A stretch of DNA of 36,853 bases from Saprospiraceae bacterium (GTDB lineage Bacteria > Bacteroidota > Bacteroidia > Chitinophagales > Saprospiraceae): the NCBI GenBank assembly GCA_020629965.1, contig JAHDCG010000056.1, positions 1 to 36,853 on the forward strand. The letters run 5' to 3'. Below, in pieces: positions 1 to 36,853 of the stretch; the first letter of the stretch is position 1; every line of letters begins with the position of its first letter. The notes under the pieces were generated by a model. That model ran no database searches. It saw only the letters and a list, made by a program, of their open reading frames with translations, and was not told the DNA's origin. The position numbers and the translations under genes are program-made.

Positions 1-66
1 ATGTACGAATTACGATTTACGATGTACGAATTACGAATTACGATGTACGAATTACGATGTACGATT
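1..66. repeat. Word repeat array, family A (TACGAATTACGATT)
   Basis: Imperfect tandem array of 7-8 bp words such as ACGAATT, ACGATTT and ACGATGT. The same family recurs at 2186-2307 in this orientation and at 2466-2499 and 15846-15884 in the opposite one. It starts at the window edge, so its true left end is unknown. Confidence 0.8.
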
Positions 67-549
67 GCTTGGGGGTTGTGGTTGTTTTGAGTTTTGGGGT
101 CTTTTCTTTAGGGTTTTTGGCTCAAATGATTTATTGTGTGTGGATATTCGGGCGAATGTCGGACAGTTGTCCTCGGTCAAAAGATATGAATTTGGTAATT
201 TTCATTCGATTTAAACGATGTAACTGTTTAGGTGTCTGACGCTGCTACCGGTAAAAAGCGAAAATATTGCGAGCAAAATCTAAGATTTAAGCAAAAAAAG
301 CGTCTGACACCTTTTGTTCGCAAGACCTCGAAAAATCATAACTTTCTCATTATTTGCGTGAATATGGTGTCAAACACCTAAGTAGTTACTAAACGACAAC
401 AGTGTCCGACATTTGTAACTTACTGAATGGTTACAGGTGTCGGACACTGTTCGTTCTTCGGGTTAGGATTAGAAACAACCCTTCTCGCTCGTTACTCGGT
501 TCAAGTGTCCGACACCCGAACCGTTGTGAGTAAACGGGTAAACGTCCGG
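67..549. other. Non-coding region with palindrome array
   Basis: No credible gene is seen in this stretch. It holds seven copies of an 11-bp palindrome with consensus GTGTCnGACAC (annotated separately) and is otherwise AT-rich. The short open frames that cross it begin or end inside the repeats and have no recognisable protein features. Confidence 0.6.
156..515. repeat. Array of seven GTGTCnGACAC palindromes
   Basis: Copies start at 156 (ATGTCGGACAG), 232 (GTGTCTGACGC), 300 (GCGTCTGACAC), 367 (GTGTCAAACAC), 402 (GTGTCCGACAT), 437 (GTGTCGGACAC) and 505 (GTGTCCGACAC). Start-to-start distances are 76, 68, 67, 35, 35 and 68. The 437/505 pair has perfect inverted ends, GGTGTCGGACAC and GTGTCCGACACC. 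The 232/300 pair has the same 68-bp spacing, as does a further pair at 6590/6658. This could be a REPIN-like element (two REP palindromes facing each other) or an operator array. The sequence does not decide between them. Confidence 0.75.
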
Positions 550-2124
550 TTACAATTTCACGACTTTTACGCTGCCGCGTTTGCTTGCCGAAGTGACCTC
601 CAAAAGGTAAATGCCGGCTTGCAAAACAGAGACATCGACCGTCGCCGCGCTTGTATTTTCGGTCTGCCGTAAAACGTTTTTACCGGTCAAATCCTTCACG
701 GTGATTTCGGTTTCCTCGCCGGCAAAAGCGGTTACATCTACCGTCAAAATTTGTGTGGCGGGATTTGGAAAAATGTTGACCGCTGCGGGGGTGAAAGGAT
801 TTTCGGTCGCCGTAAAGTTGTCGATAACGACATTGGCAAAGGTCGCGCGCCCCCAAATATCGGCGGCGGTGTACTCGAAAGTAATTTGCGCGCTCTCGTC
901 GTCGAAGGTCGCTTCTACGGTATTGTCGTCGTTGATAGTGACCGTGCCGCCGTTTACACTTTGTACGCTAAGAATGCTCAAGGGTTCGCCCTCGGGGTCG
1001 CTGTCATTTTCCAACACATCGTAATCCGTCGTCACGAAGGCACCTTGAAAAACGTCGTCTTCGGCAGTCGGCGAAAGGTTATACGCCAAGTCGATGGCCG
1101 AGCCGGAAATGTCCGTTTCTAAGTTGTAAACTTCCGCGCCGGTGTTATCGAAAGCACGAATTTCTCCGAAGGAACTGTAATCGGTGACTTGCACCCAGAG
1201 GTACTGATTTGCCGCGTCCGCGATGCCGTCGGTGAAACCCGGCAGGATGTTAAAATTGAGCGGCATCAGGGTAGTCGCATCGACAAAATTACCCGCCGCA
1301 CCAAAGTCTCCGATAACGACATTACCGCCGGCGATAGGATTGGGCGCGACGACCAAAGGATTATCGGCAGAAGGCAAAGAACCGGTATCAAAAGTGCCGT
1401 CACTCGGGTCGATGCGCGTCAGACCGCCGAAAAAGTAAGACAAGTTGAAATCCGCATCGAAGGCAAAAAAGGTGTTGGTGGCATAGATAAATTCGCCGTC
1501 GAAAATCATGTCGCCGATGCCTTTTGACAAAGTATCGAGCGTAATTTCGCTTTCGTAAACGGGCAAAGTGCCGGACATATCATAAATCGCCACGCGACCG
1601 GTGTCGGCTGCGGTGTAAGAAACGTACAGTTTTTCGTCAATCAGCAAATGACCGCCGACGGCTGCCGTGATTTCTTCGGCTTCGTAAACGGGCGCTGCGT
1701 CTAAAGCATTTTTATCGTAAAAAACCAAATTAGAACCGGTTGCCGCAAAGCCTTTACCGACCATCAACAGGTCTTCGTACACAAAAAGATTGTTGGTGCC
1801 GGGAATGTTGGTCAGGCTGTCCGTCGCCTCGCCGGTGATTAAGTCCACCTTATAAACCGCATCCGTCAACGGATTAGCGAAGCCTCGACCGATGTGCGCG
1901 TAGGCAAATCTGCCGTCCACCGTCACATCGTTGCTGAAGTCACCGGGGATTTCCTCGATGACATCCAACTGCTCTTCGCCGGTCTCGAAGGTGTAAACTT
2001 TCACGGTATTGCCGGGTGCCTGAAAGCTGCCGCCGGTGGTAAATACGGCGCGTTCCATATTGAGCTGCGCTTGTAAAGTGCTGACAATCAGCGTAAAAAC
2101 TAAAACAGGTATAATTTTTTTCAT
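550..2124 (-). CDS. Secreted protein with T9SS type A sorting domain
   Basis: Encodes 524 residues starting with a signal peptide (MKKIIPVLVFTLIVSTLQAQ). Residues of about 25-350 are rich in short beta repeats and look like a beta-propeller of the kind found in secreted Bacteroidota proteins; no catalytic motif was seen. Around 355-440 lies an Ig/cadherin-like stretch containing DxLENDSDPEGEPL, typical of bacterial surface beta-sandwich domains. The last 75 or so residues form a T9SS type A C-terminal domain: an FPNPAT motif, KDLTGK, AGIYLLEV and a final VKVVKL strand. It is therefore probably exported through the outer membrane and anchored or released by the type IX system. A TACCTTTG box about 50 bp upstream is a plausible promoter. 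It is monocistronic by context. The ligand or substrate is unknown. Confidence 0.88.
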   Translation of the reverse strand: MKKIIPVLVFTLIVSTLQAQLNMERAVFTTGGSFQAPGNTVKVYTFETGEEQLDVIEEIPGDFSNDVTVDGRFAYAHIGRGFANPLTDAVYKVDLITGEATDSLTNIPGTNNLFVYEDLLMVGKGFAATGSNLVFYDKNALDAAPVYEAEEITAAVGGHLLIDEKLYVSYTAADTGRVAIYDMSGTLPVYESEITLDTLSKGIGDMIFDGEFIYATNTFFAFDADFNLSYFFGGLTRIDPSDGTFDTGSLPSADNPLVVAPNPIAGGNVVIGDFGAAGNFVDATTLMPLNFNILPGFTDGIADAANQYLWVQVTDYSSFGEIRAFDNTGAEVYNLETDISGSAIDLAYNLSPTAEDDVFQGAFVTTDYDVLENDSDPEGEPLSILSVQSVNGGTVTINDDNTVEATFDDESAQITFEYTAADIWGRATFANVVIDNFTATENPFTPAAVNIFPNPATQILTVDVTAFAGEETEITVKDLTGKNVLRQTENTSAATVDVSVLQAGIYLLEVTSASKRGSVKVVKL

Positions 2125-2172
2125 GGTGGGTACGGTTGTGAGTTATGAAATAATCGGGTTTTAAAATTTGCG

Positions 2173-2180
2173 CAAAGGTA
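2173..2180 (-). promoter_or_regulatory. Bacteroidota -7 box (TACCTTTG)
   Basis: On the minus strand this reads TACCTTTG, matching the Bacteroidota -7 consensus TAnnTTTG, about 50 bp upstream of the sorting-domain protein start at 2124. No clear -33 TTTG is visible because family A repeats begin immediately upstream. Confidence 0.45.
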
Positions 2181-2185
2181 AGAAG

Positions 2186-2307
2186 TTACGATGTACGATG
2201 TACGATTTAGGATGTACGAATTTTGCAGGTACGATTTACGAATTACGATTTACGAATTACGAATTACGATGTACGATTTTGGATTTACGAATTACAATGT
2301 ACGATTG
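2186..2307. repeat. Word repeat array, family A
   Basis: About 120 bp of ACGAATT/ACGATTT/ACGATGT words, the longest copy in the window. It faces the shorter copy at 2466-2499 in inverted orientation, so the two could pair into a long imperfect stem enclosing about 160 bp. The sequence between them (2308-2465) shows no gene. Confidence 0.8.
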
Positions 2308-2465
2308 GAATGCAGGGCTTTAGCTTGGGTTTACACATTATCAAAAATTTTTATTTTTTTGGAAAGAATAAAACTCATCTTAAAACTATCCCTTTTCTAA
2401 AAAGTGTTCACGGAATAACCGTATAAAGAAGAAAAAGAAATTGAGACAACAACAGCACCCAAGAG

Positions 2466-2499
2466 ATTCGTAAATCGTACATCGTAATTCGTAATTCGC
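2466..2499. repeat. Word repeat array, family A (inverted copy)
   Basis: Reads ATTCGTAAATCGTACATCG and onward, the reverse complement of the 2186-2307 family. It ends 2 bp before the -7 box of the pcs gene, so it occupies the place where a -33 element would lie. Confidence 0.75.
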
Positions 2500-2500
2500 C

Positions 2501-2508
2501 TATCTTTG
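2501..2508 (+). promoter_or_regulatory. -7 box TATCTTTG, probable leaderless start of pcs
   Basis: TATCTTTG matches TAnnTTTG exactly and ends 5 bp before the ATG at 2514. If transcription starts a few bases after the box, as in other Bacteroidota, the mRNA has almost no leader. The AAA-like gene at 4270 has the same arrangement. Confidence 0.5.
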
Positions 2509-2513
2509 CCGGA

Positions 2514-3257
2514 ATGAAAGAAAATTACACCTTCGGACAAAAAGCGGCGGCTTATGCCGTGCACCTCTTCACCTCGACGGGCATAGTGGCGGGTTTTGCG
2601 GCGATATTGGCGATTCAGGAACACGATTTTCGGATGGCGTCCGTGTGGTTGGTGGTCGCATTGATTATCGACGGCATCGACGGTACTTTTGCGCGCATGG
2701 CGAATGTCAAAAAAGTGCTGCCGCGCATGGACGGCAAGACGATTGACTATGTGATTGATTTTGCGACTTATGCAATTATTCCGGCTTATTTTTTTTACGA
2801 ATCGGATTTGGTGGTCGAGTCACTGCGCTTTCCTTTGAGCGCGTTAATTTTGCTGGTCTCGGCGATGTACTACGGGCGCGAGGGCATGGTGACTTCGGAT
2901 AATTATTTTTTGGGTTTTCCCGTGTTGTGGAATATGGTGGTGGTGGTGCATTTATTTTTGCTCGATTTTTCGCAGACGGGAAATGCCGTTTTCATTGTGC
3001 TTTACGCAATTTTGCATTTCGTACCGATTAAATTTGTCTATCCGAGTCGGGCACCGCGCGCGCAGATTTGGACGATTTTAAACACGGTGGTTTTCATCGG
3101 TGCTTTGGCGGCGGCGGTGTGGATTTTTCCGGAAAGAAACGATTATCTGATTTGGGCGGGCTACCTGTCGATTGCGTATTATGCGGGCGCGGCGATTTAT
3201 GATACTTTTTATTATAGAGAGGACGGTGGAAAGAAAACGGTGAACGGTGGACGGTAG
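2514..3257 (+). CDS. pcs: Phosphatidylcholine synthase (CDP-diacylglycerol:choline)
   Basis: An integral membrane enzyme of 247 residues from the CDP-alcohol phosphatidyltransferase family. The signature is D56-G57-x2-A60-R61-x12-G74-x3-D78-x3-D82. The 12-residue gap between R and G, instead of the usual 8, is the known hallmark of bacterial phosphatidylcholine synthase (Pcs). Other Pcs-like stretches are AVHLFTSTG near the N-terminus, VKKVLPRMDGKTIDYVIDF, and GFPVLWNM with FVPIKFVYPSR towards the C-terminus. Pcs condenses choline with CDP-diacylglycerol to give phosphatidylcholine and CMP in the inner membrane. The ATG at 2514 follows a -7 box by 5 bp. The last codons (EDGGKKTVNGGR) run into a family F word repeat, so the C-terminus is partly repeat-encoded. 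The specific assignment rests on the motif and remembered rhizobial Pcs sequences. Confidence 0.85.
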   Translation: MKENYTFGQKAAAYAVHLFTSTGIVAGFAAILAIQEHDFRMASVWLVVALIIDGIDGTFARMANVKKVLPRMDGKTIDYVIDFATYAIIPAYFFYESDLVVESLRFPLSALILLVSAMYYGREGMVTSDNYFLGFPVLWNMVVVVHLFLLDFSQTGNAVFIVLYAILHFVPIKFVYPSRAPRAQIWTILNTVVFIGALAAAVWIFPERNDYLIWAGYLSIAYYAGAAIYDTFYYREDGGKKTVNGGR

Positions 3258-3270
3258 AAGGCGGACGGGG
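3223..3270. repeat. Word repeat array, family F (ACGGTGGA)
   Basis: Words ACGGTGGA, ACGGTGAA, ACGGTAGA and GCGGACGG. The array overlaps the last 11 codons and stop of pcs. The same family in the opposite orientation is at 29094-29125 and 30510-30546. Confidence 0.65.
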
Positions 3271-3313
3271 GCTTTCGTTTACATTTAATCTTTGAGTTTT
3301 AAATTGTGTTTTT

Positions 3314-3346
3314 TGCCGGGCAACCGGCAACTGACAACTGACAACT
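3314..3346. repeat. Word repeat array, family G (CTGACAA)
   Basis: Words GGCAACC, GGCAACT, GACAACT, GACAACT run to within 6 bp of the ATG at 3352, occupying the ribosome-binding region of the aldo/keto reductase gene. Confidence 0.65.
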
Positions 3347-3351
3347 AAATC

Positions 3352-4245
3352 ATGAGAATAAAAAAAGAAACTTTGCAACTCTCCCGCATCACGGCGGGCG
3401 TGATGACTTGGGGCGTGTGGGGCAGTGATTTCAGCACGAAAGAGACGGGGAATTACATTGAAAAATGTTTGGAAATCGGCATCACGACCTTCGACCACGC
3501 GGATATTTACGGGCACTACACGACCGAGAAATTGTTTGGCGATGCGACGGGCGGGAAGTCTTCGCTGCGCGAAAAAATGCAGTTGGTCAGCAAGTGCGGC
3601 ATTAAACTCGTGACGCCGAACCGACCGGGTCATGCGCTGAAATCTTACGATACAAGCAAGGCGCACATTCTGCAATCGGTCGAAAATTCTTTGAAAAATT
3701 TGCGGACGGATTACCTCGATTTGCTGCTCATTCACCGTCCGAGTCCGCTGATGTTTCCGGAAGAAATCGCGGAGGCTTATGAGCAATTGAAGCAGGCGGG
3801 AAAGGTCTTACATTTCGGCGTTTCCAATTTTAATGCCGCACAAATCGAACTCGTCGGGCAGTCCGTACCGCTGTACGCTAATCAGGTAGAAATATCACTT
3901 TTGGAACGTAAAACGCTGACCGACGGCACTTTAGATAAGTGTCTGCAACGCGGCATCCTGCCCATGGCATGGTCACCGATGGCGGGCGGTAAGGTCTTCA
4001 CGGAAGACACAGAACAAACGCGCCGCATCAAAAAAGCCGCCGCGCCTTTGCAGGAAAAATACGACGCAGGCTTAGACCAAATCATGACGGCATGGCTGCT
4101 GAAACACCCTACGGGGATTATTCCGGTTTTCGGCACTACGAAAATCGAAAGGCTGAAAGCTGCGGTCGATGCACAGCGGATTGACCTGACACGGGAGGAG
4201 TGGTTTTCGCTTTTGGAAGCGGCGGAGGGCAGTGAGGTGGCTTAA
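3352..4245 (+). CDS. Aldo/keto reductase, YdhF-like
   Basis: A soluble NAD(P)H-dependent oxidoreductase of 297 residues, the normal length for a single TIM-barrel AKR. The catalytic tetrad is visible as D48 (FDHADIYG), Y53, K81 (VSKCGI) and H128 (LLIHRP). GVSNF near residue 158 and the NQVEIS strand are also typical, and the C-terminal GTTKIERLKAA segment fits the cofactor phosphate/adenine-binding part. Overall it resembles the E. coli YdhF branch. The natural substrate is not deducible. It lies between pcs and an AAA-like gene on the same strand; the next gene has its own -7 box, so it may be a single-gene unit. The ATG follows a CTGACAA repeat. Confidence 0.88.
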   Translation: MRIKKETLQLSRITAGVMTWGVWGSDFSTKETGNYIEKCLEIGITTFDHADIYGHYTTEKLFGDATGGKSSLREKMQLVSKCGIKLVTPNRPGHALKSYDTSKAHILQSVENSLKNLRTDYLDLLLIHRPSPLMFPEEIAEAYEQLKQAGKVLHFGVSNFNAAQIELVGQSVPLYANQVEISLLERKTLTDGTLDKCLQRGILPMAWSPMAGGKVFTEDTEQTRRIKKAAAPLQEKYDAGLDQIMTAWLLKHPTGIIPVFGTTKIERLKAAVDAQRIDLTREEWFSLLEAAEGSEVA

Positions 4246-4256
4246 CGGAAAAAATG

Positions 4257-4264
4257 TAACTTTG
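4257..4264 (+). promoter_or_regulatory. -7 box TAACTTTG, probable near-leaderless start
   Basis: TAACTTTG matches TAnnTTTG and lies 11 bp after the aldo/keto reductase stop. It ends 5 bp before the ATG at 4270, the same spacing as at pcs. This supports ATG 4270 over the in-frame GTG at 4264, which would fall inside the box. Confidence 0.5.
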
Positions 4265-4269
4265 TGATT

Positions 4270-5862
4270 ATGAGACAATTGCCGATTGGGATACAGACTT
4301 TTAAAAAAATTATCGAACAGGACTTGGTTTATGTCGATAAGACTGCTCATATACATAGGCTTGTCAAGAGCGGAGCATATTTTTTCCTGTCACGCCCACG
4401 CAGATTTGGAAAGACCTTACTGATGAGTACGCTAAAATCTTACTTTAAAGGAGAGGAAGATTTATTCAAAGGGCTGAAAATCTATGATTTAGAAAAAGAT
4501 TGGAAAAAGTACCCTGTCGTTCACATCGATTACTCTAAAATTACCTTGACGAAAGAAACGACCGCTTTTGAAGATACTTTGAATAAGTTATTTACGAATA
4601 TCGGCAAAGAATACGGTTTGCAAATTGAGGAAAAATATTCTCACTCTGCCTTTTTATCGCTTATAAGTTTACTCTATGAAAAATCAGGAAAAGTCGTCAT
4701 TCTGATTGACGAATACGACAAACCGCTCGTAGATTTTCTGCAAGATACGAAAACATTCAATGAGAATATAACCATTCTCCAAAACTTGTACGGACTCATT
4801 AAGGGTCTGGATGAGAAGTTACACTTCATGCTGATTACAGGTGTGAGTCGTTTTGCTAAAATCGGTATCTTTTCGGGAATGAATCACATCAAGGATATAA
4901 CTTTAGATGAAAGATATGCGGACATCGTAGGATTTACACAAGAAGAACTATACAGTAATTTTGAGGAATATTTATCGAGGGTACAAAACAGATATAACTA
5001 CACGAGAGAGCAATTAAGAAACATTTACCGAAAAAAGTACAACGGTTACTCATGGAACGGAAAAACTAAACTGTACAACCCGTTCTCTATTCTGAATAGT
5101 TTAGATGAACAAGATTTTTTATATTATTGGTTTTCAACGGGTACACCCAACTTTCTCACTAAAATAATTAAAGAGCAACACTTTTTGCCGCAGAATCTGG
5201 AAGGTGTAAAGACGCAAGACTTAATCGGCTCATCGCTCAGTCTGAATAATTATCCGATTGTACCGCTGCTTTTTCAAACAGGTTATTTGACGATTAAAGA
5301 TATTTGGCATGATAACGATTTACGACGTAATTACCGATTAGATTATCCAAACGAAGAGGTAAGAGATGCATTTGTCAACCAACTCGCCGCCTCGTTTTTA
5401 AATACTCCGGATATTAGTCCGCGGACGGAAGCAAGAGATCTAAAAAACGCCCTCCTCGAAGAAAAAACGGACGATTTTATCAACATCCTGCGCAGTTTTT
5501 TCGCGGATATACCCTCACGTCTGCACATTGCTAAAGAAGCCTACTATCATTCCATAGTTTATCTTTTGCTGCGTTTAGTGGGCATTACGGCACTTTTAGA
5601 GAAGGAAACAAGCGTCGGTCGTATCGACGCCGTGATTGAATATTCCGAGAAAATTTATATTCTCGAATTCAAATTTGCCCGTAAGGACACGGTCAAAGAT
5701 GTCAATATTCTTGCGGAGAAAGCCATCGCGCAGATTGAAGAAATGAAATATTTCGAGCCGTACACAGCATCCGGAAAGAAAATTATTTTGTTCGGTATCG
5801 GCTTCTCGGACAAGAAAACAGCAGGAAAAACGAAAGTTTTGCAACTCCCCTACTCCCCGTAA
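4270..5862 (+). CDS. AAA-ATPase-like / PD-(D/E)XK nuclease-like protein
   Basis: Encodes 530 residues of the family with an N-terminal AAA-ATPase-like domain and a C-terminal PD-(D/E)XK nuclease-like domain, which is widespread and multicopy in Bacteroidota. The N-terminus has the usual PIGIQTFKKIIE and YVDKT motifs, an atypical P-loop SRPRRFGKT (41-49) and Walker B VVILIDEYDKPL (142-153). The C-terminal nuclease-like motif is G450-R-I-D453, then E466-F-K468. Its cellular role is not established in this family; mobility and nucleic-acid-processing roles have been suggested. It looks more AT-rich than its neighbours, which may reflect recent acquisition. It converges with and overlaps the TolC-like gene by 13 bp (5850-5862). 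The start is ATG 4270 because of the -7 box at 4257-4264; an upstream GTG at 4264 would add two residues. Confidence 0.85.
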   Translation: MRQLPIGIQTFKKIIEQDLVYVDKTAHIHRLVKSGAYFFLSRPRRFGKTLLMSTLKSYFKGEEDLFKGLKIYDLEKDWKKYPVVHIDYSKITLTKETTAFEDTLNKLFTNIGKEYGLQIEEKYSHSAFLSLISLLYEKSGKVVILIDEYDKPLVDFLQDTKTFNENITILQNLYGLIKGLDEKLHFMLITGVSRFAKIGIFSGMNHIKDITLDERYADIVGFTQEELYSNFEEYLSRVQNRYNYTREQLRNIYRKKYNGYSWNGKTKLYNPFSILNSLDEQDFLYYWFSTGTPNFLTKIIKEQHFLPQNLEGVKTQDLIGSSLSLNNYPIVPLLFQTGYLTIKDIWHDNDLRRNYRLDYPNEEVRDAFVNQLAASFLNTPDISPRTEARDLKNALLEEKTDDFINILRSFFADIPSRLHIAKEAYYHSIVYLLLRLVGITALLEKETSVGRIDAVIEYSEKIYILEFKFARKDTVKDVNILAEKAIAQIEEMKYFEPYTASGKKIILFGIGFSDKKTAGKTKVLQLPYSP

Positions 5863-6566
5863 ACCTTCTCCATCCGCGACGCAATTTCCCATTCCACCCC
5901 AATTAATTCCTCCATTTCGATAATCGCAAACTCGATGTCCGCCTCCGCTGCCTGCCGCTGCTCGACGGCAGCAAAATAAGCGGATGAGGCACTCGTATAG
6001 TCATCGACCTCCGCACGGTTTTTCTTAAATAACTCGGAAACAATAGTGTAGGCTGCCGCCAAATCTTCCTCCGCGTCGTAGCGTGATTTCAGGATTTGAT
6101 TGGCGAGTTTGTATTTTTGGTAGGCCTTCGAGACCTGCGAGCGAATGAGCAGTTTTTGTTGATTGATATTGGCATCCGCAATTTTGATATTTTGGTCGGC
6201 AATTTTGCGGTCTAAGCCGCCGGTAAGCAGTCCGCCGATGTTGAGAGAAACACCGTAGTTGATGCCGGGCAGAAAATACTCCGTCTCGCCGACAACGGTA
6301 ACGTTATTCGTCGGGTTGACGTTCATACTCGCGCCCGCCTGCTCAAACCAGTTGAACTTTTCCTTTTTGCGTTCCAAAGTCGCCACCTCTTTTTCGGCTT
6401 CGACCACCCGATTTTCGGGCGTATTAAGCCAAGCCAACTGCACCAGATAAGCCTCGAAACTACGCGGTTTCGTCGTCTCGGCGGGAATGACATTTTCGTA
6501 GTCTAAATTTTGGGCAAAAAGACTGCCCGACACGAAAAATAAAATGAGTAGGTAAATTTGTTTCAA
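5850..6566 (-). CDS. Short TolC-family (outer membrane efflux-like) protein
   Basis: From a TTG start at 6566 the product is 238 residues, beginning with a clean signal peptide (MKQIYLLILFFVSGSLFAQ if TTG is read as Met). The open frame extends to an ATG at 6668, but that extension reads through GTGTCTGACAC repeats and gives no sensible N-terminus. The mature part is mainly alpha-helical and heptad-rich (ENRVVEAEKEVATLERKKEK; QNIKIADANINQQKLLIRSQ), with a beta-rich middle containing YFLPGINYGVSLNIGGLL. This is the pattern of a single outer-membrane-efflux repeat. Typical TolC proteins are about twice this length with two repeats, so this is a half-size member of unclear function. No membrane-fusion or pump gene adjoins it. 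The alternative is a periplasmic coiled-coil protein of unrelated role. Confidence 0.65.
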   Translation of the reverse strand: MKQIYLLILFFVSGSLFAQNLDYENVIPAETTKPRSFEAYLVQLAWLNTPENRVVEAEKEVATLERKKEKFNWFEQAGASMNVNPTNNVTVVGETEYFLPGINYGVSLNIGGLLTGGLDRKIADQNIKIADANINQQKLLIRSQVSKAYQKYKLANQILKSRYDAEEDLAAAYTIVSELFKKNRAEVDDYTSASSAYFAAVEQRQAAEADIEFAIIEMEELIGVEWEIASRMEKVYGE

Positions 6567-6588
6567 AAGTGTTGTTTTTGGAAACGGA

Positions 6589-6669
6589 GGTGTCTGACAC
6601 TTACACCGAGCAAAGGATAAATAATTCCGATATTTACTCGATTTTTTAAAAGCAAAAGTGTCTGACACC
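6589..6669. repeat. Paired GTGTCTGACAC palindromes, 68 bp apart
   Basis: GTGTCTGACAC occurs at 6590-6600 and 6658-6668, with GG before the first and CC after the second, so the element has inverted ends. The 68-bp offset equals that of the 232/300 and 437/505 pairs. Internal resemblance to 231-311 is visible at both ends: TACCG or ACACCG after the first palindrome and AAGCAAAA before the second. It sits in the leader region of the TolC-like gene. Confidence 0.75.
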
Positions 6670-6715
6670 GGTTTCTGTATTTCAATAACCGATTATTTAT
6701 TTGAAAAAAATCCTT

Positions 6716-8215
6716 TCAAACCTCCCCGTTCTTCGCCCGCACTATCGCCTGATATTCCTCATCAAAATCCTTTAACCGCACCAACATCGCCAGCAGCAAA
6801 TAAAAAATCAAACTCGTCGGCAAAATCACAATCGCTTCCTGCGGATAATTGGCGAGTGCCAAAATGAAAAACGCACAGGTTATCGCCAGATAAAAACTTT
6901 TAATCTGCGGGTCTTTCATCCTAAAATAGTAGTAAATACCGTACCGCATTATCGTAAAAATCATCGCCATATAAATCAAAAGCCCAATCCAACCCGCCTC
7001 TACCGCAATGCGTACATAGCCGCTGTCGTGCGCAAAACTCGCCAGCCAAGAGTCCGGCGTAAACCGCTTCCCCCACTCGCCTGTACTGCCCAGCCCCGCG
7101 CCGATCGGATGCCGCTGAATGAAGGGCTGCACCAAGCGTTGATTGTCGATGCGCACCTGTACCGAGGCATCCTGCGTCGGATAGAAGGCGGACTGCAGGC
7201 GAATAATCACGGGATTGCTCGTCGGCATTTTGATTAAAACCACCAAAGCCGCCAATCCGATACCCGCCGCAAAAATCGCCGGCACCAATTTTTTGGTGTC
7301 CAAAATCATTATCATGTAAAAGAAAATCCCCGCCGGCACTAAGACAAACGGCGTGCGCGAACCCGCGTAAGCCATGCCCAAAAGTGCCGCAAAAATGCTG
7401 ATAATCGCGATGATTTTATAGCCGGTTTTAAACTTTCCCGTGGCAAAAACCAGACACATCATGCCCATGTAAGTCGCCATAATCCCGTAAGTCGTCGGGT
7501 CGCTGAAAAAGGAAAAAACCCGCATCCGCGACCACTGAAATATCAACTGAAAACGCAGCGGGTCGGCGCGCAGCCAAGCCTCTTCTGCTGCCGAAAAACC
7601 AATCCACTCTTGCTTGAGCGCGTACAAAGACGCCAAACTCCCGAGTCCCAAAATGATTTTCATGGTCGTAAAAATCATTTTCTTACTCGAAAAAGCAAAG
7701 CAGGCGATAAAGTACATAAACAACAAACCCGCCAGACTCCGCACCGTATATAGCCACGCCATTTTCGACACCGCCCAGGGGTTAATCACCTGCACCAAAC
7801 TGTACGCAATCCATATCAACGTAAACGCCGAAATCGGGTGCTTCGCCCAACTCAAATCCTTCGTACGCGAGGTCTGCACTATCATGCTGAACGACATCAC
7901 AAACAGCAGCCCGTCCAGCCCGATACCGAAGGGCGCCTCGACAAATTTGCCCATCATAATGACGAAAAAACCGAAAATCAGCGACACAATCACCCCGACC
8001 TGTAAGTTCACAAAGCAAGCCCCGATGAGCGGAATGCCGACCATCAAACCCACAAAAAGCAGTGCAATTTTGAGCGGCAGCAGCGCAAACATCGCCGCCA
8101 AAAACAAAGCGAAAACCGTCCCGAGCAAGTACCCGAGCGGATTATTCAACTTTTCGGGCAGAAAACTGCGGTACAGCCATTCCCCCGGATTTTTTACGGC
8201 TTCACTGAGACTCAT
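6716..8215 (-). CDS. O-antigen ligase / polymerase (WaaL/Wzy-type) family protein
   Basis: A polytopic inner-membrane protein of 499 residues with about ten to twelve hydrophobic segments. The large periplasmic loop and following region carry the O-antigen ligase-family pattern: HPIGAGLGS (from H369), then SFAHDSGYVRIAVEAG (H396) and a terminal pair of membrane helices. An arginine-rich stretch (MRVFSFFSDPTTYGIMA) precedes it. Members either polymerise polysaccharide repeat units or ligate them to lipid A core, using undecaprenyl-linked sugars at the periplasmic face. With a flippase, a Wzz/Wzc-like protein and a glycosyltransferase upstream in the same direction, a polymerase role in a surface polysaccharide is the more likely one. 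It is the last gene of that minus-strand set. A stem-loop (8243-8282) lies just before its start. Confidence 0.82.
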   Translation of the reverse strand: MSLSEAVKNPGEWLYRSFLPEKLNNPLGYLLGTVFALFLAAMFALLPLKIALLFVGLMVGIPLIGACFVNLQVGVIVSLIFGFFVIMMGKFVEAPFGIGLDGLLFVMSFSMIVQTSRTKDLSWAKHPISAFTLIWIAYSLVQVINPWAVSKMAWLYTVRSLAGLLFMYFIACFAFSSKKMIFTTMKIILGLGSLASLYALKQEWIGFSAAEEAWLRADPLRFQLIFQWSRMRVFSFFSDPTTYGIMATYMGMMCLVFATGKFKTGYKIIAIISIFAALLGMAYAGSRTPFVLVPAGIFFYMIMILDTKKLVPAIFAAGIGLAALVVLIKMPTSNPVIIRLQSAFYPTQDASVQVRIDNQRLVQPFIQRHPIGAGLGSTGEWGKRFTPDSWLASFAHDSGYVRIAVEAGWIGLLIYMAMIFTIMRYGIYYYFRMKDPQIKSFYLAITCAFFILALANYPQEAIVILPTSLIFYLLLAMLVRLKDFDEEYQAIVRAKNGEV

Positions 8216-8224
8216 TCTTGTTGA

Positions 8225-8300
8225 GATTTTAGATTTTAAATGTTAGATGTTAGACTCTGCACGTGCTCAGTCTAACATCTAAAATCTAATATCTAACGTC
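8225..8300. repeat. Word repeat array, family C, forming a stem-loop
   Basis: TTAGATGTTAGACT (8243-8256) and AGTCTAACATCTAA (8269-8282) form a perfect 14-bp stem around a 12-nt loop that contains the palindrome GCACGTGC. It lies between the 43-residue ORF and the O-antigen ligase gene, both on the minus strand, so it could act as an intercistronic terminator or processing site. Family C also occurs at 30384-30419. Confidence 0.7.
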
Positions 8301-8306
8301 TTAAAA

Positions 8307-8438
8307 TCAGATAAAAACCACTTTTAAAAAGCAGCCGAACAGCATCAGAAAAACTAACATCAATGCGACAAACTCCTGCATCAATTTAATTTTGGTCATT
8401 CCGAACTCGTCGTGTTCTTTGTTTTCGAAAAAAATCAT
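8307..8438 (-). CDS. Small single-pass membrane protein, unrecognised
   Basis: A 43-residue open frame on the minus strand from ATG 8438 to TGA 8307. The N-terminal part is charged (MIFFENKEHDEFGMTKIK). Residues of about 20-43 form one hydrophobic stretch (FVALMLVFLMLFGCFLKVVFI) that fits a single membrane helix. It lies in the polysaccharide locus between the 2OG-Fe oxygenase and the ligase/polymerase gene, same strand. The charged-then-hydrophobic layout in an otherwise gene-free 380-bp gap makes it a plausible real gene, but I recognise no family. It could be a small helper of the neighbouring membrane enzyme. Coding is not proven, since such short frames also arise by chance. Confidence 0.45.
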   Translation of the reverse strand: MIFFENKEHDEFGMTKIKLMQEFVALMLVFLMLFGCFLKVVFI

Positions 8439-8443
8439 AAAAG

Positions 8444-8479
8444 ATGGTTAATGGTTGGTGGTTGATAGTTGACGGACGG
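8444..8479. repeat. Word repeat array, family H (GTTGATGGTTGGTG)
   Basis: Words GGTTAAT, GGTTGGT, GGTTGAT, AGTTGAC directly upstream of the 43-residue ORF. The reverse-complement family is at 35446-35478, directly upstream of pepT. Confidence 0.6.
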
Positions 8480-8595
8480 CTTTCGGTTTTTGCTTTACTT
8501 TTTGGATTTGTTAAATTTCCCGTTTTTATGCAAAGTCAAAATAGAAAAATCCGCTTAAATCCGCTGTATCCGCATTGTCCGCTTATCTGTCAACC

Positions 8596-9444
8596 TCAAA
8601 CTTTCTCCCCGTTCTTACTCCCCTTCAAACTCTTAATCAAAATCGGCGGCACCAAATCCTTCACGAAATTTTTGATTTTTTCCTTCTTATTAAACGCCAC
8701 CATTTCCTTATCCGTCGCATCGCCCTGACGTACTTTGAAGAGCGTATTATGGTCTTCCAAGCCCGCGTTGATTTCCTCCGCCGGGCGACCGTTGGTGTAG
8801 TAATACAACGCCATGCTGCGGCGACTGCGGTCTTCCGGACACATAATCGGATTCGGCAGACCGTGGTAACTGAAGTCCGTCGTGCTGAACAATGCCATCG
8901 TGTTAAAATGCGGCGGCACCTTCTTCACGCACTTCGTCATGTCTTTATCCCACAACTCAAAATGACCGCCCCACTCCTCTTGCCAGTCCTTGTTCAGATA
9001 AACCAAAACGTTCAAACGGCGGTCGAGGCGGGTCTTGGCGTGTTTATTAAAATCCGCGTGAATTTTCAAAAATCCGCCGCGCTTACTTTCGTGAAAACCG
9101 CCGCCCTCGAAGTAAGCATCAGGAGTCAGCGTTTCTTCAATGCTCGTCAATTCCTGCAAAAATTCCAAAAACGGTTCGCTGTTCAGGAAGTGCGCAAAGG
9201 CTTTTGCCTTCGGGCCGAAGCGACGCTCCCCGCGCGAGGCGAGTTTTTTCTCATTCGGCGAGTTGAACTTTATGTCGCCCTTTTTCTCCAAATCCGGAAA
9301 TTCCTTCAGCACCTCGGTCAGCATGTCCGGGTTGAAAAAATCCTCGAAATAAATATTCGGAAACGGGTCGCCCGCTTTGTATTGCGTCTTATAGTCAGCC
9401 GCAACCTGCTGTAAATCTTGGTATTGAGTATTCAAAAAATTCAT
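8596..9444 (-). CDS. 2OG-Fe(II) oxygenase family protein
   Basis: Encodes 282 residues with the jelly-roll iron site of the 2-oxoglutarate/Fe(II) dioxygenase superfamily. H129-A-D131 (FLKIHADF) and the distal H194 (DFSYHGLP) are the likely iron ligands. R208 or R209 (DRSRRSMALYYY) is the likely 2-oxoglutarate-binding arginine. The strand LNVLVYLNKDW followed by GGHFELW is characteristic of the prolyl-hydroxylase-like branch. Such enzymes hydroxylate proteins, lipids or small molecules. In this position, between a glycosyltransferase and the O-antigen ligase/polymerase, a role in decorating a polysaccharide or its precursor is an inference from context. The final codons extend to 8596; no terminator is seen before the next ORF. 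Confidence 0.85.
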   Translation of the reverse strand: MNFLNTQYQDLQQVAADYKTQYKAGDPFPNIYFEDFFNPDMLTEVLKEFPDLEKKGDIKFNSPNEKKLASRGERRFGPKAKAFAHFLNSEPFLEFLQELTSIEETLTPDAYFEGGGFHESKRGGFLKIHADFNKHAKTRLDRRLNVLVYLNKDWQEEWGGHFELWDKDMTKCVKKVPPHFNTMALFSTTDFSYHGLPNPIMCPEDRSRRSMALYYYTNGRPAEEINAGLEDHNTLFKVRQGDATDKEMVAFNKKEKIKNFVKDLVPPILIKSLKGSKNGEKV

Positions 9445-9570
9445 AAGAAAGTATTTTTATTTCTTTTCTACTGTAAGACGAGCAGTTTCACAACCACTCA
9501 CGATGCAAAAAATTGAACTTTTACTGACTCCTGTTATCGAATTAAAAGGACGTAAAAGTAAAATTAAACC

Positions 9571-9622
9571 CCTCTCTCAAACCCGGAGAAAGTTCCCCCG
9601 ATTCGGGGGTTAGGGGGCTGAA
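9571..9622. repeat. C/G-rich hairpin repeat, family K
   Basis: Contains CCCCCG-ATT-CGGGGG (9595-9609) followed by TTAGGGGGCTGAAGAC. The reverse complement recurs in parts at 19990-20036 and in the fold-back at 20172-20390. It begins about 10 bp beyond the glycosyltransferase stop and may act as a transcript end or processing signal. Confidence 0.6.
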
Positions 9623-9631
9623 GACGATTAG

Positions 9632-10861
9632 CTACACTTCCACTTCTTCCACGTGCTTCCCGACTATCTCCCAAAACTCCCGCACCCGCGCCTCCCAAGT
9701 ATTCGTGTCTGCCGTAGCCGAGCGTGCCGCGATGCGTTGTTCGCTGTTTTCGTCGATAGCTTTGTCAATCAATTCGATGAATTCCGCTTCATCTTCCGCG
9801 ATATAAATATCATCGGCAAAACCGCGAATATCGACCGAAAAATTAGTAGAAATCACCGCTTTGCCGGCGGATAAATACTCGTTAATTTTCAGCGGATAAA
9901 CGCTCGATGTCAGCGTATTACACAAAAACGGAATAATCGTGCAGTCGAAGTGCTGCAAATAATTCGGTAATTCCGTAATGTGTTTGCCGCCGGTAAAAAT
10001 GATATTTTCGACCTTATCCAAGCCGTGTTCTTTGTAATCTTCGCTGTTGAGCGGCCCGACCATGACCAAAGTTTTGTCCGGATGCCCCTCGGCGACGGCT
10101 TTTATCAACGGGTAATTCAGACGGTATTCATTAATATTTCCCGTGAAACCGATGATTTTCGTTTTGATGTCCTTTATTTCTTCGGGGCGCGGTAATTCTT
10201 TTTCCAAAGCCACCTCAAAAATCTTCTTATCCACCGCGTTGTGCAGCTTGTATAAATTAGCTTGCAAATGCTTTTTCAATTCCCACAGTCGGTGCGAAGT
10301 CACCACGGCAACATCCGCGCCGGCGATTGCTTTTTCTTCCAATCGCGCCCCGTGTTTCGCCGTGTATTCTTCCTCGCGCATATCGTCGATGCACTGATAA
10401 ATGTTGAGCGTCGGCTGAAATTCGGGACGCGGCAAATACGGCGCGTAATACGGATTGAAGCAGTTGAAATAAATGTAATCCTTCAAGTCGTAGTCTTCCA
10501 CTACCTGCTTTATCACATTGAGTATCAGGCGATTATTGCGCTCGAACAGCGAGTCGTAAATTTTACCTTCCGGCAAAAAATTAATCGGCAAAGTATTGGG
10601 AGGGTGTACGGCAATGACGTTTTCCGATAACTCGGGAATGGTCTCGTAGCGCATTTTTCCGCGCCACATATCACCGCTGCGTTTGGCTACTTTCGGGTCG
10701 GCGCGCTGCGTCAAAAAATCCTTCCAGGTGTAAGGATGATTGATGTAAAAAACGCGGTTATTTTTCACAAATTCCCGCGTAAAGGACAGCGAGACCGAAC
10801 TGTACGCATTGTCCCAAGGGAAGAGCGTGAAGTAGATTATATCTTTGTTTTTGTAGTCCAT
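9632..10861 (-). CDS. Glycosyltransferase, GT-B fold (family 4-like)
   Basis: A 409-residue cytoplasmic glycosyltransferase. The N-terminal half carries YFTLFPWDNAYSSVS and the acceptor-domain segment NIYQCIDDMREEEY. The C-terminal nucleotide-sugar half begins near residue 235 with IIGFTGNINEYRLNYPL, followed by KTLVMVGP, ELPNYLQHFDCTIIPF, and the donor-binding PLKINEYLSAGKAVISTNF, whose KxxE corresponds to the usual E-x7-E region. It resembles TuaH-like and related family 4 enzymes. It presumably adds a sugar to a lipid-linked repeat unit in the surface-polysaccharide pathway of this cluster; donor and acceptor cannot be inferred. It lies between the flippase and the oxygenase on the same strand. 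Confidence 0.85.
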   Translation of the reverse strand: MDYKNKDIIYFTLFPWDNAYSSVSLSFTREFVKNNRVFYINHPYTWKDFLTQRADPKVAKRSGDMWRGKMRYETIPELSENVIAVHPPNTLPINFLPEGKIYDSLFERNNRLILNVIKQVVEDYDLKDYIYFNCFNPYYAPYLPRPEFQPTLNIYQCIDDMREEEYTAKHGARLEEKAIAGADVAVVTSHRLWELKKHLQANLYKLHNAVDKKIFEVALEKELPRPEEIKDIKTKIIGFTGNINEYRLNYPLIKAVAEGHPDKTLVMVGPLNSEDYKEHGLDKVENIIFTGGKHITELPNYLQHFDCTIIPFLCNTLTSSVYPLKINEYLSAGKAVISTNFSVDIRGFADDIYIAEDEAEFIELIDKAIDENSEQRIAARSATADTNTWEARVREFWEIVGKHVEEVEV

Positions 10862-10937
10862 GTTCCGTAAAATCCGAGAGCCGATGCGACTCTTGTGAAC
10901 AGCTTGTGCTGCGTGAAATTTCGGGGGATTATTTTTG

Positions 10938-10999
10938 TTGTTTAGGCGTTTAGTTGTTTAACCGTTTAGGTTGTTCCGGGCGCCTTTAAACGACTAAAC
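10938..10999. repeat. Word repeat array, family B, forming a stem-loop
   Basis: GTTTAGTTGTTTAA (10948-10961) pairs with TTAAACGACTAAAC (10986-10999) over 14 bp with one G-T, around a 24-nt loop. The right arm contains the TAG stop and last codons of the flippase gene. It lies between two genes read in the same direction, so it may trim or attenuate the transcript. Confidence 0.7.
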
Positions 11000-12343
11000 T
11001 TTTAAACGATTTCGATTATCGAATTTCTCCCGCACCATCCCCCACATTTGCCCGTAAAAACTAAAGCTGTAGCCAAATACCCGCCATGCCTTAATGTCAA
11101 ACATTTTATACAACATCATTTGCATTGCCACGAAAGCAAGCGCGTAAGTCAAAAGTGTACCGTACACCGCACCGAAAACGCCGAAACTCGTGATAAAAAC
11201 GTAATTCAAAATCACATTCAACACCGCGCCGCCGCAGGTAAACCAAAAATTAATTTGCGGCTTACCGATGCTGTCTAAAACGGTGCCGAACTGTACTGCA
11301 TACGGAATGAAAAGCCCGTAGAGTATGGTCAAACGCAGCAAATTCGCCGAGTCCGCGTAGCCATCGCCCGCGACAAAAAGGATGATGTACTCCGCAAAAA
11401 GCAGCACGAAAATAATGCCCGGTATCATCAGCGAAAAAATTGCGCCGACCGCTTTTTCGTAAAGGTCTTTGATGGCTTCCTTGCCTTCTTTCAGACGTTT
11501 TGCCGACTGCGGAAAAAGTATTGCCGCCATGCTGTTCGTCGGAATATCCGCCATGTTCGTGACTTTGATTGCCGCTTCATAGCTCGCCGTCGCCACCGGC
11601 CCGATGATGCCGCGTATCATAAATTTGTCAATGCTTTTGTAGAGCATTGTACTCAAATTTGTCCCCAAGGTAAACTTGCCGTAATCGAATAATTCTTTCA
11701 CCCATTTCCAATCAATCTCTCGCTGAAACCTCAAATACGGCCGCGCAAAAAACCACGCAATCGCCGAGGCCGCCACCGCCGTTAATATCTGAAATTGCAC
11801 CAGTTCCGCCAAGGTTATTTCCGTCGCAAACAAAAACATAAACAGGATGTAAAAAAACAGCAAGCCCTGCCGCGTAAAGTCACTCCAAAAGATGCCCTCG
11901 AAGTCCAAATTCGCCTGTGCCATATAATTAAACTGCATAAAAGGCACCAGCAAAACCGTCGTGATGCAGTAAGTCCGCAGCATCATCGGCATTACCTCGC
12001 TGTTCAGAGCCGCACCCACATAAGGCGCAGCCGACCACAGTATCACTACAATCGCAAGCGTCACCAAAAAATTCAAAATCAAAGATGCCGTTGCAATTTT
12101 CTTATACTCCTGCTCCTCTTCACAATCCGTCAAATATTTTATCAGCGCATTTTGCTGCAAACCCATCCTACCGACCTCCAAAATACTCACAGCCGCCAAA
12201 AAAGTAAACCAATCACCCACATCCGCCTTCGTCAAAGCCCGAAACAAAATAAACCCCATCCCCAGACCGAATAACTGTACCCCGAACCGTTGCATCAGCG
12301 TAAAAAATCCGGAAGTAAACCAATATTTGCGGTCGTCAGTCAC
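10994..12343 (-). CDS. Polysaccharide flippase (Wzx-like, MOP superfamily)
   Basis: A polytopic membrane protein of 449 residues, the usual size for oligosaccharide flippases, with about 12-14 hydrophobic segments spread along its length. Typical stretches are GFFTLMQRFGVQLFGLGMGFILFRALTK at the N-terminus (first helix pair), LSTMLYKSIDKFMIRGIIGPVATASYEAAIKV in the middle and TLLTYALAFVAMQMMLYKMF at the end. It probably moves undecaprenyl-pyrophosphate-linked repeat units across the inner membrane. It is second in the polysaccharide set, after the Wzz/Wzc-like gene and before the glycosyltransferase. Its last codons are part of a family B word repeat. Confidence 0.86.
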   Translation of the reverse strand: MTDDRKYWFTSGFFTLMQRFGVQLFGLGMGFILFRALTKADVGDWFTFLAAVSILEVGRMGLQQNALIKYLTDCEEEQEYKKIATASLILNFLVTLAIVVILWSAAPYVGAALNSEVMPMMLRTYCITTVLLVPFMQFNYMAQANLDFEGIFWSDFTRQGLLFFYILFMFLFATEITLAELVQFQILTAVAASAIAWFFARPYLRFQREIDWKWVKELFDYGKFTLGTNLSTMLYKSIDKFMIRGIIGPVATASYEAAIKVTNMADIPTNSMAAILFPQSAKRLKEGKEAIKDLYEKAVGAIFSLMIPGIIFVLLFAEYIILFVAGDGYADSANLLRLTILYGLFIPYAVQFGTVLDSIGKPQINFWFTCGGAVLNVILNYVFITSFGVFGAVYGTLLTYALAFVAMQMMLYKMFDIKAWRVFGYSFSFYGQMWGMVREKFDNRNRLKV

Positions 12344-12349
12344 TGTGGG

Positions 12350-12384
12350 TGTTTATTTGTTTATTCGGTTATTTGTTTATTCGT
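12350..12384. repeat. Word repeat array, family I (TTTATTTG/TTTATTCG)
   Basis: Words GTTTATTT, GTTTATTC, GGTTATTT, GTTTATTC starting 6 bp upstream of the flippase start codon. Only one copy of this family is seen in the window. Confidence 0.55.
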
Positions 12385-12512
12385 TGCCGTTGTTAATGAC
12401 TGCCCGCTGTAAAATCACATCCTGTTTCTACTCACCTAAAAATGCCAACGGCATGGTATCTCCCAACCCGGCTTGCCTCTCATGGTATGCTAATGCCGGG
12501 AAAGGTACGGGC

Positions 12513-12546
12513 ATCCACCACCCACCAACTACCACCCGGCACCTAA
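12513..12546. repeat. Word repeat array, family D (CCACCTA/CCACCAC)
   Basis: Words CCACCAC, CCACCAA, CTACCAC, CACCTAA. The TAG stop of the Wzz/Wzc-like gene (12543-12545, minus strand) lies inside the last word. Other copies are at 15740-15763, 27271-27312 and 27488-27505. Confidence 0.6.
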
Positions 12547-14753
12547 CGTATTTCCTTCAAACTCACCTTGTTCAAAATCGACCCCAGCAACTTACTCCCC
12601 AAATTCCGCAAAAACGCATAACTGTCTTGGTCTTCATTCGTCAATTTATTCTCCGCGTCGGCTACCAAAATGACCTTATCGACAAATTGTGACAACTCCC
12701 GCGCATCGCTGTATTCATTCAACGCAGCGGCTTCCAGCAAAATGTAATCGTATTCCAATTCATAATTTCGTAAAATGCTGCGCAGATTTTTACCCGCCAG
12801 TACCTCACTCGCCGAGCGTGCATCGCCGACGTTGCCCATGATGTCCACGCCGTTCATACGGAAGTTTTGCGTCCCCAAATTACTGCCTGTATTTCCGACA
12901 TTTTGACCGCTCGTCAGCAAAGGATTTTCGTCGTTCGGAACGTTAGAAAAAGCACTTAAACTGTTGTTTTTAAAGTTCGTGTCGATGATGAGCACGCGGC
13001 GATTATTCAAACTCAACGCGTATGCCAAAGTCAGCACGATAAACGATTTGCCCTCTCCTTTTTTGTTACTCGTTATCAAAAAAGAACGCGCATCGCTCGC
13101 CTCCATCGTGTAGCGCAGCTTCCTGACCGCCTCTTTAAAATAGTCGTAATTTTTATCCGCTGCATTGCTGCCGAATATCGCGGCGAGATCGAGTTGCTTA
13201 TCTTTCAACTTATTAATCATGCCTAAAAACGGCAGACTGCTCATCTTTTTAAATTGCTCCGGATTACTGAAACTGCGGTCGAAAAAGGTCAACAAAAACA
13301 GCAAAACCGTCGTCAGCGTCGTACCCGCCACACCCGCAAATGCGCCCAAAATCGCGCGGTGACGCGGCTCGGCTTCGTCCGGAATTTCCGCCGGCTCAAA
13401 GATGCGCATCTGACTGCCGTGAACGGTAGCGGAGATTTCCGCCTTATCAAATTTATATTTCGCGTCCTGATATTCGATTTGCGCCAAATCCCACTCCGAT
13501 TTTAAGTTTTTGTAACCTGCATCGTCCGTCACCATTTGTGCTTGATCGCCCGTCAGGCGGCGAATTTCGGACTCATATCCCCGCAAAGCGTTTTGTGCGG
13601 ATTGCAACTCGATTTCCGCATCCACTTTCTTTTCCAAAAGGTCTTCCAAACGGCTGTCTTCCAGGCGTTCGTTGCGTACTTCGTAAAGAGCCATTTGTCG
13701 ACCGATATCGTCGCGGCGTGCGGCAAGGTTTTCCAGCTTTTCTTCCAGAGCTTTATCTTTTCTGCCGCCGGCGAGATATTTATTACGGTTCAGCTTAATT
13801 TCCTGCTGTATTTTCTCCAAATCCTCGTTCAGATATTGCTTTTTGGCAAATCCGTCGTTCATCTCCGGCGCGATTTTTCCGATTTCACGCGTCGTCGTCG
13901 CCAATGCCTTTTTTTGCTTCAAAATATTCTGCCGCTCCTGCTCAATCGACACGTTCAACTCCGAAATGCGCTCGATTAAAGTACTCGATTGTTTTTCGAC
14001 ATCCACGATATTGTTTGCCGAGCGATAGGCATCGAGTTCATCCGTTAAGCGGCGAAAAGCGGCGCGTTTGCTGTTCAGTTCTTCCCGAAATTTGCGCACA
14101 TCGCTGTCTTCCGTCGCTAAAATATCCGCTTCGTAAAAATTGAGAAATTCCTCACAAAATTTTTGCACGGCGAAGTAAGAAAGTCCCGGATGCTCGGAGG
14201 TAAATTCAATCGCAATGAAATCCGACTCCCCTTTCCGCGCCACTTCCAAATCTTCGTAAAGCGTCTCCGGGTCGTATTCGAATGCTTTGGCTAATTCATT
14301 AAAAGTCAAGCGGTTATGCTTCTCCAAACGCGGCGCGGCGAGGGTATCTTTGGTAGAAGAAAGCACCGCCACAAAGTCTTCCAACTCACTGCGGCTGTAA
14401 GTAATATCTTCATCGACCTCGGGTACGCGGAAGGGTTCGACCTCTACGCCGTCGGCACTCAAATCGTGGTACAGCAGCTCTTCACTCAACAATTTCAGCA
14501 CGGGGCGACTCTTCATTTGCTCCATCACTTCGCTAAACATCGACTCTGCCTGATAGGCTTGAATAAAGGGATTGTCCCCCAAGACGTTGAGCCTTGCATT
14601 GTTCAAAAAGTTAGTCTCGATGACGGCGCGCGACTTGAATTTATAGGGGGTCAGTCCTACCAAAAAGAAGGTAGCAACGGCAGCGACGAGTCCGACGACC
14701 AGCAACAGCCATTTGCGCTTCCATAGCACGTGCATGAAGTACTGTAAATCCAT
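12543..14753 (-). CDS. Polysaccharide co-polymerase / tyrosine-autokinase-like (Wzz-Wzc type)
   Basis: Encodes 736 residues. A Wzz domain begins with a membrane helix at about 14-33 (KWLLLVVGLVAAVATFFLVG). A long periplasmic coiled coil follows (about 205-430), then a second membrane helix (about 467-490) and a cytoplasmic P-loop domain. Walker A is SNKKGEGKS (562-570) and Walker A' is VLIIDTN (587-593). The Walker B position reads YILLEAAAL (670-678), with Glu in place of the usual Asp and without the usual PP. The C-terminus ends LNKVSLKEIR with no tyrosine cluster. Wzc proteins set polysaccharide chain length and export through an oligomer driven by autophosphorylation. Here the chain-length part looks intact, while kinase activity is doubtful. 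It is the first gene of the cluster, 240 bp downstream of a well-formed promoter. Confidence 0.85.
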   Translation of the reverse strand: MDLQYFMHVLWKRKWLLLVVGLVAAVATFFLVGLTPYKFKSRAVIETNFLNNARLNVLGDNPFIQAYQAESMFSEVMEQMKSRPVLKLLSEELLYHDLSADGVEVEPFRVPEVDEDITYSRSELEDFVAVLSSTKDTLAAPRLEKHNRLTFNELAKAFEYDPETLYEDLEVARKGESDFIAIEFTSEHPGLSYFAVQKFCEEFLNFYEADILATEDSDVRKFREELNSKRAAFRRLTDELDAYRSANNIVDVEKQSSTLIERISELNVSIEQERQNILKQKKALATTTREIGKIAPEMNDGFAKKQYLNEDLEKIQQEIKLNRNKYLAGGRKDKALEEKLENLAARRDDIGRQMALYEVRNERLEDSRLEDLLEKKVDAEIELQSAQNALRGYESEIRRLTGDQAQMVTDDAGYKNLKSEWDLAQIEYQDAKYKFDKAEISATVHGSQMRIFEPAEIPDEAEPRHRAILGAFAGVAGTTLTTVLLFLLTFFDRSFSNPEQFKKMSSLPFLGMINKLKDKQLDLAAIFGSNAADKNYDYFKEAVRKLRYTMEASDARSFLITSNKKGEGKSFIVLTLAYALSLNNRRVLIIDTNFKNNSLSAFSNVPNDENPLLTSGQNVGNTGSNLGTQNFRMNGVDIMGNVGDARSASEVLAGKNLRSILRNYELEYDYILLEAAALNEYSDARELSQFVDKVILVADAENKLTNEDQDSYAFLRNLGSKLLGSILNKVSLKEIR

Positions 14754-14991
14754 GAAATACGGAATTGTGTGTTTTCTCTAAAAAGTGATTTTAAGAATAT
14801 CACTCTGATTCTCTCAATTTAGGCAGGGAAAAGCGTGAATGTTTGCTTCCCGTCGTGTCTTTAATAACAACAGGTTTTTTTCGTAATGCACCGTCGTATG
14901 AGGGATAGAAGGGGCGACGGCAAAAATTTTGTAAAGTATGTTTAGTGTAGTGCGATTTCCGAAAAACAAATAGTTTCGTATGATTAAGCGA

Positions 14992-15021
14992 CAAAATTAG
15001 CGTATTTAATCGGTAATCAAA
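14992..15021 (-). promoter_or_regulatory. Bacteroidota promoter TTTG-N18-TAATTTTG
   Basis: On the minus strand TTTG (15018-15021) is followed after 18 bp by TAATTTTG (14992-14999), close to the Bacteroidota consensus TTTG-N19-TAnnTTTG. It points toward the Wzz/Wzc-like gene (start 14753) and leaves a leader of about 235 nt. It is the best-formed promoter in the window and likely drives the polysaccharide genes. Confidence 0.6.
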
Positions 15022-15112
15022 GCTATTTCATAACTTTTTTAAAAGGAAAAAAGAAATATGTGACAGAATACCCGAATGGGGCGAGATATGCAAAAAAGGA
15101 ATTATTTGTAAA

Positions 15113-15217
15113 GGATTGACGGGAAAAAGAGATGACAAGAGATTATTTTTTAGACAGGACTAACGGGATTGACGGGAAAAAAGAGGATGAAAGATTTTTT
15201 TTAGACAAGATTGACGG
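15113..15217. repeat. Imperfect direct repeat, about 53-bp period
   Basis: GGATTGACGGGAAAAA begins at 15113 and recurs at about 15167, each followed by an A/G-rich stretch, a T-run and TTAGACA. A third partial copy (GATTGACGGGATTT) begins near 15209. Located between moaE and the polysaccharide promoter. Confidence 0.6.
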
Positions 15218-15288
15218 GATTTATAGGATTTTCTTTTTGTGAATTAAGTTCACAAACAATAATTACAAATACTCCAAAGCGAAGGCCC

Positions 15289-15323
15289 ACGGGCAACAGT
15301 CAACGGACAACCGACAACGAACT
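15289..15323. repeat. Word repeat array, family G (GACAACC)
   Basis: Words GGGCAAC, AGTCAAC, GGACAAC, CGACAAC, with the TAG stop of moaE (15322-15324, minus strand) at its right edge. Confidence 0.6.
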
Positions 15324-15738
15324 AAGGATGCGCCGAAACCCAAACCTCCCCGTCCGTAAAAATCTCCTTTTTCCAAATCGGCACGGTCTCTTTCAAAGTA
15401 TCTATCGCAAATTGACAAGCCGCAAAAGCATCCGCCCGGTGCGGACAACTCACGGCAATCACCACCGCTGTCCCGCCCACCGGCAGCGTACCGACCCGAT
15501 GATGTACCGCCACCCGCCGCGCCGGAAAATCAGCCAAAATACGCTCCGCAATCTTCCGCATTTCTTTTATCGCCATACGCTCGTAGGCTTCAAATTCCAA
15601 ACGCAAAACCTCTTTCCCCTGCGTAAATTTTCTGACCGTACCGACAAAAGTGACAATGCCGCCCGCCTCCGGATGCGTGACGAATTGCTCGGCGAGAACA
15701 GAGGTAAAATCTTCCGAAAAAATGCGAATGTCAGTCAT
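15322..15738 (-). CDS. moaE: Molybdopterin synthase catalytic subunit
   Basis: The start is placed at ATG 15738 (MTDIRIFSEDF), giving 138 residues, close to the usual 140-150. The open frame continues upstream to 15867, but that part reads through word repeats. MoaE signatures are GGIVTFVGTVR near residue 28, HHRVGTLPVGG near 80 and the lysine-rich catalytic segment KETVPIWKKEIFTDG near the C-terminus, which contains the conserved active-site lysines. With MoaD it transfers sulfur to cyclic pyranopterin monophosphate to make molybdopterin in the cytosol. It follows moaA on the same strand, 147 bp apart. moaD, moaC and moeA are not in the window. Confidence 0.92.
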   Translation of the reverse strand: MTDIRIFSEDFTSVLAEQFVTHPEAGGIVTFVGTVRKFTQGKEVLRLEFEAYERMAIKEMRKIAERILADFPARRVAVHHRVGTLPVGGTAVVIAVSCPHRADAFAACQFAIDTLKETVPIWKKEIFTDGEVWVSAHP

Positions 15739-15739
15739 A

Positions 15740-15763
15740 AGGTAGGTGGTAGGTGGTGGCAGA
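15740..15763. repeat. Word repeat array, family D (GGTAGGTGGTAGGTGG)
   Basis: GGTAGGTGGTAGGTGGTGG begins 2 bp upstream of the moaE start codon. Confidence 0.6.
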
Positions 15764-15845
15764 AAACAGCAGCAGCTACTAAAATCCCAAAAACGAAAAA
15801 GAAAAATCAAATTAACCACAATCCAAAGCAAATCACGAAAACTCC

Positions 15846-15884
15846 TCGTACATCGTACATCGTACATCGTAATTCGTAAATCGT
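15846..15884. repeat. Word repeat array, family A
   Basis: CGTACATCGTACATCGTACA continues as ATTCGTAAATCGT. It ends immediately before the TAG stop of moaA (15886-15888, minus strand). Confidence 0.75.
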
Positions 15885-15885
15885 C

Positions 15886-16863
15886 CTATCCTCCGATGCT
15901 TGTCATACTTTCAAACGCGGCATTGCGCCCCGCTTCCGCTGCGTGACCGTCCTTCGCTTTTCCGTGTACAGCATTTTGCAAAAGAGCGGCAAGTTCCGAA
16001 TCCGTCGCGCCGTTGCGCATGAAGTCTTTGATATTGAAAACGCCGCTGTCGTACAAGCAGGTTTTCAAAACACCTTGCGGTGTGAGACGCAGCCGGTTAC
16101 AAGTGCCGCAAAAACTGCGAGTGTAGGCCGCGATAATGCCGACTTTTCCGCGATACCCGTCGATTTTATATTCCTGTGCCGTAGCCGATTTTACAAAGGG
16201 CAGACGGGTCAGAGCGGGCAGATTTTCACGCAAATGTCGTTCGATTGCCGTGTGATTCCAAGCAAAATTTTCGTACGTGCGACCGGTGCCGTTGAAGGGC
16301 ATTTCTTCGATAAAGCGAACGGACAGCGGGTTGTCTTTTGCCAATTCAGCCAACGGCACGAGGTCGTCGATATTGCGACCGGGCATGACGACGGCATTGA
16401 TTTTTACGGGAATATCGTGCTGTAGCAATTCCTCTAAAGTCTGCATGACCTGCGGCAGCAAATCCCGCCGTGTGATGTCGAAAAAGCGGTCGCGGTCGAG
16501 GCTGTCGAGACTTAAATTGACACTGTTGATACCGATATTTTTAAATTCGGAAACGAGGTCGGCGGTCAGCGTGCCGTTGGTAGTCAAATTAACGGTGTCG
16601 ATGCCGTCGATGCGAGCGAGATTGGCGATAAATTTATCCATATCGCGGCGCACAAAGGGTTCGCCGCCGGTGATGCGAATTTTATTAACGCCGAGGTTTG
16701 CGGTGACGGTCAGCAGGCGCAGCATTTCTTCGTAAGTCAGCAAATTTTCGCGCGGACTGTAAGCGATACCTGCTTCGGGCATGCAATAAAAGCAGCGCAA
16801 ATTGCAGCGGTCGGTGACGCCGAGACGCAGGTAATTCAGCGTGCGCTCGTGGCGGTCGGTCAA
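15886..16863 (-). CDS. moaA: GTP 3',8-cyclase, radical SAM enzyme of molybdenum cofactor synthesis
   Basis: 325 residues, the normal MoaA length. The N-terminal radical SAM cluster ligands are C20-x3-C24-x2-C27 (TDRCNLRCFYCMPE). A TGGEPFVRRD motif near residue 65 is involved in S-adenosylmethionine binding, and the C-terminal second [4Fe-4S] site has the pattern C-x2-C-x13-C (SFCGTCNRLRLTPQG, then KTCLY). The chain ends in Gly-Gly (TSIGG), a feature important for activity in this family. It converts GTP to 3',8-cyclo-7,8-dihydro-GTP, the first step of molybdopterin synthesis, with MoaC acting next. A TACCTTTA sequence at 16913-16920 (minus strand) is a weak promoter candidate. Confidence 0.95.
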   Translation of the reverse strand: MTDRHERTLNYLRLGVTDRCNLRCFYCMPEAGIAYSPRENLLTYEEMLRLLTVTANLGVNKIRITGGEPFVRRDMDKFIANLARIDGIDTVNLTTNGTLTADLVSEFKNIGINSVNLSLDSLDRDRFFDITRRDLLPQVMQTLEELLQHDIPVKINAVVMPGRNIDDLVPLAELAKDNPLSVRFIEEMPFNGTGRTYENFAWNHTAIERHLRENLPALTRLPFVKSATAQEYKIDGYRGKVGIIAAYTRSFCGTCNRLRLTPQGVLKTCLYDSGVFNIKDFMRNGATDSELAALLQNAVHGKAKDGHAAEAGRNAAFESMTSIGG

Positions 16864-17275
16864 AGTTTTTATATGTTTTTTAGTTTGAATAGCGGTATCG
16901 TTTCTTTTGGTGTAAAGGTAAAGAACAGCGGAGAAGGTCGGAAGTTTGTGGGTGGATTATTTTGCGGCAAGATAAATGTGTCTCTGCTGTTTTGGATGAT
17001 TTGGATAAACGGACAATGCGGAATGAAGCGGATTTTAACTCGCCCTTGTAAAAACCGGGAACTTACATTTGTACTGACGTGGGATAACACGTTTCTTTCG
17101 GAGATGAACCTTGTTGCTTTTTGCGTATCTGTTTTAATAATTTCTACCGCTTTCGCAAAGGTTCGCTGCCGCCCTCGCCTTAGACGCGTTTTCCCGCGTC
17201 TCTACAAAAGCTAAACCCGTTATTTTCTGAGGAAAATAACGGGTTTTACTTTTTAAAAATTCTGCTTACCCTTCC
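16864..17275. other. Gene-free region upstream of moaA
   Basis: 412 bp. It contains a weak -7-like box (TACCTTTA, minus strand, 16913-16920), a small hairpin AGACGCG/CGCGTCT at 17182-17201 of a type common in Bacteroidota intergenic DNA, and the terminator at 17213-17246. A plus-strand frame of 121 codons overlaps the moaA start and has no family features; it is not called. Confidence 0.5.
17213..17246 (-). terminator. Intrinsic terminator hairpin
   Basis: AAACCCGTTATTTTC and GAAAATAACGGGTTT form a perfect 15-bp stem around TGAG. It begins 30 bp beyond the stop of the sorting-domain protein at 17276 (minus strand). On that strand the stem runs into AGCTTTTG, a modest U-tract. Confidence 0.75.
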
Positions 17276-19861
17276 CTATTCCGTCTTCACAATTTTAGAA
17301 AAATAACGCACACTCCAATCATTTTTCAAAAAGCGAACGGAATACATACCCGCAGGTAAATCACTCATATCCAAGGTATTATCGGCGTTCACTTCGCGTA
17401 TCAATTTACCCGACACATCAAAGATATCGACGGAATAATCGGAAAGATTACCGTCGGCAATTTTCACGTTAACCATACCCGAAGTCGGATTCGGAAACAA
17501 AACGAACGGATTATGATTTTCCTGCGCCAAATCACGCACCGCCGTATTTCCGGGTGAGGTTTCACCGACGACCGGGTGCATAATTATCGCGCCCGTAAAG
17601 CTCGCGGGAAAACTGCCGAAATCACCGCCGAAACTGTAAAAGGAATTCTCAAAAGCGTTATTTTGCACATCGTAACCGAGACTGAGACCCGCAGTATTGA
17701 CCGAAGTCTGCTGAAAAGCCACGTAAAAATCCGCACCCGCCGGAATATCGACGAAGGTGTACTCACCCGCTTCGTCCTGAATGGCAAAGGTGGTCAAAGC
17801 CTGCAAGGTATCGGTGAAAGAGTCGGGATAAACGGGATTGATAAAGTCGCGGCGGTAGTCCGGTTCGTTTTCGTTGAGGTAAGAAACGGAACTGCTGCCG
17901 TCGGTATCGACCCAGACCTTGAGCGTAAAAAACTTGCTCAATTCACTGTCGCCGTTGATTTCGGAATGCGGGAAGTGGAAGCGCACGCCTTGCAGTTTGG
18001 TAGCGACATTTGCCGTATAGCGAATGGCGAATGCGGGCTGCTCGTTTTGTTGATTGGTGAGGGAAATCGCGAGTTCCGCCGTGCCGTCGTCGTAGGCGTA
18101 GTAATCATCCAAAACGGTGACGGTATTGACCGTGTCGTTTCTCGTTTCTGCTTCGCCCTGATTGATACCGGGATTGAAAGTGTACTGTAAACTCACCCGC
18201 GCACTTTCCGTATCATCCGGATAAGTCTCGAAAGTTTGGCGTACTTGATTCCAAAATTCATTCGGGTCGCGCTCGGAGGTTTCGTAATTTAACGGACTGA
18301 TGCTCAACGGATTGTTTACCGTTCCGGTGGCAGAAAAATTAATCTCGTTTTCCAAATCTTCTACGCTTGCCTCCGTTTCGGCGGCAAGGTTGACATTTTG
18401 ATCGAAGTGGTTGTAGTAGCGGGATACGAAGTCATCATCCCGGATTTCCTGCGCAGGATTTGCAATAAATTGCTCGAAAGGCATGGAGGTGTAACGCGCT
18501 AAAATATCGCCCGGTTTGGTGACAAATGCGACGTCATTGTTGAATGCAGTAGAATCTACCAGAGTATTTTCCTCAATGCGAATGTAGTCCACGTGCCAAG
18601 TATCGGTTACGCCGGCGGGCGCGTGGTACGAGAGAAAACGGAATTGAAACTCACTGTGAAAATATTGCTCTTCGTCAATCGGCACGGCGGTAAATTCCCA
18701 AGCTACGGGCAGCGCATCGCCCGAAGCGATACCGGACCAGGAAGCGACGGTATTCCACTGTCGGTCTGCGTTGCGAAACTGTAATTCGAGCGAGTCCGCG
18801 AAGTTGGGAATATAGCTCAGACCCTGCGCAATGGTGTAGCATTTAAAGAAAATATTATCGTCGGCGTCTTTGTCGCTGAGGTCGATAAATTTGGAAGTCA
18901 AACGGTCGCCCTGCCCCACAAAATCATAAGGACTGCCGCCGCGGTCTAAACCGTCGAAACTCGCAAAATTAATAGACGGCGGGTCGGCTGCCAAATGATT
19001 ATTGATGTAAACCAATTCATCCAAAAAGTTGGCGCGATTGGGATAAACGCCGTCGTTGGTACTGAAATCTTCAAAGAAAGGCAAGTCCAAAGTCTCGCCC
19101 GAAATGGTGTAAGTGACATTGAAAGTATCACAAATACCGAAGTTATCGCAGATTTCGTAGCAGACCAAATCCTGCCCGGGGAAACCGCTCGCCCGGTAAA
19201 AAATACAGGGCGTGGTGATGCTGAATAAAGTCGGGCGCACCTCCTGAAAGCCTTCGCCGTCGTAGTCGTCCGCGCAGTCCAAAACCTCCGAGCAGGCAAT
19301 TTCGCCTTCCAAAAGTCCGTCATCCACACAAAATTCATCGAACACTTCGAAGCCCGCTAAAGTCGGCCCTTCTACATCGTAACTGCGCCCCGCACGCCGC
19401 GCAAAAACGCCCTCGCGGATGGTGTCGCATTGACCGTTAAAAGCACAAATTCGGACGCAAATCGTATCGAAACCAAAGGTAATGTCGGTGCCGGCGGTGT
19501 AATCGACTTCATTATCGACGCGGAAAGTCCCGTCACCGTTGCCGATAGCACCGCCGTTATTAAGGACGCTGCATTCCAAAATTTCGATGAGATTGATGCT
19601 GTCGCCCAGCAAATTTGAGCCGAGAGTATCCAAAGGGATAGTAATCGTTTCGCCCGCCGTCGAGATGTATTGAAACGGCTCGTTGGGCGGACAGTCCACT
19701 TTTAACGCCGGGTTATAGACACCGTATTTGGCTTCCGAAGCGGCGCGTTCGGCGGCAACTTTTTGCTTTAAAATAACGTTGCCGCGCAGCGGTTCGAGTG
19801 TTTGGGCGGAAAGTGAAAAAGAACAAAAAAGAGTAAAAAGGAGTGCGTAAATCAGGCGCAT
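17276..19861 (-). CDS. Large secreted protein with T9SS type A sorting domain
   Basis: 861 residues with signal peptide MRLIYALLFTLFCSFSLSAQ. The N-terminal 250 residues are cysteine-rich and beta-rich (CVRICAFNGQCDT, CYEICDNFGICDTF), suggesting disulfide-linked beta-sandwich repeats. Residues of about 255-420 (LDLPFFEDFSTNDGVYPNRA through WHVDYIRIEE) resemble a MAM/jelly-roll carbohydrate-binding-like domain common in Bacteroidota secreted proteins. The C-terminus is a type A sorting domain: FVLFPNPTSG, VDIFDVSGKLI, DLPAGMYSVRF and final KIVKTE. The chain probably crosses the outer membrane by the type IX system. No protease or glycosidase active-site motif was noticed, so adhesion or a structural role is possible. 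It is followed by a terminator at 17213-17246. Confidence 0.87.
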   Translation of the reverse strand: MRLIYALLFTLFCSFSLSAQTLEPLRGNVILKQKVAAERAASEAKYGVYNPALKVDCPPNEPFQYISTAGETITIPLDTLGSNLLGDSINLIEILECSVLNNGGAIGNGDGTFRVDNEVDYTAGTDITFGFDTICVRICAFNGQCDTIREGVFARRAGRSYDVEGPTLAGFEVFDEFCVDDGLLEGEIACSEVLDCADDYDGEGFQEVRPTLFSITTPCIFYRASGFPGQDLVCYEICDNFGICDTFNVTYTISGETLDLPFFEDFSTNDGVYPNRANFLDELVYINNHLAADPPSINFASFDGLDRGGSPYDFVGQGDRLTSKFIDLSDKDADDNIFFKCYTIAQGLSYIPNFADSLELQFRNADRQWNTVASWSGIASGDALPVAWEFTAVPIDEEQYFHSEFQFRFLSYHAPAGVTDTWHVDYIRIEENTLVDSTAFNNDVAFVTKPGDILARYTSMPFEQFIANPAQEIRDDDFVSRYYNHFDQNVNLAAETEASVEDLENEINFSATGTVNNPLSISPLNYETSERDPNEFWNQVRQTFETYPDDTESARVSLQYTFNPGINQGEAETRNDTVNTVTVLDDYYAYDDGTAELAISLTNQQNEQPAFAIRYTANVATKLQGVRFHFPHSEINGDSELSKFFTLKVWVDTDGSSSVSYLNENEPDYRRDFINPVYPDSFTDTLQALTTFAIQDEAGEYTFVDIPAGADFYVAFQQTSVNTAGLSLGYDVQNNAFENSFYSFGGDFGSFPASFTGAIIMHPVVGETSPGNTAVRDLAQENHNPFVLFPNPTSGMVNVKIADGNLSDYSVDIFDVSGKLIREVNADNTLDMSDLPAGMYSVRFLKNDWSVRYFSKIVKTE

Positions 19862-20407
19862 GTATATGTTTTTATGTTTTGCCGAATTATGGGTCGGCTT
19901 TCAGTATTGCTCGTGCGTTTTTGAAAACGTATGCGGGGTGAAGATGTTGCTTCAGGAGGAAATTTTGACGCTCTCTCGTGTCTTCAGCCCCCAACTCCAC
20001 GACTGAAGTCGGAACAGACCCGGAGCGGGGAACTTTCTTCGCGCTTGAGTCTGTAGGTAAAACTTTAAATTTATCGGTTCTCTTATTTTGAACAAAAAAT
20101 AAGATTTATGATTGAGTTTTTTGAAATCGAGTCCAAGTTCAAAACGAATTTAAGTTTTGAAAACAGATACTCCCCCGCTCCGGGGGGTGATTGCTTCTAA
20201 ATTTCACCCTTAAACTTAGGCACGGAGCAAGTTCCCCCATTGGGGGTTAGGGGGTTTTCGTGAGCAGAAACCCGCGTCTCAGACCCCCTCCGCCCCCAAT
20301 GGGGGAACCCTACCGGAAGTGACTTGTGCCCGTCAGTGCTCCGGACTTTAGAAGCAATTAACCCTGCCCCGCTCCGGGGGTCGGGGGGTCTTCTATACGG
20401 CTTCCTC
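19862..20407. other. Gene-free region between two T9SS cargo genes
   Basis: 545 bp with no credible gene. It contains a family K C/G-rich copy at about 19990-20036 and the 219-bp fold-back at 20172-20390. No clear TAnnTTTG box for the downstream minus-strand gene was found. Confidence 0.55.
20172..20390. repeat. Nested fold-back inverted repeat, family K
   Basis: Matched arms from outside in: CCCCCGCTCCGGGGGG (20172) with CCCCGCTCCGGGGG near 20367-20380; ATTGCTTCTAAA (20190-20201) with TTTAGAAGCAAT (20347-20358), perfect over 12 bp; GTTCCCCCATTGGGGG (about 20231) with CCCCCAATGGGGGAAC (about 20293). The outer and inner arms are themselves small palindromes. It ends 17 bp from the stop of the gliding-motility-type protein at 20408, so it lies in the transcript tail of that gene. 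Confidence 0.7.
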
Positions 20408-22267
20408 TCACCTCAACAAAGTCACATCCCCGCGCAAAAGTACCGCAGTGCCGTCTAAAAACATGACTTCGGCAACGTAAGTGTAAACGCCGTCCGCTGC
20501 CCGTTCTCCGCCGTTGCGCCTTCCGTCCCAGCCCGAGGCGGGTTGATTGAGCAGCATATTTTCGGAATTGTACAGCAGATTTCCCCAACGGTCATAGACC
20601 TGAAACTTGGTGACTGCCGATACTGCCGCTGCATTGCCGAAGGCGACCAAATTGTCGTTAACGCCGTCGTCGTTGGGCGAAAAGGCGTTGGGAATGTAGA
20701 TGTCGCGGTTTTTAACAACCGAAATAAAAACAGAGTCGGCAGCCAAACAAGCGAGGTCGGAAATCGCGCTAAAGTAAACAAATGCGCTGTTGAGCGGCTG
20801 ATATTCTACGGTGTAGCAATCGGGTTCGCAGTCGATGTTTAGTTCGGGCACCGACCAAAAAGGCTGCATGGAATTGCCGGATGTTTCGGCGGAAAGGGTG
20901 ATGAATTCGCCCAAATCTACTTCCAAATCCTCACCGAGTTCCACGAAAAAGGGCGACTCGGCTTCGATACTGATTGTCGTATCGAGTACACAGCCGAAGC
21001 GGTCGCTGATGAGAATTTGGTAACTGCCTTCCGCCAATCCCGTCGCCGAAAAATTGACTGCGCGCGGACTACCGTCGAATAAAATATCAAAAGGCGACGC
21101 GCCGGCAAGAACGGTATCTAAATTGATGAACCCGTCATTCTCATCGACACAAACCGGACCTTGCGCGGAAAATTCGGCTGCGATTTCCGTATTCGGCACT
21201 ACCGTTAAATCCAAAGTCACGATGCTGTCGCAGCCCGTCGCGGTCAGCAGACTGTCGGTGTAAATGCCGGTCGCATCGTACACGCTGCCGCCGCTCGTGT
21301 AGGTCAAACCCGCACAAATCGAATCGACGGTATTGTAAAATTTGGGAATGACGTTGATAATTTTCACATTGGAAACGACGCGGCATTTGGGATTTTGCAG
21401 ACTGCCGATACCGTTGGCGAGCAAATAACGGTAATAGTAAAAACCGCCCGATAAGTCCGTGTGCGTATAACTCAAATCGGTTTCGCCGGGAATGTCTTCC
21501 CAAGTCACGCCCTCGTCAAAACTTTGCTGCCATTGTACGGCGGGCGTATCGAATTGCTCGCCGATAATGGTTGCGTCGATGACCAAGGGCGAGCCGTCTT
21601 CGCAAATATCGGCAATCTCGTCGGGCAAAATGAAGGCTTCGGGACCGCAGGCGCGAAAGGTGATATTGTCGAGGGCAAGGTCGTTGCCGATGCCGCCGGG
21701 TGCATCATTGCGCAGCGACAAAGTGACGGAAGTCTGACCGGGGTCGGTCACAAAAGTGAAGCCGTAAGTGTTCCAGGTGCCGGTTTCGGGAATGTCGCCG
21801 GTATTAAATTGCTCGACGCCGTCCAACAGAAAAGCGACGCGCGGCAAGATGTAATTTTTGCCCGGCGGAATGACGTTGAAAATGTCGGCGGAAAAAACGT
21901 AGAGTGTATTTTCGCAGAGGTCATCGATTTGTTGTTCGTAAAAAAGACCGGGACTAAAGTCGGCATTCACGACCATCATGTAGCCGTTGGGGTCATTGCT
22001 GTTATCGCTCGGCGTGAGCCAATCGAAGGCGGACGGCCACAAGGACATATCGGCGGTAATGAGGTATTCGCCGTCGAGCGGCGGCGGCGAGGTATCGTAG
22101 TTGTAGCCGGGCGCAATGCCGGGGTCGGTCTGCAAAATATTAGCCGAACCGCTGCCGAAATCTCCTTCGGTAAAGATATTTTCACCGAGATTGCCGGTGC
22201 AGATTTGGGCAGTCAGGAAGCAAGGGAGCAGGCAAGAAAGAATAACAGAGAGTGAATGTCGGTTCAC
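20408..22267 (-). CDS. Secreted protein with gliding-motility-associated C-terminal (T9SS type B) domain
   Basis: 619 residues with signal peptide MNRHSLSVILSCLLPCFLTA. Residues of about 25-210 (ENIFTEGDFGSGSAN through NDLALDNITFRACG) look like a jelly-roll carbohydrate-binding-type module. An Ig-like segment follows (VQWQQSFDEGVTWEDIPG, near 245), with further short beta repeats containing paired cysteines. From about residue 525 the CHU_C type B sorting domain is clear: IYIPNAFSPNDDGVNDNLVAF, FQVYDRWGNLLYNSEN, GWDGRRNGGERAADGVYTYVAEV. Type B cargo is exported by the type IX system and often needs a PorP/SprF-like partner, which is not present here. Function is probably adhesive or structural. 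Confidence 0.88.
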   Translation of the reverse strand: MNRHSLSVILSCLLPCFLTAQICTGNLGENIFTEGDFGSGSANILQTDPGIAPGYNYDTSPPPLDGEYLITADMSLWPSAFDWLTPSDNSNDPNGYMMVVNADFSPGLFYEQQIDDLCENTLYVFSADIFNVIPPGKNYILPRVAFLLDGVEQFNTGDIPETGTWNTYGFTFVTDPGQTSVTLSLRNDAPGGIGNDLALDNITFRACGPEAFILPDEIADICEDGSPLVIDATIIGEQFDTPAVQWQQSFDEGVTWEDIPGETDLSYTHTDLSGGFYYYRYLLANGIGSLQNPKCRVVSNVKIINVIPKFYNTVDSICAGLTYTSGGSVYDATGIYTDSLLTATGCDSIVTLDLTVVPNTEIAAEFSAQGPVCVDENDGFINLDTVLAGASPFDILFDGSPRAVNFSATGLAEGSYQILISDRFGCVLDTTISIEAESPFFVELGEDLEVDLGEFITLSAETSGNSMQPFWSVPELNIDCEPDCYTVEYQPLNSAFVYFSAISDLACLAADSVFISVVKNRDIYIPNAFSPNDDGVNDNLVAFGNAAAVSAVTKFQVYDRWGNLLYNSENMLLNQPASGWDGRRNGGERAADGVYTYVAEVMFLDGTAVLLRGDVTLLR

Positions 22268-22279
22268 GGTAATTTTTTT

Positions 22280-22312
22280 TGTTTAAGCGTTTAGGAGGTT
22301 TAGGCGTTTAGA
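22280..22312. repeat. Word repeat array, family B (GTTTAGGCGTTTA)
   Basis: GTTTAAGCGTTTAGGAGGTT continues as TAGGCGTTTA. It starts 13 bp upstream of the gliding-motility-type gene start at 22267. Confidence 0.65.
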
Positions 22313-22411
22313 TGCCGGGCAGCCCGGATTTCCGATAATGTATTTATTCTGCAAAGTAAAACTATTCGGAAGAATGAAAATATAAACCTGTAACGTGCGT
22401 CCGGTTTCTTG

Positions 22412-22454
22412 CAAAAAAAAACCGAAGACTCGGAAATCAATCCAAATCTTCGGT
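22412..22454 (-). terminator. Intrinsic terminator of dnaK
   Basis: On the minus strand ACCGAAGA and TCTTCGGT form an 8-bp stem around an 18-nt region that can pair further. The stem is followed by a run of nine T. It lies 56 bp beyond the dnaK stop at 22510, in the right orientation to end the dnaK transcript. Confidence 0.8.
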
Positions 22455-22509
22455 CATTTATTTGTACAAGAAAGCACAAGTATTATCGCTCAAAAAGAGC
22501 CGAGGATGC

Positions 22510-24429
22510 TTAGTCTTTCTTGACTTCTTCAAATTCTACGTCGGTCACATCTTCGATGTCATCGACGTTCGTCGTGCCTTGATCAGCACCTGCACCCGGG
22601 TCGCCGCCTGCATTAGCCGCGTCGCCCTGTGAGGCTTGGTACATGTCTTGGCTTGCCGCTTGCCATGCTTCGTTAAGCTTAGCCATGGCAGCGTCGATAC
22701 CGTCGAGGTCTTGGTTTTTGTGTGCTTCTTTCAGCTCACTTACCGCACCTTCGATAACCGATTTTTTCTCGCCGGGAATCTTGTCACCGTACTCTTTCAA
22801 CTGCTTCTCCGTTTGGAAAACCAACTGATCGGCTTGGTTCAGTTTCTCGACGCGCTCTTTCGCTTTGCGGTCTTCGTCGGCGTTCATTTCCGCCTCTTGC
22901 TTCATTTTTTCAATCTCCTCTTTGCTCAAACCGGTCGAAGCCTCGATGCGGATAGATTGCTCTTTGCCCGTACCTTTATCTTTCGCGCTGACATTCAAAA
23001 TACCGTCGGCATCCATGTCGAAAGACACTTCAATTTGCGGTACACCGCGCGGCGCGGGCGGAATGTCACTCAATACGAAACGACCCACAGGGCGGTTATC
23101 TCGTGCCATCGGACGCTCACCCTGCAAAATGTGGATTTCCACACTCGGCTGGTTGTCGCTCGCGGTCGAATATACCTTCGATTTTTTCGTCGGAATGGTG
23201 CTGTTGGCTTCGATGACTACATCGAAAACTCCGCCCATCGTCTCGATACCGAGAGACAGCGGCGTAACGTCCAAAAGCAAGACATCCTGAACGTCTCCGC
23301 TCAATACACCGCCCTGAATAGCTGCACCTACGGCTACTACTTCATCGGGATTTACGCTGCGGTTCGGCTTTTTACCGAAGAATTTTTCGACTGCTTCCTG
23401 AATAGCGGGAATACGCGTCGAACCACCGACCAAAATCACCTCGTCGATGTCGCTCGGCTTCATACCGGCGTCATTGAGGGCAGATTGGCAGGGCTTCAAA
23501 GTGCGCTGTACCAAGTCGTCCGCTAATTGCTCGAATTTAGAGCGGCTGATTTTCACCACCAAGTGCTTCGGCACACCGTCCACTGCGGTAATATAGGGCA
23601 GATTCACTTCCGTCTCCTGACCGGCAGACAATTCGATTTTCGCTTTTTCCGCTGCATCTTTCAGACGCTGCAAAGCCATCGGGTCTTTGCGCAAGTCGAT
23701 ATTTTCTTGTGATTTGAAAGTATCCGCGAGGAAATCCATGAGGACACGGTCAAAATCATCACCACCGAGGTGCGTGTCACCGTTGGTAGATTTTACTTCA
23801 AAGACACCTTCGCCCAATTCCAAAATAGAAATATCGAAAGTACCGCCGCCGAGGTCATAAACCGCGATGGTCATGTCTTTACCGCCTTTGTCGAGACCGT
23901 AAGCGAGTGCTGCCGCCGTCGGCTCGTTGATGATACGACGAATGTTCAAACCCGCGATTTCGCCGGCTTCTTTGGTAGCCTGACGCTGTGAGTCATTGAA
24001 GTAAGCAGGCACGGTAACAACTGCTTCTTTGACCTCGCTGCCGAGGTAATCTTCCGCCGTTTTTTTCATTTTCTGCAAAATCATGGCAGAAATTTCCTGC
24101 GGCGTGTACAAGCGACCGTCGATGTCCACTTTAATGGTGTCATTGTCGCTTTTTAATGCTTCGTAAGCCGCACGCTGTGCTTCCGCGCTGACCTCCGAGT
24201 AGCGAGAACCCATAAACCGCTTGATAGAAGAAACGGTACGGGTCGGGTTGGTAATTGCTTGTCGTTTGGCGGGGGCACCGATTTTGCGCTCGCCGTTGTC
24301 CATGAAGGCAACTACGGACGGCGTCGTGCGTGCGCCTTCGTCGTTTGCGATGACTTTAGGCTCGTTACCTTCCATTACGGCTACGCAAGAGTTGGTAGTA
24401 CCTAAGTCAATTCCGATAATTTTACTCAT
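22510..24429 (-). CDS. dnaK: Chaperone DnaK (Hsp70)
   Basis: 639 residues from ATG 24429 ([14 protein letters not shown]). The open frame reaches 24477, but the 16 extra lysine-rich residues are not part of DnaK. ATPase domain: [13 protein letters not shown] at 5, [17 protein letters not shown] near 140, [13 protein letters not shown] near 172, [12 protein letters not shown] near 195 and [13 protein letters not shown] near 335. The substrate domain includes [14 protein letters not shown] (about 393) and the [14 protein letters not shown] loop. The lid is helical and charged, and the tail ends [13 protein letters not shown]. It is an ATP-dependent folding chaperone working with DnaJ and GrpE, neither of which is in the window. 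It is monocistronic, with its own terminator and a 597-bp divergent upstream region. No CIRCE element was found. Confidence 0.98.
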
Positions 24430-24502
24430 ATATAATTGATTTTTGTTTTTAGCTTTTAATTTCATTTGCCTCTTCAAAAAAAAGGCTCGACATTTTTAAA
24501 AA

Positions 24503-24523
24503 GAACAAATAATTAACTTGTTC
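24503..24523. promoter_or_regulatory. Dyad GAACAA-N9-TTGTTC upstream of dnaK
   Basis: Perfect 6-bp inverted arms with 9 bp between them, centred about 84 bp upstream of the dnaK start. The N9 spacing echoes CIRCE (TTAGCACTC-N9-GAGTGCTAA), but the arms do not match it. It may be an operator for another repressor, or chance. Confidence 0.25.
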
Positions 24524-24661
24524 GATAAAAAATCCACTCTCTCTATATCAATCGCTGTACCGGCACGATTTTACGTCTTTTTTGTGCCGGACTGTCTTCA
24601 TTTGGCTGAAAAAACGGCAAAAGACTGACAAATCGGCTGACAAAACGACAGGTCAGAAAAA

Positions 24662-24693
24662 TTTGCGGGGTTCGATTTATTCCTCTACCTTTG
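24662..24693 (+). promoter_or_regulatory. Bacteroidota promoter TTTG-N20-TACCTTTG
   Basis: TTTG at 24662-24665 and TACCTTTG at 24686-24693 are separated by 20 bp, near the consensus spacing of 19. It points to the PorG-like gene at 25027, leaving a leader of over 300 nt. Confidence 0.5.
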
Positions 24694-25026
24694 TTTTTTC
24701 CAATCACCTGCAATACGAAAAGTCGGTCTCTTGAAAACAATCCGACCGGTTCCTCCTTTTCGTAAATTTTTACGGAAATTTCCTCCGACTCTTAAAATGT
24801 TTACGCCTTTAGGGACGCGAAAAAAATAGATTCAGAATTTTGGCTTGTTCTTTTTCCCGATTTCTGTCGCGTTCCTTATTTTGCCTCTCGCAAAGGCATA
24901 GCTTGCCCTTAAAAAAAAATTCCGAGATTTCGTGCTTAGTACATACGAAACCGGGTTAATTATTTGCAAATATTATCGCTTGCATTACTTCAGTATTTCT
25001 TTTTTCAAACTACCAAACACTCAAAC

Positions 25027-25896
25027 ATGAACAAGATTATTTTTTTACTCAGCTTTTCCCTTTTCGGCACTGCCGCTTTTGCCCAATTTACGGAGTTCGG
25101 TATCGCCGGCGGCATTTCTAATTATCAAGGCGACCTCTCCCCCGCCGTAGATTTCAAAAATATCAATATCGGACAAACCAAAGGGGCTTTCGGTATTTTG
25201 CTGCGCCACAATTTTAACCCCGTATTCGGACTGCGCGGCGCACTTACCTACGGACAAGTCGCCGGCGACGACCGCCTGACGGACAACCCGTTTAAACAAA
25301 GCAGACAACTCCGCTTCACCTCGGACATTATCGAAGTATCGACCGTGGCAGAAATCAATTTGTTCGGCTACGACCCTATGTATTCAAATAAAAAATTTAC
25401 GCCTTATCTTTTCATCGGGGCGGCGGGTTACTACTTCAATCCGAAAACCGATTTTAACGGACGCGACATCGAATTGCAACCTCTGGGTACGGAAGGACAG
25501 GGTAATCCGGGTTTCGACGCGCCCTATTCTCGCGTTGCTTTTGCGGTGCCGGGCGGCGGCGGCATCAAATTTAACCTCGGAGATATCTGGACGGTAGGCA
25601 TCGAAGTCGGCGCACGTAAGTTATTCCACGATTACCTCGACGATGTAAGCGGCACTTATGCGGGCTACGAAATCCTGGCAGCCGGTCCCGGCGGAGAAAC
25701 GGCCGCCCTGGTCGCCAACCGCACGCACGAAGGCACGGACATTAACCCCGCAGCGATACCGGGCGGTCAAACGCGCGGCAACGCAAATTTTAACGATTGG
25801 TATTATTTCAGCATGGCAACGCTGACGTATCACATCTCTAACGGCAACGGGCGCCGAGGCAGCAACCGGGGCGGAATGGGATGCCCGAAGTGGTAG
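25027..25896 (+). CDS. PorG-like (DUF6089-type) outer membrane beta-barrel protein, copy 1
   Basis: 289 residues from ATG 25027 with signal peptide MNKIIFLLSFSLFGTAAFA. The frame is open back to 24964, but the added 21 residues precede the signal peptide and are unlikely to be used. The mature protein starts QFTEFGIAGGISNYQGDLSP, then shows alternating aromatic beta strands (FGLRGALTYGQVAGDDRL, TPYLFIGAAGYYFNPK, WTVGIEVGARKLFHDYLDD, FSMATLTYHISNG) as expected for an outer-membrane barrel. This pattern matches the DUF6089 family, which includes PorG, a type IX secretion component. Whether this copy is PorG itself or a relative with another role cannot be decided. A close paralogue follows at 26391. 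Confidence 0.78.
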   Translation: MNKIIFLLSFSLFGTAAFAQFTEFGIAGGISNYQGDLSPAVDFKNINIGQTKGAFGILLRHNFNPVFGLRGALTYGQVAGDDRLTDNPFKQSRQLRFTSDIIEVSTVAEINLFGYDPMYSNKKFTPYLFIGAAGYYFNPKTDFNGRDIELQPLGTEGQGNPGFDAPYSRVAFAVPGGGGIKFNLGDIWTVGIEVGARKLFHDYLDDVSGTYAGYEILAAGPGGETAALVANRTHEGTDINPAAIPGGQTRGNANFNDWYYFSMATLTYHISNGNGRRGSNRGGMGCPKW

Positions 25897-25905
25897 CTTT
25901 TTTTG

Positions 25906-25974
25906 TTGTTTAAGGGTTTAGGCGTTTAAGCGTTTAGAGGGGCACCGCCCCTAAACGTCTAAACGTGGATAAAC
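25906..25974 (+). terminator. Family B word repeat forming a terminator-like hairpin
   Basis: CGTTTAGAGGGGC (25931-25943) pairs with GCCCCTAAACG (25947-25957) around ACC, with a 2-nt bulge. The flanking GGCGTTTAAG and TCTAAACG words extend the stem. It lies 35 bp after the stop of copy 1. No clear T-tract follows, so termination is inferred from position only. Confidence 0.5.
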
Positions 25975-26235
25975 ACGCTTAAAAATTTTCCTAAACACCA
26001 AAGCGACTGTGAACAAACCGGCAAATTACCACCTTTTACCGGTCAGTAAAAAATCGGCGGGCAGATAACGTTTTTATTTTTTCCCTGAAGACTCTAATAA
26101 TCGTATCATTGCGCCGTTTTTACATTATTGAACCGATAAAGTCGCGTTAAATCGCATATCTTTTTTTCGATAGGCTCCTGATTTTCGGTTCACTGTTTAA
26201 ATGTAGGATTGCATAATTATTTACACGCTAAAAAG

Positions 26236-26354
26236 TAAATAAGATGCTGACTATCAGTTTTTTAGGTCGTAACGGCTAAACTCGTAAAAAAATAAATAAA
26301 ATACTGATTATCAGTTTTTTTTAGATTTAAACGACTAAACGATTAAACTCGTAA
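26236..26354. repeat. Imperfect direct duplication with CTGAyTATCAG dyads
   Basis: Two units of about 57 bp each contain AAATAA(G/A)AT(G/A)CTGA(C/T)TATCAG followed by a T-run, and each ends in CTAAACTCGTAAA or ATTAAACTCGTAAA. CTGACTATCAG is at 26247-26257 and CTGATTATCAG at 26304-26314. The second unit contains a family B word repeat (26328-26355). It lies 40-150 bp upstream of PorG-like copy 2. Confidence 0.65.
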
Positions 26355-26390
26355 ACCTACTCATCACCTTCGTTTTGAAAATACCCGACA

Positions 26391-27275
26391 ATGATTAAGA
26401 AATTTTTTCTGCTGCTTTTCACTTTATTCTCTCTGCAAACCTTCGCCCAATTTACCGAAGTCGGTATCGCCGCCGGTGTGACTACTTATCAAGGCGATTT
26501 GTCTCCCGTCTTCAGCACCGACAGTCTGAATATCGGGCAGGTAAACGGTGCTTTCGGGGTTTTGGTCAGGCACAATTTTAACCGATTTTTGGCAGTGCGC
26601 GGTGGTTTGACTTACGGTAAAGCCTCGGGCGACGACCGCACCTCTACGCGCACCAATCGCATCGCGCGCAATCTGCGCTTCGAGACCAATATCTACGAAG
26701 CCTCGGCGATTGTGGAGTTTAATATTTTTGGCTACGACCCCGTTTATACCGGCAAAAACTTTTCGCCCTATTTATTCGTCGGGGCGGCGGGTTATTATTT
26801 TAATCCGAAAGCCGACTTTAACGGGCGCAACGTCGAGTTGCAGCCTTTGGGCACGGAGGGGCAGGGAAATCCCGGTTTCGGGGAGTCTTATTCCCGCTTT
26901 TCTTTAGCGATTCCCTTCGGCGGCGGTCTGAAATTTGCGCTCGGCGACACCTGGACCGTCGGTATCGAAGTGGGTGCGCGAACCTTATTCCACGATTATT
27001 TGGACGATGTCAGCGACCGCTACGCCGGGTATGATGTTATCGTTGCCGGCCCGGGCGGAGAAACGGGTGCGCTTTTAGCCGACCGCTCTTACGAATTGAC
27101 GGACGCTAACCCCGCTGCCATCCCCGGCGGGCGCAGACGCGGCAGTACCAAGTTTGACGATTGGTATCACTTGAGCATGTTGACGCTGACTTATCACATT
27201 CCGACCAATAACCGTCAACGCGGTAAGCGCCGTGCCGGCAGAAAAGGTAATCAGATGGGTTGCCCTACTTGGTAG
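26391..27275 (+). CDS. PorG-like (DUF6089-type) outer membrane beta-barrel protein, copy 2
   Basis: 294 residues with signal peptide MIKKFFLLLFTLFSLQTFA and mature start QFTEVGIAAGVTTYQGDLSP. It is a close relative of the protein at 25027. Long blocks are nearly identical, including SPYLFVGAAGYYFNPKADF, ELQPLGTEGQGNPGF and LFHDYLDDVS, while the N-terminal strands and the basic C-terminus (RQRGKRRAGRKGNQMGCPTW) differ more. Both end in GMGCP or QMGCP followed by a Trp residue, giving a conserved terminal cysteine of unknown meaning. Tandem duplication is the simplest origin. The stop codon TAG is the first part of a family D word repeat. Confidence 0.78.
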   Translation: MIKKFFLLLFTLFSLQTFAQFTEVGIAAGVTTYQGDLSPVFSTDSLNIGQVNGAFGVLVRHNFNRFLAVRGGLTYGKASGDDRTSTRTNRIARNLRFETNIYEASAIVEFNIFGYDPVYTGKNFSPYLFVGAAGYYFNPKADFNGRNVELQPLGTEGQGNPGFGESYSRFSLAIPFGGGLKFALGDTWTVGIEVGARTLFHDYLDDVSDRYAGYDVIVAGPGGETGALLADRSYELTDANPAAIPGGRRRGSTKFDDWYHLSMLTLTYHIPTNNRQRGKRRAGRKGNQMGCPTW

Positions 27276-27312
27276 GTGACGGGTGGTAGGTGGTAGGTGG
27301 TGGTTGGTGGGG
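27271..27312. repeat. Word repeat array, family D
   Basis: Words TGGTAGG, TGACGGG, TGGTAGG, TGGTAGG, TGGTGGT, TGGTGGG. The first word includes the stop codon of PorG-like copy 2. An inverted copy lies at 27488-27505. Confidence 0.7.
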
Positions 27313-27390
27313 GCTTGCTTCTTGCCTTCTGTTACATCTCGAAATTCGTGCGTTGGTTATTCAAATAACTGTACCACAAAAACTTCAGCA

Positions 27391-27425
27391 AAAAAGCCTT
27401 ATTCGATTGTCGAATAAGGCTTTTT
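27391..27425. terminator. Bidirectional intrinsic terminator
   Basis: AAAAAGCCTTATTCGA and TCGAATAAGGCTTTTT form a perfect 16-bp stem around TTG, with T-runs on both strands. It is placed between convergent genes (PorG-like copy 2 and the YihY-type gene). Confidence 0.88.
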
Positions 27426-27487
27426 TTATTTTTATATTTGACAAAACTTTCACGGAAAACAACCGCGCTTATAAGAATATTCCTTAG

Positions 27488-27505
27488 CTACCACCCACCA
27501 CCTAA
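27488..27505. repeat. Word repeat, family D (inverted copy)
   Basis: CTACCACCCACCACCTAA contains the TAG stop (27502-27504, minus strand) of the YihY-type gene. It faces the 27271-27312 copy across the terminator. Confidence 0.6.
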
Positions 27506-28554
27506 TCTTCCGCTCGCGGTTTTTTCAAATCTCGATTCACCGCAATACTCGCATTCAATTCAAAGCCCGCCAAAATGATAAAGGCATTAATTTGCAGCCA
27601 CAGCAGCAGAATGATGACCGTACCGATAGAGCCGTAGAGTTTGTTGTATTGACTGAAATTTTCGATGTAATAACCGAAGGCAAAAGAGGACAATACGGAC
27701 AGCACCGTCGCCATCGTCGCACCCGGAGAAAACAGGCTGAAACGCTTGATAGTCGCCGCTCCGTAACGATAAATGACCGCAATGCCGAAGTAAAATAGTG
27801 CCATAAAAATGAGCAGCCGCAGCGAGCCGAACAGAAATTCCGCCGACCGGTCCCAACCCAACATCCCCGTCAGTTTGGCAATGATAATATCTCCCAAAAT
27901 AATTAAAACGACGGAAGCAATCAGCATCGCGCCAAGTAAAAAAGTCAGCCCGATGGCAACCAAACGCGCTTTGAGGCCGGTGCGGGTACGAAAGGTACTT
28001 TTGTAAGATTTCTCAAAACCCGCCATCATCGCCATCATGCCGTTGCTGGCGAAAAAAATCGCTAAAAAGAAACCCAAAGACAGCAGACCGTAGCGCGGCG
28101 TAGTGATAATGTCACGGATGGTTTCGGAAAAAAGATTCGTATTGACCGCCTCTTCGAGTGCATCTTCGTTGGTAACTTCAATGTCGATACCCGGCACAAT
28201 GCGGTTGATTTCTTCTACCAAAACGTAGCTGTAATTTTCGGACTCGGGCAGAAAAGAAAAGATAAAATCGGAGAAATAAGGCACCAAAGTAAACAACACC
28301 AACAGCGACGGAAACAGCGCGATAAAAAAGCTGAACGCAATCGAATTTGCCCGAATGCTGATGCTGTAGGCCTGTATTTCATTCCACAAAAAAACCGCGA
28401 CTTCATAAATCGGCACGCTGAAAAAACCCGGCACCGAGGTATTTTTCGTCCAATCCAGCGCAGCCCCGAACAGCGGATGTTCGACCACTGCCGCCTTGAC
28501 TTTGTCGGGCGCAAACTGCCTCGCCTTTGCTTTTATTTTGTCGAACAATTTCAT
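27502..28554 (-). CDS. YihY/BrkB-type inner membrane protein
   Basis: The start is placed at ATG 28554 (MKLFDKIKAKARQF), giving 350 residues and an 8-bp gap to the thioesterase gene. The frame extends to 28608 but would overlap that gene. About 35 residues of soluble lead are followed by the YihY pattern: SIRANSIAFSFFIALFPSLLVLF (first helix), LFFASNG-like FFASNGMMAMMAGFEKSY near residue 165, and four further membrane helices including KRFSLFSPGATMATVLSVLSSF and LYGSIGTVIILLLWLQINAFIILAGFELNA. The family (formerly linked to RNase BN, then shown distinct) has no settled biochemical role. The paired gene is a 4HBT thioesterase. Confidence 0.88.
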   Translation of the reverse strand: MKLFDKIKAKARQFAPDKVKAAVVEHPLFGAALDWTKNTSVPGFFSVPIYEVAVFLWNEIQAYSISIRANSIAFSFFIALFPSLLVLFTLVPYFSDFIFSFLPESENYSYVLVEEINRIVPGIDIEVTNEDALEEAVNTNLFSETIRDIITTPRYGLLSLGFFLAIFFASNGMMAMMAGFEKSYKSTFRTRTGLKARLVAIGLTFLLGAMLIASVVLIILGDIIIAKLTGMLGWDRSAEFLFGSLRLLIFMALFYFGIAVIYRYGAATIKRFSLFSPGATMATVLSVLSSFAFGYYIENFSQYNKLYGSIGTVIILLLWLQINAFIILAGFELNASIAVNRDLKKPRAED

Positions 28555-28562
28555 ACAGGCAT

Positions 28563-28973
28563 TTAACTGAAAAAAGGCTGCAAAGTCTCGCGCAAATAAG
28601 CGGGACAAGCAACCGTCTTACCGGTTTTTACTTCCACAAAACACAGTTTAACACTCCCGCCGTTCACGAGTTTATTTTTCTCGTTAAATATTTCGTGGTG
28701 AAAGGTAATCGTTTTGCCCGGCATTCGGCGCAGCGTCGTTTGTATCGTCAGTAATTGGTCATATAAAGCCGGTCGCACAAAACGCTGATTGAGCGACATC
28801 ACGGGCATCAGGATTCCGTGCCCGCTTTCCATTGCCGCGTAAGTCAGCCCGAGGTCGCGTATCATTTCGGCCCGCCCGATTTCGTAATACTGCGCGTAAT
28901 TTCCGTAGTACAAATAGCCCATTTGGTCGGTCTCCCCGTAACGGACGCGCTTTTGGAAACGGTGTGTGTGCAT
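28563..28973 (-). CDS. Acyl-CoA thioesterase, YbgC/FadM-like hotdog protein
   Basis: 136 residues, the usual size for the single hotdog-fold 4-hydroxybenzoyl-CoA thioesterase group. The signature at the N-terminus is VRYGETDQMGYLYYGNYAQYYEIGR, with D16 as the likely catalytic aspartate; later strands include VMSLNQRFVRPALYDQLLTI and HHEIFNEKNKLVNGGSVKLCFV. It hydrolyses a thioester of acyl-CoA or acyl carrier protein in the cytosol; chain specificity is not deducible. It is the first gene of a tight two-gene unit with the YihY-type gene 8 bp downstream. The region upstream of its start is a family E word repeat. Confidence 0.88.
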   Translation of the reverse strand: MHTHRFQKRVRYGETDQMGYLYYGNYAQYYEIGRAEMIRDLGLTYAAMESGHGILMPVMSLNQRFVRPALYDQLLTIQTTLRRMPGKTITFHHEIFNEKNKLVNGGSVKLCFVEVKTGKTVACPAYLRETLQPFFS

Positions 28974-28979
28974 GTTTTA

Positions 28980-29027
28980 AGAGTTGAGAGTGGAGAGTGG
29001 AGAGTTGAGAGTAGAGAGTGAAGAGTC
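28980..29027. repeat. Word repeat array, family E (GAGAGTGGAGAGTT)
   Basis: Words GAGTTGA, GAGTGGA, GAGTGGA, GAGTTGA, GAGTAGA, GAGTGAA, GAGTCGA: seven near-perfect 7-bp units starting 7 bp upstream of the thioesterase start codon. It is the only family E copy in the window and the most regular array. Confidence 0.75.
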
Positions 29028-29093
29028 GAAACCGCTAAAGGTCGGAAAATCGAAAGTTTGCTCGTCAGTTTTCAGAAGTAAAGAGCGAAGCTG

Positions 29094-29125
29094 CCGTCCA
29101 CCGTCCACCATCGACCGTCCACCGT
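29094..29125. repeat. Word repeat array, family F (CCGTCCA)
   Basis: Words CCGTCCA, CCGTCCA, CCATCGA, CCGTCCA, CCGTAAA. It ends 4 bp before the TGA stop of arginine deiminase (29130-29132, minus strand). Confidence 0.65.
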
Positions 29126-29129
29126 AAAA

Positions 29130-30380
29130 TCAACTACGCTCAATCGGGCAAGTCATACAATGCGACCCGCCCCGCGCCCGCGACAGCTCGTTGCTCGGCA
29201 GCGTGATGATGGTATTTTGCACGTCGTCGGGTTTGACTTTACCGGCTTTGATTTGCTTGAGTAAATCCTCGGCGTGAATGATTTTGTAGCCCGCCTTTTG
29301 GAAGGCAATTTCCGTTTTCGGATTGCGGTCGTAGGTCAGCGCAAGACCCGGACGCAGGGCAACGAGGTTGCAGCCGTCCGTCCATTGTTCGCGCTCCTGA
29401 TACGGCGAAACGCCCTCACCGCTGAGGATAAATTCCATTTTCGGATTGATTTCGTTGCGCATAAAATCAGCGACCGAGTGGTAAAAACCCTTCGTGCCGT
29501 TGCTGCGGTGCACCTCTACCGTCGAAGCCATACCGTCCACCACGATGGGTTTGAAGGCAACGATGTGTTGGTTGTTGACTTGCGTAAAAATGGTGTCGAT
29601 GTGCATACAACTGCGGTCGGCGGGGATGTTGATTTGCACCACATTTTTGACAATGCCTTTTTTGAAAAGCACGTCGCGCAACGAGTGAATGCCGTGCGCC
29701 GTAGTGCGCTCACTGCATCCGACGAGCAGATAATCTTTGTTTAAAATCATCACGTCGCCGCCCTCGATACTGACTTTTTCGCCTTTTTTGGAGGGCGGAA
29801 ATTGGTCGGGATAATTCATGTTAATAATCCGCCCTTCGCTGCGCAATTTAGCAAAAATCGGGTGCGCCCAAAAGATGAAACGGGTCAGATAATTTTCCCG
29901 AAAACGCGCTTCTTTCGCCGCTTTGGTGATAACCACGTGGTCGTTTATCGTCACGGCAATATCGCGGGTAAAAATGAAATTCGGTATCGGCGGAAAAAGA
30001 ATATGCCCATCCCTTTTCAACTCGCCGGTAATCAAAGTATCCGCCAGTTCTTCATTTTCCAAATCCATCAACATCTGCTTAAACGCCTCGGGCATTTCCT
30101 CATAATCCACAATTTTATCAATCATTTCCGTCCGTGCATCCTCGTCGCTGTTTAAGGCTTCGATGAGCAAATCCCGCGTTTCCAATACGTTTTCCGCGCC
30201 CATAAAAAATTCCAATATTTCGCGAAAAATATCGTGCTCTTCCTGCATTCGCGGCAAATGCACGATGTCATCGAAAAGCAACTCTTCCGCCTGCGCCGGC
30301 GATACCCGCGCGATGCCCTCGTCGGGGCGATGAATGATGACGCGCTTGAGTTGTCCGATTTCTGAATTTACGTTGACCAT
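29130..30380 (-). CDS. arcA: Arginine deiminase
   Basis: 416 residues, the standard length. Recognisable family motifs are the N-terminal SEIGQLKRVIIHRPD, PNFIFTRDIAVTIND (about 146-160), EGGDVMILN (near 215), DRSCMHIDTIFTQV (near 258) and the C-terminal RARGGSHCMTCPIERS with nucleophile C408. It hydrolyses L-arginine to L-citrulline and ammonia in the cytosol. In fermenting bacteria it feeds ornithine carbamoyltransferase and carbamate kinase for ATP, but neither of those genes is here. It may instead serve arginine catabolism or acid tolerance. It is alone on its transcript by context, flanked by family F and family C word repeats. Confidence 0.96.
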   Translation of the reverse strand: MVNVNSEIGQLKRVIIHRPDEGIARVSPAQAEELLFDDIVHLPRMQEEHDIFREILEFFMGAENVLETRDLLIEALNSDEDARTEMIDKIVDYEEMPEAFKQMLMDLENEELADTLITGELKRDGHILFPPIPNFIFTRDIAVTINDHVVITKAAKEARFRENYLTRFIFWAHPIFAKLRSEGRIINMNYPDQFPPSKKGEKVSIEGGDVMILNKDYLLVGCSERTTAHGIHSLRDVLFKKGIVKNVVQINIPADRSCMHIDTIFTQVNNQHIVAFKPIVVDGMASTVEVHRSNGTKGFYHSVADFMRNEINPKMEFILSGEGVSPYQEREQWTDGCNLVALRPGLALTYDRNPKTEIAFQKAGYKIIHAEDLLKQIKAGKVKPDDVQNTIITLPSNELSRARGGSHCMTCPIERS

Positions 30381-30383
30381 ATT

Positions 30384-30419
30384 TTAAGATTTTAGATGTT
30401 AGATTTTAGACTTTAGACT
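30384..30419. repeat. Word repeat array, family C (TTAGATTTTAGAC)
   Basis: Words TTTAAGA, TTTTAGATG, TTAGATT, TTAGACT, TTAGACT, starting 3 bp upstream of the arcA start codon. The family also occurs at 8225-8300. Confidence 0.65.
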
Positions 30420-30509
30420 GCCTATTTAACTTGTACGCTTACCCCGCTTTTCTTCAAAAAGAAACCAAACATCATTCGATTTACCGCTGCGGCCCAAAGA
30501 AGCAAGCCC

Positions 30510-30546
30510 CCGTCCACCGTCCGCCTTTTACCGTCCGCCACCCTCT
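30510..30546. repeat. Word repeat array, family F
   Basis: Words CCGTCCA, CCGTCCG, CCTTTTA, CCGTCCG, CCACCCT in the intergenic region between arcA and the AAA/PCRF-like gene, upstream of the -7 box at 30582. Confidence 0.6.
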
Positions 30547-30581
30547 TCCCGCAAATGTAACCGAAAATATATATTTCCTCG

Positions 30582-30589
30582 TATCTTTG
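30582..30589 (+). promoter_or_regulatory. -7 box TATCTTTG upstream of the AAA/PCRF-like gene
   Basis: TATCTTTG matches TAnnTTTG and lies 61 bp before the ATG at 30651. No -33 TTTG is evident at the usual spacing. Confidence 0.45.
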
Positions 30590-30650
30590 GCGACGCGTTT
30601 TCAAAAGCCTCGTTTTTGCCGGCGCACCTTCCGCAAACCAAAAGCCTTTT

Positions 30651-33600
30651 ATGTCTTATTCCGTCGAATTTCCCGTTACCTATGCCCGCCTCACTTTGCT
30701 GAACGGCGACACGGCGCACTTCATCCTCAACGACCCCGGCTCGCTGCGCTACGGTCAGAGCAGCGCGGAATTTTTGTCGGAATATGCGGCTTATTTTCAG
30801 ACAAATTTTCTCGACAAGGGCGATTTTCAAGTCTTGCAGGCAATGAAAAATGCCGAGCCGCTGACGGAAGCCGTGCTGCAAGTCGAATTTCCCGCCGCCA
30901 AAGGCAGCAAAAACCGTCCGGGGGTGCGCTTTCCCGCCTTCACGCTTTCCTTTCGCACTTTTACGCGACCGCACGGCAAAGGTTTTCTGACCTACGTGCC
31001 GCAGTTGGCTTTACAGTCTTTTTCGCTGCACGAAGATAAAATTGCGGAGGAAGTCGAAGCCGCCGTGCGCTTGGAGTTTCTGCGGGCAGAGCGACTGCGA
31101 CACCTGCAATCGGTCGTCGAGGCGGACTGGTACACGGAGGTCGTCGTTCGGATCGAAAACGTGACTTTCACACTGCCTTCTCTTTCCGAAATCGACGCTA
31201 AAGACCAAGAGAAAACGGCGGTGCTGTTACCGAAAATCGCCCGCCGACCGACAATTGAAAATCCGCAATTTTTCGGCAACGAAGAAATTATTAAACGCTG
31301 TGCGCAAGTGCTGACGGGTAAATACGGACGCAATATTCTTATCGTCGGTGCGCGCGGTGTCGGCAAAACCGCGCTGCTGCACGAGATTATTTTTTGTAAA
31401 GAGAAAATCGGCTTTGAAGGTAAAATTTGGGAAACGACCGCTTCCGAAATGATAAAAGAACTCAGCGGCGGCGGTGATTGGCGCGACGGTCTCGAAGACC
31501 TCGCCAAAGAACTCGGTCGCGGGAATGATTTGCTGTACGTGCGCAGTCTGCACGAGCTTTTCGAGGTCGGTCAGTCGGATGCAAAAAGTAAGAGTGTCGG
31601 TGAGTTTATGCGCTCGTATTTGCAGGACGGCAGCATTACGCTGTTGTCGGAATGTACGCCCGCCGAACTGCGCCGCATAGAGCGCAGAGTACCGGGCTTT
31701 TCCGCGCTGTTTCAGGTCTTGCGACTCAACGCACCGGCGGCGGAAGACGTGCCGAAAATTGTGAAACAAAAGATAAATCAGACGGCGGAAAAAGTCGGCG
31801 TGAAAGTAAAAAACGATGCCGTAGAAGAAGCCGTGCGCCTGCACCGTCGCTTTATGCCCTACACTTCTTTTCCGGGAAAACCGATGCGCTTTTTGGAAAA
31901 TCTGCTGCTGAGTTTCGACGGAAAAACTTTGGAAAAACCCGTCGTCGTGCGCGCCTTCAGCGACGAAACGGGCATTCCGATTTTTATGATTGACGACCGA
32001 AAAAAATTGGATTTAGAGGAAATTAACCGCGATTTCGACCGCAGAGTTTTCGGGCAGAAAGCGGCTACGCGGGAAATGACGCGGACGTTGGCGGTCATCA
32101 AAGCGGGTTTGAATCGGCGGGGTCGCCCGATTGCTTCTTTCCTTTTTGTCGGCCCGACGGGCACGGGAAAAACCGAACTGGCAAAGGCTTACGCGGAGTT
32201 TCTCTTCGGCAGCGCGACGCGAATGCTGCGCTTCGACATGAGCGAGTATCAGCACCCGTTTCAGGTCATGCAGCTCATCGGCGGTCGGGGCGGCGGGACG
32301 TTGACGGCGGGCATTCGGCGGCAGCCGTTTACGGTGATTTTGTTCGATGAAATCGAAAAAGCCGACCGCTCTTTTTACGACTTACTGCTGCAGGTGCTCG
32401 GCGAGGGGCGACTGACGGAAAACGGCGGGCAGACGGTCGATTTTTGCTCGGCGGTCATCATTATGACCTCGAATATCGGGGCGCAAAGTTTGGGTAATCG
32501 CGGTATTTCGCTTGTGACGACCGACCGTAATACCGAAATTAAAAATCACTTTCTCCGCGCCGTCGAAAAGAATTTTCGACCCGAATTTTATAACCGCATC
32601 GACAATATCGTACCCTTTAAACCGCTGTCGCAGGAGACAATTCGCTTGATTTTAGACCGCGAATTGCAGCAAATTTTTAAAAGAGAAGGTATCGCACAGC
32701 GCAAAGTCAACGTTAAGGTCAGCGATGCCGCCCGCGCTTGGTTTGCGAATGCGGGCTACGACGAACGCTACGGCGCGCGCCGCCTGCAACGCACCCTGCG
32801 TGAGGAAATGACCGTGCCTTTAGCAAAAAAACTAAACAGCTACGCCGCCGACGAGACGGTGACGGCACTCATTGACCGGCAGGAAAACGAGACAATTATC
32901 ACGACCGACAGCGACCCCATGAGTTTCGATATCGTCATGGAGGAGACGATAAAACAGGGCGAGGCAGCACTCATTGCCGCTACGCGATTGCAACTGCATC
33001 GCTTTCGGGAGAGTTTCGGTTATTTGAAATTTACGGAAGAAATTGCGCAGCGCAAAAGGGCAATCGAGGCGGCGGAAAAGGCGGGCGAGGCGACTTACGT
33101 GCAGTCCGCAAATTTGACGCGCTACACGAATTTGGCAGCTAAATTTGAGCAACTGAAAACGGAAATCGAGGCTTTGGAAAATGAAATCGGGCGGGTGCTT
33201 TTCGGTTTACAGGTCTATCGCACCGACATTGAAAAACGGCGGATGGATTGGATGGAAAGATTTTATACAGCCAAAACGGAATTGTTGCAAATCAATCATC
33301 CGCAGAGCAATAAAGCAACCTTAGCGGTGTACGGAAAGGGAGAGGAATTGACTGCCGCAATAGATTTGTACGAAAAGATTTTTGAGAATTTGGATGCCGC
33401 TTACCGGACGCGGGCGGTGTGGTATAATTCCGATTATTACAACAAAAATGTTGTCGCCGCACCGAAAGATGCAGATTCCAAAACTCAGCCTTATAAATAC
33501 TCTCAATCGACCGATAAATTACCCGAGTCAACCGACGTCGCGCCGGATGATTTTACTTTGTTCGGGGTCGAATTTGCCATAGATGCGCCGTTAATTCATT

Positions 33601-33863
33601 TGCTTTTACAAAATGAGGACGGCATTCATCAATTTAAAACACAGGACCACGAAGCGGCAAAATGCAGAGTTTTGGTAGCGCAAGGACACCGGTATTTTAC
33701 TCCGATCGGCATTCACCGTAAAGACTTTTATCGAGGTACGGTCAGGCGGCAGATGACCGGGAATATTTTGAAAGACAGCATTTACAGATTCGACCGGGAG
33801 ACGAAGCAACCGGTTGAACTTTTGACGAGATATATGCGGGACAATTTGGAAAATTTATTGTGA
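30651..33863 (+). CDS. ClpB/ClpA-like double-AAA protein with C-terminal PCRF-like region
   Basis: 1070 residues. Residues 1-200 are an unrecognised beta-rich domain, not the usual Clp N-domain. D1 has a good Walker A (GARGVGKT, 233-240), but the Walker B position reads LLYVRSLHELF (294-304) without Asp-Glu, and the usual arginine-finger segment is replaced by RRIERRVPGFSALFQ (341-355). D2 looks active: GPTGTGKT 501-508, ILFDEIEK 563-570, MTSN 605-608, RPEFYNR 643-649 and sensor-2 GAR 708-710. After the D2 small domain (about 750) come coiled-coil helices (about 760-880). A region of about 885-1025 (TLAVYGKGEELTAAIDLYEKI and LLLQNEDGIHQFKT) resembles the PCRF core of class I release factors. 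No release-factor GGQ domain follows; the GGQ at 592-594 lies in D2. Function is unknown: perhaps an unfoldase acting at ribosomes or on a nascent chain. The PCRF call is by eye. Confidence 0.75.
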   Translation: MSYSVEFPVTYARLTLLNGDTAHFILNDPGSLRYGQSSAEFLSEYAAYFQTNFLDKGDFQVLQAMKNAEPLTEAVLQVEFPAAKGSKNRPGVRFPAFTLSFRTFTRPHGKGFLTYVPQLALQSFSLHEDKIAEEVEAAVRLEFLRAERLRHLQSVVEADWYTEVVVRIENVTFTLPSLSEIDAKDQEKTAVLLPKIARRPTIENPQFFGNEEIIKRCAQVLTGKYGRNILIVGARGVGKTALLHEIIFCKEKIGFEGKIWETTASEMIKELSGGGDWRDGLEDLAKELGRGNDLLYVRSLHELFEVGQSDAKSKSVGEFMRSYLQDGSITLLSECTPAELRRIERRVPGFSALFQVLRLNAPAAEDVPKIVKQKINQTAEKVGVKVKNDAVEEAVRLHRRFMPYTSFPGKPMRFLENLLLSFDGKTLEKPVVVRAFSDETGIPIFMIDDRKKLDLEEINRDFDRRVFGQKAATREMTRTLAVIKAGLNRRGRPIASFLFVGPTGTGKTELAKAYAEFLFGSATRMLRFDMSEYQHPFQVMQLIGGRGGGTLTAGIRRQPFTVILFDEIEKADRSFYDLLLQVLGEGRLTENGGQTVDFCSAVIIMTSNIGAQSLGNRGISLVTTDRNTEIKNHFLRAVEKNFRPEFYNRIDNIVPFKPLSQETIRLILDRELQQIFKREGIAQRKVNVKVSDAARAWFANAGYDERYGARRLQRTLREEMTVPLAKKLNSYAADETVTALIDRQENETIITTDSDPMSFDIVMEETIKQGEAALIAATRLQLHRFRESFGYLKFTEEIAQRKRAIEAAEKAGEATYVQSANLTRYTNLAAKFEQLKTEIEALENEIGRVLFGLQVYRTDIEKRRMDWMERFYTAKTELLQINHPQSNKATLAVYGKGEELTAAIDLYEKIFENLDAAYRTRAVWYNSDYYNKNVVAAPKDADSKTQPYKYSQSTDKLPESTDVAPDDFTLFGVEFAIDAPLIHLLLQNEDGIHQFKTQDHEAAKCRVLVAQGHRYFTPIGIHRKDFYRGTVRRQMTGNILKDSIYRFDRETKQPVELLTRYMRDNLENLL

Positions 33864-33868
33864 GTATG

Positions 33869-33933
33869 AATGAAATCCGTATTTACTCAAAAGGTGACTT
33901 GGAGTCACCCTGTGAGTAAATACGAATTTCATT
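33869..33933 (+). terminator. Two-tier stem-loop after the AAA/PCRF-like gene
   Basis: Outer arms AATGAAATCCGTATTTACTC (+A) at 33869-33889 and its complement at 33913-33933 pair over 21 bp with one mismatch. Inside, GGTGACT (33893-33899) pairs with AGTCACC (33903-33909) around TGG. It starts 6 bp after the stop codon. Only a short A/T-rich tail follows, so it may be a transcript-stabilising end rather than a classical terminator. Confidence 0.6.
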
Positions 33934-33936
33934 GAC

Positions 33937-33984
33937 CAAAAAAAAAGCAAGGCGCACCGAGTAAACACTCGATGCGCCTTGCTT
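33937..33984 (-). terminator. Strong intrinsic terminator of the lipoprotein gene
   Basis: AAGCAAGGCGCACCGAGT and ACTCGATGCGCCTTGCTT form an 18-bp stem with one mismatch around AAAC. On the minus strand it is followed by a run of nine T. It lies 39 bp beyond the stop of the gene at 34023. Confidence 0.9.
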
Positions 33985-34022
33985 ATATCATTTCTGCTCA
34001 AAAATCAAGAGCAAAAATCATC

Positions 34023-34964
34023 TTAGTATTTTACGCTGAAAACGTAGTTATCCAAGTTGTTGTTGTCCGTTGCATTTACTTCCGTTACCTGAATGAGGAA
34101 CAAAGTACCTGCGGTAGATTGAACGACAAACTCATCGCCTACTTCGATAACGTCGGTAGAACCGCTGATTGCGTCACCTGTATCAAAGGCTTCTTCGATT
34201 TCTTCCACGAATTGAACTTCGTTAAAATCGTAATCTTCCGGCAAGTTGTCGCGGTTTACCTCCACCATTACGGCACCGTTTTCGGGAGAAATTGTTCTTC
34301 TCCAGTTAGAAGCAGCCGGCAGATCGGTGTTGATACCGTTATCCTGTAATTCGGAAGCATCGCTGTTAGAAGAAGTTGACATCAAAGCATCCAAGTCAAA
34401 TGCACCTTGATTAGGACCCGATGCGTTAAAGATTACGTTATCGGTAGATACAGGATTGATATCCGTACCCGGCTCAACAGTAGTTACGGTAATAGACTCC
34501 GTATCAGTCAAACCTTCATCATCCGCCAAAATAAAGTCATAAGTGTACGTGCCGCGATCGGCAGGCGTACGCAATACAACCTTTATCTGAAAAGCATCAG
34601 ATTGATCATTGACCAAAAGTGCAGGGTTTTGTGTGATGTCGGCACCGTTAGCAGTAGTGATGGAAATCAATTCCTCGTCGAGAGCAATTTGAACACCATC
34701 ACGCTCGATAGTCAATGTATTTAAAGGAGGAGTCGCATCAATACCTTCCAAAGCAACTTGAAATTGGAAAGCACCCGGACTCTGTACTACAAAATCTTCA
34801 TCAGAAACAACTTGACCTTCGCCGGTCGGGTCGTCTGATAAAAAGTCCAAAGTCGGAGCAAAGTTTTCAATTACCGGCGGCTCAATCGGTCCGTCATCTT
34901 CGCAGGAAGTGGTAAAAAGAGAAAGTGAAATTGCTAAAAATGCAAAAAGCCATAAACGCTTCAT
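34023..34964 (-). CDS. Acidic lipoprotein, unrecognised
   Basis: 313 residues. The N-terminus MKRLWLFAFLAISLSLFTTS-C21-EDD is a lipoprotein signal with a lipobox ending at C21. The acidic residues just after the cysteine are compatible with the surface lipoprotein export signal known in Bacteroidota. The mature chain is strongly acidic and beta-rich. It includes an Ig-like stretch (LRTPADRGTYTYDFILADDEGLTDTESITVTT, about 130-165, given here as a description of position) and a C-terminal domain of about 125 residues ending VFSVKY. No enzymatic motif is seen. A strong terminator and a long leader with two hairpins suggest a well-expressed single gene. Its base use looks more AT-rich than its neighbours. 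Confidence 0.8.
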   Translation of the reverse strand: MKRLWLFAFLAISLSLFTTSCEDDGPIEPPVIENFAPTLDFLSDDPTGEGQVVSDEDFVVQSPGAFQFQVALEGIDATPPLNTLTIERDGVQIALDEELISITTANGADITQNPALLVNDQSDAFQIKVVLRTPADRGTYTYDFILADDEGLTDTESITVTTVEPGTDINPVSTDNVIFNASGPNQGAFDLDALMSTSSNSDASELQDNGINTDLPAASNWRRTISPENGAVMVEVNRDNLPEDYDFNEVQFVEEIEEAFDTGDAISGSTDVIEVGDEFVVQSTAGTLFLIQVTEVNATDNNNLDNYVFSVKY

Positions 34965-35040
34965 GTAATTGTAATTTTAATGAATGAAATCGAACGATTA
35001 TTATTTCGTCAAAAAATCGCTCATTGTTAGTTAAAGGAAA

Positions 35041-35104
35041 TCCGCTGCCGCAAAAACGGTAGCGGAAGGTTGTTATTTTGTTAAACGAATTAAATTTTAA
35101 TTCG
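35041..35104 (-). promoter_or_regulatory. Leader hairpin and palindrome upstream of the lipoprotein gene
   Basis: TCCGCTGCCG and CGGTAGCGGA pair over 10 bp (one G-T) around CAAAAA at 35041-35066. CGAATTAAA-T-TTTAATTCG at 35086-35104 is a near-perfect palindrome. Both lie between the putative -7 box (35146-35153) and the start codon, so they would be in the transcript leader. Confidence 0.4.
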
Positions 35105-35145
35105 CTTACTGTACAGACTGAATTTCTTTGTTTCAGTTACAGGCT

Positions 35146-35153
35146 CAAACGTA
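35146..35153 (-). promoter_or_regulatory. -7 box TACGTTTG
   Basis: Reads TACGTTTG on the minus strand, an exact TAnnTTTG match, about 180 bp upstream of the lipoprotein start. No -33 TTTG was seen at the usual distance. Confidence 0.35.
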
Positions 35154-35445
35154 TTTACCTCCCGCGATGTTCGTTTTTCCTGCGTAAACCCCTTATTTTA
35201 TTGACTTTTTAAATCTCATTAAAGAAGTGTTAAATCGGCGAATATTATTTTGTATGGCAGCGCGCTTTTCAATTTCAGGCGCAAAAGAAGCCGATTTTTT
35301 TGATATGCGCGCGGATTTTGGTTTATTTGTGATTGCGTCAAAAAAGCAACAGTAAATCAGTATTTTCGCGATAAAAGCGTTTGTAATACGCTCCAAATTA
35401 AAACCGGTAAAGTAGAATGACTGTAATCGCGTTTATTCCTAACCG

Positions 35446-35478
35446 TCCACCAACCAACAACTATCAACCACCAACTAT
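35446..35478. repeat. Word repeat array, family H (CCAACAACTATCAACC)
   Basis: Words CCACCAA, CCAACAA, CTATCAA, CCACCAA, CTATGA. The last word contains the ATG of pepT at 35477, so the repeat forms the start-codon context. Confidence 0.65.
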
Positions 35479-36712
35479 GACGACAGTATTAGACCGTTTT
35501 CTCAATTACGTAAAAATTGACACGCAATCCGACCCGAATTCGCCGACCACGCCTTCCACGATGAAGCAAAAAAACTTAGCGCGTTTGTTGGTGGAAGAAC
35601 TCAAAGAAATCGGCATCACCGACGCACACACGGACGAACACGGCTACGTTTACGCCACCGTGCCCGCCAATACCGACAAAGAAAATGTGCCGGTTATTTG
35701 CTTTTGCTCGCACATGGACACCTCGCCCGACAGCAGCGGCAAAGACGTTAAACCCATCGTACACAAGAACTACGACGGCAGCGACCTCGTGCTGCCCGAC
35801 GACCCGACGCAAATCATCAAAAAAGCGGAACACCCCGACCTCGCCGACCAAATCGGCAACGACATCGTGACGGCAAGCGGTACGACGCTGCTCGGCGCGG
35901 ACAATAAAGCGGGCGTGGCGGAAATAATGACCGCCGCCCAAATCCTGATGCAGAACGATGACATCAAACACGGCAAAATCCGCATTCTGTTTACACCCGA
36001 CGAAGAAATCGGGCGCGGTGTGGATAAGGTCGATATGGAAAAACTCGGCGCGGACATCGGCTACACCGTGGACGGCGAGCAACTCGGCAGCATGGAAGAC
36101 GAGACTTTTTCCGCCGATGCGGTGACGATAAATATCTCGGGCGTGAGCGCACATCCGGGCTTTGCGAAAGGCAAATTGGAAAACGGCGTCAAAATCGCGG
36201 CGGACATCGTGGCGGCTCTGCCGAAAGACTCGCTGTCGCCCGAAACGACCTCGGGCAGACAGGGCTTTGTGCATCCGGTGACGATAGAAGGCAGCGCTGA
36301 AAAGGCAAAAATTGTCTTCATCATCCGCGACTTTGTGACAGCCGAATTAAAAACGAAGGAAGACAAACTACAAGAAATCACGGACGAGGTCATGAAAAAC
36401 TACCCGAACTCCAAAGCGGAACTCGTCATTACGGAGCAATACCGCAACATGAAAGAGGTCATTAAAAAGCAGCCGCTCATCACCGAAGTCGCCCTCGACG
36501 CCATCAAAGAAGCCGGTCTGAAACCCCGCAAAGGCGCGATACGCGGCGGCACGGACGGCAGCCGCCTCTCTTTCATGGGTCTGCCCTGCCCCAACATTTT
36601 CGCCGGTGAACACGCTTTTCACTCCAAACACGAATGGGTCAGCGTGCAGGATATGGAGAAGGCAACGGAGGTGATTGTGAATATTGCTAAGATTTGGGAG
36701 AGGGTTAGTTGA
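35477..36712 (+). CDS. pepT: Peptidase T (tripeptide aminopeptidase)
   Basis: The start is set at ATG 35477 (MTTVLDRFLNYVKIDTQSDP), giving 411 residues, the normal PepT length. The frame is open to 35417, but the extra 20 residues are encoded by word repeats. The two-zinc M20 site is visible: H79-M-D81 (CSHMDTSPD), D142 (GADNKAG), E176-E177 (TPDEEIGRG) with E176 the likely base, D199 (VDGEQLG) and a C-terminal His in FAGEHAFHSKHEW (H379 or H382). A dimerisation domain spans about 215-320. It is a cytosolic zinc peptidase removing the N-terminal residue of tripeptides. It is monocistronic by context. The stop codon begins a family G/H word repeat. Confidence 0.95.
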   Translation: MTTVLDRFLNYVKIDTQSDPNSPTTPSTMKQKNLARLLVEELKEIGITDAHTDEHGYVYATVPANTDKENVPVICFCSHMDTSPDSSGKDVKPIVHKNYDGSDLVLPDDPTQIIKKAEHPDLADQIGNDIVTASGTTLLGADNKAGVAEIMTAAQILMQNDDIKHGKIRILFTPDEEIGRGVDKVDMEKLGADIGYTVDGEQLGSMEDETFSADAVTINISGVSAHPGFAKGKLENGVKIAADIVAALPKDSLSPETTSGRQGFVHPVTIEGSAEKAKIVFIIRDFVTAELKTKEDKLQEITDEVMKNYPNSKAELVITEQYRNMKEVIKKQPLITEVALDAIKEAGLKPRKGAIRGGTDGSRLSFMGLPCPNIFAGEHAFHSKHEWVSVQDMEKATEVIVNIAKIWERVS

Positions 36713-36733
36713 TGGTTGTCGGTTGTCGGCGGT
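36709..36733. repeat. Word repeat array, family G (GGTTGTC)
   Basis: Words AGTTGAT, GGTTGTC, GGTTGTC, GGCGGTT beginning at the TGA stop of pepT. Confidence 0.6.
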
Positions 36734-36809
36734 TTTCGCTTTACTTTTGATGTTTTAAGGCATGAAGTATTCTCGCGGCGACTAAGTTTGTGTTTTTACA
36801 TCCGCCGGA

Positions 36810-36847
36810 GGCGGGAAGATATAGGCACGAGGCGAGAGCCTCGCGCC
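36810..36847. repeat. Pair of small GC-rich hairpins
   Basis: CCGCC-GGA-GGCGG at about 36812-36824 and GGCACGAGGC-GAGA-GCCTCGCGCC at 36824-36847 (one mismatch). They lie 100-135 bp beyond pepT. They resemble short palindromic intergenic repeats, and no T-tract follows either one. Confidence 0.5.
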
Positions 36848-36853
36848 AACTGA

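Follow-up and report, generated by a model that had tools for sequence, protein, structure and literature searches.

A Clp-type AAA+ ATPase of Saprospiraceae with a predicted release factor fold at its C terminus, and its two unlinked paralogues

Class-I release factors (RFs) read stop codons by means of a tripeptide loop (SPF or PxT) and a GxGGxE tip, and the unfoldases ClpA, ClpX and ClpC dock ClpP through a hydrophobic-Gly-aromatic loop, [LIV]-G-[FL], located after sensor 1 of the D2 module. The partnership of an RF-like module with an AAA+ unfoldase is known from eukaryotic ribosome quality control, where Vms1/ANKZF1 is described as working with Cdc48/p97 (PMC6514570). The RF-like protein PrfH has been linked to ribosome damage (PMC9223846). 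In the literature searched, no described protein joins a Clp/Hsp100 motor to a release factor fold.

In this work, we characterized gene A (30651..33863, + strand), an open reading frame of the window (the complete stretch of 36,853 nucleotides analysed) that was further defined by its relatives. It encodes a Clp-type AAA+ ATPase of 1070 amino acids with a release-factor-like C-terminal region, and its ATG start codon aligns with the starts of 28 relatives, for which the first ATG was chosen by script. From N to C terminus, the product consists of a 200-residue N-domain, a degenerate D1 module, an intact D2 motor and a predicted class-I RF fold. As in ClpA, ClpC and ClpB (Hsp100), there are two AAA modules with an intact D2 and its D2-small lid, whereas the unmatched N-domain, the degenerate D1, the RF-like tail and the lack of PPGYVG in D2 set it apart from them. 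With RF1 and RF2, and with PrfH, the C-terminal region shares the fold of RF domains 1, 2 and 4 and a residual sequence similarity; unlike RF1 and RF2, it lacks GGQ domain 3 and, according to our reading, the SPF/PxT tripeptide, and is fused behind an AAA+ motor. Vms1 and Cdc48 differ in involving another RF superfamily, separate polypeptides, an active hydrolase and a eukaryotic setting.

The N-domain (residues 1-200; 30651..31250, + strand), which the initial annotation had called novel, was indeed matched by none of the Pfam families at E <= 10, the Clp_N double repeat being among those absent. Its predicted strand and helix order reads to us as b-b-b-a-a-b, twice over. Structure comparison indicated a weak likeness to the HicB N-domain (Z 7.5 over 77-82 residues, below the safe limit of the tool), and a HicB-like check returned no match at E <= 0.001. 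The D1 module (residues about 205-435; 31263..31955, + strand), delimited by Pfam, alignment and motif counts, retains its P-loop, with G236, G238 and K239 invariant in 29 sequences, and has lost the Walker B acids and the arginine fingers, the segment bearing the latter being replaced in the consensus. Motifs were counted in 24 sequences each of A and its paralogues B and C, out of 30 of each collected: the D1 Walker B 'IDE' is missing in 24/24 A, 24/24 B and 24/24 C, whereas all three Clp proteins of the same genome used for comparison have it (3/3).

The D2 module with its small lid (residues about 445-735; 31983..32855, + strand) was recognized by Pfam, as AAA_2 at 492-653 (145.5 bits) and ClpB_D2-small at 659-730, and by motif counts; Walker A and B, sensor 1, arginine finger and sensor 2 are retained, and the motor motifs are kept in 22-24 of the 24 A sequences. 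The PPGYVG pore loop was found in 0/24 sequences of A, 0/24 of B and 0/24 of C, so that ordinary threading is doubtful. As judged by motifs, D1 looks incapable of ATP hydrolysis and D2 looks like the motor, which bears out the earlier description of an active-looking D2 joined to a degenerate D1. A ClpP-type loop, scored as [ILVM]G[FWLYI] and counted without a chance control, is present in 21/27 B, 26/30 C and 36/73 A sequences; the protein encoded in the window reads 'ISL' and not 'IGF' at this place. The letters GGQ that occur in D2 ('ENGGQTVDF') are a coincidence. Further, PADLOC matched A to DolB and PDC-M37B, with the best stretches in D2 and one weak match at the D1 P-loop. DolB, a component of the Dodola defence system, resembles A in its ClpB-like D2, but the best A stretch spans positions 125-278 of a 375-position profile and no conserved neighbour of A was seen.

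The tail of A was reported initially as a PCRF region lacking GGQ. The PCRF fold was confirmed, while its extent had been set too small, as the tail corresponds to RF domains 1, 2 and 4 and not to PCRF alone. By structure prediction and structure alignment, an RF domain 1-like helical bundle (residues about 758-882; 32922..33296, + strand) precedes an a/b part resembling RF domain 2, or PCRF (residues 888-1011; 33312..33683, + strand), the latter also detected by hhalign and Foldseek. A short linker with the family consensus IHRK.FY (residues 1012-1030; 33684..33740, + strand) sits where GGQ domain 3 would be, and is followed by an RF domain 4-like end of strands and a C-terminal helix (residues 1031-1069; 33741..33857, + strand), defined by structure prediction and structure alignment. 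This last domain was not part of the initial annotation. The predicted model (pLDDT 90.9, pTM 0.82) matches RF1 and RF2 across domains 1, 2 and 4, with domain 3 missing. Among PDB structures, Foldseek gave 33 matches at E <= 0.001 (best 2.3e-7, probability 1.00), of which 28 carry RF titles; the remaining five chains, from ribosome complexes (4v63, 8akn, 4v4s and 9d7r twice), we took as RF. Alignment with VIA-align to RF2 reached Z 15.5 over 253 residues, and the a/b part alone Z 12.0-13.9 (rmsd 3.1-3.8, 130-142 residues). In sequence profile comparisons, the tail is nearer the RF2 type when domain 4 is left out, and equally near both types when it is included. No GGQ motif is found in the tail, and in our reading of the alignment SPF/PxT is not in the A consensus, the loop following E.G.H is shortened and the GxGGxE tip is also lost. 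A predicted fold unrelated to release factors, together with no PCRF match, had been named as grounds for discarding the assignment, and the model gave the opposite. We regard the class-I RF fold in the A tail as near certain; as modelled, this tail is a class-I RF skeleton minus the GGQ domain and the stop-codon-reading tripeptide.

Controlled profile comparisons point in the same direction. When the A-tail profile was ranked against 5503 non-AAA ORFs, 44 of them RFs and the fragment of A from genome G067 left out, nine of the ten best-ranked entries and 18 of the best 25 were RFs. In hhalign, six of six RF profiles scored above every one of the 46 unrelated families with the A tail, and 5/6 with the C tail, the six profiles overlapping one another. 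The RF domain 4 pattern [IVL]R.Y...D[LHV]R[TSL][GE], picked after the consensus had been seen, is present in 16/30 C tails and in 9/44 RFs; of the 5674 ORFs scanned, none of any other kind contains it. Both tails retain RF-type marks at low overall identity, namely the domain 2 helix Y, the E.G turn and the domain 4 R...D, which suggests a preserved surface or core, or maybe a need of folding only.

Other searches were less favourable. RFs fare badly in the ranking by the C-tail profile (1 of the top 10, 3 of the top 50), the A and C tails are only weakly similar to each other (hhalign 12%), and neither tail profile retrieved an RF from the PDB sequences at E <= 1. Individual RF matches of the tail are weak (best E 0.0073) and mutually related, so their count overstates the support. 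Single-sequence searches of the A tail in Pfam and NCBIfam gave no RF, in one Pfam run among the best 25 of 42 families listed, and Pfam on relatives of A gave a weak PCRF match in 2/30 (best E 0.084). The same genome encodes two full release factors apart from gene A; a PCRF family search of it yielded two release factors above the cut-off plus three weak matches (E 0.027-0.42), and gene A was not among these. Block-shuffled decoys, in a comparison where 15/30 RFs were excluded by a selection pattern, approached the real scores (36.7 vs 39.4 for A; 34.1 vs 35.1 for C), perhaps because blocks of 12 columns preserve true local matches; the natural unrelated families (n=46) were given more weight as control. 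Judged by sequence, C very probably has a class-I RF skeleton of domains 1, 2 and 4 devoid of the GGQ domain, the part of an RF that cuts peptidyl-tRNA.

Gene A has two paralogues, unlinked, located elsewhere in the genome and absent from the initial annotation: B (760 aa, tailless) and C (1085 aa, with an RF-like tail). All three are Clp-family, ClpA-like ATPases with a pair of AAA modules. Of 100 Saprospiraceae genomes, an identical group of 36 carries A and C, and B is present in these 36 plus G096; G067, a genome devoid of the set, has a decayed A. Strains of Phaeodactylibacter, Flavilitoribacter and Aureispira are among those in which A was detected. Distance correlations for A-B, A-C and B-C are 0.87-0.88, vs 0.49-0.60 against another AAA gene, D (23 genomes), and the co-occurrence is partly due to descent, parsimony giving 9 changes on a tree built from one gene. 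We consider it highly likely that A, B and C form a functional set. An N-domain common to the three was not supported: profile comparisons gave 14% (A-C), 2% (A-B) and 0.2% (B-C). Neither a conserved operon partner or neighbour nor, in particular, a translation gene emerged in the A and C loci looked at. Gene D, a tandem CbbX-like AAA gene, is the divergent neighbour of C in 10/20 C loci; its candidacy as a specific partner is weakened by its presence in 93/100 genomes.

Our best reading, held tentatively and at somewhat less than an even chance, is that of a Clp-family unfoldase set docked at ribosomes via non-hydrolysing RF-like modules, which would accord with the link between ribosome or nascent-chain recognition and unfolding suggested initially. 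The modules of A and C would anchor the motors to the ribosome, the simplest location being the A site or its vicinity, translation not being ended; D2 would pull on the nascent chain, or on a ribosomal or bound protein, and ordinary RFs would take care of product release. As B and C mostly retain a ClpP-docking-type loop, delivery of chains to ClpP would be possible. By analogy, the scheme would resemble the eukaryotic pairing of RF-like Vms1 with Cdc48, but in one polypeptide and with no cutting activity. The fuller picture of a three-ATPase unfolding machine, with RFs stripped of release and stop reading turned into docking arms, a bacterial equivalent of the Cdc48/Vms1 arm that would have evolved independently and possibly feeds ClpP, we deem rather unlikely.

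A shared fold proves no function, and since the A tail has, by our reading, lost both the SPF/PxT loop and the tip GxGGxE, its surface may have been reused. An RF skeleton serving off the ribosome as a scaffold, which joins A and C to one another, to B or to an adaptor, or caps the D2 ring, is the alternative that we rank next, as slightly less probable; A, B and C would then be a specialised Clp assembly, as hetero-ring or serial rings, for a Saprospiraceae machine, conceivably a secretion system. The loss of catalytic and reading elements from A, the co-varying distances of three paralogues locked together, two tailed and one tailless, and the loci looked at, where no translation gene is a conserved neighbour, all fit with it, while the RF-type marks persisting in both tails speak against it unless they serve folding only. 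The T6SS sheath, which accompanies the ATPase ClpV/TssH, was detected as VipB (PF05943) in 0/100 genomes with a positive E. coli control; this count applies to the PF05943 family, the Bacteroidota-type sheath protein belonging to a different Pfam family, and a T6SS link may exist.

An ordinary Clp/Hsp100 chaperone subfamily for general stress or disaggregation, in which the tail would simply bind substrates and have no further significance, appears improbable. D1-D2 is plainly Clp-derived, with NCBIfam ClpA (TIGR02639) aligning over residues 190-727 at E 1e-94 and ClpB among the PDB matches, and a dnaK-like HSP70 gene lies 6 kb from gene A inside the window; but the best NCBIfam Clp score, 318 bits, falls far under the curated ClpA cut-off of 993, no named equivalog cut-off (ClpA, ClpB, ClpV, ClpK, ClpG) is reached, D2 has no PPGYVG pore loop, the same genome encodes further Clp proteins, and A, B and C are inherited together. 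A defence or conflict system, as raised initially, with the tail sensing damaged or stalled ribosomes, would accord with the PADLOC matches and with the tie of RF-like PrfH to ribosome damage (PMC9223846; PDB titles), but is very improbable and left without support, because the genes are unlinked and co-inherited within one family, their presence tracks a gene tree, the loci inspected showed no conserved neighbours, and the PADLOC similarity is strongest within D2, with a weak D1 match besides.

Should the tail still dock, as the ribosome-docked reading has it, unfoldase and RF would be united in a single bacterial polypeptide that serves ribosome quality control, and the loss of GGQ and of the reading loops would illustrate how a termination factor turns into a pure docking module; should it not, this would be a rare instance of an RF fold departing translation. 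The docking and non-docking readings are both open to direct test, and the three-gene set offers a clean genetic handle. Replacement of trans-translation by the set was rejected, as tmRNA was found above the cut-off in 88/100 genomes, namely, counted by the best E-values listed, 33/36 with the set (the genome of gene A included) and 55/64 without it. A GGQ domain acting in trans was likewise not supported, three PF00472 matches being present in 20/36 genomes with the set vs 31/64 others; G046, a genome without the set, has four such matches. Larger genomes were observed among those holding the A/B/C set.

Gene A was called as a 1070-aa ORF (30651-33863, + strand) and encodes a Clp-type AAA+ ATPase with a release factor (RF)-like C-terminal tail. 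It is solitary in the window, both flanking genes lying on the - strand; one (29130-30380) belongs to the arginine deiminase family, and the other (34023-34964) matched nothing in Pfam at E <= 1e-5. The second AAA module (D2) was matched in Pfam by AAA_2 (residues 492-653) and ClpB_D2-small (659-730), and the first (D1) by P-loop fragments, while residues 1-200 matched no Pfam family; ClpA was the nearest NCBIfam model (residues 190-727; 318 bits vs a cut-off of 993).

The tail was modelled with AlphaFold2 from 78 aligned tails (pLDDT 90.9, pTM 0.82), displaying helices, a strand-helix-strand-(helix)-strand-helix-strand-strand succession, a short linker, strands and a final helix. Foldseek retrieved 33 PDB matches at E <= 0.001 (best 2.3e-7), from which 28 carried a release factor in their title (RF1, RF2 or mitochondrial); the other five (4v63, 8akn, 4v4s, and 9d7r twice) were chains of ribosome complexes, taken as the RF of those complexes, and PrfH appeared further down the list (E 0.022). 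With VIA-align, model residues 24-325 were superposed onto residues 4-364 of RF2 (8p16; Z 15.5, 253 residues), and the alpha/beta part only (about 139-326) gave Z 12.0-13.9 with rmsd 3.1-3.8 over 130-142 residues, the top non-RF rows being designed helix bundles matched in helices only (Z 10.5). The structural match extends into RF domain 4, and RF domain 3, which bears the GGQ motif, had no counterpart in the model. As modelled, the tail of A is thus a release factor skeleton.

Sequence comparisons with controls agree with this assignment. The A-tail profile was searched against the ORFs of all fetched loci, leaving out 171 AAA ORFs and a fragment of A from genome G067; among the 5503 remaining non-AAA ORFs, 44 RFs were recognized by motif pattern, and these took nine of the first ten ranks and 18 of the first 25, with individually weak matches (best E 0.0073) to RFs that are mutually related. 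Using hhalign, six overlapping RF profiles reached 29.7-42.3 against the A tail, whereas none of 46 unrelated families exceeded 27.1. PDB sequence searches with the profiles of this tail and of that of C, a paralogue in the same genome, yielded no RF at E <= 1.

The tail of C is probably a second RF-like tail, as judged from its sequence. Five of the six RF profiles scored 29.7-42.7 against it (unrelated families, up to 24.1), the sixth, an RF1-type PCRF profile, falling slightly below the best unrelated family (23.8 vs 24.1). Its profile ranked RFs more poorly than that of A (one in the top 10, three in the top 50), and both tails matched each other weakly (12% in profile comparison). An RF-type domain 4 motif, whose pattern was picked post hoc from the consensus, closes 16 of 30 C tails, DLRTG being present in 15; among 5674 ORFs, the only others with this motif were RFs (9/44).

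For the motor, 24 proteins each of A, C and the tailless paralogue B (from 30 each) were aligned alongside three Clp proteins from the window's own genome. All three Clp proteins, but none of the 72 A, B and C proteins, carry the D1 Walker B 'IDE'. D2 largely keeps its Walker A (A 24/24, B 24/24, C 23/24), Walker B (23/24, 23/24, 24/24), arginine finger (22/24, 20/24, 24/24) and sensor 2 (23/24, 23/24, 24/24). The D2 pore loop PPGYVG, present in 3/3 Clp proteins, was in 0/24 of each of A, B and C, its loss being a short deletion. Since, in addition, P-loop residues G236, G238 and K239 of D1 are invariant among 29 A sequences, D1 looks like a structural ring, perhaps ATP-binding, and D2 like a motor with an unusual pore.

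The A N-domain model (pLDDT 83.9) reads as two b-b-b-a-a-b units. Foldseek returned no match at E <= 0.001, and the top VIA match was a HicB N-domain (Z 7.5, 77-82 residues, under the tool's safe limit), a likeness we regard as a lead only. Profile comparison of the A, B and C N-domains gave no demonstrable kinship.

Among 100 Saprospiraceae genomes, relatives of A were found in 36, most near full length and with 34-43% identity. Two A-specific peptide patterns, scanned more widely against 84,980 species, matched 118 stretches, 106 of them confirmed; the 80 confirmed matches listed include 57 titled Saprospiraceae, 22 from Aureispira, Phaeodactylibacter, Lewinella, Flavilitoribacter or wider Bacteroidota groups, and one titled just 'bacterium'. 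The A-tail profile matched in 2/149 genomes of the order (its own and a 99-aa fragment in G067), and the C-tail profile in 2/395 genomes of the phylum, its own and a short match (E 0.002) taken as chance.

B (760 aa; C288:41466-43745) and C (1085 aa; C192:25167-28421) are encoded on contigs other than that of A. The genomes bearing A are those bearing C (36), and B occurs in 37, the sole extra genome being G096 (match over residues 201-752). This B-like protein (L345:1335-2960), found without A or C, is 41% identical over 203-753 and unlike B in its first 200 residues. On a midpoint-rooted tree of a single gene, the AAA gene D, from 91 of the 93 genomes bearing it, presence of the set required 9 changes vs at least 22 in 200 shuffles; therefore, its inheritance is largely vertical, with several joint gains or losses. 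Across 23 genomes, distance correlations were 0.88 (A-B), 0.87 (A-C) and 0.87 (B-C), and with D 0.60, 0.49 and 0.56 for A, B and C, respectively. Median genome size was 6.35 Mb with the set vs 3.95 Mb without, and a lifestyle tied to large genomes may therefore act as a confounder. In G067, which lacks the set, the 6 kb fetched hold just A residues 1-164 and 985-1062, about 0.4 kb apart; this decayed A (L344:2691-3782) retains N-domain and tail end, the AAA core being absent from that stretch.

No operon partner of A was found, the commonest neighbouring gene family occurring in 18/80 A loci and immediate neighbours differing between loci. A and C share a contig, 4.5-17 kb apart, in three genomes (G093, G098 and G099). 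D, a tandem CbbX-like AAA gene present in 93/100 genomes, is divergent from C in 10/20 C loci; one copy (L228:16070-18727) has two AAA and two AAA_lid_6 stretches behind a front of ~280 residues without a Pfam match.

Sequence and prediction thus portray A as a Clp body in which a single motor ring looks active, joined to an RF skeleton devoid of GGQ or reading tripeptide, belonging to a jointly inherited set in which C probably carries an RF-like tail and B none. In the proposed working, the RF-like tails would dock the motors onto ribosomes without release, D2 then working on a nascent chain or a bound protein; in the main rival explanation, the RF fold would serve only as a scaffold. Handover to ClpP is possible, because the ClpP-type loop is mostly kept in B (21/27) and C (26/30), and less often in A (36/73; 'ISL' in the window protein). 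In the literature, mostly outside subscription papers, no description of a Clp/AAA+ motor with a release-factor-like tail was found; the nearest known parallel is Cdc48 with the RF-like Vms1 (PMC6514570).

Elsewhere in the window, a full-length HSP70 (DnaK-like) gene (22510-24477) lies on the opposite strand ~6 kb upstream of A, and two adjoining outer-membrane beta-barrel genes, both DUF6089 (24964-27275), probably represent a duplication. A predicted AAA-ATPase_like and PDDEXK_9 nuclease gene (PF09820, PF08011; 4264-5862) is located near polysaccharide-type genes (6716-14753), including Wzz, Wzy_C, flippase-type and glycosyltransferase genes.
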